Assembly: GCF_004343305.1 (NCBI RefSeq) | Contig: NZ_SMAF01000004.1 | Coordinates: 124,001-188,000, forward strand | Direction of reading: 5' to 3' | Length of the DNA stretch: 64,000 bases | Source: Pseudofulvimonas gallinarii | Lineage (GTDB): Bacteria > Pseudomonadota > Gammaproteobacteria > Xanthomonadales > UBA2363 | Shown here: piece after piece, positions 1 through 64,000 of the stretch | How the letters are laid out: every line of letters starts with the position of its first letter | How positions within the stretch are numbered: position 1 is the stretch's first letter | Position numbers and translations under genes: made by a program | The notes under the pieces: model-generated | Seen by the model: the letters and a program-made list of their open reading frames with translations, nothing else | What the model was told of the DNA's origin: nothing | Databases searched by the model: none

Positions 1-1
1 G

Positions 2-259
2 GAGCCGTCGCAGGTCGACGAAGCCGCCGTGCACGCACGCACCGCGCTGTCGGACCTGCCGGCGCCCGACCTGTTCATCCGCACCGGCGGCGAACAGCGG
101 ATCAGCAATTTCCTGCTGTGGCAGTGCGCCTACAGCGAACTGTATTTCACCGATGTGTTGTGGCCGGATGTCGACGCCGCCCTCCTGCGCGAGGCCTGTG
201 ACGATTACGCACGACGCGAACGCCGTTTCGGCTTGACCAGCGCCCAGGTGGCCTCATGA
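2..259 (+). CDS. uppS: Undecaprenyl diphosphate synthase, C-terminal part (cut by window start)
   Basis: Cis-prenyltransferase that condenses isopentenyl diphosphate onto farnesyl diphosphate to give the C55 carrier lipid for peptidoglycan and O-antigen. Only the last 85 residues are present; the frame is open from base 2. The family signature [20 protein letters not shown] is intact and is followed by [14 protein letters not shown], which holds the RxGGExRxSNF substrate-binding residues. The stop overlaps the cdsA start as ATGA, so the two are probably translationally coupled at the head of the envelope operon. Confidence 0.95.
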
Positions 260-1080
260 GTTCCGGATTGCGTACCCGACTGCTGACCTCGCTGGTGCTC
301 GCGCCCTCGGTCGTCCTGGCGATCCTCTACCTGCCCCGATGGGGTTTCGCGATCCTGGTCAGCGTGATGATGCTGGCCGCGTTCTGGGAGTGGAGCCGCC
401 TGTCCGGCGTGCCCGGCCGGCCATTGCGCGCGGTGTTGACCATCCTGCTTGGCCTGGCCTTCGTTGGGCTGGCAATGCAGCCGCATGAACGGCTGCTCTG
501 GCCCGCCGCCGTCGCGGTCGCCTTCTGGGCGCTGGCGCTGTTCTGGCTGTTCGCACCGCAGTTCGCCGCCAGCGATACGCCGACCCACCGGATCCTGAAG
601 ACACTGGCCGGCATCATCCTGCTCTGCGGCGCCTGGGCCGGGGCCGTCCATATCCGCGACGGCCTGCCCGGCGGACCGACCTGGCTGATCGTCTGCCTGG
701 CCGTCATCTATGGCGGCGATTCCTTCGCCTATTTCGTCGGCAGCCGCGTCGGCGGTCGCAAGCTGGCGCCACGGATCAGCCCGGGCAAGACCTGGGCCGG
801 ACTGTCCGGCGCCGTGGCCGGGGTGGCGCCGCTGGCGCTTGCCCTGGGCTGGCTGAAGGGCCTTGAAGGGCGCACGCTGGCGCTGTGGATGCTGCTGGCC
901 ATGGCCTGCCTGCTGCTGTCGGTGCTGGGCGACCTGGTCGAAAGCATCATGAAGCGGCACCGCCAGGTGAAGGATTCCGGCCGCCTCTTCCCCGGCCATG
1001 GCGGCGTGCTGGACCGGGGCGACAGCCTCTTTGCCGCGCTTCCCGCCTTCGCCCTCGGACTGGCCTGGCTGCTGTCGTGA
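256..1080 (+). CDS. cdsA: Phosphatidate cytidylyltransferase (CDP-diglyceride synthase)
   Basis: Integral inner-membrane enzyme that makes CDP-diacylglycerol from phosphatidic acid and CTP, the precursor of all phospholipids. The 274-residue protein is almost entirely hydrophobic helices. The CDS signature lies near residues 229-256 ([13 protein letters not shown] then [11 protein letters not shown]), with the conserved Lys-Asp and Asp-Arg pairs that bind the metal and CTP. The ATG overlaps the uppS stop (ATGA) and the TGA overlaps the GTG of dxr (GTGA). Length is normal for the family. Confidence 0.96.
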
Positions 1081-2300
1081 AACGCATCGCGCTGCTCGGC
1101 GCCACCGGTTCCATCGGTACATCGGCCCTGGATGTCATCGCCCGGCACCCCGGGCGTTTCGCCGTGCAGGCGCTCACGGCGGGCACGCAGGTCGATGCGC
1201 TGGTTGAACTGTGCCGGCGCTTCCGTCCGCGCTACGCCGTGATCGCGGACGCCGCGCGCGCCGTCGACCTGGCCGCCGGCCTGGCCCGGCACGGCCTCGA
1301 CACCGAGGCGCTCGCCGGTCCCGGGGCGCTGGATTTCGTCGCCGCCGACACCGGTGCGGATACGGTCATCGCGGCCATCGTCGGTGCCGCCGGCCTGTCC
1401 TCGACACTGGCCGCGGCCGAAGCCGGCAAGACCCTGCTGCTGGCCAACAAGGAAGCCGTCGTCATGGCCGGGCCGCTGCTGTTCGCGGCACTGGCCCGAG
1501 GTGGCGGCCGCCTGCTGCCGGTGGACAGCGAGCACAATGCGATCTTCCAGTGCCTGCCCAACGGCTATGACCGCGATCCTGGCGCCGCCGGCGTGCAGCG
1601 GCTGGTGCTCACTGCTTCCGGCGGTCCGTTCCGCGACTGGTCGGCCGGGCAGCTGGCGCAGGCGACACCGGAGCAGGCCTGCGCCCATCCGAACTGGCGC
1701 ATGGGCCGGAAGATCTCGGTCGATTCGGCCACCCTGATGAACAAGGGCCTGGAGGTGATCGAGGCGCACTGGCTGTTCGGCATGCCGGCGGAAAGGATCG
1801 ACGTGCTGGTGCATCCGCAGAGCCTGGTCCATTCGCTGGTCGAATACGTGGACGGCTCGCTGCTGGCCCAGCTGGGCAGCCCGGACATGCGCACCGTGCT
1901 GGCGCACGCCCTGGCCTGGCCCGAACGCATCGACGCCGGGGTCGAGCGCCTGGACCTGCTGAAGGCCGGACGCCTGGACTTCCAGGCCCCCGATCGCGCC
2001 CGGTTCCCCTGCCTGGACCTGGCCTATGCGGCGCTGCAGGCCGGCGGCGGCGCGAGCTGCGTGCTCAATGCCGCCAACGAAGTGGCGGTCGAGGTCTTTC
2101 TGGCAGGGCGGCTCTCCTTCCCCGACATCGCCGCCGTGGTCGCGGACACGCTGGCGGCCGTGGACGCTGGACCGATTCAGGACCTGCCCGCGATACTTGA
2201 ACTGGACGCACGGGCGCGCAGGGTCGCCGAACGGGAAACCGCTCGACGGTCCGGCGTGCCGGCAACCGCTGCAATGGACCGGACGGCATGGGCGAGATAA
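1077..2300 (+). CDS. dxr: 1-deoxy-D-xylulose 5-phosphate reductoisomerase
   Basis: NADPH- and metal-dependent second enzyme of the methylerythritol phosphate pathway, converting DXP to MEP in the cytoplasm. The start chosen is the GTG overlapping the cdsA stop, giving 407 residues against about 398 in E. coli; an in-frame ATG further upstream would run far into cdsA. Visible motifs: GATGSIG (NADPH-binding, residues 8-14), LANKEA (about 122), DSEHNAIFQ (metal-binding, about 150), [19 protein letters not shown] and HPQS (about 246). The end overlaps rseP by 13 bp. Confidence 0.97.
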
Positions 2301-3643
2301 TCGGATCGATCTGGTGGCTGCTGGTCACCCTGGGCCTGCTGGTGACCTTCCACGAGTACGGCCACTACTGGGTCGGCCGCCGCTTCGGGGTGAAGGTCCT
2401 GCGCTTTTCCATCGGCTTCGGCAAGCCGCTGTGGACGCGCCGGAACGCAGACGGCACCGAATTCGCGCTGGCGGCCATTCCGCTGGGCGGCTACGTGAAG
2501 TTCCTGGACGAGCGCGAGGACACCGTCGCCCCCGAGGACCGGGCCGCCGCCTTCAACAACAAGCCGGTCCTGCAGCGCATGGCGATCGCCGCCGCCGGAC
2601 CCGCCGCGAACCTGCTGTTCGCGCTGCTGGCGTTCTGGGCCATGTACCTGGTCGGCAAACAGGATTTCGAACCTCGCATCGGTCGCGCCGAAGGCATTGC
2701 CGCCGAGGCGGGCCTGCGCGCCGGCGACCGCATCGCCGCCGTCGATGGTGAACCGGTCGCCACCTGGACCCATGTCGCCCTGCGCCTGGTCACCGCCGGT
2801 GTCGATCGCCGGCCCCTCCACCTGACGGCGGTCGATGGCGACGGCACGCCCCGCGACCTGACCCTGGACCTGGGCGGTTTGCCCGATGGCACCCGCGAGG
2901 CGGCGATGCTGCGCACCGCCGGCCTGATGCCGCGGCACCTGGTCCTGCCCGCCGTGCTCGGCGAAGTCAGCGCCAGCAGTCCGGCCGCCCGTGCCGGCCT
3001 GCGCGCCGGCGACCGCATCATCGCCATCAATGAAACCGCGGTCGCCGACTGGACCGACGTGCCGGCGCTGATCCAGCGCGGCGCCGTGAACCAGGGCGAG
3101 CTGCGCTTCACCATCGACCGCGCCGGCGAACGCCAGCGCCTGCGTGTCCAGCCCGAGAGCGTCGTCGGCGACGACGGTGGCACGCAGTTCAAGGTCGGCA
3201 TTGGCGTCAAGCGCGAGGTCTACGACTACGACGCCCTGCTGCGCTATGGCCCGCTTGACGCCATCGCCGCCTCCGGCCGGGAAGCCTGGACCATGACCAG
3301 CGCGACGCTGGGCATGCTCTGGCGCATGGTCGTCGGCCGCGCGTCGCTGGAAAACCTCTCCGGCCCGATCAGCATCTCGCAATACGCCAATGCCTCCGCG
3401 CGCAGCGGCCTCGGACATTTCCTGTGGTTCCTGGGCGTGATCTCGCTCAGCCTCTGCATCATCAACCTGTTACCGATCCCGATCTTGGACGGCGGTCACC
3501 TGCTGTATTACCTTATCGAGCTGGTCAAGGGCTCGCCCTTGAGCGAGCGGGCGATGATCGCCGGCCAGTACATCGGCCTGGCCGCCCTGGCCGGGCTGAT
3601 GGGATTGGCCTTCTACAACGACATCGCGCGGCTGGTTTCCTAG
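2288..3643 (+). CDS. rseP: RIP metalloprotease RseP (site-2 protease)
   Basis: Inner-membrane zinc protease that cleaves the DegS-trimmed anti-sigma factor RseA to release sigma E, and clears remnant signal peptides. The 451-residue protein has the catalytic HEYGH in the first membrane helix (His22, Glu23, His26), two PDZ domains in the periplasmic segment (about 125-300, seen as two A[11 protein letters not shown] repeats), and the C-terminal [11 protein letters not shown] motif (about 393-404) carrying the third zinc ligand Asp. It overlaps dxr by 13 bp and precedes bamA by 36 bp, the usual order. Confidence 0.96.
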
Positions 3644-3679
3644 CATCGCGCGCACCACGATTCCCGACTTGGATTGACG

Positions 3680-6064
3680 ATGAAGAAAATCGCCGCCGCC
3701 GTTCTGCTTGCCCTCGCCACCCAGGCGCAGGCGCAGAGCCCCGACCAGTTCGTGATCCAGGACATCCGCATCGACGGACTCAGCCGCATCACCGAGGGCA
3801 CGGTCTTCAACTACCTGCCGCTGGAGCGTGGTGACACCGTGGACCGGGCGCGCGTCGCCGAAGCCATCCGCATCCTCTACCAGACCGGGTTCTTCGATGA
3901 CGTCGAGCTGTCGCGCCAAGGTGACATCCTGGTGGTCCAGGTCAAGGAGCGCCCGGCGATCGCCAGCCTGAAGCTGAGCGGCAACAAGGAAATCAAGGAA
4001 GACGACCTGCTCCGCGGCCTTGCCGACATCGGCCTGGCCGAGGGCGAGGTGTACAACCGGCTGGCCGTCGCGCGCGTCACCCAGGAACTCACGCGCCAGT
4101 ACAACAACCGCGGCAAGTACAACGTCTCGATCACGCCGGTCGTCAACGAGCTGGATCGCAACCGCGTCGAGATCTCGATCGTGATCGCCGAGGGCAAGGC
4201 CGCGCGGATCCGCCATATCAACGTGATCGGCAACGAGACCTTCAGCCAGAAGGAAATCACCCGAAGCTTCGACCAGGAGCCGACCAACTGGACGTCCTGG
4301 TACAGCCGCGACGACCAGTACTCGCGCGAGAAATTCACCGGCGACCTGGAAAAACTGGTGTCGTATTACCAGGACCGCGGCTACCTGGACTTCGACATCG
4401 ACAGCAACCAGGTCACGATCAGCCCGGACCGCCGCAACATCTACATCACCACCAGCATCCGCGAAGGCGAGATCTACACGGTCAAGGACGTGCGCCTGAC
4501 CGGTGAACTGGTGCTGGAGAAGGAAACGCTGGAGGGCATGGTCCGCATCAAGCCCGGCGAGGTCTACTCGCGGGCCAAGATCGAGCGCACCTCCGACACG
4601 ATCACCGCGGTGCTGGGCAACATCGGCTACGCCTTCGCCGAAGTCACGCCGATTCCCGACGTCAACCGCGACACGCGCGAAGTCGGCCTGACCTTCCTGG
4701 TCAGTCCCGGCAAGCGCGTGTATGTCCGCCGCGTCGTGTTCAAGGGGAACACCCGCACCCAGGACGAGGTGCTGCGCCGGGAGATGCGCCAGTTCGAGGG
4801 AGCATGGTTCTCCCAGGCCGCTGTCGACCGCTCCCGGATCCGCCTGCAGCGACTGGGCTACTTCGAGAACGTCGAGATCGAAACGCCGCGGGTCCCCGGC
4901 AGCGAGGATCTCATCGACGTCGAGGTGTCGGTGGAAGAGCGCCCGACAGGCGCCTTCCAGTTCGGCGTCGGCTACTCGCAGCTGCAGGGCATCATCACCA
5001 ACCTGTCGGTCGAACAGAACAATTTCCTGGGCACGGGCAACCGCGCCGCGGTCAATCTGCAGAACAACCGCTACTACAAGCAGATGGACCTGAGCTACAC
5101 CAATCCCTATGTCACCGACGACGGCCTGAGCATCGGTTACAACGCCAGCTACCGCGAACTGGATTTCGGCGAGCAGAACCTCGCCGCCTACAGTACCGAC
5201 ACGGCGGAATTCAATGTCTATTTCGGCCTGCCGCTGACCGAGACGGACACGGTGTCGATGTCGCTGGGCATCGACAGCACGCGCATCGATGCCATTCCGG
5301 GCCTGACGCCGGATTTCATGTTCGACTACCTGCTGCGCGTCGCCGCCGCCAACGACAACCTCGACCAGCGCACCTTCCATGCCTGGCGCCTCGAGGCCGG
5401 CTGGTCCCGCGACAGCCGCAATCGCTTCTTCAACCCGACGCGCGGCGGCTTCCAGCAGGTCGGCGCCGAAATCGTGCTGCCCGGTTCGACGCAGGAGTAC
5501 TACAAGCTGTACTACCGCTTCGGCCGCTATTTCCCGGTCAACTCCTGGCTCACCCTGCTGGCGAGCGGCGACATCGGCTACGGCGACGGCTACGGCAATG
5601 CCGTGCCGATCCGCGACTGCACGCCGCTGATCGACGATCCGGGAACCGTCGGGCGCGAGGAACCCTGTTCCGAGGGCTCGCGACTGCCGTTCTTCGAGAA
5701 CTTCTACGCCGGTGGCGTCCGCTCCATCCGCGGCTTCGAGGACAACTCGCTGGGTCCGCGCGATCCGCAGTATGGCCGCCCCATTGGCGGCGCTTTCCGC
5801 ACGATCGGCACCGTCGAGGCGATCCTGCCGACGCCGTTCCGCCAGGCCGCCGACAGCACCCGAATCTCCTGGTTCGTGGACTTCGGCAATGTCTATCCTT
5901 CGGTCCGCGACTGGGAAGCCCGCGAGTTCCGCATATCGACCGGCCTGTCCTTCCAGTGGCGCGCGCCGGTCGGCCCGATTGTCCTGAACTTCTCCTACCC
6001 GATCCAGAAGGACCGGAACGACGAAGTCGAGCGGTTCCAGTTCACGTTCGGCTCGATGTTCTGA
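3680..6064 (+). CDS. bamA: Outer membrane protein assembly factor BamA
   Basis: Core of the Bam complex that folds and inserts beta-barrel proteins into the outer membrane. The 794-residue precursor has a signal peptide (MKKIAAAVLLALATQAQA, cleaved before QSPDQF), five POTRA repeats (about 24-420) and a C-terminal 16-strand barrel ending in a strand with terminal Phe (FTFGSMF), the sorting signal of Omp85 proteins. The VRGF-type loop motif is seen as SIRGFEDN. The ATG at 3680 is preferred over a TTG two codons upstream because it directly begins the signal peptide. Confidence 0.97.
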   Translation: MKKIAAAVLLALATQAQAQSPDQFVIQDIRIDGLSRITEGTVFNYLPLERGDTVDRARVAEAIRILYQTGFFDDVELSRQGDILVVQVKERPAIASLKLSGNKEIKEDDLLRGLADIGLAEGEVYNRLAVARVTQELTRQYNNRGKYNVSITPVVNELDRNRVEISIVIAEGKAARIRHINVIGNETFSQKEITRSFDQEPTNWTSWYSRDDQYSREKFTGDLEKLVSYYQDRGYLDFDIDSNQVTISPDRRNIYITTSIREGEIYTVKDVRLTGELVLEKETLEGMVRIKPGEVYSRAKIERTSDTITAVLGNIGYAFAEVTPIPDVNRDTREVGLTFLVSPGKRVYVRRVVFKGNTRTQDEVLRREMRQFEGAWFSQAAVDRSRIRLQRLGYFENVEIETPRVPGSEDLIDVEVSVEERPTGAFQFGVGYSQLQGIITNLSVEQNNFLGTGNRAAVNLQNNRYYKQMDLSYTNPYVTDDGLSIGYNASYRELDFGEQNLAAYSTDTAEFNVYFGLPLTETDTVSMSLGIDSTRIDAIPGLTPDFMFDYLLRVAAANDNLDQRTFHAWRLEAGWSRDSRNRFFNPTRGGFQQVGAEIVLPGSTQEYYKLYYRFGRYFPVNSWLTLLASGDIGYGDGYGNAVPIRDCTPLIDDPGTVGREEPCSEGSRLPFFENFYAGGVRSIRGFEDNSLGPRDPQYGRPIGGAFRTIGTVEAILPTPFRQAADSTRISWFVDFGNVYPSVRDWEAREFRISTGLSFQWRAPVGPIVLNFSYPIQKDRNDEVERFQFTFGSMF

Positions 6065-6085
6065 GGACGTCCGGCCCGGAACGAC

Positions 6086-6646
6086 ATGGTGCGCAATCAG
6101 CACGAAGACCACCACCCGGCAAGCCGCCGTCGCCGATGGCGCTGGCTGCTGGGCGTGGCGGTATTCGCGCTGGCCACGCAGGCCTCGGCGCAGACCCGTA
6201 TCGGCTACATCGACCAGAAGCGCCTGCTCGACAATGCGCCACAGATGACGGCCGGCAGCGAGCGGCTGCGCATCGAATTCGCCGAGCGGGACCGGCAGCT
6301 CAAGGCCGACGAGGCGCGGCTGGCACAACTGCAGGAACGGCAGCGCAACGCCACGACGCTGGATGAGCCCCTGGGCGACGAGATCGAGGCGCTGGCGCGC
6401 AAGGTGCGGCGGACGCGGGAAACCCTGCGCGACGAGCTGGGCCGTCGCAGCCAGGAGGAAACCGCCGAGCGGTTCCGCGAGATCAACGAGGCGGTCGCCG
6501 CCTACGCGCGCGAAAACCGCTACGACCTCATCGTTTCCAGCCCGGTCTTCTACGCCAGTCCCGATATCGACATCACCGACCAGGTGCTGGCGCGTCTGCG
6601 CCAGCTCGCACGGCAGGACAGCGCAGGCAATGACAATGACGAATGA
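6086..6646 (+). CDS. skp: OmpH/Skp-family periplasmic chaperone
   Basis: Trimeric periplasmic chaperone that carries unfolded outer-membrane proteins to BamA. The 186-residue precursor has an unusually long, Arg-rich N-region (RRRRWRW) before the hydrophobic core, and a cleavage site after ALATQASA at about residue 35. The mature N-terminus QTRIGYIDQKRLLDNAPQ matches the OmpH start, followed by a charged coiled-coil stretch (about 65-150) and a C-terminal return to the body domain (DLIVSSPVFYASPDIDIT). It lies 21 bp after bamA and overlaps lpxD. Confidence 0.92.
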   Translation: MVRNQHEDHHPASRRRRWRWLLGVAVFALATQASAQTRIGYIDQKRLLDNAPQMTAGSERLRIEFAERDRQLKADEARLAQLQERQRNATTLDEPLGDEIEALARKVRRTRETLRDELGRRSQEETAERFREINEAVAAYARENRYDLIVSSPVFYASPDIDITDQVLARLRQLARQDSAGNDNDE

Positions 6647-7661
6647 AGGCCACCGCCTGGCCGACCTGGCCGAACGGCATGGCCTGCAGCTGCAGGGTGA
6701 TCCCGGGCAGCGCATCACTGGCGTGGCGCCGATCGGTCGCGCCGGCCCCGGTGAAATGGCCTTCCTTGCCAACCGGAAGTTGCGGGCGCAACTTGCCAGT
6801 ACCCGGGCCGGCGCAGTGATCATGGACGCGAAGACGGCGGAAGGATTCGCCGGCAACGCGCTCATCGCCGCGAACCCGTCCGCCGCCTTCGCAAGGATCG
6901 CGGCGGAATTCGAGGACCGGCCGCTGCCGCCACCCGGCGTGCACCCGACCGCGGTGATAGCCGTGGACGCGGAAGTCGATCCCTCCGCCTCGATCGGGCC
7001 CTACGCCGTCATCGGCGCGCGCAGCCGCGTCGGGGCCGGCGCGGAGATCGGCCCGCATTGCGTCATCGGCCACGACTGCGTGGTCGGGCCGCATTCGCGC
7101 CTGGTGGCACGCGTCACGCTGGTCGAACGCGTCCGCCTGGGTGCACGGGTACTGGTCCATCCCGGCGCCGTGCTCGGCGCAGACGGTTTCGGCCTGGCTT
7201 TCGAGCAGGGCGCCTGGCTGAAGGTGCCGCAGCTGGGCGGCGTGCGCATCGGCGACGATTGCGAAATCGGCGCGAATACCACAATCGACCGCGGCGCCCT
7301 CGACGACACCGTGCTCGAAGAGGATGTCCGCCTCGACAACCAGATCCAGATCGCCCACAACGTCGTCATCGGCGCGCACTCGGCGATGGCCGGTTGTTCG
7401 GCGATCGCCGGATCGGCGAAGATTGGACGCTATTGCCTGATCGGGGGCGCCGCCGGGATCGCAGGCCACATCGAGTTGTGTGACCGGGTCACGGTGACGG
7501 CGATGAGCCTGGTCAGCCATTCGATCCGCGAGCCGGGCGAGTATTCGTCCGGCATCCCCGTACAGGAAAGCAGGCGCTGGCGCCGGAACGCCGCGCGCAT
7601 CCATCGACTCGACCGGCTGGTGCGCCAGCTCGACAGCAAAGACAAGGACGATCCGACATGA
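6630..7661 (+). CDS. lpxD: UDP-3-O-(3-hydroxyacyl)glucosamine N-acyltransferase
   Basis: Third lipid A step: transfers a hydroxyacyl chain from acyl carrier protein to the amine of UDP-3-O-acylglucosamine. The product has 343 residues from the ATG at 6630 or 341 from the in-frame ATG at 6636. An N-terminal uridine-binding domain ([20 protein letters not shown]) is followed by a left-handed hexapeptide-repeat helix from about residue 100 (repeated I-G-x-x-x-x units) with the conserved GxDGFGxA segment, ending in a short helical tail. It overlaps skp by up to 17 bp and fabZ by 4 (ATGA). Confidence 0.96.
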
Positions 7662-8128
7662 GCGAAACCACCGCTCCCATCGCCGACATCGAAGCCATCC
7701 ACCGGATGCTGCCGCACCGCTATCCGTTCCTGCTCGTGGATCGCGTCGTCAGTTTCGAACCCGGGCGCAGCATCCGCGCCCTGAAGAACGTCACCGGCAA
7801 CGAGCATTTCTTCCAGGGCCACTTTCCCGGCCATCCGGTGATGCCCGGCGTGCTCATCATCGAGGCGCTGGCCCAGGCTGCCGGACTGCTGGCCAAGCTG
7901 TCCGCGGATGCGGCGCCGCCCGAAGAAGCCGGCAAGCAGGCGCTGTTCTACCTGGTCAAGATCGACAACGCCCGCTTCAGCAAGCTGGTTGTGCCCGGCG
8001 ACCAGCTGTCACTGGAGGTCGAGCAGAAGCGCATCATCCGCGGCATGGGCCTGTACCACGGCGTGGCGAAGGTGGACGGCAATGAGGTCGCCTGTGCCGA
8101 AGTGCTGTGCGCGGGTCGCTCGGGATGA
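7658..8128 (+). CDS. fabZ: 3-hydroxyacyl-[ACP] dehydratase FabZ
   Basis: Hot-dog fold dehydratase of fatty-acid elongation, converting 3-hydroxyacyl-ACP to trans-2-enoyl-ACP. The 156-residue protein has the [14 protein letters not shown] start motif and the catalytic segment [20 protein letters not shown], with the active-site His and the Glu of IIEA. It is set between lpxD and lpxA with ATGA overlaps on both sides. This arrangement couples the hydroxyacyl-ACP branch point of phospholipid and lipid A synthesis. Confidence 0.97.
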
Positions 8129-8904
8129 GCAGCCGGATCCACCCTACTGCCATCATCGATCCGGCGGCCAGGCTCGGTGTCGACGTCAGCGTGGGCGCGT
8201 ATACGGTGATCGGCGCCGACGTCGAGATCGGCGACGGCTGCGTGATCGGCTCCCACGTCAGCATCCTCGGCCCGACCCGGATCGGACGCAACAACCGCAT
8301 CCATTCGCACGCCGCCCTGGGTGACGATCCGCAGGACAAGAAGTTCAAGGGAGAACGCACCGAACTGGTGGTCGGCGACGACAACGTCATCCGAGAGTTC
8401 TGCACGCTCCACCGCGGCACCGGCACGGGCGGCGGCATCACCCGCATCGGCAACGACAACTGGCTTCTGGCCTATGTCCATGTCGCCCACGACTGCGTCG
8501 TCGGCAACCACTGCGTGTTCTCCAACAACTGCGCCCTGGCCGGCCACGTCATCGTCGGCGACTGGGTGGTGCTCGGCGGCTATACGCTGCTGCACCAGTT
8601 CTGCCGCGTCGGCGACCACGCCTTCACGGCGATGAATGCCAAGATCAACGCCGACGTGCCGCCCTACGTGCTCGTCGGTGGCAACTATGCCGTCCCGCGC
8701 GGGATCAACAGCGAAGGCCTCAAGCGCCGCGGCTTCGATGGCGACCGCGTGCGCGCGATCAAGCGCGCATACCGGGCGCTGTACGCCAGCGGCAAGAGCC
8801 TTGCCGATGCCAAGGCCGAGCTCGCCAGACTGGCCGAAGACGCCCCGGACATCGCGGCGATGCTGGCATTCATCGAAGGCTCGGAACGCTCGCTGCTGCG
8901 CTGA
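8125..8904 (+). CDS. lpxA: UDP-N-acetylglucosamine acyltransferase
   Basis: First committed lipid A enzyme, adding 3-hydroxyacyl to UDP-GlcNAc. The start is the ATG overlapping the fabZ stop (ATGA), giving 259 residues; an ATG six codons upstream is possible but less likely. Hexapeptide repeats fill residues 1-190, with the catalytic His in [12 protein letters not shown]. The C-terminal family block includes [17 protein letters not shown] and the [10 protein letters not shown] motif. Length matches E. coli LpxA (262). Confidence 0.97.
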
Positions 8905-8965
8905 ACGTTCCGTCACGACTGCGCCGGACGTCCAATCGCCGGCGCCTCTCGCGTACCATCGCACC

Positions 8966-10159
8966 ATGGCCAGTTCCCCGACGTCTGTTCCACGGCAGGC
9001 ACCCCGGCGTGTCGCGCTGATCGCCGGCGAAGCCAGCGGCGACCAGCTCGGCGCCAGCCTGGTCACCGCGCTGAAGGCGCGCTGGCCGGACGCGGTGTTC
9101 GCCGGTGTCGGCGGAACGCAGATGCGCGATGCCGGCATGGAACAGTGGTCGGATTACGCACCGCTCGCGGTGATGGGCATTGCCGAAGTCCTGCGCCACC
9201 TGCCGCGCCTGCTGCGCTTCCGGCGAAAACTTGTCCAGCGGCTGGCCGACTGGTCGCCCGACGTCGTCATCGGCATCGACGCACCGGACTTCAATCTCGG
9301 TGTCGAGAAGCGGCTGAAGCGTCGCGGCATCGCCACCGCGCACTATGTCAGCCCCTCGGTCTGGGCCTGGCGTCGCAAGCGCGCCCAACGCATGGGGCGG
9401 AGCGCCGATCGCGTCCTCTGCCTGTTTCCGATGGAACCGCCCATCTACGCCGGGTACGGCGTCGATGCGCGCTTCGTCGGCCACCCGCTCGCCGACCGTT
9501 TTCCCGATCGACCGGACCGCGATGGCGCGCGCAGGCAACTGGGCATCGGGGAGCGGGAGAGCGTCCTGGCCGTGCTCCCGGGGTCCCGGCTGGGCGAGAT
9601 CGAGCGCCTGGCCGGCGCGTTCCTCGAAGCCGCGCGACGCGTCCAGCGGCAACGACCCGGCCTGCGCCTGATCGTCCCCGCCGCCAACGCCGCCTGCCGT
9701 CAGGCGCTGCAGGCGCATATCGATGCACTCGACGGTGGCGCCGACATCCAGCTGCTCGACGGCCAGGCCCACCAGGCGATGGTGGCCGCCGACGTGCTGC
9801 TGCTTGCCTCCGGTACCGCGGCACTGGAGGCGCTGCTGGCCAAGCGCCCGATGATCGTCGGCTACCGCATCGCGCCGCTCACCTATTTCCTGGTCAAGAA
9901 GCTGGGCATGCTGAAGATCGAGCGCTATTCGCTGCCGAACATCCTGCACGGTGGCGACCTGGTGCCCGAATTCATGCAGGACGACTGCACCGCCGATGCC
10001 ATCGCGCCGGCGCTGCTGTCACTCCTGGATGACGAAGCGTTGCGTCAACGGCAGATCGCCGGCTTCGATGCCATCCACGCCTCGCTGCGCGCGCCGGGTG
10101 GGTCGGCCGTGGCTGCGGCCGGGGCCGTGGCCGGCCTGGTGGAGTCGCGCGCACCATGA
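8966..10159 (+). CDS. lpxB: Lipid-A-disaccharide synthase
   Basis: GT19 glycosyltransferase that joins lipid X and UDP-diacylglucosamine into the lipid A disaccharide at the inner face of the inner membrane. The 397-residue protein carries the [13 protein letters not shown]-terminal motif, the [11 protein letters not shown] block and the C-terminal [14 protein letters not shown] motif. The ATG at 8966 is preceded by a TACCAT hexamer (8954-8959) and no Shine-Dalgarno sequence, so it may also be transcribed separately as a leaderless mRNA; the 61-bp gap after lpxA is the largest in this part of the operon. Confidence 0.96.
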
Positions 10160-10749
10160 GCTCCTGGCCGCCGCTGACCGCCGGTGTCGATGAAGCCGGA
10201 CGTGGGCCCCTTGCCGGACCGGTGGTCGTTGCCGCGGTAATCCTGGATGCCCGGCGGCCCATAGAGGGACTGGCCGATTCAAAGAGACTCAGCGCCAGCC
10301 AGCGTGAAGCGCTGTACCCGCTGATCCTCGAACGCGCCCGCGCCTGGCATGTCGTCGTCGTGGACTGCGAACGCATCGACTGCCTCAACATCTTCCACGC
10401 CACCATGGCCGGCATGTGCGAAGCGGTCGCCGGACTGGCGCTGCGCGCGGAACTGGCCCTGATCGACGGCAACCGCCTGCCCAGGGCGCTGCCCTGCCCC
10501 GGCCACGCCGTGGTCGGCGGCGACGCCATCGAGCCGGCGATCAGCGCCGCATCCATCCTCGCAAAGGTCACGCGCGACCGGCACATGGTGGAACTCGACC
10601 GCATCCATCCCGGCTACGGATTCGCCGAGCACAAGGGTTACCCGACACCGGACCACCTCGATGCCCTGCGCAGGCTCGGGCCCTGCCGCGTCCACCGCCG
10701 CAGCTTCGCGCCGGTGCGCGCACTGATGCAGCAGGAACTGTTCGCCTGA
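10156..10749 (+). CDS. rnhB: Ribonuclease HII
   Basis: Endonuclease that cuts RNA in RNA-DNA hybrids and starts ribonucleotide excision repair. The 197-residue protein has [19 protein letters not shown], with the Asp-Glu of the DEAGRG active site, and the later [21 protein letters not shown] block plus HKGYPTPDH. It overlaps lpxB by ATGA. In relatives dnaE usually follows; here a minus-strand kinase gene ends 14 bp downstream, with no intrinsic terminator visible between the convergent genes. Confidence 0.96.
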
Positions 10750-10763
10750 GGGGAAGCGCGCGG

Positions 10764-13550
10764 TCAGCGCAGCGCGTCCAGCGCCGCAATCCGCCGAAGG
10801 GTCGGGCCGTGCTCGCTGAAATGCTTCGCGGCGATGTCGCGCGCGGCATCCAGCAGCGCGAAGGCCTCGCGGCGTTCACCCTCGTCACCCTCGACCAGGA
10901 TCGACGCCAGCTCGATACCGAGGCTGGCGATGCGCGGATGCCCTTCGGGCATGGCCGACTGCAGGGCTGCGAGTGCCGCGCGGAATTCGGCGATCACGGC
11001 GCCGCGGTCGCCGCTGCGGACGGCGAACTCCGCGAACATGCGGTGCATGGCCACGCGCCGGTTCGGCGCCAGCGTCACCTGCGTGGCAAGGGTTTTCCAG
11101 GATGCCAGGTGCGATTGCGCGGCCACGTCGTTGCCCGATGCGTTCTCGATGCGGGCCAGCATGGCCAGTCCGTCCAGCCGTTCCACATGGTGGGCGGGCT
11201 CAAGTGCTCCACGCACCGTCCAGGCCTCTTCGGCGAGTACGCGCGCCTCGTCAACGCGTCCCGTCGCCAGCAGCAGGCGGGCGAGATTGTTCTGCGCGCG
11301 CGCAATCGCCCAGGGACCGCTTTCCCTGCTGATGCGCAGGGCCAGGCTGTGGCGGAACATGGCCTCGGCGTCGGCCAGGCGTTCCTGGTCCTCGTACAGT
11401 GACGCCAGGTTGTTGACCGGCACGGCATAACCCGGTTGCGAATCGCTGCCCAGGGCGGCATAGGTGTCCATGGCCGCCCGGTATTGCGCCTCGGCCTCTT
11501 CGTAGCGACCAAGGTCGTGCAATGCGCTGCCGAGGATGTTGCGGGTGTCCGCGACCGTGGTGTTGTCTTCTCCACGCAGCAGGATCGATCGGCGCAACAG
11601 CTCGGACAGCCGCTCCGCGGCCTGGCGTGGACGCCCGGTCGCCTGCTCCAGCTGGGCAACGACCTGCAGCGTGCGCAATGTCGAGGGATGGTTCGGCCCG
11701 AGCAGCTGTTCCTTTTCCGCCACCGTCTGCAGCAGGATCGGCTCGGCGTCCTCATAGCGCGTGATCATGTACATCGACCAGCCCTGGTTGTGCATGGACG
11801 AGAGGACGTTCTCGCGGTATTCCTCGCCGGCGGCTGAGAACAGCGCCTGCGCCGCGTGGAAATGTTCGAGTGCTTCGCGGTGGCGGCGAAGATGCTGCTT
11901 GGCGACGCCGAGGTTCATCAGCGTGTGGCCGATCTCCGGATGACCTGGCGGAAAGACCTTCGTGTTCAGTGCCAGTGCCTGCTCGGCAGCATGCAGGCCA
12001 TCCTCGTGGCGGCTTGCATCCAGGTAGGCCAGCGCAAGCAGACGCAAGCCCTGGCCGAGTACGCGCGGATCGCCATCCGGGCTGCGCGCGCGTTGCACCG
12101 CCTTTTCCAGCAGTTCGATGGCGGCTTCGGCACGACCCAGGCTGATCTGGATGTCGGCGAGCGCCATCTCGAGGCGCGCCTTCACCTCCGGGCGGCTGAA
12201 CTGGCGGACCTCCAGCGACTGTTCGGCCTGTTCGAGCAGGCCGCGCACGGTCAGCGTTTCGCCGCGTGTCGCTTCCGGCGCACTGCTTTTCAGCAGGTCG
12301 ACCAGGAAGATCGCCGCCTGGTTCGCGCCCTCCGCTTCCAGCCGCGCCTGTGCCCGCTCTTCGACCAGGCGCAGCGACAGCACCGCAAGTGAGATCAGGC
12401 CGGCCAGCGAAGACGCGACCGCCACCGGATGCCGCGCGACGAACTTGCGCATGCGGTAGGCCCAGCCGTCTGCCGCGGCGGTCACAGGATGACCGGCGAA
12501 CCAGGCCTGGATGTCCGCCGACAGCGCCGCCGCGCTCGCGTAGCGGCGGTAGGGATCGTCGTGCAGCGCCTTGCGCGCGATGTTGTCGAGGTCGCCGCGA
12601 AGCAGGCGCGCATCGGCGCGCAGCCAGTGCTCGCCGGTCTCGGCGACCCGACTGGGCGAACGCACGGAGGTCGTGCCGGAGACATGCCGCAACGGTTCGC
12701 CCGCCAGCAGTTCGAAAAGGATCAGGCCCAGGGCGTAGACGTCGCTCAGCGTCGAGGCCGCTTCGCCGCGCAACTGCTCCGGGCTGGCATAGGCCGGGGT
12801 GAACATGCGCGTGCGCGTCGCCTGCAATGCGGAATCGTCCTCGTCGAGCAGCTTGCCGACGCCGAAATCCAGCAGCACCGGCTGGTCGTCCTCGCGCACC
12901 AGGACGTTGCCGGGTTTCAGGTCGCGATGGATGATCAGCTTCTGGTGCGCATGCTGGACCGCCGAACACAAGGCCTGGAACAGGCGCAGGCGACGTTGCA
13001 GCGACGGTTTCTCGTTGCGGCACCAGTCGTCCAGCGGCTGGCCTTCGATGTACTCCATCGCCAGCCATGGCTGCCCGCCCATTGTCGTGCCGCCATCGAA
13101 CAGCCGCGCGATGTTCGGATGGCGCAGGGTGGCCAGCAGCTCGCGCTCGCGTCGGAACCGTTCCAGCAGTTTCTCCGAGGGGAAACCGCGCACCAGCTTG
13201 ATCGCCACCTGGTGCCGGAATTGCGCGTCCTCGCGTTCGGCCAGCACGACGCTGCCCATCCCACCGTGGCCGATCTCGCGCAGCAGCCGGTAACCGGGGA
13301 TGTCCGGCCACGGTGAATGGTCGCTGCGACGCCGGGCCAGGCGCGCCGCCGACGGCAGTACACGATCGACGATGGCGCGTTCGGCCGACGGCGTGTCCTC
13401 GTCGTGGGCCAGCAGCGCCGCCAGTTCGACGGCAAGCGCCGGATCCCCGGCGCGCAGCCGTGTGAGGAATTCCTCGCGCGCTGGCGGCGCCAGGCCGACC
13501 GCTTCCTCGAACAGGGACTGCAGGCGCTGGATGCGCGCGGCGCCGCTCAT
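10764..13550 (-). CDS. Transmembrane Ser/Thr protein kinase with C-terminal TPR domain
   Basis: Hanks-type kinase of 928 residues. The kinase domain (about 87-340) has the Gly loop (IGHGGMGSVV), Lys118 in VAIK, HRDLKPGN (208-215), DFG (228-230) and a Pro-Glu in YASPEQL, so it should be catalytically active. One membrane helix lies near residues 370-392 (HPVAVASSLAGLISLAVLSL). The remaining 500 residues are helical TPR-like repeats (for example ALEHFHAAQALFS, EEAEAQYRAAMDTYAAL), presumably periplasmic, suited to ligand or partner sensing. The ATG overlaps the stop of the sigma factor (ATGA), implying one transcript and a direct functional link: the kinase probably phosphorylates the sigma factor or its partner. 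Confidence 0.9.
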   Translation of the reverse strand: MSGAARIQRLQSLFEEAVGLAPPAREEFLTRLRAGDPALAVELAALLAHDEDTPSAERAIVDRVLPSAARLARRRSDHSPWPDIPGYRLLREIGHGGMGSVVLAEREDAQFRHQVAIKLVRGFPSEKLLERFRRERELLATLRHPNIARLFDGGTTMGGQPWLAMEYIEGQPLDDWCRNEKPSLQRRLRLFQALCSAVQHAHQKLIIHRDLKPGNVLVREDDQPVLLDFGVGKLLDEDDSALQATRTRMFTPAYASPEQLRGEAASTLSDVYALGLILFELLAGEPLRHVSGTTSVRSPSRVAETGEHWLRADARLLRGDLDNIARKALHDDPYRRYASAAALSADIQAWFAGHPVTAAADGWAYRMRKFVARHPVAVASSLAGLISLAVLSLRLVEERAQARLEAEGANQAAIFLVDLLKSSAPEATRGETLTVRGLLEQAEQSLEVRQFSRPEVKARLEMALADIQISLGRAEAAIELLEKAVQRARSPDGDPRVLGQGLRLLALAYLDASRHEDGLHAAEQALALNTKVFPPGHPEIGHTLMNLGVAKQHLRRHREALEHFHAAQALFSAAGEEYRENVLSSMHNQGWSMYMITRYEDAEPILLQTVAEKEQLLGPNHPSTLRTLQVVAQLEQATGRPRQAAERLSELLRRSILLRGEDNTTVADTRNILGSALHDLGRYEEAEAQYRAAMDTYAALGSDSQPGYAVPVNNLASLYEDQERLADAEAMFRHSLALRISRESGPWAIARAQNNLARLLLATGRVDEARVLAEEAWTVRGALEPAHHVERLDGLAMLARIENASGNDVAAQSHLASWKTLATQVTLAPNRRVAMHRMFAEFAVRSGDRGAVIAEFRAALAALQSAMPEGHPRIASLGIELASILVEGDEGERREAFALLDAARDIAAKHFSEHGPTLRRIAALDALR

Positions 13551-14104
13551 CCGTCCAGCGCCTGCTTCAGCCAGGCCCGGCCGAAACGCAGCGCGCGATC
13601 CACGGTGGGCACCGAAATGGACAGCGCCTGCGCCACTTCGTCGCGCTGCAGTCCGCCGAAATACGTCAGTTCGACCACCCTCGCGGTACGCTCGTCCGCC
13701 TCCTGCAGCGCCGTAAGCGCGACGTCCAGCGCCAGCAGTTCGGCGTCGCCGGAGTCCGGGGCCTGCAGGTCTTCCGCCAGGGTCACCCGGACCTGGTCGC
13801 CGCCGCGCTTCCCGGCAAGCCGGGCGCGTGCATGATCGACCAGGATCGACCGCATGTGCAGCGCCGCGGTGGCGAAGAAATGGATGCGGTCGTTCAGCGA
13901 CACGCCCCCCTGCACCAGGCGCAGGTAGGCCTCGTTGACCAGGGCCGTGGGCTGCAGGGTGTGGTCGCCGCGTTCACCGGCCAGGCGCTGGCGGGCCATC
14001 TCGCGCAGTTCCTGGTAGACCAGCGCGCCGAGCTGTTCGCCCGCCACGGCGTCGCCGCTGCCCCAGGCATGCAGCAGCATGGTGATGTCGTGTTCCCCGG
14101 GCAC
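13547..14104 (-). CDS. ECF sigma factor of the kinase-associated (TIGR02999/ECF43-like) type
   Basis: RNA polymerase sigma-70 family, extracytoplasmic-function type. From the GTG at 14104 the protein has 185 residues, the usual family length; a longer upstream frame would run into the promoter of dnaE. Region 2 reads TLQPTALVNEAYLRLV, where most ECF factors have an acidic D-x-E-D-L-V motif; the acidic residues are replaced and a Thr (residue 53) is present. Region 4 shows LTYFGGLQRDEVAQALSISVPTVDRALRFGRAWL, a helix-turn-helix for the -35 element. No anti-sigma factor is adjacent; instead it overlaps the Ser/Thr kinase gene. In known kinase-coupled ECF systems phosphorylation of this Thr restores the missing negative charge; that this occurs here is inferred. 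Confidence 0.88.
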   Translation of the reverse strand: MPGEHDITMLLHAWGSGDAVAGEQLGALVYQELREMARQRLAGERGDHTLQPTALVNEAYLRLVQGGVSLNDRIHFFATAALHMRSILVDHARARLAGKRGGDQVRVTLAEDLQAPDSGDAELLALDVALTALQEADERTARVVELTYFGGLQRDEVAQALSISVPTVDRALRFGRAWLKQALDG

Positions 14105-14222
14105 GCTTCGACCACTCCGGTTGTCGAATGCGGACAGTCTAGCCCAGCCGCGTCCACCCGAACCGGACCTGCCGCACAACTGCGGGCGACCTTTCGCCGA
14201 AGGGCGGCCGGGAGGCATCGGC

Positions 14223-14228
14223 TATCAT
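14223..14228 (+). promoter_or_regulatory. Candidate -10 element of dnaE (leaderless)
   Basis: TATCAT ends 9 nt before the dnaE ATG and no Shine-Dalgarno sequence is seen, so transcription would begin within a few bases of the start codon. No clear -35 was identified. Confidence 0.45.
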
Positions 14229-14237
14229 CTGCCGACA

Positions 14238-17200
14238 ATGCCGGCCCGCTTCGTTCATCTCAATACGCACAGCGAGTATTCGCTGGTGGACTCCACCATC
14301 CGCATGCCGGGCAAGCCACAGCTGGGCCTGCCGGCCAAGGCCGGCGACCGCCCGAATCTGGTCAGCCGCTGCGTCGAACTGGGCATGCCGGCACTCGCGC
14401 TGGCCGACCAGGACAATCTCTTCGGCTTGGTCAAGTTCTATCGCGCCTGCCAGACCGCCGGCGTGCAGCCGATCGCCGGCTGCGACCTGCGCATCGGTGC
14501 ACGTCGCGAACACGAGGCGCCGACGCGCGCCTCGGTGCTCTGCCGCAACGGCAATGGCTACCGGTCCCTGTCGCACCTGCTGACGCGCGCGTGGATGGAA
14601 GCGCCGAGGCAGGACAACCGGCCGCTGCTGCCGCCGCAATGGCTGGCGGAACATGCCCAGGAGCTCTTCCTGCTGCTCGGCAGCCAGAGCGATGTCGCCG
14701 CCGCGCTGGCCGCCGGCCGCGACAGCGAGGCCGAACGGCTGCTGCAGCGCTGGCAGCAACACTTCGGCGACCGCCTGTACCTCACTCTGAGCCGCACCGG
14801 CCGTGCCCACGAGGCGGCGTGGGAGCCGGCTGCGCTCGCGCTGGCGCACCGGCTGGGCCTGCCCGTAGTGGCGCAGAATGACGTGCGCTTCCTCGACCGC
14901 GAGGACTACGAGGCGCACGAGGCGCGCGTCTGCATCGCCACCGGCCGCGTGCTCGGCGATCCCAAGCGCCCGCGCGAGTACAGCCCCGAGCAGTACATGA
15001 AATCACCGGCGCAGATGGCGGAGCTGTTCGCCGACCTGCCCGAGGCGCTGGACAACACGGTCGAGCTGGCGCGGCGCTGCACGCTGGAACTGCAACTGGG
15101 CACCTATTTCCTGCCGGCGTTCCCGGTCCCGGAACAGGAGACGCTGGACAGCTGGATCCGGCAGGAGGCCGAGCGCGGGCTCGAGCGCCGCCTTGCGCGC
15201 CAGGCGCTGGCGCCGGGCCGCAGCCGCGAAGACTACGCGGCGCGACTGCACCGCGAAGTCGATGTCATCGTGCAGATGGGCTTCCCGGGCTACTTCCTGA
15301 TCGTCGCCGACTTCATCAACTGGGCGAAGAACAACGGCATTCCCGTCGGCCCCGGTCGTGGCTCGGGCGCCGGCTCGCTGGTCGCCTGGTCGCTGGGCAT
15401 CACCGACCTGGACCCGCTGCCCTACGACCTGCTGTTCGAACGCTTCCTCAATCCGGAACGCGTGTCGATGCCGGACTTCGACATCGACTTCTGCATGGAC
15501 CGCCGCGACGAGGTCATCGACTACGTCGCACGCAAGTATGGCCGCGACCAGGTCAGCCAGATCATCACCTACGGCACCATGGCGGCGAAGGCCGTCGTTC
15601 GCGACTGCGGCCGCGTGCTCGGCCATCCCTACGGCTTCGTCGATGGCGTCGCCAAGCTGATCCCGATGACACTCGGCGTCACGCTGGAGGACGCCCTCGG
15701 CCGTTCCGACAAGGCCCGGGCCGACAGTGAGCTGTCGTCACCGGAACTGATCCAGCGCTACAACGACGAGGACGAAGTCCGCGACCTGCTGGACCTGGCG
15801 CTGAAGCTGGAAAGCCTGGCCCGCAACGCCGGCAAGCACGCCGGCGGCGTGGTCATCGCGCCCAAGCCGCTCAGCGAGTTCTGCCCGATGTACGCCGAAG
15901 CCGGTGGCCTGAATCCGGTAACGCAATTCGACAAGGACGATGTCGAGTCGGTCGGCCTGGTGAAGTTCGACTTCCTCGGCCTGCGCACGCTGACCATCAT
16001 CGACTGGGCGGTGAAGTCGATCAATGAACGGCTGCTGCTGGGCGGCGGTTCGCCCGTGGACCTGTCCACACTGCCCCTCGACGACCGCGCCAGCTACGAG
16101 CTGTTCGCGCGCGCCGACACCGTCGCCGTGTTCCAGTTCGAATCGACGGGCATGAGGCGCATGCTCAAGGACGCGAAGCCCGACCGCTTCGAAGACCTGA
16201 TCGCGCTGGTGTCGCTGTACCGACCGGGCCCGATGGACCTGATCCCGGACTTCATCGAGCGCAAGCACGGGCGCCAGCGCGTCGAGTACCTCGATCCGCG
16301 CATGGAGCCGATCCTCGGTCCGACCTACGGCATCATGGTCTACCAGGAACAGGTCATGCAGATCGCCCAGGCACTGGGCGGCTACACGCTGGGCGGCGCC
16401 GACCTGCTGCGCCGCGCCATGGGCAAGAAGCAGCCCGAGGAGATGGCCAAGCAGCGCGAGATCTTCCGCGAGGGCGCGGCGAAGAACGGCATCGCACAGG
16501 CGGTTGCCGACGCCGTCTTCGACCAGATGGAGAAGTTCGCCGGTTACGGCTTCAACAAGTCACATGCCGCCGCCTACGCGCTGGTCGCCTACCACACCGC
16601 ATGGCTGAAGGCGCACTACCCGGCCGACTTCATGGCAGCGGTGCTGTCCTCGGACATGGACAAGACCGACAAGCTGGTCGGTTTCATCGGCGAAGCACAG
16701 GCGATGCGGCTGGCGATCGAGCCGCCGCATGTGAACCGCTGCGACTACATGTTCAAGGCGCTGGATGCCAGGCGCATCGCCTATGGCCTCGGCGCCATCC
16801 GCGGCGTCGGCGAAAACGCGGTGCACGCGATCATCGAAGCGCGCGCGCGCGGCGGCGACTTCCGCGACCTGGCCGACCTGTGCCGGCGCGTCGACAGCGG
16901 CAAGCTCAACCGGCGCGTGCTGGAAACGCTGATCCAGTCCGGCGCCTGCGACGGTCTTGGCGGGAATCGCGCAACGCTGATGGCGCAACTGCCAGAGGCC
17001 ATGCGCCTGGCCGAGCAGGACCATGCCAACGCGGCAGCCGGCCAGCACGACATGTTTGGCATGTTCCAGGCTGACAGCGTGCTCGGGACCGCCACGCTCA
17101 ATGTGCCGGCGCAGCCGGAGTGGCCGCTGCGCCAGAAGCTCGCGGCGGAACGCGACACGCTGGGCTGGTACCTGAGCGGCCATCCGACGAGCGAATACCG

Positions 17201-17891
17201 GCCGCTGCTCGAGCAGCTCGTGGGCGTGCCGCTGGAACGCGCCGAAAGCCTGCTGCAGGGGAGCGGCGACAGCCGCGGCGACAACGGCCGCAGCGAGTAC
17301 AGCCGGGGCGTCACCGTCGTCCTCGCCGGCATGGTCGTCGACGTGCGCCAGCGCGGCGCCAGCCAGGGGTTCGTCTCGATCGAGGACTGGAGCGGACGGG
17401 TCGAAGCGAGTTTCTACGCCGAAGGCTGGCTGGACAACGCGCCGCGGCTGTCGCGCGAGCGCATCGTCCTCGTCGAAGGCCAGCTGCGTCCGGACAACTT
17501 CAATGGCGGCGGCGTCAGCCTGCGTGGTCGTGGCGTACTCGATCTCGACGAGGCGCTGGCACGCTTCGCGGAGTCCCTGCACCTGACCATCGACGCCGAA
17601 CGCTGCGACTTCCCTTCGCTGGCCGCCGAGCTGCGCGCCGCCCTGCCCGGCCGCTGCTCATTGCGCCTGCATCTGCGCACCGGATCGGCCCGGGGCGACC
17701 TCGTACCCGCTTTGGACTGGCGCCTTCGTCCCAGCCTCGACCTCCTCGACCGGCTGCGCACGCGGACCGGCATCGTCGAACTGGACCTGCGCCTGCGTCG
17801 CGCCAGTGCCCTGTCCACCGGGAACACGCCGCCGCCGGATACGCGCGACCACGACGAAGCACTGGCACTGCGCTACACAGCCGAAGCCTGA
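14238..17891 (+). CDS. dnaE: DNA polymerase III subunit alpha
   Basis: Replicative polymerase of 1217 residues (E. coli 1160). Domains in order: PHP (FVHLNTHSEYSLVDST at the N-terminus), polymerase palm with MPDFDIDFC (catalytic Asp pair near residue 414), GPGRGSGAGSLVAWSLG, the fingers (GIMVYQEQVMQIAQ, FNKSHAAAYALVAYHTAWLK), helix-hairpin-helix (AIRGVGENAVHAI) and a C-terminal OB fold (about 1025-1130; VTVVLAGMVVDVRQRG). The last 100 residues match the tau-binding region only loosely. It is split from rnhB by the minus-strand sigma-kinase pair, and no accA follows, unlike the common gammaproteobacterial order. Confidence 0.97.
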   Translation: MPARFVHLNTHSEYSLVDSTIRMPGKPQLGLPAKAGDRPNLVSRCVELGMPALALADQDNLFGLVKFYRACQTAGVQPIAGCDLRIGARREHEAPTRASVLCRNGNGYRSLSHLLTRAWMEAPRQDNRPLLPPQWLAEHAQELFLLLGSQSDVAAALAAGRDSEAERLLQRWQQHFGDRLYLTLSRTGRAHEAAWEPAALALAHRLGLPVVAQNDVRFLDREDYEAHEARVCIATGRVLGDPKRPREYSPEQYMKSPAQMAELFADLPEALDNTVELARRCTLELQLGTYFLPAFPVPEQETLDSWIRQEAERGLERRLARQALAPGRSREDYAARLHREVDVIVQMGFPGYFLIVADFINWAKNNGIPVGPGRGSGAGSLVAWSLGITDLDPLPYDLLFERFLNPERVSMPDFDIDFCMDRRDEVIDYVARKYGRDQVSQIITYGTMAAKAVVRDCGRVLGHPYGFVDGVAKLIPMTLGVTLEDALGRSDKARADSELSSPELIQRYNDEDEVRDLLDLALKLESLARNAGKHAGGVVIAPKPLSEFCPMYAEAGGLNPVTQFDKDDVESVGLVKFDFLGLRTLTIIDWAVKSINERLLLGGGSPVDLSTLPLDDRASYELFARADTVAVFQFESTGMRRMLKDAKPDRFEDLIALVSLYRPGPMDLIPDFIERKHGRQRVEYLDPRMEPILGPTYGIMVYQEQVMQIAQALGGYTLGGADLLRRAMGKKQPEEMAKQREIFREGAAKNGIAQAVADAVFDQMEKFAGYGFNKSHAAAYALVAYHTAWLKAHYPADFMAAVLSSDMDKTDKLVGFIGEAQAMRLAIEPPHVNRCDYMFKALDARRIAYGLGAIRGVGENAVHAIIEARARGGDFRDLADLCRRVDSGKLNRRVLETLIQSGACDGLGGNRATLMAQLPEAMRLAEQDHANAAAGQHDMFGMFQADSVLGTATLNVPAQPEWPLRQKLAAERDTLGWYLSGHPTSEYRPLLEQLVGVPLERAESLLQGSGDSRGDNGRSEYSRGVTVVLAGMVVDVRQRGASQGFVSIEDWSGRVEASFYAEGWLDNAPRLSRERIVLVEGQLRPDNFNGGGVSLRGRGVLDLDEALARFAESLHLTIDAERCDFPSLAAELRAALPGRCSLRLHLRTGSARGDLVPALDWRLRPSLDLLDRLRTRTGIVELDLRLRRASALSTGNTPPPDTRDHDEALALRYTAEA

Positions 17892-18313
17892 GCCACCGCG
17901 CCGCCAAGGTGTCGCAAGGCCAATCCCGGCACCAGACTCGGAAAATCAACCGGTTGCCGGATTGTTTGCGCAATCCCGGTGGAAGGCGACGTGGCGGCTT
18001 ACACGCTGGAAAACGTCCCCCGATACAAGGGGGCACACTCCGGACCATCCAGACTACGAAAAAAATCTCGGTGGTTCAAAAACTTGCGTCCGGATCTGGC
18101 GCTTGAATATCCGGGCGCCGCGATCGTTTCGTGGCGCAGCACGCTGGCAGGCGGCAACATGATTGACGGATATCGCTGCAAACGTTCGCGAGATTGAGAC
18201 TTGTGGCCGCTTGTTTGGTTAATATTCACGCGGCCCTGTCAGGTTGTGGCTCGTTCAGGCTAGGGGTGGGGCTCCACCGATTACAAGTTCTTAAGCCTTT
18301 TTTGGAGGGAAAA
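17892..18313 (+). other. Intergenic region between dnaE and the TonB receptor
   Basis: 422 bp without a convincing gene. Its second half is more A+T-rich than the surroundings. A possible promoter for the receptor lies at 18194-18225 (TTGAGA or TTGTGG upstream of TAATAT), but the spacing (20 or 13 bp) is poor. The strong ribosome-binding site GGAGGG at 18304-18309 sits 4 nt before the receptor ATG. No riboswitch or leader peptide was recognised. Confidence 0.5.
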
Positions 18314-21178
18314 ATGAAGCTGAGAAGATCCAAGCTCCACGAAGCGATCGTGGCGTCCTTCGCCTTGGGCCTGATGTCGCTCGCGTCCAGCGGCATTGCC
18401 GTCGCCCAGGATGAAGAGGCCGAACGCCTTGACGAGGTCACGGTCACCGGCACCCGCATCAAGAGCCAGACCATGACGGCCTCCGCGCCGATCACCGAAA
18501 TCAGCACCGAAGAATTCAAGTACTACGGTGCGACGACGGTCGAGGATCTGGTCAACCAGTATCCGCAGGTCGACCTGTACTTCGACAACTTCCAGAACAA
18601 CCCCTCCTACGGCCACTCGGTGGTGTCGCTGCGCTCGCTGGGTCCGGAGCGCACGCTGACCCTGGTGAATGGTCGTCGCCTGCCGGCCAGCCGCAACGAG
18701 CTGGCGGACACTTCGATTGTTCCGCCGGCGCTGATCAGCCGCGTGGACATCCTCACCGGTGGTGCTTCGGCCATTTATGGCGCCGACGCCGTCGCGGGCG
18801 TGGTCAATTTCATCCTCGACGACAAGTTCGAGGGTATCAGCGTGACCTACGGTTATTCCGCCTACCAGCACAACAACGACAACAAGGAAATGCAGCGCCT
18901 CAACGAAGAGGCGGGCTACGAGGCACCGACGGGTGATTCCGGTTTCGACGGCATCAGCCGCAGCGCCGACCTGATCGTCGGTGGCAGCTTCGGTGGTGAC
19001 CGCGGTCACGCCGTCGGCTGGATCACCTGGCGCGAGAACGACGCGCTGTACCACGGCCAGCGCGACTACACGCACTGCTCGGTGTGGTACGACGAGCCGG
19101 TGTGCGGTGGTTCGGGCACGGCCGACCCGGGCCGTTTCACCGTGGCCGAAGTGGGCGGTGCCAACCTGGGCAACTTCATCTACAACGGTTCCGGCTATGA
19201 GCCGGGCATCCACCTCTACAACTACGCGCCGGTTAACTTCTTCCAGCGCCCCGACAAGCGCATCACCGCCGGCTTCAGCTCGAGCTACGAGATCAACGAG
19301 TACTTCACGCCGTATGTCGAAGCGATGTTCCTGGAGCGTCGTTCCGAAATGCAGATCGCCGAATCCGGCGCCTTCGGCGTGCCCGTCACCGTGGACTGCA
19401 ACAACCCGCTGATCGGCAGCCTCTGCGCCGACGCCGGCGTCACCACGGAGCAGGCGCGCATCACGATGTGGAAGCGCAACGTCGAAGGCGGCCCGCGCCA
19501 CCACGCCTCCGACGACAGCATGTACCGCCTCACCGCCGGTGTTAAGGGCGCGATCATGCCGGAGTCCACCTGGACCTACGACATCTACGCGTCGTCGGGT
19601 CGTTACAAGACCACCGACATCGGTGTCAACGACTTCCTGATCAGCCGCATCGCCGCTGCCGCGCTGGGCTGTGAGGATCCGGTGTACGGCACCTTCGGTG
19701 GCTGCCAGCTGTGGGACATCTGGAACGACAACATCTCGCCTGAATCCGCTGCCGCAATGGCCGGTACCAGCTTCGCCATCTACAAGAACAGCTTCACCTC
19801 GCTGTCCGGCGTGGCCAGCGGCGAACTGGGCTTCGGCTTCCCGTCCGCCGACGGTGAGCGTATCGGCCTGGCCGTCGGTGCGGAGCGTCGTTCGTATTCC
19901 TACTCCAGCGTCTACGACACCGATTCCTCCGCCGGCAACTTCGCCGGTGCCGGCGCCGCCGACCTGCCGGTGAATGCCAGCAACTCCGTGACCGACCTGT
20001 TCCTGGAAGCCGGCGTGCCGATCTACGTCGGCGACGGCGTGCTGAACCGCTTCGATGCCTCGCTGGGCTACCGCTATTCGGACGACGACACCTCGGGCTC
20101 GAACGACACCTACAAGTTCGGCCTGTCGGCCCTGTTCCTGGACAGCAAGCTGCTGCTGCGCGCCGGCTACAACCGCGCTGTCCGTGCGCCGAGCCTGAAC
20201 GACATGTACTACCCGCAGCGCATCGCTCTGGGTGGCACGCGCGACTTCTGCGCCGGTCCGAACCCGGAGTACACCGCTGAGCAGTGCGCACGCACCGGCC
20301 TGCCGACCTCGGCCTACGGCAACGTTCCGGAAAACCCGGCCAACCAGTACAACGCCCTGACCGGCGGCAACCCCGACCTGCTCCCGGAAATCGCCGACAC
20401 CTACACCGTCGGTTTCGCCCTGGAGCCGATCAGGAACCTGAACCTGGCGCTGGACTGGTACCGCATCAAGATCGAAGACGCGATCGGCGGCATCGGCTAC
20501 AACAACATCCAGATCCTGTGCATGGAGCAGGGCCTGTACTGCGACCGCATCCATCGTGACGGCCGCTTCGGCGACTACGACCTGTGGATCGGCCTGGCCG
20601 CGGACCCGGGCACCGGCCACATCCGCAACCTCGCCGGCAACATCGGCATGGACGAGCGTGAAGGCCTCGACCTCAGCGCGAGCTACACCTGGAACCTCGG
20701 TCCGGGTCGCCTGAGCACCACCTTCGTCGGCAACTACATCCTGTCCGAGTACACGATGTCCCTGGCGAGCGATGCCAGCACGGCATACGAGTGCAAGGGC
20801 CTGGTCAATGACACGCAGGGCTGCCAGACGCCGAAGTGGCGCCACATCGCCCAGGCGCGTTATTCCTGGGACCGCTACGGCGTGGGTCTGCGCTGGCGCC
20901 ATATCGGCAGCGTGGATTACAAGGACGCCGCGAACGGTTCGCAGCTGACCGACGTGATCTGGCTGGGTTCGGGCGTGAAGTCCTACAACTACCTCGACCT
21001 GACCGGAAGCGTGAGCTTCGGCGCTGCCACCGTGTCGCTGGGTATCAACAACATCTTCGACAAGGAACCGCCGTTCGTCGGTGACGCCGATGGTGGCTTC
21101 GGCTCGCACGCCAACTCGCTGGGTGGCTACGACCAGGCCGGTCGCTACATCTTCGGCAGCATCACCCTGACGTTCTGA
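18314..21178 (+). CDS. TonB-dependent outer-membrane receptor
   Basis: Ligand-gated outer-membrane channel of 954 residues. It has a signal peptide (cleavage after about residue 31, AVA|QDEE), a TonB-box-like segment (LDEVTVTGTRI), a plug domain (APITEISTEEF, VEDLVNQYPQVD, GGASAIYGADAVAGVVNFI) and a C-terminal barrel with the ERR...N-G-P-L/F signatures (GGNPDLLPEIADTYTVGF) ending in the aromatic strand YIFGSITLTF. The start is set by GGAGGG 4 nt before the ATG. Substrate is not predictable: no siderophore, B12 or sugar genes are adjacent. The convergent neighbours are TPR-fused oxygenases. A strong terminator follows at 21208. Confidence 0.92.
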   Translation: MKLRRSKLHEAIVASFALGLMSLASSGIAVAQDEEAERLDEVTVTGTRIKSQTMTASAPITEISTEEFKYYGATTVEDLVNQYPQVDLYFDNFQNNPSYGHSVVSLRSLGPERTLTLVNGRRLPASRNELADTSIVPPALISRVDILTGGASAIYGADAVAGVVNFILDDKFEGISVTYGYSAYQHNNDNKEMQRLNEEAGYEAPTGDSGFDGISRSADLIVGGSFGGDRGHAVGWITWRENDALYHGQRDYTHCSVWYDEPVCGGSGTADPGRFTVAEVGGANLGNFIYNGSGYEPGIHLYNYAPVNFFQRPDKRITAGFSSSYEINEYFTPYVEAMFLERRSEMQIAESGAFGVPVTVDCNNPLIGSLCADAGVTTEQARITMWKRNVEGGPRHHASDDSMYRLTAGVKGAIMPESTWTYDIYASSGRYKTTDIGVNDFLISRIAAAALGCEDPVYGTFGGCQLWDIWNDNISPESAAAMAGTSFAIYKNSFTSLSGVASGELGFGFPSADGERIGLAVGAERRSYSYSSVYDTDSSAGNFAGAGAADLPVNASNSVTDLFLEAGVPIYVGDGVLNRFDASLGYRYSDDDTSGSNDTYKFGLSALFLDSKLLLRAGYNRAVRAPSLNDMYYPQRIALGGTRDFCAGPNPEYTAEQCARTGLPTSAYGNVPENPANQYNALTGGNPDLLPEIADTYTVGFALEPIRNLNLALDWYRIKIEDAIGGIGYNNIQILCMEQGLYCDRIHRDGRFGDYDLWIGLAADPGTGHIRNLAGNIGMDEREGLDLSASYTWNLGPGRLSTTFVGNYILSEYTMSLASDASTAYECKGLVNDTQGCQTPKWRHIAQARYSWDRYGVGLRWRHIGSVDYKDAANGSQLTDVIWLGSGVKSYNYLDLTGSVSFGAATVSLGINNIFDKEPPFVGDADGGFGSHANSLGGYDQAGRYIFGSITLTF

Positions 21179-21207
21179 TTCGTCCAGGACGTTCACTGCA
21201 ACACCTG

Positions 21208-21236
21208 GCGGCGGACTTCGGTCCGCCGCTTTTTTT
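21208..21236 (+). terminator. Rho-independent terminator of the TonB receptor gene
   Basis: A 9-bp G+C stem (GCGGCGGAC / GTCCGCCGC) with a TTCG tetraloop is followed directly by seven T residues, 29 nt after the stop codon. This is the clearest intrinsic terminator in the window. Confidence 0.93.
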
Positions 21237-21304
21237 ACCTGGTGGATACCGCGCTTGCTGCGCCCTGCGTGACCTGGCGGGTGCCCGTCGGCGGTGGGCC
21301 GTGA

Positions 21305-23008
21305 TTACACGCCGCCAGCCGTCCCGCGACGTGTCGACGGTTGCATGTCGAAGGCGATCGTGAGCCGCGGCTCCGTATCTTCAAAGGGCACGGTGCCGTG
21401 CCAGAGATACGAAGGAAACAGCGCCAGATGGCCCGGCCGGGGGCGGATCACGCGCCGGGGCGGCAGATCCAGGCCCAGGTCTTCCAGCGGTTGCCCGAAC
21501 TGGATCCAGCCCGCGTGGCCCGGGTCGTCACCCGCGAACACGTGCCGGGGCAGTGCGACGTAGAACGCCGAGCTGGCCCAGCCACTGCTGTGGATGTGGT
21601 TGCTGTGGTGTCCCGAGGCGTTGAGCCTGACGGACCACGAGCCGACGAAACGTACGCCGCCCTGTTTGCGTGAAAGAAACGGATGCGAAGGATCGTCCGG
21701 CAGGACACTCAGCCAGCGCTCGACCGCCGCGCGCAAGGCGGACTCCGCTGCGCCGATCACCGCGACATCGCGGCCAAACAGGCGTCCGGCTGTCTGCGTG
21801 CCACCGCGGACACTCTGGCTTACCGGCTCCCGACTGGCGTTGTGCATGGGGTGCAGGGCTTCCGCCAGTTCCTGCAGAAAGTCTTCCAGGTCACCGAATC
21901 CGGGCGGCGGATCGATCGCCATGTAACCGACCAGCGTCTCGTAGTCGCACAACCAGTGCTCTTTCTCGTTTGCGGTCAGCCGCCACGCCAGCCCAAGCAG
22001 GCTCCATGCATCCTGGTCGTCCGGCGCTTGCGCAACGGCCTGCCCGGCACACCGTTGCGCCAGTTCGACATCCCCACAGCGGAACGCATGTCGCGCCCGC
22101 GCGTTGAGAAAGGCGGGCAAGGCGCCCAGTGACGTCCGGCTCGCGGCGGCATACAGGGCGCCAGCCTCTGCGTGGTGTCTCAATGCGTCCTGCGCATCGG
22201 CGGCAAACCAGGCCAGCACCGGATCGTCCGGATCGCGATGTCGCAAGGGCTTCAGCACCGCCAGCGCTTCCTCGGGCCGGCGGGTGGCCAGCAACATCCG
22301 CGTGAAGGCCAGTTGCAGCGCGCGGTTGCCCGGCTGCGCTGCCGCGGCGGTCCTGAATTCAGCGAGGGGATCTTCTCCTGGCGCCAGCTCGGCGCCGTTC
22401 TCCCACAGCAGATGGCTCAGGGTCTCATGGCCCGCGGCATGGGCGGGATGCGCGGCGACCAGCTTGCGTGCGCCGGCCAGTGCCTCGGCCGTGCGTCCGG
22501 CGTCGGCAAGCACGCCGTTGATTGCGTCCTGCACCTCCGGCAGGGGCTCACCGCGCTGTGCGGTCAGCAGCTCCGCATGCCGGTAGGCCTCGAGTGCTTC
22601 GTCGATCCGCCCCAGCGAGCGCAGCACCGTGCCCAGGTCGATCCATACGGACAACGGCGCCTCGCGCAAGGCCAGAGCCCTGCGCAGGACCTGCTCCGCC
22701 GACTCGAGCTCTCCCTGGACGCGAAGCGTCCTTCCGTAACGCGCGAGGAACACGCCATAGTTGCGGGCCAGCACCGGGTTGTCGGGCAACAGCGCCAAGG
22801 CGCGCTGGAAGGCGGAATCGGCCTCGCCGGGGCGATCGTTTGCAGCCAGGCACATCCCCAGGAGCTGCCATGCATCGGCAGCGCGTGGCACTTCCGAGCT
22901 GAGCGCTGCGGCAATGCGCAAGGCCTCGGCCGGCTGCCCAGCCTGCAGCAGTCGCTGTGCTTGCAGGAACCGGACGGCCTGCGTGGCGTCGAGTCGCTGG
23001 CCGGCCAC
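21305..23008 (-). CDS. TPR protein fused to a putative 2OG-Fe(II) oxygenase
   Basis: 567 residues from a GTG start. Residues 1-340 are TPR-like helical repeats (ALRIAAALSSEVPRAADAWQLLG, ADSAFQRALALLPDNPVLARNYG). The C-terminal domain (about 370-567) matches the putative 2OG-Fe(II) oxygenase family PF13759: HSNHIHSSGWASSAFYVALP (His471 and His473) and PGHLALFPSYLWHGTVPF (His537) followed by RLTIAFDM (Arg548). These supply the iron ligands and the 2-oxoglutarate-binding Arg. No signal peptide is seen, so it is probably cytoplasmic. It lies 14 bp after the small exported protein on the same strand. Substrate is unknown; a protein or peptide hydroxylated after TPR recognition is an inference. Confidence 0.85.
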   Translation of the reverse strand: MAGQRLDATQAVRFLQAQRLLQAGQPAEALRIAAALSSEVPRAADAWQLLGMCLAANDRPGEADSAFQRALALLPDNPVLARNYGVFLARYGRTLRVQGELESAEQVLRRALALREAPLSVWIDLGTVLRSLGRIDEALEAYRHAELLTAQRGEPLPEVQDAINGVLADAGRTAEALAGARKLVAAHPAHAAGHETLSHLLWENGAELAPGEDPLAEFRTAAAAQPGNRALQLAFTRMLLATRRPEEALAVLKPLRHRDPDDPVLAWFAADAQDALRHHAEAGALYAAASRTSLGALPAFLNARARHAFRCGDVELAQRCAGQAVAQAPDDQDAWSLLGLAWRLTANEKEHWLCDYETLVGYMAIDPPPGFGDLEDFLQELAEALHPMHNASREPVSQSVRGGTQTAGRLFGRDVAVIGAAESALRAAVERWLSVLPDDPSHPFLSRKQGGVRFVGSWSVRLNASGHHSNHIHSSGWASSAFYVALPRHVFAGDDPGHAGWIQFGQPLEDLGLDLPPRRVIRPRPGHLALFPSYLWHGTVPFEDTEPRLTIAFDMQPSTRRGTAGGV

Positions 23009-23022
23009 GGGCCTGCGGACCC

Positions 23023-23439
23023 TCAGCGGACCCGCCGAACCCGCACGGCCACGCCATTGGCCGTCGTCATGATGTAATTGCCGACCATTCCCCGGCGTAC
23101 GCTGACGGTGTCGCCGGGCCTGACCTGGGCATTGACCTTGGCATCCGTCTGCACCCAGACATGGCCGTTTTCGAGGGTGACACTGCGTGCGCCCCGCGCG
23201 TAGTCCACCGACGACACGCGACTCTCCACGCGTCCGGGTTCGACGGACTTCTCGAGGCCGAAGTCGCTGCGGGCGGCATCCGGGGCGCTCATGACCGCGC
23301 CCGGATCAGGCGGGAACGCCGCGTCATAGCATTCCAGGCGCGCCGAAGGGTCGGCAACCCTGGCGCAGGGATGACTGGAGGCCAGCGCCGGCAGCGGCGA
23401 AGCGAGCAGGCAGGTCAGCAGGATCGTGAACGGGCGCAT
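23023..23439 (-). CDS. Small exported protein with ARLxCYD motif, function unknown
   Basis: 138 residues from ATG 23439 (141 from ATG 23448). A signal peptide (MRPFTILLTCLLASPLPALA) precedes HPCARVADPSARLECYDAAFPP. This Cys-x(11)-Cys pattern with ARLxCYD occurs at the mature N-terminus of many proteobacterial envelope proteins and probably forms a disulfide. The C-terminal 80 residues look like a small beta domain (SVTLENGHVWVQTD, VRPGDTVSVRRGMVGNYIMT). It is set between the two TPR-oxygenase genes on the same strand. No enzymatic motif is seen. Confidence 0.78.
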   Translation of the reverse strand: MRPFTILLTCLLASPLPALASSHPCARVADPSARLECYDAAFPPDPGAVMSAPDAARSDFGLEKSVEPGRVESRVSSVDYARGARSVTLENGHVWVQTDAKVNAQVRPGDTVSVRRGMVGNYIMTTANGVAVRVRRVR

Positions 23440-23583
23440 CAGATACATGGCGTGAGTTGATGTGGGCAAAGCATACCTTGCGATGGCGTGCCACGCGGCC
23501 CTTGCGCAAAAGCCGGCCCGGCCCGTAACGCGGCCATCAAGCCGGCTCGGCGCGCCCACAGCGTGCATCAAGGCGTGAACCGG

Positions 23584-24852
23584 TCAGCCGGCCGAACGCC
23601 ACTTGCTCATCGCGCCTGCGAGCGCCGAAGCCATCTCGCGCTCGGCCAGCGACAGCAGCGGATTCCAGACATCGAACATCAGGATCACGCGGGTCTGGCC
23701 GCTGTCGTTGCGCGCCTCGTGTTCGATGGTGTCATCGAACACCCAGCACTTCCCTTCCCGCCAGGGCTTCCAGTCATAGCCGACCCGAAACCTGCAGTCT
23801 TCGGGAACCACCAGCGGCAGGTGCGCGACCAGCCGCGCATTGGTTTCACCGGTATGCGGCGGGATGTGTGCGCCAGGTGCCAGGGCGGAGAACATCGCGT
23901 TCGGACACAGCCCAGGAATGTCCACCGCATCCACGAGCGCCAGCGCTTCGGCGGTGCGGGGGCACTCGGCGAGATGTTCCTCGACGGGTCTGCCATGCGC
24001 ATACAGGTGGAACCCGCTCCAGTTGCGCGAGTGGTTGAGCTTGTCCCACTGGTTGACCGGATCGTCGGGACCGTACTGGATGTACGGAACGAATTCCTCG
24101 CCCCGCCGGGCGAGCATGTCCTGCAACTCGGCCTTGATCACCCCGGTGCGGGATTCCAGATCCTGCAACCAAGGGAACAGCGCCTCGTCGTAGAACGTGA
24201 CTGCCGGCAGGCGCGGGACGTGCAGCTGGTTGCAGATGGATGGGAACGGCCTTGTCTTGCCGGCCAGGATCGAGATCGCCTCGTCCCACCGGCCGTCCTG
24301 CGCCGCTTCCACGCCAGACCGCTCGGCTGCGACCTCGTGTCTCAGAAAGTCGACCAGCTCCTCGCTGTCGCGTCGCACCGCTTCACGCGCATGTTCCAGG
24401 CGACGGCGCAGCGCCGGCGGCCAATGCGGCTCCTCCGGAGCGACCTTGAGTGCATTCCGGAATACGGTTGCGGCGACGCGTGGCTGGCCCTCGCTTTCGA
24501 GGAATTCGCCCTTTTCCAGCAGCCCGGGCAGGAAATACGGATCGATCGAAAGAGTGGCAATGATCGCGTTCCACTGCTCCTTGCCGCGACCGGCATCACG
24601 ATGCACGCGCGCGATGCTGAGCGGGATCATCGGATCCTTCGGGGCACGCTGATGCGCCGCGTGCAGCAGCTCCAATGCGCCTTCACGATCACCGCGCTGG
24701 AATGCGTGGACACCCAGGCTGAAGAGTGCCTGGACGTTGTCGGGGTCGATCTGGCGAACCTGCTGCCAGAGTCGCTCGGCCTCCTGCCAGCGGCCCGCCG
24801 ACATGGCTGCACCCGCCGACTGGATCAGTCCCCTCAGATCGCTCGTGCCCAT
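23584..24852 (-). CDS. TPR-fused aspartyl/asparaginyl beta-hydroxylase
   Basis: 422 residues from ATG 24852. The N-terminal 140 residues contain TPR repeats (AGRWQEAERLWQQVRQIDPDNVQALFSLGVHAFQRGD in pieces). The C-terminal domain (about 210-400) is the PF05118 beta-hydroxylase. It has IPPHTGETNARLVAHLPL with His333 and Arg340, EGKCWVFDDTIEHEARN with His378, and TRVILMFDVW with Arg388; these are the two iron-binding His and the 2-oxoglutarate Arg of this family. TPR plus this catalytic domain resembles human ASPH. A TATACT -10-like element lies at 24890-24885 on the minus strand. It heads a probable three-gene minus-strand unit with the two genes downstream. Confidence 0.88.
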   Translation of the reverse strand: MGTSDLRGLIQSAGAAMSAGRWQEAERLWQQVRQIDPDNVQALFSLGVHAFQRGDREGALELLHAAHQRAPKDPMIPLSIARVHRDAGRGKEQWNAIIATLSIDPYFLPGLLEKGEFLESEGQPRVAATVFRNALKVAPEEPHWPPALRRRLEHAREAVRRDSEELVDFLRHEVAAERSGVEAAQDGRWDEAISILAGKTRPFPSICNQLHVPRLPAVTFYDEALFPWLQDLESRTGVIKAELQDMLARRGEEFVPYIQYGPDDPVNQWDKLNHSRNWSGFHLYAHGRPVEEHLAECPRTAEALALVDAVDIPGLCPNAMFSALAPGAHIPPHTGETNARLVAHLPLVVPEDCRFRVGYDWKPWREGKCWVFDDTIEHEARNDSGQTRVILMFDVWNPLLSLAEREMASALAGAMSKWRSAG

Positions 24853-25177
24853 CGGATCAGCCGCGCCGCCAACGTATTTCCGGGAGTATAGGCCAACCAG
24901 GTTGGCACCAGACAGCCCGTAAACGCCCTGGAAACAGCGTCGCGCGCCTGTTGCACGACGCGTGCACCCCGGATCCTGTCGAGCGGAGTCCCGTCGCGGG
25001 AACTGCCGGCCCGCGACCTGCGGATCGCCTGGAGCGGTCGCGGCGCGCTTCAAAGCGGCCGGCCCGCAGGCGGGATCCGGCCCAACGGCAAAACTTGCAT
25101 ATTTTGCATCGCAAAACATCTCCATTACCCTGATGCCGTAAAAAGGATCCCGACAGCACGGACAGGGGGTGGCTGGC
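24853..25177. other. Divergent promoter region between hydroxylase and hybrid sensor kinase
   Basis: 325 bp, no gene. It must contain promoters in both directions. An A+T-rich island at 25088-25140 stands out in this G+C-rich window and includes repeated GCAAAA motifs. On the minus strand TATACT (24890-24885) may serve the hydroxylase gene. Confidence 0.55.
25088..25117. promoter_or_regulatory. GCAAAAC repeat cluster, candidate operator
   Basis: GCAAAAC occurs at 25088-25094 and 25111-25117, 23 bp apart (about two helical turns), with TTTTGC between them (25102-25107). TTTTGC-ATC-GCAAAA forms a 15-bp dyad. It lies about 60 bp before the sensor-kinase start, a likely transcription-factor binding place. 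Confidence 0.45.
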
Positions 25178-28100
25178 GTGTCGACTTCAAACTGGTGGTT
25201 GGCGCTTGCACTTGCAATCGGATCGTCGGGCATCGCCTTGGCGGACGGCGCCGAATCCGCAGCGTCGCGCGTCCCGGAGCACCCGCTTTTCCGGCAGTTC
25301 GGCACCGCGCAAGGCCTCCCCTCGGCCACGGTCTTCAAGCTCGCGCAGTCCCGCGACGGCAGCCTCTGGATTGCCACGCTCGACGGCCTGGCGCGATACG
25401 ACGGCGTCGGCTTCCACATCTGGCGGCACGATCCCGCCGATCCGCGAAGTGTTCCGGACAACGACATCGAATACGTGCTGGTGGACAGCGACGACCGCGT
25501 CTGGATTGCCGCGCAGAACGCCGGCATCGCCCGCTACGAGCCCGACACGGACAGCTTCCTCCGCTGGCAGCACGATCCCGCCGACCCGGACAGCCTGCCG
25601 GGCAATCGCGTCTGGGCACTGGCCGACGATGGCGACGGTGGCCTGTGGATCGGAGGCTTCCGCATCGGCCTGGTGCGCATGCATCGCGACGGCCGCTTCG
25701 AATCCCTGCGCGAGGCGATGACGGCCGGGCCGGACGGCTGCGACGACATCGTGCTGGCGATTGCCCGCGGCAGCGACGGCGTCGTCTGGGCCGGCACCAA
25801 TGCCGGGCTCTGCCGCTGGCATCCGCAGGCCGGATTCAGCCGCGTGGATATCGATGACCTCAATCCGCGACAACGCGTCATCGCCCTCCGGCTTGCCGAC
25901 GATCGTCCGTGGCTGGCCACGCAATCCGGGCTGCGCGGTGCCGCGGGCCTGGGCATGCCGACACCGCCGATCGACGACAGCCGCGGCAGCCTTTCCGTCG
26001 AGCTGGAACCGGACGGCTGGATCTGGCTGGGCACGCGAAATGGCGCCTGGCGCTGGCATCCGTCCTCCGGCGCCACAGCCGTCCATCGAGCCAGACCTGG
26101 GCACGTGATGAGCCTCCCGGCGCACAGCATCGAGGACATCCTCCGCGACCAGGAGGGAAGCCTCTGGTTCGCCACGCACGGTGGCATCGCGCAGCTGGTG
26201 CCGCACTGGCGCGCCATCCGGGTCTACATGAGCGAATCCTCGCACCAGGGCGGCCTGCCCGAAGGCCGACCCCGGTTCGTCACGGCCGGCGGTGATGGAC
26301 AGCTGTGGGTCACTTCCGATACCAGCCGCGGCCTCAGCCAGCTCGATCCTGCCAGCGGCAAGGTGACTCGCCGGTTCGTCGAAGGCGATGGTGCAGCGGC
26401 GCCTGATTCGAACATGCGTGCGGTGCGGGTCGACCGACGCGGACAGCTGTGGCTGGGCCATCGCGCAGCGGTGTCGCGTGTGCTTCCGGACGGAAAGGGA
26501 TACCGACGTTTCGACCGCGACATGGATGGACAGCCCCTGCCGCAGACGCTGGTGCGCGTCTTCGCCGAGGTGGACGACGGGCTGGTGCTTGCCGGCTTCG
26601 GCGGCGGCGGCGTTGCCTGGATCGATGACGACGCGGGTACGCTGCAGTTCGATCCGCTGGGCGTGGCCGCCGGCCTGCCGTGTGCGCAGGCCGCAGACCT
26701 CCATGTCGACGAAAGTGGCGGCGTGTGGCTGGCCTGCGAACAGGGCCTGCTGCGCGCGCAGGCCGGCCAGCGCCGGTTCCGCGCCGTTTCCGGGGCACCG
26801 GCGCAGTCGGTGCATGGCTTCGCCTTCAGCCGCGACGGATCGATCTGGCTGCACACGCTCGGACACCTGGGTCGCTACCGGCTGGTCGATGGCGCCGTCC
26901 AGATGCTCGACAGCGTCGGTGCGAGCGATGGCTGGCCCGTCGTGGATGCGGGCGGCGTCGCCATCGACCCGGCCGGCCTGGTCTGGGTGAACACCCGGCG
27001 CGGACTGCTGGTTTTCGATCCGCAGACACGGCGCATCTCGTCGTATGGCGAGGCGCATGGCCTGCCCTCGTCTGAATTCATCTCGGTGCCACCGGCGTGG
27101 CTGGCACCGGGACTGCTGGCGGCCGGCACCACGGCCGGTGTCGTGGTGGTTGACACCTCCCGTATCCGCGCCCACCTGCCCCAGTCCACTTTGCGATGGC
27201 GCGACGGCAGTGTGTCGCGGCGGGGAACACTCCACCCACTCCGGCCGGGTGACGGGCAGGCCTGGCAGCTGGCGTATGATGACCGCGACCTGCGCGTGTC
27301 GGTGCGACTGGGCAGCCTGCTGCAACCGGATGCCCACCGCTACCGCTTCCGTCTCGACGACGAGCCCTGGCAGGAACAGGCCGGTCAACCCGAACGGATC
27401 ATCGACCGCCTGCCCAGCGGTCGCCATGTCCTCGAGGTCGACGCCTTCGGCAGCGACGGACAACCGGCGGCCAATCGCCTGCGCCAGGTGATCGAAGTCG
27501 GGCAGCCGCCGTGGCGACAGCCCTGGGCACTCCTGCTTTATCTGCTTGCATCGATAGCAGCCATGCTGCTGGGTCAGCGGCTCTATCGTCGTCGCCTGGA
27601 GCGGCGCCATGCCCTGGTGCTGGCCGACGAACGACGGCAATGGGCGGAACAGGCCAGCGCCGCAAAGACGCGCTTCCTCGCGGCGGTCGGCCACGAACTG
27701 CGCACGCCGATGGCCGGGCTGCTGGGCATGAACGAACTGCTGTCGGCGACGGATCTGGATGCACGGCAGCGACATTTCTCCGCGTCGATCCAGCGCGCCG
27801 GCGGCCACATGCTGACGCTGGTCAACGATCTGCTCGACCTTTCACGCATCGAATCCGGACAACTCACGCTTGAGCCGCGCGACCTCGACCTGGTGGCCTG
27901 CCTGGACCAGGTCATCGGCGACGTCGCCGCGAATGCAGAAAGCAGGCAACTACGACTGTCGCTGCGCATCGAGCCGGGAACGTCGCTCTCCGTGCGCGCC
28001 GATGGCAAGCGGCTGCACCAGGTGCTGCTGAACCTGGTCAACAACGCCATCAAGTTCACCGCGCAGGGCCATGTCCGCGTGTGCGTGTCGCGGCACGACG

Positions 28101-29113
28101 GCAGGCACCGCTTCGAAGTCATCGACAACGGACCGGGCATCTCGGACGAGCTGCGCCATCGTCTTTTCGAGCGCTACAGCCAGGATGAGGCCGGCCGCCG
28201 TTCCGGTGGCAGCGGCCTGGGCCTGGCCATCGCGCGCGAGCTGGTAGAGTTGATGGCCGGCAGGATCGATGTGGACGCCGCTCCGGGCGGCGGCAGCCGT
28301 TTCTGGTTCGAGGTGGACATCGGCCCGGTACATGCGGCGGCGCCCCGGGACGGCGCCGCGCGCGCACCGCGCGTTGTGGTGCTGGATGACGATGCGACGC
28401 GACGCGACGATCTGCTGACCACGCTGCGCGCACTGGGCATCGACACGGCCACCGAGGCCGATGCCGATGTGTCGGCCCTGCTGGTGGCCGACGTCAGCGC
28501 ACAGGTCGCGCAGTGCCTGGAACACGCGCGCCGGTTCAAGCGCGCGGTGATATCGATTCCCCTCGCCTGTCCCGTGCCCGCGCTGCCGCCTTCGATCTTC
28601 CTCCAGCACGGCCCCTGGGCGCTCCGCCCTCTGCTCGCCACCCTGCACCGCACGACACCGATGGAGCGCATCGACAACCGGCGCGGGGAAAAGCCTCTTG
28701 CCGGGCATGCACCCCTCTATGGCCGCTGCCTCCTGCTGGTCGAAGACGACGCCATCCTCGGCGAGGTCACCGCCAGCCAGTTGCGCCGCCGCGGCGCCCA
28801 TGTCGATGTCGCCAGCGATGGCCTTGCCGCGCTCGTGGCCATCGGCAGCACCACCTATGACGGCATCGTGCTCGACCTCGACCTGCCTGAACTGGATGGC
28901 CTGCAGGTGATGGAGCTGATGCGGAACACGCTGCAGGCGATGCCACCCGTCGTCGTCGTCACCGCTCGCCAGCAGGACGAGGACCAGTCGATGTGCCGCG
29001 CGCGCGGCGCGCGCGCGTTCTTCCGCAAGCCGGTTGACCCGGACCACCTGGTGGCGGCTCTGGGGACGGTCATTTCGGATGAGGGCGGCGATTCCAGCCT
29101 CACGAACAAGTAA
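25178..29113 (+). CDS. Hybrid two-component sensor kinase with propeller-type periplasmic sensor
   Basis: 1311 residues from GTG 25178, which has AGGGGG about 9 nt upstream; an in-frame GTG at 25169 lies on that site. A signal-anchor or signal peptide is followed by repeated two-component-regulator propeller blades (SRDGSLWIATLDGLARYDG, DDRVWIAAQNAGIARYEP and similar up to about residue 670). Next come a Y_Y_Y-type beta domain (RYRFRLDDEPWQEQ), a membrane helix (about 781-800), HisKA (phospho-His in AVGHELRTPMAG, about 837), HATPase (NLVNNAIKF, DNGPGI, GGSGLGLAIA), a degenerate receiver (about 1065-1160) and an intact receiver (1184-1303: VEDD, LDLDLPELDG, VTAR, RKPV). There is no DNA-binding domain, so a separate regulator must exist. 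Confidence 0.9.
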   Translation: MSTSNWWLALALAIGSSGIALADGAESAASRVPEHPLFRQFGTAQGLPSATVFKLAQSRDGSLWIATLDGLARYDGVGFHIWRHDPADPRSVPDNDIEYVLVDSDDRVWIAAQNAGIARYEPDTDSFLRWQHDPADPDSLPGNRVWALADDGDGGLWIGGFRIGLVRMHRDGRFESLREAMTAGPDGCDDIVLAIARGSDGVVWAGTNAGLCRWHPQAGFSRVDIDDLNPRQRVIALRLADDRPWLATQSGLRGAAGLGMPTPPIDDSRGSLSVELEPDGWIWLGTRNGAWRWHPSSGATAVHRARPGHVMSLPAHSIEDILRDQEGSLWFATHGGIAQLVPHWRAIRVYMSESSHQGGLPEGRPRFVTAGGDGQLWVTSDTSRGLSQLDPASGKVTRRFVEGDGAAAPDSNMRAVRVDRRGQLWLGHRAAVSRVLPDGKGYRRFDRDMDGQPLPQTLVRVFAEVDDGLVLAGFGGGGVAWIDDDAGTLQFDPLGVAAGLPCAQAADLHVDESGGVWLACEQGLLRAQAGQRRFRAVSGAPAQSVHGFAFSRDGSIWLHTLGHLGRYRLVDGAVQMLDSVGASDGWPVVDAGGVAIDPAGLVWVNTRRGLLVFDPQTRRISSYGEAHGLPSSEFISVPPAWLAPGLLAAGTTAGVVVVDTSRIRAHLPQSTLRWRDGSVSRRGTLHPLRPGDGQAWQLAYDDRDLRVSVRLGSLLQPDAHRYRFRLDDEPWQEQAGQPERIIDRLPSGRHVLEVDAFGSDGQPAANRLRQVIEVGQPPWRQPWALLLYLLASIAAMLLGQRLYRRRLERRHALVLADERRQWAEQASAAKTRFLAAVGHELRTPMAGLLGMNELLSATDLDARQRHFSASIQRAGGHMLTLVNDLLDLSRIESGQLTLEPRDLDLVACLDQVIGDVAANAESRQLRLSLRIEPGTSLSVRADGKRLHQVLLNLVNNAIKFTAQGHVRVCVSRHDGRHRFEVIDNGPGISDELRHRLFERYSQDEAGRRSGGSGLGLAIARELVELMAGRIDVDAAPGGGSRFWFEVDIGPVHAAAPRDGAARAPRVVVLDDDATRRDDLLTTLRALGIDTATEADADVSALLVADVSAQVAQCLEHARRFKRAVISIPLACPVPALPPSIFLQHGPWALRPLLATLHRTTPMERIDNRRGEKPLAGHAPLYGRCLLLVEDDAILGEVTASQLRRRGAHVDVASDGLAALVAIGSTTYDGIVLDLDLPELDGLQVMELMRNTLQAMPPVVVVTARQQDEDQSMCRARGARAFFRKPVDPDHLVAALGTVISDEGGDSSLTNK

Positions 29114-29114
29114 T

Positions 29115-29138
29115 ATCCCTTCATCGCGATAAAGGGAT
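29115..29138. promoter_or_regulatory. 24-bp near-perfect palindrome, candidate operator of the met operon
   Basis: The outer arms ATCCCTT (29115-29121) and AAGGGAT (29132-29138) flank the palindrome ATCGCGAT (29123-29130). All share one centre (29126/29127), with a single mismatched pair (C29122/A29131). The right end overlaps the first base of the metX -35 hexamer. There is no U-run, so a terminator for the preceding gene is less likely than a repressor site. Confidence 0.6.
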
Positions 29139-29167
29139 TGACAGGCGGATGGCGACCGCCCTAACCT
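29138..29167 (+). promoter_or_regulatory. Sigma-70-like promoter of the metX operon
   Basis: A perfect -35 TTGACA (29138-29143) is followed after 18 bp by TAACCT (29162-29167), a weak -10. Transcription would start near 29174, at the first base of the riboswitch stem, which supports the assignment. Confidence 0.65.
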
Positions 29168-29174
29168 GCGGCCA

Positions 29175-29285
29175 CCATCGAGACCGGCTGAGGGACAGGC
29201 CCGAAGAAGCCGGGGCAACCCAGGACTGCGCAAGCAGGCCGAAGGTGCCAATTCCTGCGTCGCGCATCCGTGCGACGGCAGATGG
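29175..29285 (+). promoter_or_regulatory. SAM-I (S-box) riboswitch ahead of metX
   Basis: The closing stem P1 is CCATC (29175-29179) with GATGG (29281-29285). Inside are the conserved core pieces: GAGACCGGCTGAGGGA, GGCCCGAAGAAGCCGGGGCAACC in order, the variable P3 stem, and GGTGCCAATTCCTGC near 29244-29258. These are the diagnostic S-box blocks (CUGAGGGA, GGCCC, GGCAACC, GGUGCCAAUUCC). It should turn off metX-metB-hom when S-adenosylmethionine is high. About 95 nt separate it from the metX ATG; I see no strong terminator U-run there, so control may be at translation. Confidence 0.92.
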
Positions 29286-29379
29286 AACGTGTCATCCCAG
29301 CGCGCTGCCCTGCGCGTGGGGGTCCACGAACATCCGCACCCTCGATGGCCTTCCTGCCACCACTTGAGGAGTGCCAACG

Positions 29380-30438
29380 ATGAGCCTGCACCCCACCGGA
29401 TCCCGCGACACCCTGGTCCCTTTCGCTGCCGGGAGCCCTCCTTCGTCCTTTCCCGACTGCCGCCCAGCCCATGTCACCGCCGAACGCGGCGAATGCTGGT
29501 TCAGCCTGCCCCTGCGCCACGGCGGCACGCGCGCCGTGCGTATCAGCTACGAATCCCAGGGGCCGCAGAACGCGCCCTGCGTGCTGGTGCTCGGCGGCAT
29601 TTCAGCGCATCGCCATCTCGCATCCAGCCGGCGCTATCCGGAAGCCGGCTGGTGGCCGGGCCAGGTCGGCATCGGCAAGTCGCTGGATCCGCGACGGCTG
29701 CGGTTGCTCGGCATTGACTGGCTGGGCGCGGACGGACAGATCGATGCACCGCTCGATACGGCCGACCAGGCCGACGCCATTGCGTGCGTACTGGATGCCC
29801 TCGGCATTCGCCGCCTGCGTGCGCTGATCGGTGCATCGTATGGCGCGCTGGTCGGACTGCAGTTCGCCGCCCGCCACGGCGAGCGCCTTCGCCACCTGCT
29901 GGCAATCAGCGGTGCCCATCGGCCGCATCCGTTTTCCAGCGCCTGGCGCAGCGTGCAGCGCGCCATCGTCCGCCTCGCCACGAACGGGGAAGATCGACGC
30001 AACGCGGTCGCCGTCGCCAGGCAGCTGGCCGTTCTCAGCTATCGCAGTCCGGAAGAGTTCGCCGCGCGCTTCGATGCACCTGCGACTCGCAACGGTGATC
30101 GTTTCGAAGTGGCGGCCGAGAGCTACCTGCGCCACCAGGGCGATCGCTTCAGCGCCGCCTTCTCCGCTACCGCCTTCGAGCGCCTGTCCGAATCGATCGA
30201 TCTGCACCACGTCGATCCAGGCAGCATCCGCGTGCCGACCACGGTCGTCGGCGTCCACGAGGACCGGCTGGTGCCGCTCGACGACCTGCGCCAGCTGGCC
30301 GCTTCGCTTGCCGGCCCGGGCCGACTGGTCAGCCTGCACTCGCTGTACGGCCACGACGCCTTCCTCAAGGAAGACGATGCGATCGCCGGCGTGATCACCT
30401 GGGTCCTGGCGGAAGGCGAAACGGAGGTGGCCGCATGA
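29380..30438 (+). CDS. metX: Homoserine O-acyltransferase (MetX family)
   Basis: Alpha/beta-hydrolase-fold enzyme that activates homoserine with an acyl-CoA, the first committed step to methionine. The 352-residue protein (ATG 29380, GAGGA 9 nt upstream) has the nucleophile elbow GASYGA (Ser153), Asp295 in VHEDRLVP and His325 in YGHDAFLKE, the complete catalytic triad. MetX proteins use acetyl-CoA or succinyl-CoA depending on lineage; the sequence alone does not settle which. It is first in a SAM-riboswitch operon and overlaps metB by ATGA. Confidence 0.92.
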   Translation: MSLHPTGSRDTLVPFAAGSPPSSFPDCRPAHVTAERGECWFSLPLRHGGTRAVRISYESQGPQNAPCVLVLGGISAHRHLASSRRYPEAGWWPGQVGIGKSLDPRRLRLLGIDWLGADGQIDAPLDTADQADAIACVLDALGIRRLRALIGASYGALVGLQFAARHGERLRHLLAISGAHRPHPFSSAWRSVQRAIVRLATNGEDRRNAVAVARQLAVLSYRSPEEFAARFDAPATRNGDRFEVAAESYLRHQGDRFSAAFSATAFERLSESIDLHHVDPGSIRVPTTVVGVHEDRLVPLDDLRQLAASLAGPGRLVSLHSLYGHDAFLKEDDAIAGVITWVLAEGETEVAA

Positions 30439-31631
30439 GCCGGCCGCGCAGTTTCGCCACCGCTGCGGTGCGCGCCGGCATCGACTGCGACAGCCAGCAT
30501 GGTGCGGTCACGCCGCCGCTGCACCTGAGCAGCAATTTCAGTTTCGACGGTTATGGCGGCAAGCGCCGATACGACTACACGCGCAGTGGCAATCCCACCC
30601 GCGACTTGCTGGCCGAAGCGCTTGCGGAACTGGAGGGCGGCGCGGGTGCCGTCGTCACCGCCAGTGGCATGGCGGCGATCACCACTGTGCTGGCGCTGCT
30701 GGAACCCGACGACCTGATCGTCGTGCCGCACGACGGCTACGGCGGCAGCTGGCGCCTGTTCACGGCCCTGGCACGCAAGCGGCACTTCCGGCTGGCCGTG
30801 GTCGATTTCCAGGATCCGGTCGCCCTCGGCGAAGCGCTCGCGCGTCGGCCGCGACTGCTGTGGATCGAGACGCCGAGCAATCCGCTGCTGCGCCTGACCG
30901 ACATCCGCTTCGCCGCCGAAGTGGCGCATCGCGCCGGCGCCCTGGTCTGCGTTGACAACACCTTCCTGTCGCCGGCGCTGCAGCAACCGATCACGCTCGG
31001 CGCCGATCTGGTGGTGCATTCGACAACCAAGTACATCAACGGCCACAGCGACGTGGTCGGTGGTGCGGTGATCGCGAAAGACGCGGCCCTGCACGAACAG
31101 CTGGCGTGGTGGGCGAACGCATTGGGCGTCACCGGCAGCCCCTTCGACAGCCTGCTGACGCTGCGCGGCCTGCGCACGCTGCCGATCCGGCTGCGCCAGC
31201 ACGAGGACAACGCCTGCAGCATCGCCGAACGGCTGCAACACCACCACGCCGTCTCGGCCGTGCATTACCCGGGCCTGGGAAGTCATCGCCAGCATGCGCT
31301 GGCCGGCAGGCAGCAGTCCGGATTCGGTGCCATCGTCAGCCTGGAACTCGAAGGCGGCGAACGGGCCGTGCGCGCCTTCATCGACGGCCTGCGATGTTTC
31401 ACGCTGGCCGAATCGCTGGGTGGCGTCGAAAGCCTGGTGGCGCACCCGGCCAGCATGACGCACGCCGCGATGTCCGCCGAGTCACGCGCTGCCGCCGGCA
31501 TAAGCGACGGCCTGTTGCGCCTCTCGGTGGGCATCGAAGACATCGGCGACCTGCTGGCTGATCTTGACGACGCACTAGGTCGGGCCAGCGCCACCCCGGA
31601 GCGGCAGGCGCAGATCGGACGGGTGTCATGA
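30435..31631 (+). CDS. metB: Cystathionine gamma-synthase (Cys/Met metabolism PLP enzyme)
   Basis: PLP enzyme of 398 residues that condenses O-acylhomoserine with cysteine to give cystathionine. The schiff-base Lys199 sits in VVHSTTKYINGHSDVVGG; the family start TAAVRAG and the YDYTRSGNPTR phosphate-binding loop are present, as is VDNTFLSP. Position between metX and hom supports synthase over lyase. An O-acylhomoserine sulfhydrylase activity cannot be excluded. It overlaps both neighbours by ATGA. Confidence 0.9.
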   Translation: MSRPRSFATAAVRAGIDCDSQHGAVTPPLHLSSNFSFDGYGGKRRYDYTRSGNPTRDLLAEALAELEGGAGAVVTASGMAAITTVLALLEPDDLIVVPHDGYGGSWRLFTALARKRHFRLAVVDFQDPVALGEALARRPRLLWIETPSNPLLRLTDIRFAAEVAHRAGALVCVDNTFLSPALQQPITLGADLVVHSTTKYINGHSDVVGGAVIAKDAALHEQLAWWANALGVTGSPFDSLLTLRGLRTLPIRLRQHEDNACSIAERLQHHHAVSAVHYPGLGSHRQHALAGRQQSGFGAIVSLELEGGERAVRAFIDGLRCFTLAESLGGVESLVAHPASMTHAAMSAESRAAAGISDGLLRLSVGIEDIGDLLADLDDALGRASATPERQAQIGRVS

Positions 31632-32794
31632 CGGCGGCGCTTGACCCGGTTCCGTACAAGACGGGCCCGACGGGAACGGTGCAGCTTGCGTTGTTGGGCA
31701 CGGGTACGGTCGGGTCTGCCCTGCTGCAGCGGCTGCAGCGACTTGAAGCCATCGGCCCGGACATACGCCTGCGCCTGGTGCATGTCGCCAATTCACGCCA
31801 GGCGGTCAGCTCGATGGCCGGCATCGATGCCGGCCGCACCGCCGGACTGCTGGCGACCTCACGCCGGTCCCCCGACATGTCCGACCTCGAAACCGTCTTC
31901 GGTCCGGCTGTCACCCGCATCGTCATCGATGCGACCGCCTGCGCGCAAACCGCAGCGCGGCATGCGCGGTGGCTGCAGGATGGCATCCATGTCGTGACCG
32001 CCAACAAGCTGGCCCTGGGGGGCAGCCAGGCACAATGGACGCAGCTGCGCCACGCGCAGGCCATAGGCGGAACACGCTATGGCGACAGCGCGACGGTCGG
32101 CGCCGGCCTGCCGCTGTTGCGGACGATCCGCGCTCTGCGCGAAGGGGGCGACCGCATCCATGCGCTGGCCGGCATCCTGTCCGGATCGCTGGCCTGGCTG
32201 TTCGACCGGTTTGATGGCGCGCAGCCGTTTTCGCGATGCGTTCGCGAAGCCTGGAAGGCGGGCTATACCGAGCCCGATCCCCGCGAAGACCTGTCCGGCC
32301 AGGACGTCCGGCGCAAGCTGCTGATCCTCGTGCGCGCCGCCGGATGGGCCCTGGAACCCGAACACATCGACGTCGAATCGCTGTCCACCGGTGCGCTGTC
32401 GAAGGGCCGGCCTGAAGACGTCGCCGGTCTGCTTGATGGCCTTGATGACGCCCTCGGTGCCCGCCTTGATCGTGCGCGCGCCGCGGGGACGGTGCTGCGT
32501 CATGTCGCGCGCCTCGAAGCGGACGGCCGGGCAAGCGTGGGCCTGGTCGCGCTCGCGCCCGACGATCCGCTGACCTCCGGCCGCGGCACCGACAACCGCG
32601 TTGCGATCTGGAGCGAACGCTACAGCGAGCGTCCGCTGGTCATCCAGGGCCCGGGCGCCGGCGCCGGCGTGACGGCCGCCGCCCTGCTCGACGACGTGCT
32701 GGCGATTGCACGCGTGGCTGAGCCGGTTTCCCGGGCAGGATGGAAGCGGACACGCGGATCACATGCTGCAGGGCGGCACCTCAGCACTCGATGA
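31628..32794 (+). CDS. Homoserine dehydrogenase
   Basis: Reduces aspartate semialdehyde to homoserine, supplying the metX substrate. The 388-residue protein has an N-terminal Rossmann motif ([12 protein letters not shown]), [12 protein letters not shown], and the catalytic-domain block [22 protein letters not shown] with the conserved D-x-x-G-x-D...K residues. There is no aspartokinase domain and no C-terminal ACT domain, so feedback inhibition by threonine through ACT is not expected. The C-terminal [17 protein letters not shown] resembles the ThrA type. The last 14 bp overlap the 3' end of the convergent sdaA. Confidence 0.92.
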
Positions 32795-34163
32795 CGTTGA
32801 CGGCCAGTCCGCCGCGACTGGTTTCCTTGTACTTGTCCTGCATGTCACGCCCGGTATCGCGCATCGTCCGGATGACCTTGTCCAGCGAGACGGTGTGCGT
32901 GCCGTCGCCGCGCAAGGCCATGCGCGAGGCATTGATCGCCTTGACCGAACCCATCGCGTTGCGTTCGATGCAGGGAATCTGCACCAGGCCACCGATGGGA
33001 TCGCAGGTCAATCCGAGGTTGTGTTCCATGCCGATCTCGGCAGCGTTCTCGACCTGTGCCGGCGAGCCGCCGAGCGCCGCGGTCAGGCCGGCGGCCGCCA
33101 TCGAACAGGCGACGCCGACTTCACCCTGGCAGCCGACTTCGGCGCCGGAAATGGATGCGTTCTCCTTGTAGAGGATGCCGACCGCGGCCGCCGTAAGCAG
33201 GAAGTCGCGCACGCCCTGCAGGCTGCTGCCGGGCGTGAAACGTTCGTAGTAATGCAGCACAGCGGGAATGATGCCTGCCGCGCCGTTGGTGGGTGCGGTG
33301 ACCACGCGGCCCCCGGCTGCGTTTTCCTCGTTCACGGCAAGCGCGTAAAGGTTGACCCAGTCCAGCGTCGTCAGGGGATCACGCATCGCCGCCTCCGGAC
33401 GTGACGACAGTTCCGCATGCAACGCCGGCGCGCGACGTCGCACATGCAGGCCGCCTGGCAGGGTTCCATCCTGGCGGATGCCGCGTGCAACGCAGGCCTG
33501 CATCGCCGCCCAGATCTCGTCGAGGCCGGCATCGATGTCGGCACGGTTGCGCCACACTTCCTCGTTCGCATACATCAGCGCGGCCATGCTCAAGCCGTTG
33601 TCCGCGCAGCGGCGCAGCAGTTCGGCACCGGAACGGAAAGGATGCGGCAGCTCGGTGGTGTCGGCGACGATTCGGTCCTCGGCCGCCTCGTCCTGGTTGA
33701 CCACGAAGCCGCCGCCCACCGAATAGTAGTCGCGCGTCGCGATGACGCCTCCGTCCGCGTCATAGGCGGTGAAACGCATGCCATTGGTGTGGAACGGCAG
33801 CTTCTGGCGCTTGTTCATCACCAGGTCGCGCTTCTCGTCGAACTCCAATTCGCGCTGCCCCTGCAGCCGGATGCGCCGAAGCGAACGGATGCGTTCCAGT
33901 GCCTCGGGAATGATGTCCGGATCGATCAGGTTGGGCAGATGGCCTTCCAGTCCCATCAGCACCGCCTTGTCGGTACCGTGGCCGCGCCCGGTCAGCGCCA
34001 GTGAACCGAACACTTCGGCGCGCACGCGCGCGGTGCGCTCCAGCTCGCCCGCCTCGGCCAGCCAGCGCTGGACGAATCGCGCAGCCGCGCGCATCGGTCC
34101 CACGGTGTGCGAGGAACTGGGTCCGATGCCGATCTTGAACAGGTCGAATACGCTGACTGCCAT
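32781..34163 (-). CDS. sdaA: L-serine ammonia-lyase (iron-sulfur type)
   Basis: Deaminates L-serine to pyruvate and ammonia using a 4Fe-4S cluster. From ATG 34163 the protein has 460 residues (E. coli 454). The beta domain start [20 protein letters not shown] is followed by the alpha domain with cluster cysteines in [12 protein letters not shown] and [17 protein letters not shown] single-chain enzyme. The 3' end overlaps hom by 14 bp in convergent orientation with no terminator between them. Confidence 0.96.
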
Positions 34164-34210
34164 GTGCGGGAAAAGTGCGAGTGGGAAGGTCAGGCTAGAA
34201 TGGCGGCAGC

Positions 34211-34471
34211 ATGGGACAGTTACAAGCCGACGCAGCCGAAGACCGCTCCGAGTCGCTGCAGCTGCTGGTGCGGCCTTCCTGCATGCTCTGCCTGGAAGCC
34301 GAGCACGTGCTGCTGCTCGCCGGCATCGACCGCTTCGAACGCATCGACATCGAACGCGACGCGACCACCGAATCGCTCTATGGCGCACGCATTCCCGTAC
34401 TGCGCCGGCCCGGCGACGGCCGTGAGCTGGACTGGCCGTTCACCCCGGAAGCGGCGCGCTCGCTGGCCTGA
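34211..34471 (+). CDS. Glutaredoxin-like protein (DUF836/PF05768)
   Basis: 86-residue thioredoxin-fold protein with a redox CxxC (Cys24-Met-Leu-Cys27 in RPSCMLC) and the cis-Pro segment ARIPVLRRP. Found in many gammaproteobacteria; physiological partner unknown. TAGAAT (34196-34201) ends 9 nt before the ATG, suggesting leaderless transcription. Divergent from sdaA, convergent with nothing; prfC follows after 96 bp. Confidence 0.85.
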
Positions 34472-34567
34472 ACCGGGACAGGCCCGGATCGACACGCGGC
34501 AGCCGCGGCACCGGACGGGCGGCAGGGTTCCGCTAAAATAGCCGGCTGTCCCCGAGTTCCGCCTGCA

Positions 34568-36169
34568 ATGACCACACCTGCCCAGGAAGCTGCGCGCCGG
34601 CGCACCTTCGCCATCATTTCGCATCCCGACGCCGGCAAGACCACGCTGACCGAAAAGCTGCTGCTCTTCGGCGGCGCCATCCAGATGGCCGGCTCGGTGA
34701 AAGGCCGCAAGGCCGCGCGCCACGCCACGTCCGACTGGATGGCGCTGGAAAAGGAGCGCGGCATCTCGGTGACCAGCTCGGTGATGCAGTTCCCCTACGA
34801 GGACCGCATCGTCAACCTGCTCGACACGCCCGGCCATGCCGACTTCGGCGAGGACACCTATCGCGTCCTGACCGCGGTCGACTCGGCGCTGATGGTCATC
34901 GACGTCGCCAAGGGCGTCGAGGAACGCACGATCAAGCTCATGGAGGTGTGCCGCATGCGCGACACGCCGATCATGACCTTCATCAACAAGCTCGACCGTG
35001 AGGGCAAGAATCCCATCGAACTGCTCGACGAGGTCGAGTCGGTGCTGAAGATCCAGTGCGCGCCGGTGACCTGGCCGATCGGCATGGGCAAGCGCCTCAA
35101 GGGTGTCGTCCACCTGCTGACCGGCGAGGTCCACCTGTACGAGGCCGGGCGCAACTTCACGCGCCAGGATTCGACCATCTACCCGTCGCTGGACACACCG
35201 GAACTGGCCGGGAAGCTGGGCCCGGCGATGCTGGCCGAACTGCGCGAGGAGCTGGAACTGGTGGAGGGCGCCGCGCATCCCTTCGATGTCGAGGCCTATC
35301 TGGCCGGCCGGCAGACGCCGGTGTTCTTTGGCTCGGCGGTCAACAACTTCGGCGTGCAGCCGCTGCTGGACTTCTTCGTCGAACATGCGCCGTCACCACG
35401 GCCACGGGCAACCACGACACGCGAGGTTGCCGCCGACGAGGAACGCCTCTCTGGTTTCGTGTTCAAGATCCAGGCCAACATGGATCCGCAGCATCGTGAC
35501 CGCGTCGCCTTCATGCGGGTCTGCTCCGGCCGTTTCAACGCCGGCATGAAGGCCTTCCATGTCCGCAGTGGCAAGGAAGTGAAGCTGGCCAATGCACTGA
35601 CCTTCATGGCATCCGACCGTGAGATCGCCGCCGAAGCCTGGCCCGGTGACGTCATCGGCATCCACAACCACGGTACGGTGTCCATCGGCGACACCTTCAC
35701 CGAAGGCGAAGCGCTCAGCTTCACCGGCATTCCCAACTTCGCCCCGGAGCTGTTCCGTCGTGCCCGCCTGCGCGATCCGCTCAAGCTCAAGCAGCTGCAG
35801 AAAGGCCTGGCCCAGTTGTCCGAGGAAGGCGCGACGCAGTTCTTCAAGCCACTGATGAGCAACGACCTCATCCTCGGCGCGGTGGGCGTGCTGCAGTTCG
35901 ATGTCGTCGCCTATCGCCTGAAGGATGAATACGGCGTCGACGCCAGCTTCGAGGCGGTCAATGTCGCCACCGCGCGCTGGGTGCACTGCGACGATGCGAA
36001 GAAGCTGGAGGAATTCCGCGAGAAGAACGCCATGAACCTGGCGCTCGATGCCGCCGGCGAACTGGTCTATATCGCGCCCAGCCGCGTCAACCTGCAGCTG
36101 GCGGAAGAGCGCTGGCCCGACGTCCGCTTCGCGGCGACCCGCGAACACGCCAGCGCCGTCGACGCCTGA
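34568..36169 (+). CDS. prfC: Peptide chain release factor 3
   Basis: Translational GTPase that recycles RF1 and RF2 from the ribosome. The 533-residue protein (E. coli 529) has the P-loop [15 protein letters not shown], switch segments with [25 protein letters not shown] and NKLDREG (G1-G4), and the RF3-specific [16 protein letters not shown]. The upstream TAAAAT at 34534-34539 is a possible -10. Stands alone. Confidence 0.97.
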
Positions 36170-36187
36170 GCCCGGCCCGAACGACAA

Positions 36188-36207
36188 CGGCGACCTTCCG
36201 GTCGCCG
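36188..36207 (+). terminator. Hairpin after prfC, weak terminator candidate
   Basis: CGGCGACC-TTCC-GGTCGCCG forms an 8-bp stem 19 nt after the prfC stop. No T-run follows (CTGTTGG), so it may only protect the 3' end or act with Rho. Confidence 0.45.
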
Positions 36208-36268
36208 CTGTTGGTACTGCTGGAGGAAACGAAGTCGGGCGGCATCGAGGAGCAACCGCCGCCCGACC

Positions 36269-36820
36269 TCAGGAACCGCCGCCGAAATCCTGTCCGAAGA
36301 TGCCGTCACGACCGTCGGCAGTGCGTGACGTACCGAAGCTGAAGATACGGTCTTCGCCCGCACGCCCGGCGTCGAACGAGGCCACGGCGATGCTGTCCTC
36401 GCGGGTCTCGACGATCCGGGCCAGGTCCTCGGCAAATGGATCCACCGGCGCCTGCAGGCGCTGGCCGACGAACACGGCACCAATGGCCATGGCCGACACC
36501 GCAGCCGCCATCGCGAGGGGATGGCGACGGAAGGCGACCACGCGCGCCGGCTGTGCCTTGACGACATCCGTCTGCCTGCGCCGCGTCTGCGCCAGATCGG
36601 TCGACAGGGCCTGCGCCCAGTCGCCGCTGGCCCTGGCCACGCGGTAGGCCGCAGCGAGCGACGGCGACGCAGCGATGGCTGCGACGAGTTGCTGACGCTT
36701 CTCGCCGGCCAGGCGACCTTGTGCCAGGTCGACCAGGTCGCGCGGATCCACGCTGCCCAGCAGCGCCGGATCTTCCACGCAGGCGTCGCGGTAAAGTCGG
36801 GCCAAAGTGTTGTCAGTCAT
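36269..36820 (-). CDS. Putative single-pass anti-sigma factor
   Basis: 183 residues from ATG 36820 (a second in-frame ATG lies 4 codons upstream). The N-terminal half is a soluble helical segment (VDPRDLVDLAQGRLAGEKRQQLVAAIAASPSLAAAYRVARAS in pieces), then one membrane helix near residues 100-118 (HPLAMAAAVSAMAIGAVFVG), and a C-terminal periplasmic tail ending FGQDFGGGS. There is no zinc-binding HxxxCxxC. Its gene overlaps the end of the sigma-factor gene by 8 bp, the usual placement of an anti-sigma factor; assignment rests mainly on that context. Confidence 0.65.
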   Translation of the reverse strand: MTDNTLARLYRDACVEDPALLGSVDPRDLVDLAQGRLAGEKRQQLVAAIAASPSLAAAYRVARASGDWAQALSTDLAQTRRRQTDVVKAQPARVVAFRRHPLAMAAAVSAMAIGAVFVGQRLQAPVDPFAEDLARIVETREDSIAVASFDAGRAGEDRIFSFGTSRTADGRDGIFGQDFGGGS

Positions 36821-37340
36821 CGTCGAGGTCATCCAGTCCAGCTGCCTTGAGGCGTTCACGCAACTCATACAGACCGCGATACATCAGGTTTTTCGCCATC
36901 GTCGCGGTCATGTCCAGCAGCTCGCCAATCTCTTCGGGCGTGAAGCCCTGGAGCGCCAGCTGCACGGGTTGCCTGCGGCGGGGCGGCAGTTCCGCGATGG
37001 CGGCACGGACGAGGTCCATGCGTTGTCCATCGCTGGCACTGCGCACCGGTCCGACCCGATCCAGCAGGGCTTCGATCCCTGCCTCCTGCCCTTCCTCGGG
37101 CAGCGCCGTGGTCTGTTCCGGTTTGTCCCGCCTCAGGGCGTCGATCACTGTCGTGACCACCACCCGCTGGATGTAAGACGCAGGCAATGCCGGATTTTTC
37201 TCACGCTCCACCGCCTTCCACAGGCGGATCCTGACCTCCTGCTCGATATCGTCGGGGTCAAGTCCCTGATTTGCCGAACAATGTTGAGCCACCAGGACGC
37301 GCAGCCGGGCACTGTGGCGCAGCAGCAATTCGTTCAGCAT
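36813..37340 (-). CDS. ECF sigma factor
   Basis: 175 residues from ATG 37340; a TTG 10 codons upstream (37370) is an alternative start. Region 2 has the normal acidic motif (LDPDDIEQEVRIRLWKAVE) and region 4 reads LQGFTPEEIGELLDMTATMAKNLMYRGLYELRERL, a helix-turn-helix. It differs from the kinase-linked factor at 13547 in keeping the DPDD acidic motif, which fits control by an anti-sigma factor. The downstream overlapping gene is the putative anti-sigma. The signal and regulon are not visible in this window. Confidence 0.85.
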   Translation of the reverse strand: MLNELLLRHSARLRVLVAQHCSANQGLDPDDIEQEVRIRLWKAVEREKNPALPASYIQRVVVTTVIDALRRDKPEQTTALPEEGQEAGIEALLDRVGPVRSASDGQRMDLVRAAIAELPPRRRQPVQLALQGFTPEEIGELLDMTATMAKNLMYRGLYELRERLKAAGLDDLDDD

Positions 37341-37439
37341 GGCGTCGATATTGGACGGCGGCAGGCTCAAGCCGTGCGGTTCCGGTCAGGATGAATCCGG
37401 AATGGTCGGCCCTGCCGCACCGCCTTGGCAAGCACGTGG

Positions 37440-39113
37440 TCACGCAACGGCAGCCTGGTGGATGCCGGCAACGGCGCGTCCGGAGGGGTCGGCCGCCGCG
37501 GCGAAGGCGGGATCCCAGGCCAGCGCGGCCGGCGAGCTGCAGGCGATGGACTTGCCGCCGGGCACCGTCGCGGCACAAGCGTCACCGGGAAAATGCTGCT
37601 CGAACAGGCTGCGGTACCAGTACGCCTCCCTGGTCTGTGGCGTGTTGAACGGGAACCGCTCGGCGGCAGCGGCGAACTCGTCGTCGCCGACAACCTGTTC
37701 CGCGTGTGCCTTGAGGCCGTCGATCCAGCTGTAGCCGACGCCGTCGCTGAACTGCTCCTTCTGCCGCCAGAGGATGGGATCGGGAACAACGCCGGTGAAG
37801 GCCTGGCGCAGGATGGCCTTCTCCATGCGTCCGTCGCCCGCCATCTTGTGCCGCGCATCCATGCCCATGGCGACACGGATGAATTCCAGGTCCAGGAATG
37901 GCACGCGTGCCTCCACGCCCCAGGCCATCATCGCCTTGTTGGCGCGGAGGCAATCGAACTGGTGCAGGGCGTCGATCTTGCGCACGCATTCCTCGTGGAA
38001 CGACCGTGCATCCGGGGCCCGGTGGAAATACAGGTAGCCGCCGAAGATCTCGTCGCTGCCCTCGCCGCTCAGCACCATCTTCACGCCCATGGCCTTGATC
38101 CGGCGCGCGAGCAGGTACATCGGCGTCGAGGCGCGGATGGTGGTGACGTCGTAGGTCTCGACGTGGCGGATCACCTCCGGCAGGGCGTCCAGGCCTTCCT
38201 CGAAGCGGAAGGTGAAACCATGATGCACGGTGCCGAGGGCATCGGCGGCCAGCTTCGCCGCCGCCAGGTCGGGCGATCCCTCCAGTCCGATCGCGAAGGA
38301 ATGCAGGCGCGGCCACCAGGCCTCGCCGCGATCGTCGTCCTCGACGCGACGACGGGCGAATCGCGCCGCGCATGCCGCGACCAGCGAGGAATCCAGGCCG
38401 CCCGACAGCAACACGCCATAGGGCACGTCCGTCATCAACTGGCGATGCACGGCCTGCTCCAAGGCCTCGCGCAGGACCGCCAGCGATACATCGGCACCGG
38501 CCACGCGGTCGTAGTCGCGCCACGCCGGCTGCCAGAAACCGCGTAGTTCGCCGCTGGCACTGTCGTAATAGTGGCCCGGCGGAAAGATCCCGACCTCATC
38601 GCAGTCGGCGACCAGGGCCTTCATTTCCGACGCGACCCATCTTCGCCCGGCACGATCACGTCCCCAGTACAACGGACAGACACCCAGCGGGTCGCGCGCG
38701 ATCAGATAGCGGCCCTGCTCGCGGTCCCACAGCACGAAGGCGAAAATGCCGTTGAGGCGCTGGAGGCCCTGCGCGCCGCATTCCCGCCAGAGGGCGTTGA
38801 TCACCTCGCAGTCCGATCCGGACTGGAAGCGATACGGCCGCGCCAGTGAGGCCGCCACCTGGCGATGGTTGTAGATCTCGCCGTTGACGGCCAGCACCAG
38901 GCTGCCGTCTTCGGAACGCAGCGGCTGGGCACCGCCGGCCGGATCGACGATGGCCAGCCGTTCGTGGACGAGGATCGCGCGCCCATCGACATGCACGCCG
39001 CTCCAGTCGGGCCCGCGATGTCGCTGCCGCGCCGACGCGGCCAGGGCGTTGCGTCGCAGCTCGCCCAGGTCGGCGCCCGCCGCGATGTCGAAGATTCCCA
39101 GGATCGAACACAT
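37440..39113 (-). CDS. asnB: Asparagine synthase B (glutamine-hydrolysing)
   Basis: Makes asparagine from aspartate, ATP and glutamine. From ATG 39113 the protein has 557 residues (E. coli 554). Cys2 of MCSILGIFD becomes the N-terminal nucleophile of the glutaminase domain (RHRGPDWSG, VNGEIYNH). The synthetase domain has the PP-loop LLSGGLDSSLVAA and LSGEGSDEIFGGYLYF. AAGAGGAG lies about 8 nt before this ATG. The reading frame stays open upstream to a GTG at 39221, but family alignment and the ribosome-binding site fix the start here. The 180-nt leader holds an Asn-rich peptide and a terminator: see the separate entries. Confidence 0.96.
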   Translation of the reverse strand: MCSILGIFDIAAGADLGELRRNALAASARQRHRGPDWSGVHVDGRAILVHERLAIVDPAGGAQPLRSEDGSLVLAVNGEIYNHRQVAASLARPYRFQSGSDCEVINALWRECGAQGLQRLNGIFAFVLWDREQGRYLIARDPLGVCPLYWGRDRAGRRWVASEMKALVADCDEVGIFPPGHYYDSASGELRGFWQPAWRDYDRVAGADVSLAVLREALEQAVHRQLMTDVPYGVLLSGGLDSSLVAACAARFARRRVEDDDRGEAWWPRLHSFAIGLEGSPDLAAAKLAADALGTVHHGFTFRFEEGLDALPEVIRHVETYDVTTIRASTPMYLLARRIKAMGVKMVLSGEGSDEIFGGYLYFHRAPDARSFHEECVRKIDALHQFDCLRANKAMMAWGVEARVPFLDLEFIRVAMGMDARHKMAGDGRMEKAILRQAFTGVVPDPILWRQKEQFSDGVGYSWIDGLKAHAEQVVGDDEFAAAAERFPFNTPQTREAYWYRSLFEQHFPGDACAATVPGGKSIACSSPAALAWDPAFAAAADPSGRAVAGIHQAAVA

Positions 39114-39165
39114 GCCACGCACTCCTCTTGGTCTTGATGACGCGGATTGGTTGTTCATGAGGCGG

Positions 39166-39198
39166 AAAAACAAACGGCCCGCTCGAGGCGGGCCGTTT
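39166..39198 (-). terminator. Terminator in the asnB leader (attenuator)
   Basis: Read on the minus strand, AAACGGCCCGC and GCGGGCCGTTT form an 11-bp stem with a 5-nt loop (CTCGA), followed by TTTGTTTTT (39174-39166). It lies between the leader-peptide stop and the asnB start, so it ends transcription before asnB. No plus-strand gene ends here, which argues against its being a terminator for a neighbour. Confidence 0.82.
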
Positions 39199-39225
39199 TT
39201 CTGCTGATTGATTGCGCGCACGCAA

Positions 39226-39294
39226 CTATCCGCCGGCCCCCGGTTGTCGGCGACGATTATTGCGATTGACGATGTTGACGTTCATCTGGCGCAT
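39226..39294 (-). CDS. Asn-rich leader peptide of asnB
   Basis: 22-codon reading frame (ATG 39294, TAG 39228-39226), with an internal ATG at 39285. Five of ten residues from the second Met on are asparagine (MNVNIVNRNN), and the codons just before the stop are Gly/Ala (GGGGCCGGCGGA). AGGA lies 8 nt before the first ATG. The stop is followed after 27 nt by the terminator. GGGCCG in the last leader codons (39239-39234) is complementary to CGGCCC of the terminator 5' arm (39195-39190) and could form an antiterminator when a ribosome stalls at the Asn codons. This matches classical amino-acid attenuation. Confidence 0.8.
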   Translation of the reverse strand: MRQMNVNIVNRNNRRRQPGAGG

Positions 39295-39301
39295 GGCCCG
39301 C

Positions 39302-39307
39302 ATCCTA
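39302..39307 (-). promoter_or_regulatory. Candidate -10 element of the asnB leader
   Basis: TAGGAT on the minus strand ends 7 nt before the leader ATG; the transcript would begin almost at that ATG. The -35 is weak (TTGCGC, 19-bp spacing). The same bases also supply the AGGA read above as a ribosome-binding site, so the true promoter could lie further upstream. Confidence 0.35.
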
Positions 39308-39374
39308 GCGCACATCCCCGGCCAGCGCGCAAGTGCGGCGTCTTCCACCGCCGGCGGTGGCCTATCATGCCGCC

Positions 39375-39548
39375 ATGAAAGACGACACCGACCCGCGCCC
39401 GCAGCCGCCCGAACCGCCACTGCCCGGCGAGTGCTGCGACAGCGGCTGCGATCCGTGCGTGCTGGACACTTATGCGGAAGAACTGCGCTACTACCGCGAG
39501 CAGCTGGCGAAGTGGTTCGAGCGCCATCCGGAAGCACGCGACGACTGA
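39375..39548 (+). CDS. Small oxidoreductase-like protein (PF09791)
   Basis: 57 residues rich in Pro at the N-terminus, then PGECCDSGCDPCVLDTYAEELRYY, which has the CC-x-x-GC-x-x-C cysteine cluster of the oxidoreductase-like N-terminal family. Such proteins are small, widespread and uncharacterised; the four cysteines suggest metal or cluster binding. TATCAT (39363-39368) ends 6 nt before the ATG, so the mRNA is probably leaderless. Divergent from the asnB leader, 80 bp away. Confidence 0.8.
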   Translation: MKDDTDPRPQPPEPPLPGECCDSGCDPCVLDTYAEELRYYREQLAKWFERHPEARDD

Positions 39549-39691
39549 CACCGGAAGTCCGCTGCTCCCGGCCCGGGAACGACAGGAGCCGCGAACATTG
39601 CCAGGGCGGCAAGCCGCTTGCCCGTCAGGTGTTCCGAAAGGGAAAACGCCGCAGTATCAAGGTCCGAAGCAGTTCGGCGACACCGGGGCGG

Positions 39692-40648
39692 TTACTGCAC
39701 GGTGCCGATCAGACGGGCATTGCCCGGATTGCCACCGTTGGCAGCGGCCGATGCGGTCGCCGGCAGCACGCCGGCAGCGGCGTCGAGCGCGGCACGATAG
39801 CGCCCGTGCAGGATCGCCACGCGTTCGACGTAGACCTGGGTCTCCGCATACGGCGGGACGCCGCCATGGCGATCGACGGCGCCCTCGCCGGCGTTGTAGC
39901 CGGCCGTCGCCAGGCGCACGTCGCCATTGAAACGGTTGAGCAGCCAGGCCAGGTACTGCACCCCGCCGGCGATGTTCTGCGCCGGGTCGTAGGGATCGGT
40001 CACGCCGAAGCGCGCGGCGGTGGCGGGGATCAGCTGCATCAGGCCCTGGGCGCCCTTGTTCGATCGTGCATTCGCCCGATAGGCGGACTCGGCGTGGATC
40101 ACGGCGCGGACCAGCGCCTCATCGACGCCGTGCGCCATGGCGGCCCGGGCGATCTCCGACCGGTATTCATCCAGCTTCAGCGCCACGCTGTGCCAGTCCA
40201 CGCTGGAACGGATCTCGCAGGCGATGCAGTTCTCGATGGCATAGGTGAAAACCAGTTCCGCCTTCGTTCCCGGCGCCGTCGGACGGACGTTGGTGTAGTG
40301 GATGACGCCATCGCGGTCATAGCGATACACCGCACCGCGCTTCACGCTACCCGGCGCCGGCGCGGCGGCGGGGCTCGCGATCGCGCCCGCGGCGGGCGGC
40401 GGTGCGGCCTCCACGGGCGGCGGCGCACTGCGCGTCGGCTCGATGGCCGTGACCCGGGTGGCCGGCGTGGCCGGTTTCGGAAAGCGCCCGACTTCACGAC
40501 AATCCTGATAACCCTGCCGTGAATTGCTGAAAACAACGGTGCCCTGCGAGTCGGCGCAGCGGAACAGCACGTTGTCGTCGGCCTGGGCAACCCCGGCGCC
40601 GGCCGGGCCCAGCAGGGCGAGCAAAGCGGTAATGCGGACGATGACCAT
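39692..40648 (-). CDS. Exported lytic transglycosylase (SLT domain)
   Basis: Peptidoglycan-cleaving enzyme of 318 residues. A signal peptide ([18 protein letters not shown]) is followed by two DUF4124-like segments ([15 protein letters not shown], about 28-45, and [13 protein letters not shown], about 108-120), a Pro/Ala linker, and an SLT domain (about 160-290). That domain has catalytic Glu187 in [34 protein letters not shown] and [13 protein letters not shown]...[11 protein letters not shown]. Single gene, divergent from miaB. Confidence 0.92.
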
Positions 40649-40802
40649 CGGTTCCCCTCGACCGAGGCAGCGGGCAATTAGTTTCCGACAAAAGCGCCTG
40701 CGCGTAAACTACCGCCCCGCCGCGGCTTTTTCCCCGCACCTGTTCAGTTTCGCCCGGCTACCGGCCGGGCCTTCCACGGGCACCGCCCAGCAAGATACCC
40801 GC

Positions 40803-42146
40803 ATGGCCAAGATCTTCGTCAAGACCCATGGTTGCCAGATGAACGAGTACGATTCGGCGAAGATGGCCGACGTTCTCGGCGTTTCGCATGGCCTGGAGCC
40901 CACGCAGGACGAGGCCGAAGCCGATGTGATCCTCATCAACACCTGCTCCATCCGCGAAAAGGCGCAGGAGAAGGTATTCTCCCAGCTCGGCCGCTGGCGC
41001 GAGCTGAAGCAGGCCAAGCCCGACCTGATCATCGGCGTCGGCGGCTGCGTCGCCAGCCAGGAAGGCGAAGCCATCCTCAAGCGGGCGCCGTTCGTGGACG
41101 TTGTGTTCGGCCCCCAGACGCTGCACCGCCTGCCCGAGCTGATCGAATCGCGCCGGCACTCCGGCAAGCCGCAGGTGGACATCTCCTTCCCGGAAGTCGA
41201 GAAGTTCGACCGCCTGCCCCAGCCACGTGCCGAAGGTCCGACCGCCTTCGTGTCGATCATGGAAGGCTGCTCGAAGTACTGCACCTACTGCGTGGTCCCC
41301 TACACCCGTGGCGAGGAAGTCAGCCGTCCGCTCGAGGACGTCCTTGTCGAAGTCGCGCAGCTGGCCGCGCAGGGCGTGCGTGAAGTGAACCTGCTCGGCC
41401 AGAACGTCAACGCCTACGCCGGCCCGGTCGGCGACGGGGGCGAGCCAGCCGACTTGGCGCAGCTGATCCGCTACATCGCCCAGATTCCCGGCATCGGCCG
41501 TATCCGTTTCACCACCTCGCATCCGGTGGAATTCACCGACCGCCTGATCGAGGCGTATGCCGAGGTGCCGCAGCTGGCCGGCTACCTGCACCTGCCGGTG
41601 CAGGCCGGCTCCGACCGCATCCTGGCGGCCATGAAGCGCGGCCACACCGCGCTTGAGTACAAGCAGAAGATCCGCAAGCTGCGCGAGGCGCGCCCGGGCA
41701 TTTCCGTCAGCACCGACTTCATCGTCGGATTCCCGGGCGAAACCGACCGCGATTTCGAGGCGACGATGAAGCTGATCGAGGACGTCGGCTTCGACCAGAG
41801 CTTTTCCTTCATCTATTCGCGGCGCCCAGGCACGCCTGCCGCCAACCTTCCCGACGACGTCGATGCCGCGACCAAGCACGCGCGCCTGTCGCGCCTGCAG
41901 GCGGCGATCAACGAGAACGCGGCGCGGATCTCGCGCGAAATGGTCGGCACCGTGCAGACCGTCCTGGTCGAAGGCCCCAGCCGCAAGGATCCGTCCGAGC
42001 TGGCGGGCCGCACCGAGAACATGCGCTTCGTCAACTTCCCCGGCCCGGCGCGCCTGATCGGCCAGTTCGTGGACGTTGAAATCACCGAGACGCGCACGAA
42101 CTCGCTGCGCGGCCGCGTCGTCACCCGCGACGATCTCGCCGCCTGA
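40803..42146 (+). CDS. miaB: tRNA-2-methylthio-N6-dimethylallyladenosine synthase
   Basis: Radical-SAM methylthiotransferase acting on i6A37 of tRNAs. From ATG 40803 the protein has 447 residues. The N-terminal MTTase domain has the auxiliary-cluster cysteines ([12 protein letters not shown], Cys11; [19 protein letters not shown]). The radical-SAM domain has [15 protein letters not shown]. The TRAM domain closes the protein ([16 protein letters not shown] to RGRVV). No Shine-Dalgarno is seen. phoH follows after 226 bp in which I see no gene. Confidence 0.97.
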
Positions 42147-42372
42147 ATCCGCCCACCTGCCGCGGCCGCCACATGGACGGACCTGCGACTGGCCTGCGTG
42201 GGTGGCTGCCTGCAGGAATGCGGCGGTGATCGTAGTCCGGCGAGCGGGCCTGCTGCGATGCAGTCCGCGCGTCCGGGCCCGGGACAACGCCACGTTTTCT
42301 GGCTGAATCAACCAGCGGCCAGCGCCTGCCCGGCCCTTGGCGCCTCCTGCCGCGGGCAGTAGGCTTCGACGC

Positions 42373-43356
42373 ATGAGCAAACCCGCAGAAGTGACGTTCG
42401 CACTCGAGCCCGATGACACCGAACGGCTCGCCAATCTCACCGGTCCGATGGATGGCCATCTGCGCCAGGTGGAGCTGCGCCTGGGCGTGGAGATCAACAA
42501 CCGCGGCAACCTGTTCCAGGTGATCGGCGATGCCGGCGTGGTCGGCATCGCCGAGCGCGTCCTTCGCGGCCTGTATGCCGCCACCGCAAGCGAAACGCTG
42601 ACGCCGGCGCGATTGAACCTGCACCTGCAGGACTCGGGCGTCGAACAGGTGGCGGCCCAGGAGGCGGCCAACGTGCAGACCGTCACCATCAAGGTGAAGC
42701 GCGGCGTGATCAAGGGCCGCGGACCCAACCAGCAACGCTACCTGCACGCCATCGCCACCAACGACGTCAACTTCGGCATTGGACCAGCTGGTACCGGCAA
42801 GACCTACCTGGCCGTCGCCAGCGCGGTCGAAGCGCTGGAAAGCAACCGCGTGCAGCGGCTGATCCTGACGCGCCCTGCCGTCGAGGCCGGCGAACGACTG
42901 GGCTTCCTGCCCGGCGATCTCAGCCAGAAGATCGACCCTTACCTGAGGCCGCTGTTCGATGCGCTGTACGAAATGCTCGGCTTCGAGCGCGTCGCCAAGC
43001 TGATCGAGCGCAGCGTCATCGAGATCGCGCCGCTGGCCTTCATGCGCGGACGCACGCTCAACGATGCCTTCGTGATCCTGGACGAGGCGCAGAACACCAC
43101 CGCCGAGCAGATGAAGATGTTCCTGACGCGCATCGGCTTCGGCTCCATTGCCGTGGTCACCGGCGACGTCACCCAGGTGGACCTGCCGCGCAACCAGACG
43201 TCCGGCCTGCGCCAGGCCATCGACATCCTGCGCGACATCGACGGCGTCTCGTTCACGTTCTTCAACGCCAAGGACGTGGTGCGCCACCCGCTGGTGAAGA
43301 AGATCGTCACCGCCTACGAAGCACACGAACGCGGCTCCGGCCTGCCGGCGGAATAG
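42373..43356 (+). CDS. ybeZ: PhoH-like ATPase (YbeZ)
   Basis: Cytoplasmic P-loop ATPase linked to RNA metabolism and, through YbeY, ribosome quality control. The 327-residue protein has an N-terminal KH-like region (FQVIGDAGVVGIAERVL) and the PhoH domain with Walker A FGIGPAGTGKTYLA (about 135), LTRPAVEAGERLGFLPGD and Walker B AFVILDEAQNTT. TAGGCT (42360-42365) ends 7 nt before the ATG. ybeY, the usual next gene, is absent: a terminator and a convergent RND gene follow. Confidence 0.94.
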   Translation: MSKPAEVTFALEPDDTERLANLTGPMDGHLRQVELRLGVEINNRGNLFQVIGDAGVVGIAERVLRGLYAATASETLTPARLNLHLQDSGVEQVAAQEAANVQTVTIKVKRGVIKGRGPNQQRYLHAIATNDVNFGIGPAGTGKTYLAVASAVEALESNRVQRLILTRPAVEAGERLGFLPGDLSQKIDPYLRPLFDALYEMLGFERVAKLIERSVIEIAPLAFMRGRTLNDAFVILDEAQNTTAEQMKMFLTRIGFGSIAVVTGDVTQVDLPRNQTSGLRQAIDILRDIDGVSFTFFNAKDVVRHPLVKKIVTAYEAHERGSGLPAE

Positions 43357-43357
43357 A

Positions 43358-43385
43358 AAAGGCGCGCCACGCCGGGCGCGCCTTT
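43358..43385. terminator. Hairpin between phoH and the RND gene, probable bidirectional terminator
   Basis: AAAGGCGCGC and GCGCGCCTTT form a perfect 10-bp stem with an 8-nt loop, starting 2 nt after the phoH stop. The A/T ends give short U-runs on both strands, so it can serve phoH and, in part, the convergent RND operon. Confidence 0.75.
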
Positions 43386-43438
43386 CAACCGGATCCGCAG
43401 TGTGCCGCCAGCGTTGCCGGCGTGCGGCTTCGCGGTGA

Positions 43439-46400
43439 TCAGCCCGGCGCGGGTTGCGCTTCCATCGCTCCTTGCGCCGGTTCGTCGAGCTTGTCGCCCA
43501 GCAGTCGGCGGACGACGACGTAGAACACCGGGATCATCAGCAGGCCCAGGAAGGTCGCCGCAAGCATGCCGCCGATCACGCCGGTGCCGATGGCGTTGCG
43601 CGCGTTGGCGCCGGCGCCGGTGGAAATCGCCATCGGCAGCACGCCCATGATGAAGGCGAACGAGGTCATCAGGATCGGACGCAGTCGCAGGCGGGCGGCC
43701 TCGACCACGGCGTCACGCAATGACTTGCCCTCGCCGCGCTGCTGCACCGCGAATTCGACGATCAGGATCGCGTTCTTCGCTGACAGGCCGATGATGGTGA
43801 TCAGGCCGATCTTGAAGAAGATGTCGTTAGGCATACCGCGCGCCATCGTCAGCAGGATGGCGCCGAGCATGCCCAGCGGCACGACCAGCAGCACCGCCAC
43901 CGGTATCGACCAGCTCTCGTACAGCGCGGCCAGGCAGAGGAACACGATCAGCACCGACAGCACCATCAGGATGGTCGCCGACTCGCCGGCAAGGATTTCC
44001 TGATAGGACATGCCTGTCCAGCTCAGGCCGAAACCCGCCGGCAGCTTCTCGTTGACGATCTCCTCCATCGCCTGCATCGCCTCGCCGGAGCTGCGTCCCG
44101 GTGCCTGCGAGCCGACGATGTTCACTGCCGAGTAGCCGTTGTAGCGCGAGCGCTCCGGCGACGCCGTCGTCCACTGTGCGGAGACGACGTTGCTGAGCGG
44201 CACCATTTCGGTGCCGCCATGTCCATCGGCGGCATCGGCAAGACGGCGCGGCGTGTAGAACTGCCCCAGCGATTCCGGACCGGTGCGATAGGGCGCGTCG
44301 GCCTGCATGGTCACGCGCTTGATGCGGTCCTGGTAGAAGAAGTCGTTGACGTACACCGGCGCCAGCATGAGCTGGATGGCGCTGTAGATGTCACTGACCG
44401 AGAGGCCCATTGCCAGTGCCTGCACGCGATCGACCGCCAGGCGCAGCTGCGGCGCTTCTTCCAGTGCGTTCGGACGGACCGCCATGAGCGATGGATGCTG
44501 GTTGGCCTGTGCCAGCAACTGGTTGCGCGCATCGACCAGCGCCTGGTGGCCGGCGCCGGAGCGGTCCTGCAGGTACATGTCGAAGCCGCCGAACCGGCCC
44601 AGTCCGTTGATGGTCGGCAGGTTCACGGTGAAGATCTGCGCGTCGCGGATGCCCTGCAGGTCGCGATTGGCGTTCTGGATGAACTGCGCCGCCGTGACCT
44701 TGCGCTCATCCCAGGGCTTGAGGCGCACGAACGCCATGCCGACGTTCTCGCCCTGGCCGACGAAGCTGAAGCCGCTGATCTGCATCACGCTGTAGAAGCC
44801 TTCCTGCTTCTCCAGCACCTTGCGCACGTCTTCGAACACCGCATTGGTGCGCGTCAGCGAAGCACCCGGCGGCAGCTGCACCACGACCATGGCGTAGCCC
44901 TGGTCTTCTTCCGGCACGAAGCTGCTCGGCATGCGCGTGAACATGAAACCGCACAGCACCATCAGCAGCACCGCCATCATCATCCAGCGCGGTGCGTGGC
45001 GCACGGCGCTGGCGATATGCCCGACGTAGGTCCTGCTCATCCAGTCGTAGCCGCGATTGAACGTCCGGAAGACGATGTTCGGGTTGGCGTTGTGGCTGGG
45101 CTTGAGGAAGGTGGCGCAGAGCGCCGGCGTGAAGCCCAGGGCGAGGAACGCCGAGAAGCCCATCGCCATGGCGATGGTGACGGCGAACTGCTTGTAGATC
45201 TGGCCGGCGGCACCGCCCTGCAGCGCGCTGGGAATGAACACCGCGGCGAGCACGACCGTGATCGCCACCACTGCGCCGGTGATCTGCGCCATGGCCTTGC
45301 GCGTGGCTGCCTTCGCCGGCAGCTTCTCGTCGGTCATGATGCGTTCGACGTTCTCGATCACCACGATCGCGTCGTCGACGACGATGCCGATGGCCAGCAC
45401 CATGCCGAACATGGTGAGCTGGTTGATGGTGAACCCGAGCAGCTGCAGCCCGAGGAACGTACCCAGCAGCGCCACCGGGATGACCAGCGTCGGGATGATG
45501 GTGGCGCGCAGGTTCTGCAGGAAGATCAGCATCACCAGGAACACCAGCACCATCGCCTCGAACAGCGTCTTCACCACTTCCTTGATGGCGACGGATACGA
45601 AGGTGCTGCTGTCGTAGGGGGTGATCCAGCTGACGCCGGCCGGGAACGAGCTCTCCAGCTCGACCATGCGCTCGCGCACCGCCGTGGCGACGCTCAGTGC
45701 ATTCGCACCGGGCAACAGCTGCACGGCGAAACCGGCGGCCGGCACGCCGTTGAAGCGGTTGTCCATGCCGTAGGCGGAGGCGCCGAAGGCGACCCGGGCG
45801 ACGTCGCGCAGGCGCACCGTCGTGCCATCCACGTTGGCGCGAAGGATGATGTTCTCGAACTGCTCCGGCGAATTGAACCGGCCTTCGGCCGACACCGTCG
45901 CCGTCAGTCCCTGTCCTTCGGGCGCCGGATCGGCACCGACGGAACCGGCTGCGAACTGCACGTTCTGCGCGCGCACGGCGGCCATCACTTCGCTGGCCGA
46001 CAGGCCAAAGCCTTGCAGTCGTGTCGGATCCAGCCAGATGTTCATGGCGTATTCGCCACCGAACTGTTGCACGCTGCCGACGCCCGGCACGCGTGCGACC
46101 TGGTCGAGGATGCGCGAGGCAATCAGGTCGTTGAGCGCCTGGCGATCAATGCTGGGATTGTCCGACAGCAGCGAAACCACCATCAGGAAGCCGGCATTCG
46201 CCTTGGCCACCACCACGCCCTGCTGCACCACTTCGGTGGGCAGGCGCGGCGTCGCCAGTGCGACCTTGTTCTGCACCTGGACCTGGGCGATGTCGGGATC
46301 GGTGCCCGTTTCGAAGGTCAGCGTGATGGATGCACGACCCGAAGAGCTGGACGACGAACTGAAGTACAACAGGTTGTCGATGCCGGTGAGCTGCTGCTCG

Positions 46401-46594
46401 ATGACCTGCGTGACAGCCTGCTCCGTCGTCTGCGCGTTGGCGCCCGGATAGGCGGCCGACACCGTCACCTGCGGCGGCGCGACGCTGGGATAGGACTCGA
46501 CGCCCAGGTTGAGGATCGCCAGGACGCCGCCGAGGGAAATAAGGATGGAAACGACCCATGCGAAGACGGGCCGATCAATGAAGAACCGTGGCAT
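43439..46594 (-). CDS. RND efflux permease (AcrB/MexB-like, HAE1)
   Basis: Proton-driven inner-membrane exporter of 1051 residues from ATG 46594. Typical N-terminus MPRFFIDRPVFAWVVSILI, two large periplasmic loops and twelve membrane helices; helix 4 has the proton-relay Asp pair in GIVVDDAIVVIENVERIM. Helix 10-12 motifs include GLSAKNAILIVEFA. The gene starts 10 nt after the membrane-fusion gene. No outer-membrane factor gene follows, so a TolC-like protein encoded elsewhere is needed. Substrates cannot be told from sequence. Confidence 0.95.
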   Translation of the reverse strand: MPRFFIDRPVFAWVVSILISLGGVLAILNLGVESYPSVAPPQVTVSAAYPGANAQTTEQAVTQVIEQQLTGIDNLLYFSSSSSSSGRASITLTFETGTDPDIAQVQVQNKVALATPRLPTEVVQQGVVVAKANAGFLMVVSLLSDNPSIDRQALNDLIASRILDQVARVPGVGSVQQFGGEYAMNIWLDPTRLQGFGLSASEVMAAVRAQNVQFAAGSVGADPAPEGQGLTATVSAEGRFNSPEQFENIILRANVDGTTVRLRDVARVAFGASAYGMDNRFNGVPAAGFAVQLLPGANALSVATAVRERMVELESSFPAGVSWITPYDSSTFVSVAIKEVVKTLFEAMVLVFLVMLIFLQNLRATIIPTLVIPVALLGTFLGLQLLGFTINQLTMFGMVLAIGIVVDDAIVVIENVERIMTDEKLPAKAATRKAMAQITGAVVAITVVLAAVFIPSALQGGAAGQIYKQFAVTIAMAMGFSAFLALGFTPALCATFLKPSHNANPNIVFRTFNRGYDWMSRTYVGHIASAVRHAPRWMMMAVLLMVLCGFMFTRMPSSFVPEEDQGYAMVVVQLPPGASLTRTNAVFEDVRKVLEKQEGFYSVMQISGFSFVGQGENVGMAFVRLKPWDERKVTAAQFIQNANRDLQGIRDAQIFTVNLPTINGLGRFGGFDMYLQDRSGAGHQALVDARNQLLAQANQHPSLMAVRPNALEEAPQLRLAVDRVQALAMGLSVSDIYSAIQLMLAPVYVNDFFYQDRIKRVTMQADAPYRTGPESLGQFYTPRRLADAADGHGGTEMVPLSNVVSAQWTTASPERSRYNGYSAVNIVGSQAPGRSSGEAMQAMEEIVNEKLPAGFGLSWTGMSYQEILAGESATILMVLSVLIVFLCLAALYESWSIPVAVLLVVPLGMLGAILLTMARGMPNDIFFKIGLITIIGLSAKNAILIVEFAVQQRGEGKSLRDAVVEAARLRLRPILMTSFAFIMGVLPMAISTGAGANARNAIGTGVIGGMLAATFLGLLMIPVFYVVVRRLLGDKLDEPAQGAMEAQPAPG

Positions 46595-46604
46595 CCGCTG
46601 ATCC

Positions 46605-47804
46605 TCAGTCGTTGTCGGCGGCAGCGTCCACGGCGTCTTCGCCGTCGTCCGCTCCGGCTGCCGGTGCGGCACTGCCGGTGGCCGGCTGAACCGAGGCCAC
46701 CGCCTTCGCTCCGTCTGCGACCTTCTGCAGGCCGGAGACGATCACGCGGTCACCCGGCTTCAGGCCGTCAGTGATCAGCGCATTGCCGTCGCGCTGCGAA
46801 TCCAGCGTCACGCCGCGACGTGAGACGGTTCCGTCGGGTCCCAGCACCCAAACGTAGGGTCCGACGGCGTCGCGCAGCAGGGCGGCCTGCGGCACCGCGA
46901 AGACGCCGTGGCGCTCGCCCAGACGCACCTTCAGGGTCACGAATGCGCCGGGCAGCAGATTGAGATCGGGATTGGCGATCTGCGCCCGCAGCGACACCGC
47001 GCCGGTCGCCGGATCAACCGAGGTATCCGAGAAATCGACCATGCCTTCATGTGGATACTCGACGCCACCCGGCAGCACGATGCGGATGGACGCGCGACCG
47101 GCACCGGCAAGGTCCACCGAGCCCTGCGCCTGCGCACGGCGCAGTTCGGCCAGCTCGGACATGCCCATGGAGAAGTTCACGAACACCGGATCGATCTGCT
47201 CGACCGTGGTCAGCAGCGTGGCGGCACCCTGGCCGACCAGCGCGCCTTCCGTCACCTGCTGCTTGCCGGCGCGACCGGCGATCGGTGCGCGGACGGTCGC
47301 GTAGTCCAGGTTGATGCGCGCCGTGGTCACGGTCGCGCGCGCCTGTTGCACGGCGGCTGCGGCACTGCGCTCGGCCGCCTCGAGATTGTCGAGATCGGCG
47401 CGGGAAATGTAATTCTTCGGAGCCAGCTCGCGGCCGCGTTCGGCGGCGATGTGCGCATTGGTGTAGGACGCCTGTGCCTGCGCGAGCGCGGCTTCGGCGG
47501 CACCGAGGGCGGCGCGCAGCGGCGCCGGATCGATGCGGAACAGGATGTCGCCTTCCTTGACGTCGCTGCCTTCCTCGTAGGTTCGCTCCAGCAGCACGCC
47601 CGCGACGCGGGCGCGCACGTCGGCGCTGCGGAACGCGGACAGCCTTCCGACCAGTTCGCGCTCGAGCACTTCGGTCCGGGGTTGCATGTCGAGCACGCCG
47701 ACCTCGGGCGGTGGCGGCGCCGGGGGCGGTGCGGATTCGGAGGAACAGCCGGCAATGATCGAGGCAACGAGGATCGGGGCAAGACGAAGTGCGTTCAAGC
47801 GCAT
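46605..47804 (-). CDS. RND efflux periplasmic adaptor (membrane fusion lipoprotein)
   Basis: 399 residues from ATG 47804 with a lipoprotein signal (ASIIAGC, Cys20). Mature protein has the barrel-sandwich halves (ARVAGVLLERTYEEGSDVKEGD and YATVRAPIAGRAGKQQVTEG) around an alpha hairpin (ALAQAQASYTNAHIAAERG), then beta-barrel and membrane-proximal domains, matching AcrA/MexA. The acidic C-terminal tail is not conserved. In operon between tetR (40 bp upstream) and the permease (10 bp downstream). Confidence 0.94.
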   Translation of the reverse strand: MRLNALRLAPILVASIIAGCSSESAPPPAPPPPEVGVLDMQPRTEVLERELVGRLSAFRSADVRARVAGVLLERTYEEGSDVKEGDILFRIDPAPLRAALGAAEAALAQAQASYTNAHIAAERGRELAPKNYISRADLDNLEAAERSAAAAVQQARATVTTARINLDYATVRAPIAGRAGKQQVTEGALVGQGAATLLTTVEQIDPVFVNFSMGMSELAELRRAQAQGSVDLAGAGRASIRIVLPGGVEYPHEGMVDFSDTSVDPATGAVSLRAQIANPDLNLLPGAFVTLKVRLGERHGVFAVPQAALLRDAVGPYVWVLGPDGTVSRRGVTLDSQRDGNALITDGLKPGDRVIVSGLQKVADGAKAVASVQPATGSAAPAAGADDGEDAVDAAADND

Positions 47805-47844
47805 GGACGTGGCTGTCTCTGTTTTACCGGGTATCAGTGGCTCA

Positions 47845-48438
47845 TCAGCGGCTGAAAGCACGCAGGAAGGCGTCGACGGCATACGTGGCCCACTCGGCGC
47901 GCGCTTCCTCGCTGGTGCGGTGGCCATCGCCGATGTTGCGGCGTTCGACGTCCAGCCCGCGGATCATGCCCAGCAGGATCTCGGCCATCGCCTCGGCATC
48001 ACCGTCGCGGAGCTGGCCCTGCCGTATGGCGGTATGCAGACGCGCAGACAGCTGCCGCTGCAGGCCATTGATGGCGACGTCGAAGATCGCCGACGCTTCC
48101 GCGGTATAGCGGCGTGCCTCCGCCAGGATCAGCCGGCGGGCGGCCACCGTGGCGTCGTTGGCGAGGTATTCGACGTGGTCGAGGGCGAACGTCAGCAACG
48201 CCGAACGCAGGTCGTTCTTGTCGGCATCCCAACGGGCGGCGGTCGCGTCAAGGCGGTCGATGAGCACCCTGCGCACCAGCTCCTGCTTGTTGCCGTAGTT
48301 GGTGTAGAGGGTCTGCTTGGAGCAGCCGGCACGGGCGGCAACCGCCTCCATGCTCAGGCGCAACCCCTGTTCAGCGACCAGGCTACGCACCGCTTCGGCG
48401 ATGCGACGATGTCTTTCGATGCGGGCAGGACTTTTCAT
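47845..48438 (-). CDS. TetR-family repressor of the efflux operon
   Basis: 197 residues from ATG 48438. N-terminal helix-turn-helix (MEAVAARAGCSKQTLYTNYGNKQEL, about 30-55) and a C-terminal ligand-binding helical domain. First gene of the tetR-adaptor-permease operon, so likely autorepressing and induced by a pump substrate. TATAGT ends 7 nt before the ATG and no Shine-Dalgarno is seen, suggesting a leaderless mRNA. Inverted repeats around that promoter may be its operator. Confidence 0.9.
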   Translation of the reverse strand: MKSPARIERHRRIAEAVRSLVAEQGLRLSMEAVAARAGCSKQTLYTNYGNKQELVRRVLIDRLDATAARWDADKNDLRSALLTFALDHVEYLANDATVAARRLILAEARRYTAEASAIFDVAINGLQRQLSARLHTAIRQGQLRDGDAEAMAEILLGMIRGLDVERRNIGDGHRTSEEARAEWATYAVDAFLRAFSR

Positions 48439-48470
48439 GGACTTTACTATACCGTCCAGTTTATGAACTG
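48439..48470 (-). promoter_or_regulatory. Promoter and candidate TetR operator of the efflux operon
   Basis: On the minus strand a -10 TATAGT lies at 48451-48446. GGAC (48439-48442) and GTCC (48454-48457) flank it as an inverted repeat, and CAGTT-TATG-AACTG (48457-48470) forms a second dyad. A repressor bound here would cover the promoter. Confidence 0.55.
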
Positions 48471-48876
48471 ATCCAGCATGGAACCGTTCGCCTCGTCCTG
48501 TCCGCGCGTCAACTGGACGCAGGCGGAAATTCCGGTCCTGCGGTGGCCCCTCGGGATCACCGCCAGACGCGACTGCGGCGCCATTTTTCCGTTGCGACGC
48601 CACGCCTTCCAGGGATCGCCGGCCTGACCGATGCGGGCCCGCCATTGTAGGCACCGAGCGCATCCAGCGCGCTTCGGACCGCCGGCGTTCACCGCATCCG
48701 ACCGGCACTCCGGCCCGGATCCGGACCCTGCCGGTTTCCGTGTGCGCGGCCTTGGCGGGTATCAGACGCGTGGACCCGACGAGTCGGTCAGGCATCTGTG
48801 CGTCCGGACCGGGCAACACGATGGACCCGTCCTGCGAGGGCGCGGGTGGCGCGCTGTCGCCTGGCTACGCCTGTCG

Positions 48877-48909
48877 CCGGGTGTGGCGCCAGCCGCGCCA
48901 CAAACCCGG
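48877..48909 (-). terminator. Stem-loop downstream of the S9 peptidase gene
   Basis: CCGGGTGTGGCGC pairs with GCGCCAC-AA-ACCCGG (13 bp with a 2-nt bulge, 5-nt loop), 34 nt beyond the peptidase stop. There is no U-run, so it is a 3'-end hairpin or Rho-assisted terminator rather than a canonical one. Confidence 0.45.
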
Positions 48910-48942
48910 CAACCCTCGCGGGCCGGGACGGCATGCGCGCAC

Positions 48943-50940
48943 TCAGGGGCTGGAGGCCGTTGCCCGCGTTCCGATGTGGCGGTCCAGGAAGTCCAGCAGC
49001 TGCGTGTACAGGCCCAGGCGCGCGCGCTCGGTATAGAAGCCGTGGCCCTCGGCCCGCTCAACCAGCCACTGCGGATCGTTGCCAGCCTTGCGCAACGCCG
49101 CACGCATGCGCTCGGAATGCGTGATGGGCACCTGGCTGTCCTGGGCGCCATGGATCAGGAAGACCGGAATCGAGATGCGGCTGGCATGGTTGACCGGCGA
49201 GAAGTCCTGCAGGTCGGAACCCGACAGCACCATGCCCAGGTACTCCCGGCCGAACTGGGTGCGCCGGACATTGCCATCCTGGAACATCAGCGGCAGGTCG
49301 TACACGCCGACATAGCCCACCGCGCACTTGTACATGTCGGGATTGCGGGCCGGATTCATCAGGGCCGTGTAGCCGCCGTAGCTGCCGCCATAGATGCACA
49401 CGCGCCCGCGATCGGCCAGCCCTTCCGCCACGGCCCATCGCACGGCATCGGCGACGTCGTCCTGCATGGCGCCGCCCCACTGCCGGTAGCCGGCGACCTC
49501 GAATTGCCGGCCGTAACCGCCCGAACCCCGGAAGTTCAGCCGCAACACCGCATAGCCACGGCTGGCGATCAGCTGGGACTCGGGATCGAACATCCAGTAA
49601 TCGCGAATGCCGTGTGGCCCCCCGTGCGGCAGCACTACCAGCGGCAGGTTGCGGGCCTCGACGCCTGCGGGAATGACCAGGTAGCCATGGAGGTCGGTGC
49701 CGTCGCGCGCCTTCAGGCTGATCGGACGGCTGGTCGCCATCTTCTCCGGATCGATCCACTCGCGGGTACCGGCGATGTAGGTAGCGCGCATCGTCGCCAG
49801 ATCGAACAGGTAGAACTCGCCCGGGTTGCGGTCGCTGATCACGTGCACCAGGGCCAGCGACCCGTCACGGGTAAAGCTGGTCGGATACGCGAACTGCCCG
49901 GGAAAAGCTTCTGCAAGGGAACGCGTCAGGCGCGATTCCCGCCGTTCCGGATCCAGGTAATGCAGGACCGGTCGGTCGGGATGGCTGATGACCGCGTAAG
50001 GGCTGCCGAACTCGATGCCGTACAGCAGGCCGGATGGATCGGCGACGCCCGGTTCACTGATCCGGGAAAAGGTGTTGTCCTCGATATCCCAGCGATACAG
50101 GGCGTCGGCGCCTTGGGCCTGACCGCGGCCGACGAGCACGTGGCGGCTGTCATCCTCGAACCCCAGGACATTGAGCCGGAATCCAGCCGCCGCCTCGTCA
50201 TGGATCAGCACCCAGTCGCCGCCGGACACCGGGCGGCGGTGGATCTTCTGCACATGCGCGGATGTGCTGCCGACGCTGAGCCGGACGTTGCCCTGGCGGT
50301 CGACGACAAAGTCCGCGAAGGGCCCGGGCGCGCGGACCACGCGGGTGCTCGCCCCGGTCCTGACATTCAGGCGACGGACCTCGTTGATCGGTGCCTCACT
50401 GCCCCACGGCACCACCTGGATCAGGATCTGGTTGTTCCTGTCCGGCATGTAGTGCAAGACATGTGCACTGGCCGCCTCGCTGCCTGAGCTGCGGATGTTG
50501 CTGCCGAGCCCGCCGCCGCCCTTGCGGAAGCTGAAGAGCGTACGCGTCTCGGAACCGTCCGCATTGACCGCGTACAGCTCGCCGGTCGGCACCGGTTTCG
50601 CCAGAGCACCGTCGCGGATCATGGGCGTCACGACCAGCCGCTCATCGCTGACCCACTCGAACCCGGCGATGTGCTCCTTGCCGCGCATCTGCATCAGACC
50701 GGTGATCTTCAGCGTTTGCCGGTCGAGCACCGCCAGCACGGTCTTGTCGTCGCCCTGCGGGACCGTTGCCGCATAGTGGCGTCCATCGGGGGAAATCTTG
50801 ATGTTGGTGAACGTATCGCGCTTGATGAACTGCTCGATCGGCGGCGGCTCGGCAGCGATCACGACACCCGCGGACACGGCAAGGCCCGCGGCGATGAAAA
50901 GCCCCTTTCCCATCATGATGGTCTTCCGGATTGTGGACAT
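48943..50940 (-). CDS. Exported S9 family (prolyl oligopeptidase-type) peptidase
   Basis: 665 residues from ATG 50940, or 657 from ATG 50916, which has GGAAG 6 nt upstream; TATGAT (50955-50950) 9 nt before 50940 supports the longer, leaderless form. A signal peptide (GKGLFIAAGLAVSAGVVIA) precedes a beta-propeller region (about 40-400) and an alpha/beta-hydrolase domain. The triad is Ser520 in YGGSYGGYT, Asp601 in GAQDSQVP and His633 in AEGHGF. It probably trims peptides in the periplasm. Downstream of manC by 61 bp on the same strand, but with its own promoter. Confidence 0.9.
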   Translation of the reverse strand: MSTIRKTIMMGKGLFIAAGLAVSAGVVIAAEPPPIEQFIKRDTFTNIKISPDGRHYAATVPQGDDKTVLAVLDRQTLKITGLMQMRGKEHIAGFEWVSDERLVVTPMIRDGALAKPVPTGELYAVNADGSETRTLFSFRKGGGGLGSNIRSSGSEAASAHVLHYMPDRNNQILIQVVPWGSEAPINEVRRLNVRTGASTRVVRAPGPFADFVVDRQGNVRLSVGSTSAHVQKIHRRPVSGGDWVLIHDEAAAGFRLNVLGFEDDSRHVLVGRGQAQGADALYRWDIEDNTFSRISEPGVADPSGLLYGIEFGSPYAVISHPDRPVLHYLDPERRESRLTRSLAEAFPGQFAYPTSFTRDGSLALVHVISDRNPGEFYLFDLATMRATYIAGTREWIDPEKMATSRPISLKARDGTDLHGYLVIPAGVEARNLPLVVLPHGGPHGIRDYWMFDPESQLIASRGYAVLRLNFRGSGGYGRQFEVAGYRQWGGAMQDDVADAVRWAVAEGLADRGRVCIYGGSYGGYTALMNPARNPDMYKCAVGYVGVYDLPLMFQDGNVRRTQFGREYLGMVLSGSDLQDFSPVNHASRISIPVFLIHGAQDSQVPITHSERMRAALRKAGNDPQWLVERAEGHGFYTERARLGLYTQLLDFLDRHIGTRATASSP

Positions 50941-51001
50941 GCGGCGCGTATCATAACGGCGGATTGTGCAGCCGGCGCAAAATCCGGGCCGATCCGCCGC
51001 C

Positions 51002-52429
51002 TCAGCGTCGGCCGTACACGTCTTCCAGGCGGACGATGTCGTCCTCGCCGAAGTAGTCACCGCATTGGACTTCGATCAGGGCGATGTCCCGGTCGGTCGG
51101 GTTTTCCAGCCGGTGCAGCGTGTCGATGGGAATGTAGGTGGACTGGTTGCGTTCGAGCAGGAACTCCTCGTCGCCGACGCGCACCTTTGCCGTGCCCTGG
51201 ACGACAGTCCAGTGCTCGCTGCGGCGGAAGTGCTTCTGCAGCGAGAGCACCTGCCCGGGCTTGACGACCAGCCGCTTGACCTTGCAGTCCGGCGCATCCT
51301 CGAGCACGGTGAAACTGCCCCATGGCCGGTGCACGGTCTGGTGGAAGTTGGCCGCGTCATGGCTGTCGCCGCGCAGCTGCTCGACGACCTTCCTGACGTC
51401 CTGCGTGCGCCCGGCATCCGACACCAGCACCGCATCACCGGTATCGACGACCACCAGGTCGCGGACACCGACCACCGCCACCAGGCGCTTGTCCGCCTGG
51501 ACGTAGCAGTCGCTGGCATCGACCAGAACGGCATTCCCGCGCACGCGGTTGCCGGATTCGTCGGCAGCCTCCAGGCCGCTGATCGCCTTCCACGAGCCGA
51601 TGTCGTTCCAGTCGAAGTCGGCGGGCACGACGGCGCGACGCGCCGCCTTTTCCATAACCGCGTAATCGATGGAAATATCCGGCAACGCGGCAAAGCCTTC
51701 GGGGGACAGTTCGACCGGCGAGCCGGCAGCGCTTCCAGCCAGGCTGCCGCGCACGCCTTCGAGCAGCTCCGGCGCCACCGCTTCCGCCGCTTCGATGAGC
51801 GCGGCGGCGGTGAAGCAGAACATGCCGGAGTTCCAGTCGTAGCGGCCGCTGTCAAGGTACGCCTGCGCGGTCGCCAGGTCGGGCTTCTCGACAAACGCCT
51901 CGACCTCGAAGCCATCGCTGCCGATGGCGTCGCCCCGTCGGATGTAGCCGTAGCCGGTTTCCGGATGCAGCGGACGGATGCCGAACGTCACCAGGTAGCC
52001 CTCGCCTGCCAGGCGCCGTGCCCGCGCCACCGCGTCGGCGAAACCTTCGACGTCGCGGATCAGGTGGTCGGCGGGCAGCACCAGCAACTTGCAGTCGGCG
52101 CCGTGGCGTTCCGCCAGCAGCACTGCCGCGGCCATCAATGCCGGCGCGGTATTGCGCCCCACCGGTTCGAGCAGGAACGGCAACTCGCGGCCCGTTGCAC
52201 TGGTCTGGGCGGCATAGGCATCGCGGGTCAGGAAGTAGTAGTCGCGCCCGGTCACGGTCAGCACCGGCGACGCGGCATCGGCGACGGCCAGGGCGCGCTG
52301 CAGCGTCTTGGCGAGCAGCGTGTCGCCGTCGGCGAGCGTCATGAAAGGCTTCGGGTAGGCGCGACGGGACACCGGCCACAGGCGGGTACCGGCACCGCCG
52401 GACAAGATCACGGGAATGAGCATGGACAT
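51002..52429 (-). CDS. manC: Mannose-1-phosphate guanylyltransferase/mannose-6-phosphate isomerase
   Basis: Bifunctional enzyme making GDP-mannose (XanB/AlgA type). From ATG 52429 the protein has 475 residues. The nucleotidyltransferase domain has ILSGGAGTRLWPVSRRAYPKPF, FVEKPD and NSGMFCF; the C-terminal cupin isomerase has RPWGSFTVLE, LQKHFRRSEHW and YIPIDTLHRLENP. It is last in the rmlB-A-C-D-manC operon (50 bp after rmlD), supplying mannose and rhamnose nucleotides for lipopolysaccharide or exopolysaccharide. A distinct phosphomannomutase gene is not in the window. Confidence 0.95.
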   Translation of the reverse strand: MSMLIPVILSGGAGTRLWPVSRRAYPKPFMTLADGDTLLAKTLQRALAVADAASPVLTVTGRDYYFLTRDAYAAQTSATGRELPFLLEPVGRNTAPALMAAAVLLAERHGADCKLLVLPADHLIRDVEGFADAVARARRLAGEGYLVTFGIRPLHPETGYGYIRRGDAIGSDGFEVEAFVEKPDLATAQAYLDSGRYDWNSGMFCFTAAALIEAAEAVAPELLEGVRGSLAGSAAGSPVELSPEGFAALPDISIDYAVMEKAARRAVVPADFDWNDIGSWKAISGLEAADESGNRVRGNAVLVDASDCYVQADKRLVAVVGVRDLVVVDTGDAVLVSDAGRTQDVRKVVEQLRGDSHDAANFHQTVHRPWGSFTVLEDAPDCKVKRLVVKPGQVLSLQKHFRRSEHWTVVQGTAKVRVGDEEFLLERNQSTYIPIDTLHRLENPTDRDIALIEVQCGDYFGEDDIVRLEDVYGRR

Positions 52430-52479
52430 CCTGTTCAATCGGTTCGGCAGGCCGCGGGCTGCGCGGCCGGCACGGCACT

Positions 52480-53412
52480 TCAGGCGCGGGCCGCCAGTTC
52501 GACGATGACCCGATCCAGGCCCTCGCGCCAGTCGGGCAAGTGTAGCCCGAAGGTCTCTCGCAGCCGGCTGCCGTCGAGCACGGAATAGGCAGGCCGCTTC
52601 GCCTTGGCTGGATACGCGTCGCTGCCGATCGCATGCACGACCGGCACTGACGGCAACAGGCCGGCCTGCACCGCGCGAGCGAAGATCGCTTCGGCGAACG
52701 CATGCCAGCTGCACTGCCCCTCACTGGCCAGATGGAAGACGCCACCGAGCTGCGCACGCGCGGAAGCGTCGGCCGCGAGCCAGCGGCCAAGGGCCTGCGC
52801 CGTCACCGCGGCGATCAGGGTCGCCGGCGTCGGCGCGCCGACCTGGTCGTTGACCACCGACAGCTCGCGTCGTTCGCGGCCGACCCGGAGCATCGTGCGC
52901 AGGAAGTTGCCGCCACGGGCGCCATACACCCAGGCCGTGCGGAAGATCATGTGAGCGACACCGCTGTCGGCGAGCGCACGTTCGCCGGCCAGCTTGCTTT
53001 CGCCGTAAGCCGAACGCGGGCCGGTGATGTCGTCCTCGCGGTAAGGGCGGACGCCATCGCCGGGAAAAACGTAGTCGGTGGAGTAATGCACGACCAGCGC
53101 GCCGATGGCCGCGGCGGCCGCGCCGATCTCGGCCAGCGCCAGGCCATTCACGCGCAGGGCGATCTCCGGCTCGTCCTCGGCGCGATCGACGGCGGTGTAG
53201 GCGGCGGCGTTGACGACCACGTCCGGGCGCAGCGCTTCGATCAGCGCCGCCGCGATGCCCGGCGTGGCCAGGTCGGCGCGTTCGCAGGCAATGCCGCCGG
53301 GCAACTGGCCTTCGCGAGTGGCGGCGTGGAGCCTGCCCAGCGGGGCAAGGTGGCTGAGCAGTTCGAAACCGACCTGGCCGTTTCCTCCCAGCACCAGCAC
53401 TTTGGCTGTCAT
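52480..53412 (-). CDS. rfbD: dTDP-4-dehydrorhamnose reductase
   Basis: Last step of dTDP-L-rhamnose synthesis. The 310-residue SDR protein has the NADPH motif VLGGNGQVGFEL, VVNAAAYTAVDRAE, HYSTDYVFPGD and the catalytic Tyr-Lys in SAYGESKLAGE. Fourth gene of the rml operon, 56 bp after rfbC. Confidence 0.96.
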   Translation of the reverse strand: MTAKVLVLGGNGQVGFELLSHLAPLGRLHAATREGQLPGGIACERADLATPGIAAALIEALRPDVVVNAAAYTAVDRAEDEPEIALRVNGLALAEIGAAAAAIGALVVHYSTDYVFPGDGVRPYREDDITGPRSAYGESKLAGERALADSGVAHMIFRTAWVYGARGGNFLRTMLRVGRERRELSVVNDQVGAPTPATLIAAVTAQALGRWLAADASARAQLGGVFHLASEGQCSWHAFAEAIFARAVQAGLLPSVPVVHAIGSDAYPAKAKRPAYSVLDGSRLRETFGLHLPDWREGLDRVIVELAARA

Positions 53413-53468
53413 GGCATCACCTGTTGGCTGTGTAACGGGCGATGGCCGCGTCGGCCATCGCCGGAGAA

Positions 53469-54047
53469 TCAGAGGCAGCCGGACCCGCCGGGCTGCCGGC
53501 AGGTCGGCAGGCGTCCGGGATCGATCTGCGACAGCAGCGGCGCCACCGCGTCCTTGGCCGACAGCACCGGCTCGGCCAGCGGCCAGTCGATGCCGAGCTC
53601 GGCGTCGTTCCAGCGCACGCCGGCGTCGGCTTCAGGCACATAGACATCCGTGCAGTGATAGCAGAACACCGCGCTGTCGCTGGTCACGGCGAAACCGTGC
53701 GCGAAACCTTCCGGCACCCAGAACAGGCGCTTGTTCTGCGCCGACAGCACGCAAGCGGTCCAGCGACCGAAGGTCGGCGATCCACGGCGGATATCGACGG
53801 CGACGTCATACACCTCGCCTTCCAGCACCTGCACCAGCTTGCCCTGGGGCCGCGGCCACTGGTAGTGCAGGCCGCGCAGCACGCCACGCGCCGAACGCGA
53901 GACATTGCTCTGTGCGATGCGGATGTCGATGCCGTGATCGGCGAAACGCTGCGCGTGGAAGCTCTCGAAGAAGAAACCGCGGTCGTCACCGAACACCTTC
54001 GGCTCGATGATGGTGACACCGGGCAGCCCGGTCTCGATGAAATTCAC
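53469..54047 (-). CDS. rfbC: dTDP-4-dehydrorhamnose 3,5-epimerase
   Basis: Cupin epimerase of 192 residues from GTG 54047, which overlaps the rfbA stop (GTGA). Motifs: [44 protein letters not shown] with the catalytic His, and [12 protein letters not shown]. The C-terminus is about eight residues longer than usual and ends in a Cys- and Gly-rich tail ([10 protein letters not shown]). Confidence 0.95.
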
Positions 54048-54931
54048 GGGCGCTGCTCCTGCTCGATCATCTGCAGCAGGTACTTGCCGTAGCCGTTCTT
54101 GGCCAGCTGCTGCGCCAGGCGGCACACCTGCTCGGCGTCGATCCATCCCTGGATATAGGCGATCTCTTCCGGGCAGGAAATCTTCAGGCCCTGGCGCTCT
54201 TCCAGCGTCTGGATGAACTGCCCGGCCTGCTGCAGCGATTCGTGGGTGCCGGTATCCAGCCAGGCGTAGCCGCGACCGAGCCGTTCGCAGGTCAGCGTGC
54301 CGTCGTCGAGATAGCAGCGGTTGAGGTCGGTGATTTCCAGTTCGCCGCGCGGCGACGGCTTGAGGTCGCGTGCGTAGTCGCTGGCGCGGCCATCGTAGAA
54401 GTACAGGCCGGTGACGGCATAGTTGGACTTCGGCCTCGCCGGCTTTTCCTCGAGGCTGAGGACGCGACCGGAAGCATCGAACTCGGCGACGCCGTACCGC
54501 TCCGGATCGCTGACCCAGTAGCCGAACACGGTCGCGCCCGAAGGACGCGCGGCAGCGTTCCTGAGCACATCGACCAGGCCATGGCCGTGGAAAATGTTGT
54601 CGCCAAGGATCAGGCAGGACGGCTGGCCGGCAACGAAGTCGCGGCCGATCAGGTAGGCCTGTGCCAGGCCGTCCGGCGAGGGCTGCACCGCGTACTCGAT
54701 GTTCATGCCCCACTGCGAGCCGTCGCCCAGCAGCGACTTGAACAGCGGCTGCTCGTGCGGCGTGTTGATGATCAGGACGTCGCGGATGCCCGCCAGCATC
54801 AGCGTGCTCAGCGGGTAATAGATCATCGGCTTGTCATAGACCGGCAACAGCTGCTTGCTGATCACCTGGGTCAACGGGTACAGACGGGTGCCGGAACCAC
54901 CGGCGAGGATGATGCCCTTGTTGACGCTCAC
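54044..54931 (-). CDS. rfbA: Glucose-1-phosphate thymidylyltransferase
   Basis: Makes dTDP-glucose. 295 residues from GTG 54931, which has AGGGGAAGG just upstream; an ATG nine codons earlier is possible but gives an atypical N-terminus. Motifs: [45 protein letters not shown] and the [11 protein letters not shown] segment. Second gene of the operon, 48 bp after rfbB. Confidence 0.96.
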
Positions 54932-54979
54932 TGCCTTCCCCTGTCGTGCCCGTCGCATGCGGCGACGGGCGTTCTGTCA

Positions 54980-56041
54980 TCAGGCGGCGACGCCGAGGCG
55001 CTCGCCACGATAGCTGCCGTCGAGGACGCGCTGGCACCACGCCTGGTTGGCAAGGTACCAGTCCACCGTCTGCGCGATGCCGCTCTCGAAGGTGTGCGTG
55101 GGACGCCAGCCCAGCTCGCCCTGCAACTTCGACGAGTCGATGGCGTAACGACGGTCATGGCCCGGACGGTCGCCGACGAACGTGATCTGTTCCGCGTACG
55201 GCTGGCCGTCCCCGCGCGGGCGACGCTCGTCCAGCAACGCGCACAATGTGCGCACGACGACGATGTTCTCGCGCTCGGCATCGCCACCGACGTTGTAGAC
55301 CTCGCCCGGCCGGCCTTTTTCGAGCACCGTCCGGATCGCCGAACAGTGGTCGCCGACATAGAGCCAGTCGCGGACGTTGCGGCCGTCGCCATAGACCGGC
55401 AGCGCATCGCCGGCCAGGGCCTTCTGGATGATCAGCGGAATGAGTTTTTCCGGGAACTGGAACGGCCCGTAGTTGTTCGAGCAGTTGGTGGTCAGAACCG
55501 GCAGGCCGTAGGTATGGTGGAAAGCGCGCACGAGATGGTCGCTCGCCGCCTTCGAAGCCGAATACGGCGAGTTCGGCGCATACGGCGTGGTCTCGGTGAA
55601 CTTGCCGGTTTCACCCAGCGAACCGTAGACCTCGTCGGTGGAGACATGCAGGAAACGGAAGCCTTCGCGTTCGGCGCCTTCGAGGGCTTTCCAGTAGTCG
55701 CGCGCCGATTCCAGCAGGCCCAGCGTACCGACCACATTGGTGTCGATGAAGGCGGCCGGCCCGTCGATCGAGCGGTCGACATGGCTTTCGGCGGCGAAAT
55801 TGATGATCGCCTCCGGCCGGTATTCGGCCAGCAGGCGGTCCACCAGCGCGCGGTCACCGATGCCGCCGCGCACGAAGACGTGGTCGTCGCGTCCGGCCAG
55901 CGGTGCCAGCGTGTCCAGGTTGCCGGCGTAGGTCAGCGCATCGAGGTTGATGATGCGGACGCCCGCATCGCCCTGCAGCAGTCCGAGTACGAAGTTGCCG
56001 CCGATGAATCCGGCGCCGCCGGTCACCATCCAGGTCCGCAT
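54980..56041 (-). CDS. rfbB: dTDP-glucose 4,6-dehydratase
   Basis: NAD-dependent SDR of 353 residues, second step of the rhamnose pathway. Motifs: VTGGAGFIGGNFV (Rossmann), FAAESHVDRSI, STDEVYGSLGE (active-site Thr-Asp-Glu), YSASKAASDHLV (Tyr-Lys) and NNYGPFQFPEKLIPL. First gene of the minus-strand rml operon; the 185 bp upstream to btuB should hold the promoter, not identified. Confidence 0.97.
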   Translation of the reverse strand: MRTWMVTGGAGFIGGNFVLGLLQGDAGVRIINLDALTYAGNLDTLAPLAGRDDHVFVRGGIGDRALVDRLLAEYRPEAIINFAAESHVDRSIDGPAAFIDTNVVGTLGLLESARDYWKALEGAEREGFRFLHVSTDEVYGSLGETGKFTETTPYAPNSPYSASKAASDHLVRAFHHTYGLPVLTTNCSNNYGPFQFPEKLIPLIIQKALAGDALPVYGDGRNVRDWLYVGDHCSAIRTVLEKGRPGEVYNVGGDAERENIVVVRTLCALLDERRPRGDGQPYAEQITFVGDRPGHDRRYAIDSSKLQGELGWRPTHTFESGIAQTVDWYLANQAWCQRVLDGSYRGERLGVAA

Positions 56042-56226
56042 CAGTGAACTCCAAGATCAGGCCGGCCGCAGCGACCGGCAACCGGCCAATCATAGCCCAA
56101 GGCTGTCCGGAGCCGCTGGCGTCGGCCAGCAATCCTTTTGATGTCAACAGGTTGCAGCGCGCGCCGAGCAGTTCAAGCCGGGCGCAGGACGGTCGGCCCC
56201 GCCACCGTCCTGCGCCGCGATCCGCC

Positions 56227-58092
56227 TCAGCGCACCGGCTGCCAGCGCAGCGCCAGCATCCAGTTGAAGCCCGGCTGCTGGTACCACTCGACGGTTTCGT
56301 AGCGGCGGTTGAAGACGTTGTTGGCGGTCAGCCTGAGGCTCCAGTCCGCTGTCATCCACCAGGCGACGCGCAGGTCGGTGGTGGCGAAGCCACCCAACCG
56401 GCGCGTGTTGGCGACGTTGTCGTAACGCTCAGCCGACGCCGCGACGGTTGCGCCGACACCGATGTCGGCGAAGCGGCGATCGATATCCAGTCGACCGCTG
56501 TGCCGCGGGCGACGCGGCAGGAAGTTGTCCTGCTCCGCGCCACCGCTGTCGTTGCGCGGATCCAGCCAGTTGGCGCTGGCACGAAGGTCCCAGCCGGCCA
56601 GCGCCGTGTCCGCCGCCAGCTCGACCCCCTTGATACGCGCGCGATCGATGTTGTCCGGGATGAAGAGATTGCCGTCGTAGGCAATCAGGTCCTCGATGCG
56701 TGAATCGAAGGCATTCACCGACCAGCCGCCCCAGCCATGGCGACCGCGCAGACCGATTTCCAGGCTCCGCGACGATTCCGGCACCAGGGCCGGATTGCCG
56801 AAACCGGGGTAATACAGGTCATTGAACGCCGGCGCCTTGAATGCGCTGCCCCAGGCCGCGCTCAGGCGCAGCGCGCCGGTGAAGTCCCAGCCCCAGGCGA
56901 CCGTCCCCGTCGTCTTGCCGCCGAACTGTTCGTCATCATCATGGCGGGCACTGACCTGGATGCGATGCGCGCCCAGCGCCTGCTGCCATTGGCCGAACAC
57001 GCCGAGGTTGTCGCGCTCGTCGATGTCGTAGGGCGTGCTGCTTTCCACCTTGTCGTTGCGCCAGTCGGCACCCACACTCAGACGACCCTGGCCGATGGCG
57101 AAATCGCCCTGCGCCGCGGCCTGGTCGCGGCGCGTGTTGAACGTGGTCATCCACACCCCATCGAGGAAGTCGTCGGCCTCGTCCCTGCCCTGTCCGGCGC
57201 TGAAGGTCCAGGCCAGCGGACCGCCGGTGCCGTAACGCAGCGTGGCGCCGATGGACTGCTGCACAATATCGGCTTCGTTGGTGAACGTGCCGTCGTAGTC
57301 GTTGCGCCCGTCCACACGCAGGACAGTCGCCTCCGCTTCCCAGGCATCGCCCAGCCGGACACCGCCCCGCACTGATACCGTGCGGTTGCGGTAGCCATCG
57401 TGATCCGGCTCCCACGTGTAGCAACCGGCAAACGTTTCCGCATCACCGCGGCAGGCATTGAGGCCGTCGGTTTCCTCGTGGCTGACGCGCAGCGCATACC
57501 AGCCCGCATCACCGCGACCGCCGACCGCGGCATCGGCCTTGTAGCTGTCATGGCTGCCGTAACCCAGGCCGAATTCGGGCGAGAACGGCGCATCCGGCCG
57601 CCGCGTGAAGACCTGGATCACGCCGCCGACGGCGTCGGCACCGTAAAGGCTGGACACCGGCCCGCGAACGATTTCGACCCGCTCGACGTGTTCCAGCGGA
57701 ATGTCCTGGAAGGCCGGTGCGCCGGCCGTCGCCGAGCCCATGCGCACGCCGTCGATGAGGAACAGCACATGGTCGTATTCGGTGCCGCGCAACGACAACG
57801 AAGTCTGCTTGCCGGGACCGCCGCTGTTGGTCAGCGACACGCCGGGCGTCCCGCGCAGCAGGTCGTGCAGCGACACCGGCTGCAGCCGCTCGATGTCCTC
57901 GCGCGTGAACACCGTGGTGGCCGCCAGGACATCGGACAAGGGCTGCTCGACACGACTGGCCGTCACCACGACTTCGTCGAGGCGGTCGGCATCATCGGAT
58001 TCATCGGCAAGAACGCAGGCCGGCGAAAGCGCGGCTGCAATGGACAAGGCCAGCGCACGACGGCGCCAGCAGAAAAGGGAAACGGTAGACAT
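56227..58092 (-). CDS. btuB: TonB-dependent vitamin B12 receptor
   Basis: Outer-membrane cobalamin transporter of 621 residues from ATG 58092, with AAGGAG 7 nt upstream. Signal peptide (ALALSIAAALSPACVLA), TonB box (DEVVVTASRVEQPLSD), plug (LLRGTPGVSLTNSGGPGKQT, VEIVRGPVSSLYGADAVGGVIQVFT) and a 22-strand-type barrel ending LALRWQPVR. The length and the cobalamin riboswitch upstream make the substrate call firm. No periplasmic or ABC B12 transporter gene is adjacent. Confidence 0.93.
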   Translation of the reverse strand: MSTVSLFCWRRRALALSIAAALSPACVLADESDDADRLDEVVVTASRVEQPLSDVLAATTVFTREDIERLQPVSLHDLLRGTPGVSLTNSGGPGKQTSLSLRGTEYDHVLFLIDGVRMGSATAGAPAFQDIPLEHVERVEIVRGPVSSLYGADAVGGVIQVFTRRPDAPFSPEFGLGYGSHDSYKADAAVGGRGDAGWYALRVSHEETDGLNACRGDAETFAGCYTWEPDHDGYRNRTVSVRGGVRLGDAWEAEATVLRVDGRNDYDGTFTNEADIVQQSIGATLRYGTGGPLAWTFSAGQGRDEADDFLDGVWMTTFNTRRDQAAAQGDFAIGQGRLSVGADWRNDKVESSTPYDIDERDNLGVFGQWQQALGAHRIQVSARHDDDEQFGGKTTGTVAWGWDFTGALRLSAAWGSAFKAPAFNDLYYPGFGNPALVPESSRSLEIGLRGRHGWGGWSVNAFDSRIEDLIAYDGNLFIPDNIDRARIKGVELAADTALAGWDLRASANWLDPRNDSGGAEQDNFLPRRPRHSGRLDIDRRFADIGVGATVAASAERYDNVANTRRLGGFATTDLRVAWWMTADWSLRLTANNVFNRRYETVEWYQQPGFNWMLALRWQPVR

Positions 58093-58199
58093 CAGGGACT
58101 CCTTCGACCGCGCCTGCCCGCGCGGAACTGCCATGGATGGGCGACAGGCGAAGGACGGGAGACGGATCACGGGACAACGCGCCCGGGAGCCGCCGGACA

Positions 58200-58420
58200 A
58201 CGCCCTCCGCGTGTCGGGATCTACCTGGGGCCGGTCTCCGGGCTTGCGGGCGGAAGTACATCCAGGGCCGGCGCCTTCCCATGCTGGACAGCACAGTGGC
58301 ATTCGCCGGCCGCGACCTCGCTTACCGTTGCGGGGGCAGCTCCGGAATTGCCGCGGACGCGGCGCACCGGATTCCCGTTTCAACCGCCGGCCGGGCCGGC
58401 AGTCACCTCAGGCGGTGCGG
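58200..58420 (-). promoter_or_regulatory. Cobalamin riboswitch ahead of btuB
   Basis: Read on the minus strand: GAGGTGACTGCCGG, then TTGAAACGGGAATCCGGTGCG, then the B12 box GGAGCTGCCCCCGCAACGG (58342-58324), and further on GGAGACCGGCCCC and CGACACGCGGAGG. These are the ordered conserved blocks of the adenosylcobalamin-sensing aptamer. About 110 nt lie between it and the btuB ATG. Ends are approximate. Confidence 0.93.
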
Positions 58421-58632
58421 ATTCTAGCAGGTGCGGCCATCGGGTCGCCGGATCCATGTATCCGGTCGGCGGAATGATGCGTCGAACTTGCCAACAAACC
58501 ATGTGCTGATACCCTCGCCTGGCCACCAGGCTCCGCTCATCTGTGCGGTTCCGGCCACCTCGATCGTCCACTTGACCCGAACGACCCTGCCATCACGGGC
58601 AGGCGCATCCACCCCCGCGCAGAGGCAAGGAC

Positions 58633-59961
58633 ATGGGCCATCGCAGGACTTTTCCGCAATCGCATCGCAACGACCCAACTCACGCAGCCCGTCTCCGGCG
58701 TCGACGCCTCGCGGTCCTGCTGGCGGGCCCGGCCCTGGCGATCGCAGCGGTGCCCGGCACGGTTGCCGCGGCCGAAGACAGCTTCGAGAAGGCGCTTGAG
58801 TTGATCCGAATGGAAAACGCGATGTTGCCGGGCCTGGCGATGATGGAGCGGATGAGTCGCGCCGGCGTGTTCACCCCCGCCGCGTACATGCAGTTCCTGG
58901 CCATGACGGGCGACGCCGACGCGGTGGAGGCCAGCAATGAAGCGCCTTCGCCAGGTGCGGGTCCGGACGCGCCCACGGATGTATGCAGTTACAAGGCGGA
59001 AAACGCCCTCGCCGCCATCCTCGCCGAGAGTCGCGAACGCAAGATCGTCATGATCAACGAGGCACACCATGAGCAGCGGCATCGCGCCTTCGCCAGCTTG
59101 CTCCTGCGGGGACTGCGCGACGCCGGCTTCACCCATTTCGGTGCCGAATCCTTCGCACCGGAAATACACGAAAGCATGGCGGATGGCGCCCCGGACGGCA
59201 TGACCGGCGTCTATACCGCCGATCCCTACTTTGCCGACCTGGTCCGGCAAGCCAAACAGCTGGGCTTCCAGTTCTTCGACTACGAACAGCGCCCCCACCA
59301 GCAGACCGATGCCACCGACCGGGCCAGCCGCATCGCCGTGCGGGAACAGGCGCAGGCCGCGAACATCAAGGCCGTGATGGACCGGAATCCGGAGGCCCGC
59401 TTCGTGATCTTCGCCGGCTACTCGCACATCCGCGAATGGCCCACCAGCGACGGCTCGCGATGGATGGCCTACCGGCTGCGCCACCTCACCGGCGTCGATC
59501 CACTCAGCATCGACCAGATCCCGGGCACGCCCCGGCATGGGCGGAAAACCCAGTCACCCTGGTATTCCGGGATCGAGCGCTGCCACGACATCAGGCGGCC
59601 GCTCGTTCTCGCCGACGAAGGTCGCTGGCTCGGCGGACCTGGCACCGACATCGCGGTCGTCCATCCGCGCACACCGGGCGACCACGACTGGCGACTCATG
59701 GACGGTTACCGCCAGGCGACAGGCGTCCGCTTCGAGGAATCCCCATCCCGAAGCCTGCTGCGCGCATTCGTGGCGACGGAGCCCGCCGATGCGATTCCCT
59801 TGGACCAGATCCTGCTCGAACCGGGCGCAACCACAGCGGTGCTGCACCTGCCCAGTGGTGATTTCCGGCTGGTCAGGCAGTTCGAGGATGGCCGCAACGA
59901 ATCGTTGCCGGACATCCTGACGGTGACGTCGCGACCCGCGGGAGACAAGTCGCCGCGCTAG
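58633..59961 (+). CDS. Exported protein of the Tiki/ChaN/EreA-like superfamily, function unknown
   Basis: 442 residues with an Arg-rich N-region and hydrophobic core (LAVLLAGPALAIAAVPGTVAAA), so probably periplasmic or secreted. After a helical segment (about 45-110) comes IVMINEAHHEQRHRAFASLLL, then FTHFGAESFAP and FVIFAGYSHIREW. These Glu-x-x-His and later His positions resemble the metal or haem site of the Tiki/ChaN/erythromycin-esterase superfamily. A single Cys (VCSYKAE) precedes the domain. AAGGAC lies just before the ATG. It is divergent from btuB, on the far side of the riboswitch. No function is assigned. Confidence 0.65.
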   Translation: MGHRRTFPQSHRNDPTHAARLRRRRLAVLLAGPALAIAAVPGTVAAAEDSFEKALELIRMENAMLPGLAMMERMSRAGVFTPAAYMQFLAMTGDADAVEASNEAPSPGAGPDAPTDVCSYKAENALAAILAESRERKIVMINEAHHEQRHRAFASLLLRGLRDAGFTHFGAESFAPEIHESMADGAPDGMTGVYTADPYFADLVRQAKQLGFQFFDYEQRPHQQTDATDRASRIAVREQAQAANIKAVMDRNPEARFVIFAGYSHIREWPTSDGSRWMAYRLRHLTGVDPLSIDQIPGTPRHGRKTQSPWYSGIERCHDIRRPLVLADEGRWLGGPGTDIAVVHPRTPGDHDWRLMDGYRQATGVRFEESPSRSLLRAFVATEPADAIPLDQILLEPGATTAVLHLPSGDFRLVRQFEDGRNESLPDILTVTSRPAGDKSPR

Positions 59962-60043
59962 AACCGGAACAACCGATCGCGGTCCGGCAGCCGCACTCGC
60001 AACTGACCCCGGCGGCGATCGCAGCTGTTTTCGCTCCGGACCC

Positions 60044-60652
60044 TCACGGCAGCGCAGCGGCGATCCTGGCGGCGACACCGGAATACACCAGCCAGCCCAC
60101 TGCGGCGATGTTCAGGATCACGGTCATCCAGAACACCGTCTGGAACTCGCGCTTGGCGGTCTTGTGGTGGAAAAGCCGTTGCGCGATCAGCGCGCCCGGC
60201 CACCCGCCCAGCAGGCTGCCCAAGTGCAGGGAACTCTCGGGCGTGCGGCGGCGGCCGGCCAGCGCTGCCCGCTTGTCGACGAAGTACAGCAGCCACACCA
60301 CAAGACTCATGAAGAGGGAGGCCAGCACCAGCCAGTGCGGCAACACCGCGAACACTCCCATGGCAGCGATGCACAGCAACGAGACAACGCCCAGGAGCAG
60401 CCGAGGGAATCGCACCCTGCGATCCGGCTTCAACGCGGCTGTGCGGATATGACGGACAGCCTCGGCCTGCAGCCTCCCCCGTTCGTCGCGTCCGGTGACG
60501 TAGGACACCGGATCCCCCGATATCGGCCGTCGCGATCCGCGCTCGAACGCCTTGATGTGAAGGAACGCCTTCTCGCCACCGCCATTTGGCACGACGAAGC
60601 CGAACCCGCGGCCGTCGTCCCAGTCCGTGATCCTTCCTGCCATCCTGACCAC
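60044..60652 (-). CDS. Cold-shock domain protein with DUF1294 membrane domain
   Basis: 202 residues from GTG 60652, chosen because GAGGAG lies 8 nt upstream; ATG 60643 is an alternative. The N-terminal cold-shock domain (about 4-70: GRITDWDDGRGFGFVVP, KAFLHIKAFE) should bind single-stranded nucleic acid. The C-terminal half is DUF1294 with three to four membrane helices (LLGVVSLLCIAAMGVFAVLP, FVDKRAALAGRRRTPE, FHHKTAKREFQTVF). This fusion is common in gammaproteobacteria; its role is unknown. Confidence 0.88.
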   Translation of the reverse strand: MVRMAGRITDWDDGRGFGFVVPNGGGEKAFLHIKAFERGSRRPISGDPVSYVTGRDERGRLQAEAVRHIRTAALKPDRRVRFPRLLLGVVSLLCIAAMGVFAVLPHWLVLASLFMSLVVWLLYFVDKRAALAGRRRTPESSLHLGSLLGGWPGALIAQRLFHHKTAKREFQTVFWMTVILNIAAVGWLVYSGVAARIAAALP

Positions 60653-60759
60653 GATGTTGACTCCTCGACCCGACCTGGACCCACGCACGCAGACTTCACT
60701 GGTACAACTATCTTCAAATTCCGCACGTATGACTATGACCGAAGGCGCCCCAACAGGAA

Positions 60760-60779
60760 AGCCCCGCAAATGCGGGGCT
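60760..60779 (-). terminator. Terminator of ssb
   Basis: GCCCCGC-ATTT-GCGGGGC on the minus strand (7-8 bp stem, 4-nt loop) is followed by a short TTT run, 38 nt after the ssb stop. The U-run is short. Confidence 0.65.
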
Positions 60780-60817
60780 CTCAAGTCCTTGTCCCTACAG
60801 TGTGGGAAAGGTATCCG

Positions 60818-61324
60818 TCAGAACGGGATATCGTCGTCCGCGAAGTCGTCCGCCATCGGCGCGGCCTGTTCGTGACGCGCCGGCGCGCGACCCGGCGCTT
60901 CGCCATAGCCACCACCCTGGCCGCCGCGCGCCGCACCGCGCTCGCCCCCACCACTGCGCGGACCACCACCGCCACCGCCGCCTTCACCGCGGCCGCCGAG
61001 CATCTGCATCTCGTTGGCGACAATGTCGGTGCTGTAGCGTTCGATGCCCTGCTTGTCGGTGTACTTGTCGGTGCGCAGCGAGCCTTCGACATAGACCTGC
61101 GAACCCTTGCGCAGGTATTCGCCGGCGATCTCGGCCAGTCGGCCGAAGAACTTGACCCGGTGCCATTCGGTGCGTTCCTGCTTCTGGCCGCTCTGCTTGT
61201 CGGTCCAGGATTCCGAGGTGGCCACGCTGATGGTGGTCACCGCGGCCCCGGACGGCGTGTAGCGGGTTTCCGGGTCGTTGCCCAGATTGCCGACCAGAAT
61301 GACCTTGTTGATGCCTCGTGCCAT
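60818..61324 (-). CDS. ssb: Single-stranded DNA-binding protein
   Basis: 168 residues. The OB fold (1-110: [42 protein letters not shown]) is followed by a Gly-rich linker and the acidic tip DFADDDIPF that binds partner proteins. Essential for replication, repair and recombination. GAGG lies about 11 nt before the ATG. Downstream of the MFS gene by 148 bp on the same strand. Confidence 0.97.
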
Positions 61325-61472
61325 GCGTGCAAGCCTCGAAAAGTGATTCCAAAACGGCGGCCAGAATAGCATGCGCACCCGGCGCACCGGCTCGGGGTTC
61401 CGCCCGGCGGATACCGGTGGAATGCGCCCGGAAAGCTGGGAAATTTCCTGCCAGCAGCCGCCGAAGGCGACC

Positions 61473-62657
61473 TCAGCGCTTGGACAGGCGGCCCAGCCCG
61501 CGCTGCAACAGCAGGAGAATGCCGCACCAGAGCGCTGCCAGCGCCGCCGCGCCCAGCAGCACGCCCGGCTCGCCCAGGCGGCCCAGCAGCACGCCGCCGA
61601 CCAGTCCGCCAACGAAGGCGCCCAGGAACTGCAGGCTGGCATAGGCGCCCAGCGCCGCGCCGCGGCGGGACACAGGCGCCAGTCGCGACACCATGGTCGG
61701 CATCAGCGCCTCCAGCGCCGTGAATCCGGAGAAGAACGCGAAGCCGCCGAAGCCCAGCAGCATGACGCCCTGGCCCTTCGTGAGCACGGCCAGTCCGGTG
61801 GCGCACAGCGCCAGCGCCGCGATCTGGCGCCAGCCCAGCCCGGTCAGGGTGCTGGCGCGGCCGCCGACAAACACGCCCAGGCTCAGGGCCGCGGCGATCA
61901 TCACCGGCAGGTAGAAATGCCAGTGTTGCGCCAGCGACAGGCCCAGCCGGTCGCCGAGCAGCGTCGGCAGGGCGACGAAGGCGGCAGTGAGCAGCGCGTG
62001 CAGGACGAAAACGCTGAGATCGAGCAGCAGCAGTCGGCGATCGCCGAGCACACCAAGCAGCGAACCCGCGCCCACCGCCGCCGGTGCGGCCACGCGCTGC
62101 GGCGCCGGCACCGCCAGCCAGAGCACCACCAGCGACGCCAGCGCCAGCACTGCGGTCGCCCCGAACAGGAATGGCAGCCCGCCGATGGCGAACAGCGGTG
62201 CGGCCAGCAGCAGCGCCATCACGAACGAGGCGCCGATGCTCATGCCAAGGATGGCCATCACCTTGCCACGCACCGGGTCGCGCGTCAGGTCGGCGGCCAG
62301 TGCCAGCGCCGCGCCGGAGACGGCGCCCATGCCCTGCAGCGCGCGGCCGGCGACCACCGCTTTCAGCGTGCTCGCGAAGGCCGCGACCGCGCCGCCCAGC
62401 GCAAACAGCAGCAGCCCGATGCTGATCGTCTCGCGGCGACCGATGCGGTCCGACAGCAGGCCGTAAGGCAGCTGCAGAAGCGCCTGGCCCAGGCCGTACA
62501 CGCCCAGCGCCAGCCCGATCAGCCAAGGCACCGCGTCCGGATACGCCCGTGCCTGCGCAGCGAAAACCGGCAGGACCAGGAACAGGCCGAACATGCGCAG
62601 GCCGACCACCAGGGCCAACGCCACCGCAGCCCGGCGTTCAAGCGGAGTGAGCTTCAC
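61473..62657 (-). CDS. Major facilitator superfamily transporter
   Basis: 394 residues from GTG 62657, twelve predicted membrane helices. The MFS motif A is seen as [19 protein letters not shown] between helices 2 and 3, and motif C-like glycines in helix 5 suggest a drug:proton antiporter-type exporter. It sits upstream of ssb, an arrangement I recall from related genomes. Substrate unknown. Confidence 0.9.
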
Positions 62658-62829
62658 AGGCGACAACAGACGAGACGGGGGACATAGTCTGCCGAACGCG
62701 CCTTCGATACACCACCGCGATGGTGCGGCTTGACCGGCTGGCAGCTGACTGCGGCCACCCGGCAGGACGATCCGCCGCCATCCGTCCGCCGGCGTCGGTG
62801 GGCCGCGGCGCCGGCCCGTGGGCGCACCG

Positions 62830-62835
62830 TATAAT
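62830..62835 (+). promoter_or_regulatory. Consensus -10 element of ispB
   Basis: Perfect TATAAT, 34 nt before the ispB ATG. No good -35 is visible at 16-18 bp; the region upstream is G+C-rich. Confidence 0.6.
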
Positions 62836-62869
62836 CGCCACTTCACCGGCCCATCGCCGGCCAGGATCG

Positions 62870-63883
62870 ATGACATTGACCGTCCAGCTTGCCCCAGCGC
62901 CCAGCACTGCTTCCTTCCGTGACTTCGCCGATGTCCAGGCGCTGGCCGCCGAGGACAGCCGCCGCGTCGATGCGCTCATCCGCGCGCGGCTGCAGTCGCA
63001 AGTGCTGCTGGTCAACCAGGTGGCGGAGCACATCATCGCCGGCGGCAAGCGCCTGCGTCCGATGGTCGTGCTGCTGGCGGCGCGCGCGGCCGGCTACCGT
63101 GGCGACGACCACATCGCCGCCGCGGCGATCATCGAGTTCATCCATACCGCGACGCTGCTGCACGACGATGTCGTCGACGAATCCAGCCTGCGTCGGGGCC
63201 GGCGCACGGCGAATGACGTGTTCGGCAATGCCGCCAGCGTGCTGGTCGGCGACTTCCTCTATTCGCGGTCGTTCCAGCTGATGGTGGACCTGGACCGCAT
63301 GGCGGTGATGCGCCTGCTCGCCGACACCACCAACGCGATCGCCGAGGGCGAGGTGTTGCAGCTGATGCACCTCAACAATCCCGACACGAGCGAAGACGAC
63401 TACTTCCGGGTGATCGAGCGCAAGACGGCGATCCTGTTCGCCGCCGCGACCGAACTGGGCGCGCTGCTGGCCGCTCGTCCGCATGAGGAACAGGCGGCCC
63501 TGCGCGAGTACGGCCACAGCCTGGGCATGGCCTTCCAGATCGCCGACGACATCCTCGACTACGAGGCCGACGAAGCCGACCTCGGCAAGAACCTCGGCGA
63601 CGACCTCGCCGAAGGCAAGCCGACGCTGCCGCTGATCCATGCGCTCGGCAAGGCGTCCGAAGCACAGCGCAAGAGCCTGCGTGATGCGATCGAAAGCGGC
63701 GGCCGCGAACACCTGCCGCTGGTGCTGGCGGCCATCCGCGAGCACAGCGGCATCGGCTACGCGCGCGCTCGCGCCGAGGCCTTCGCGGCCCGCGCCATCG
63801 CTGCCCTGGGGGCGCTGCCGCCGTCCAGCCATCGCGACGCCCTCGCCTTCCTCGCCGGCTTCGCCGTCGCGCGTCGGACCTGA
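62870..63883 (+). CDS. ispB: Octaprenyl diphosphate synthase (polyprenyl synthetase)
   Basis: Trans-prenyltransferase building the ubiquinone side chain. From ATG 62870 the protein has 337 residues. First Asp-rich motif LLHDDVVDESSLRRG, second FQIADDILDYEAD, and GGKRLRPMVVLLAA for isopentenyl diphosphate binding. Chain length (C40 probable) is inferred from lineage, not read from the sequence. Confidence 0.95.
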   Translation: MTLTVQLAPAPSTASFRDFADVQALAAEDSRRVDALIRARLQSQVLLVNQVAEHIIAGGKRLRPMVVLLAARAAGYRGDDHIAAAAIIEFIHTATLLHDDVVDESSLRRGRRTANDVFGNAASVLVGDFLYSRSFQLMVDLDRMAVMRLLADTTNAIAEGEVLQLMHLNNPDTSEDDYFRVIERKTAILFAAATELGALLAARPHEEQAALREYGHSLGMAFQIADDILDYEADEADLGKNLGDDLAEGKPTLPLIHALGKASEAQRKSLRDAIESGGREHLPLVLAAIREHSGIGYARARAEAFAARAIAALGALPPSSHRDALAFLAGFAVARRT

Positions 63884-63893
63884 GTCGCCCGCC

Positions 63894-64000
63894 GTGGCCG
63901 GCGCGCGCTTTTCCGGCGGAGCAGCGATCGAGCCGTCGCCGCTGGCGGTCGAGGATCGCCCGCTGGCGCGCCTTCCCGCACCATCGCGCGTCTACGTGCC
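63894..64000 (+). CDS. Start of an unidentified gene (cut by window end)
   Basis: A reading frame from GTG 63894, 10 bp after the ispB stop, stays open to the end (about 35 codons, including LARLPAPSRVYVP). It is too short to identify; codon use is like the neighbours, so it is probably a real gene following ispB. Confidence 0.4.
   Translation, partial: MAGARFSGGAAIEPSPLAVEDRPLARLPAPSRVYV

Follow-up and report, generated by a model that had tools for sequence, protein, structure and literature searches.

A conserved pairing of a TonB-dependent receptor (TBDR) gene with a neighboring gene for a cytosolic 2-oxoglutarate (2OG)/Fe(II) oxygenase has been described in several bacteria: CciT-CciO, PiuA-PiuC in Pseudomonas and Acinetobacter, and Fiu-YbiX in E. 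coli. In Caulobacter crescentus, the function of CciT strictly requires CciO (PMC12004947). The molecular connection between the two was left open by the authors, who discussed siderophore transformation (PMC12004947, PMC12004943), and CciO/PiuC have been proposed to act on the compound transported by the adjacent receptor (PMC12004943, PMC12004947). The reason why a TBDR should depend on a cytosolic oxygenase was likewise left open in closing discussion (PMC12004947). The locus described here lies in a 64-kb window (the whole stretch of DNA that we analyzed) and has the same general layout, but its two oxygenases belong to families PF05118 and PF13759 and are both fused to TPR repeats, with no match to the NCBIfam models of the PiuC/YbiX family (NF003972-NF003975). 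Moreover, the gene set to which it belongs adds TPR-fused sulfotransferases and a small exported protein, and neither Fiu nor PiuA is closely related to the window receptor. Other points of comparison are offered by the catalytic family PF05118. Human aspartyl/asparaginyl beta-hydroxylase (AspH) shares with the window enzyme the N-terminal TPRs and the PF05118 domain, with an iron site formed by two histidines and an arginine for 2OG; the window enzyme differs in being bacterial and, as predicted from its sequence, cytosolic, with neither signal nor membrane anchor, and no EGF-like domains are encoded in its neighborhood. The lipid hydroxylases LpxO and OlsC have the same catalytic family in common, but are without TPRs and act on lipids.

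The preliminary description of the window had reported a block of five genes, and all five are present in that order and on those strands, with Pfam and NCBIfam assignments in agreement. The TBDR gene (18314..21178, plus strand) encodes 954 amino acids with a signal peptide, a Plug domain (Pfam, 6.7e-20) and a barrel (6.3e-31). Convergent to it is the gene for a TPR-PF13759 2OG-Fe(II) oxygenase (21305..23008, minus strand; 567 aa from a GTG start; PF13759 5.7e-21, TPRs 1e-21). Then follow, on the same strand, the genes for a small exported Cys-containing protein, hereafter SMALL (23023..23448; 141 aa from the ATG, signal peptide), and for a TPR-PF05118 aspartyl/asparaginyl beta-hydroxylase-like oxygenase (23584..24852; 422 aa; PF05118 1.5e-43), so that both oxygenases are indeed TPR-fused and encoded on one strand (21305-24852) with SMALL between them. 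Divergent from the PF05118 gene, and separated from it by 316 bp, is a gene for a two-component-regulator-propeller hybrid histidine kinase (25169..29113, plus strand; Reg_prop, HisKA, HATPase_c, one receiver). Since the spacings within the minus-strand trio are 135 and 14 bp (the latter between SMALL and the PF13759 gene), these three genes probably form one operon. Signal-peptide-like N termini are found on the TBDR and on SMALL, and on neither oxygenase. The whole genome holds one PF13759 gene and one PF05118 gene, which are these two neighbors.

The metal-binding histidines and the 2OG arginine, which the first reading had noted in both oxygenases, are present and invariant across relatives. 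In the PF13759 enzyme, whose relatives in similar gene sets show 42-54% identity, H471, H473, H537 and R548 are intact and invariant in the alignment of relatives. In the PF05118 enzyme the same holds for H333, H378 and R388 in an alignment with 28 relatives; these align with H679, H725 and R735 of human AspH. The suggested resemblance of the TPR-PF05118 layout to AspH holds in sequence (E about 1e-23) and in predicted fold, with AspH the best PDB match by both. The predicted structure (pLDDT 92.6, 28 sequences) consists of helical repeats at residues 2-137 and an oxygenase fold; its ten best PDB matches are human AspH chains that comprise both TPR and oxygenase domains, and the next are TPR chains of O-GlcNAc transferase. 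The TM-score to AspH is 0.80 for the oxygenase domain alone and 0.44 for the whole chain, the latter because the TPR and oxygenase domains are oriented differently from those of human AspH. The NCBIfam models of OlsC (E 6.6e-31, 107 bits against a cut-off of 450) and LpxO (E 9.8e-18, 64 bits against 500) also match the PF05118 domain, with scores so far under the curated cut-offs that we rejected an identity as lipid A or ornithine-lipid hydroxylase.

The set proved to be both genuine and conserved. The preliminary description had made its reading depend on conservation of the neighborhood in relatives, and the neighborhood recurs in other genera and families. Using SMALL alone as query against 84,980 species genomes, and scoring set membership by six-frame profile searches of the loci, we recovered the set in Luteimonas, Arenimonas, Vulcaniibacterium and Steroidobacteraceae. 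Arenimonas metalli (L192) has the order SulB-SMALL-PF13759-PF05118-SulA-TBDR, where SulA and SulB are sulfotransferases; the other best SMALL matches inside the set come from Vulcaniibacterium gelatinicum (L188), Arenimonas (L189), Luteimonas (L185, L187, L191), a metagenome-assembled genome (MAG, L186) and Steroidobacteraceae (L190, L194, L241). Across 200 genomes of the order, eight of the nine strong SMALL matches lie inside the set or beside its PF13759 gene. The receptors form a discrete clade in the same 200 genomes, with 17 matches in 16 genomes at 533 bits or more; a few others follow at 277-344 bits, while the remaining TBDRs score 242 bits or less. At least one TPR-oxygenase or TPR-sulfotransferase was found in the fetched stretch for 15 of these 17 receptors, and one of the two enzyme-less receptors sits at the end of a short contig. 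Among all fetched loci, 30 distinct ones combine a receptor of the clade with at least one enzyme, and their partners are SulB (22 loci), SMALL (21, and thus absent from nine), PF05118 (19), SulA (14) and PF13759 (13). The set is best described as one receptor of the clade accompanied by a small protein in the periplasm and by TPR-armed cytosolic enzymes in varying combinations. Pairwise distances of receptor and partners are correlated (Spearman 0.61-0.85, with none of 500 Mantel shuffles equally high), which fits units inherited together, but is also expected from plain common descent. No inner-membrane permease or biosynthetic core enzyme is part of the set in the related loci. The 1135 short ORFs in 33 loci proved to be only out-of-frame shadows of large genes, and a RiPP biosynthesis cluster was rejected for want of a conserved short precursor peptide gene in these loci. 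Our literature search, confined to published open-access papers, turned up neither an account of the set nor one of TPR-oxygenases or TPR-sulfotransferases occurring with TBDRs.

What most often accompanies the receptor clade is a TPR-fused sulfotransferase. The majority of set versions include one or two such enzymes; the window version has none. They belong to PF13469 (E 1e-34 to 1e-49), and both of their types, SulA and SulB, have a TPR arm of their own. The one strong TPR-sulfotransferase of the genome under study (PF13469 3.5e-47; G000:C6, L136 9496-14200) adjoins another TBDR, on the same strand. The enzymes drawn upon by the set comprise AspH-like PF05118, PF13759 and the two PF13469 types, with a dioxygenase of the PiuC/CciO family in some lineages: L190, L194 and L203 each have, within the set, a dioxygenase of 221 aa that scores above the NCBIfam cut-off for the PiuC/YbiX group, the Steroidobacteraceae versions scoring 194-198 bits with NF003974 against a cut-off of 143.

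As a control, 23 loci with TPR-fused PF05118, chosen before adjacency was known (15 from the order, 8 class-wide), were compared with 18 loci of non-TPR PF05118, counting a TBDR as a neighbor within about 10 kb. A TBDR is found near 15 of the 23 TPR-fused genes versus a single one of the 18 others (Fisher p=1e-4), and a TPR-sulfotransferase near 15/23 versus 0/18 (Fisher p=9e-6). Therefore, it is the TPR arm, and not the catalytic family, that goes with the receptor. Together, the conservation and control tests show that receptor and oxygenase genes are neighbors more often than by chance. Related arrangements extend beyond the order: Polymorphobacter (Alphaproteobacteria) has a TBDR, a SMALL homolog and PF05118, and Pseudoalteromonas piscicida (Alteromonadales) has a TBDR, TPR-PF13759 and PF05118. 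In Catenovulum (Alteromonadales), a sucrose-type cluster (GH32, MFS, LacI, amylosucrase) contains a TBDR gene and, behind it, genes for a TPR-PF13759 enzyme and a tryptophan halogenase. This carbohydrate TBDR locus, on a plasmid of Catenovulum adriaticum, resembles the window in the succession of TBDR and TPR-PF13759 genes, but differs in having a sugar permease, hydrolases and a LacI regulator, and in the halogenase that replaces PF05118 and the sulfotransferases. Genes for TPR-PF13759 and short PF13759 proteins are repeatedly found head-to-head (e.g., G107:C97, G163:C18, G052:C3, G178:C26), and many of the short PF13759 genes also have an unrelated TBDR gene no more than a few kb away.

The window receptor shows 44-53% identity to its nearer relatives. 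Features specific to its clade are the Cys pairs C255/C264 and C827/C837, together with Asn/Tyr/Asp motifs. All its matches to siderophore and B12 receptor models are far under cut-off and mainly in the plug, and the nearest solved chains, of which BtuB is the best (2.4e-15), also cover mainly the plug. The window receptor and that of L185 have an altered first Cys loop in common, CSV[WF][YF]DExxC versus CALNxxGTxC, and these are the two receptors without nearby sulfotransferases; they are mutual closest relatives (68% identity), and as sister sequences they count as one occurrence. Ordinary receptor diversification explains the Cys loops equally well. An EGF-like AspH target motif was considered in the receptor and rejected: the C255-x8-C264 spacing fits, but the spacing varies between relatives, and the residues of the loop depart from the AspH recognition consensus.

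SMALL has no Pfam or NCBIfam match and carries the motifs C-x(8)-RLxCYD and TLxNGQVW. Its predicted structure, a helical hairpin and a six-stranded beta domain (mean pLDDT 84.9), finds no PDB match at E<=0.001. The protein belongs to a widespread proteobacterial family, recruited here to the gene set, whose distant members in Microbulbifer, Pseudoalteromonas, Shewanella and Ferrimonas occur without the set. Residues C28, R37, L38, C40, D42, N94, G95 and W98 are equally conserved in 56 relatives with none of the set's enzymes in their neighborhood; D42 and N94 are invariant, and Y41 is mostly kept.

We suggest, at somewhat less than an even chance, that the cytosolic TPR enzymes hydroxylate, and where present sulfate, the receptor before its export, with the assistance of SMALL. 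According to this hypothesis, the TPR arms would capture freshly synthesized receptor while it is still in the cytosol, presumably the sole compartment with Fe(II), 2-oxoglutarate and PAPS. There, before Sec export, the oxygenase domains would add hydroxyl groups to the side chains of Asp/Asn or other residues, and the sulfotransferases, where present, would sulfate Tyr or hydroxyl groups, at sites that would become extracellular or plug loops of the receptor. The small exported protein would assist the receptor in the periplasm, and the changed loops would alter its binding partners. We further consider, more tentatively, that the hydroxy-Asp/Asn and sulfo-Tyr (or related) marks written by TPR-armed hydroxylases and sulfotransferases may set ligand specificity, which would also explain why receptors such as CciT need a cytosolic dioxygenase. 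Tailoring of the receptor is the best-supported reading, although its place as substrate, its chemical modification and the part played by SMALL are inferred. The receptor is favored as substrate because it is the fixed member of the set while the enzymes vary, because the enzymes are cytosolic and each has a protein-binding arm, and because the genome's one strong TPR-sulfotransferase, encoded elsewhere, also adjoins a TBDR. That the substrate is a protein is favored since the enzymes with the closest solved structures, AspH and the O-GlcNAc transferase TPR arm, act on proteins.

The main alternative is that the enzymes build, activate, detoxify or break down the transported ligand, be it a siderophore, a peptide or another compound, which we regard as unlikely but a serious contender. 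In favor of this explanation, small molecules are frequent substrates of free-standing 2OG oxygenases and sulfotransferases. A further point for it is the PiuC/YbiX-group dioxygenase in the Steroidobacteraceae versions of the set, since CciO and PiuC of that family have been proposed, as noted above, to act on what the neighboring receptor transports. The set, however, includes neither an inner-membrane permease nor a conserved gene for a peptide, and a biosynthetic core enzyme is likewise absent from it, which again argues for the receptor; the version of the enzyme that accompanies receptors is the one with a TPR (protein- or peptide-binding) arm. Moreover, the TPR-PF13759 enzyme also occurs with the apparent sugar receptor of Catenovulum, in a sucrose-type cluster whose ligand needs no such chemistry. 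Another exported protein, and SMALL in particular, would be a distinctly improbable substrate. Its gene is only 14 bp from the PF13759 gene, and the exported product offers D42, N94 and mostly Y41 as candidate residues, but its conserved residues are identical in the 56 relatives of a broad family without enzymes nearby, and it is missing from 9/30 receptor-enzyme loci. SMALL therefore appears to be the less likely substrate, and the constancy of its residues with or without enzymes favors the receptor.

That the five genes form one unit with the hybrid kinase as its regulator, as the preliminary description had supposed, is very improbable. The receptor, both TPR-oxygenases and SMALL do recur together, which leaves that part of the proposal standing. 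The kinase is divergent from the PF05118 gene and, in L072, a propeller hybrid kinase adjoins the PF13759 gene, but this is the one other occurrence beside an oxygenase gene among about 35 related loci; the kinase's link to the set is thus one of position, and we ruled it out as a member. Still less probable is that the enzymes modify an envelope lipid or glycan like LpxO and OlsC and lie near receptors only as envelope genes, since the model matches cited above are far under their cut-offs, the nearest solved structure is AspH, and the more LpxO/OlsC-like non-TPR PF05118 genes are near a receptor in just 1/18 cases.

TBDRs are among the best-studied uptake proteins of bacteria, and with this set there is now a specific motive for seeking modified residues in one of them; Luteimonas, Arenimonas metalli and Vulcaniibacterium gelatinicum are cultivable carriers. 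If receptor tailoring is true, the set would be a bacterial counterpart of AspH and, to our knowledge, the first system found to be devoted to the beta-hydroxylation and sulfation of outer-membrane proteins in bacteria. If the ligand is instead the substrate, the set would point to a new class of sulfated or hydroxylated uptake compounds.

Other genes were observed beside members of the set. A class-I methyltransferase gene (about 316 aa) lies next to SulB in L138, L189 and L210, where it was confirmed with Pfam, and one of similar size and position is found in L075 and L188; it is possibly a further tailoring enzyme. The Steroidobacteraceae loci L190, L194 and L241 carry SMALL and PF05118 genes in duplicate, and beside these a gene for an aspartyl-protease-like protein (PF13650, confirmed in L190) and one for a small sulfotransferase-like protein. 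In another family of the order (L081, L084, L085, L141), the receptor clade occurs with DUF547 and TPR/transglutaminase-like proteins beside SulB. In Luteimonas sp. BLCC-B24 (L185 11379-12126), the PF13759 gene is spread across several frames, by decay or sequencing errors, while the PF05118 and receptor frames are open.

Two genus-mates (L285, L286) keep lpxB-rnhB-dnaE, carry accA and tilS after dnaE, and have no such set. Because the set is found at different positions in other genera, it appears, from gene order, to have moved or been gained as a unit. In the window (17891-34163), dnaE is followed by the receptor set, which breaks the usual dnaE-accA synteny; after the set come genes for an acyltransferase-like alpha/beta hydrolase, a cystathionine-type PLP enzyme, a homoserine dehydrogenase-like protein and a serine dehydratase. 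Upstream, a Ser/Thr kinase with C-terminal TPRs (928 aa) and then an ECF sigma factor (PF07638) are encoded at 10764-14104, a pair inserted between rnhB and dnaE, which are adjacent in both genus-mates.
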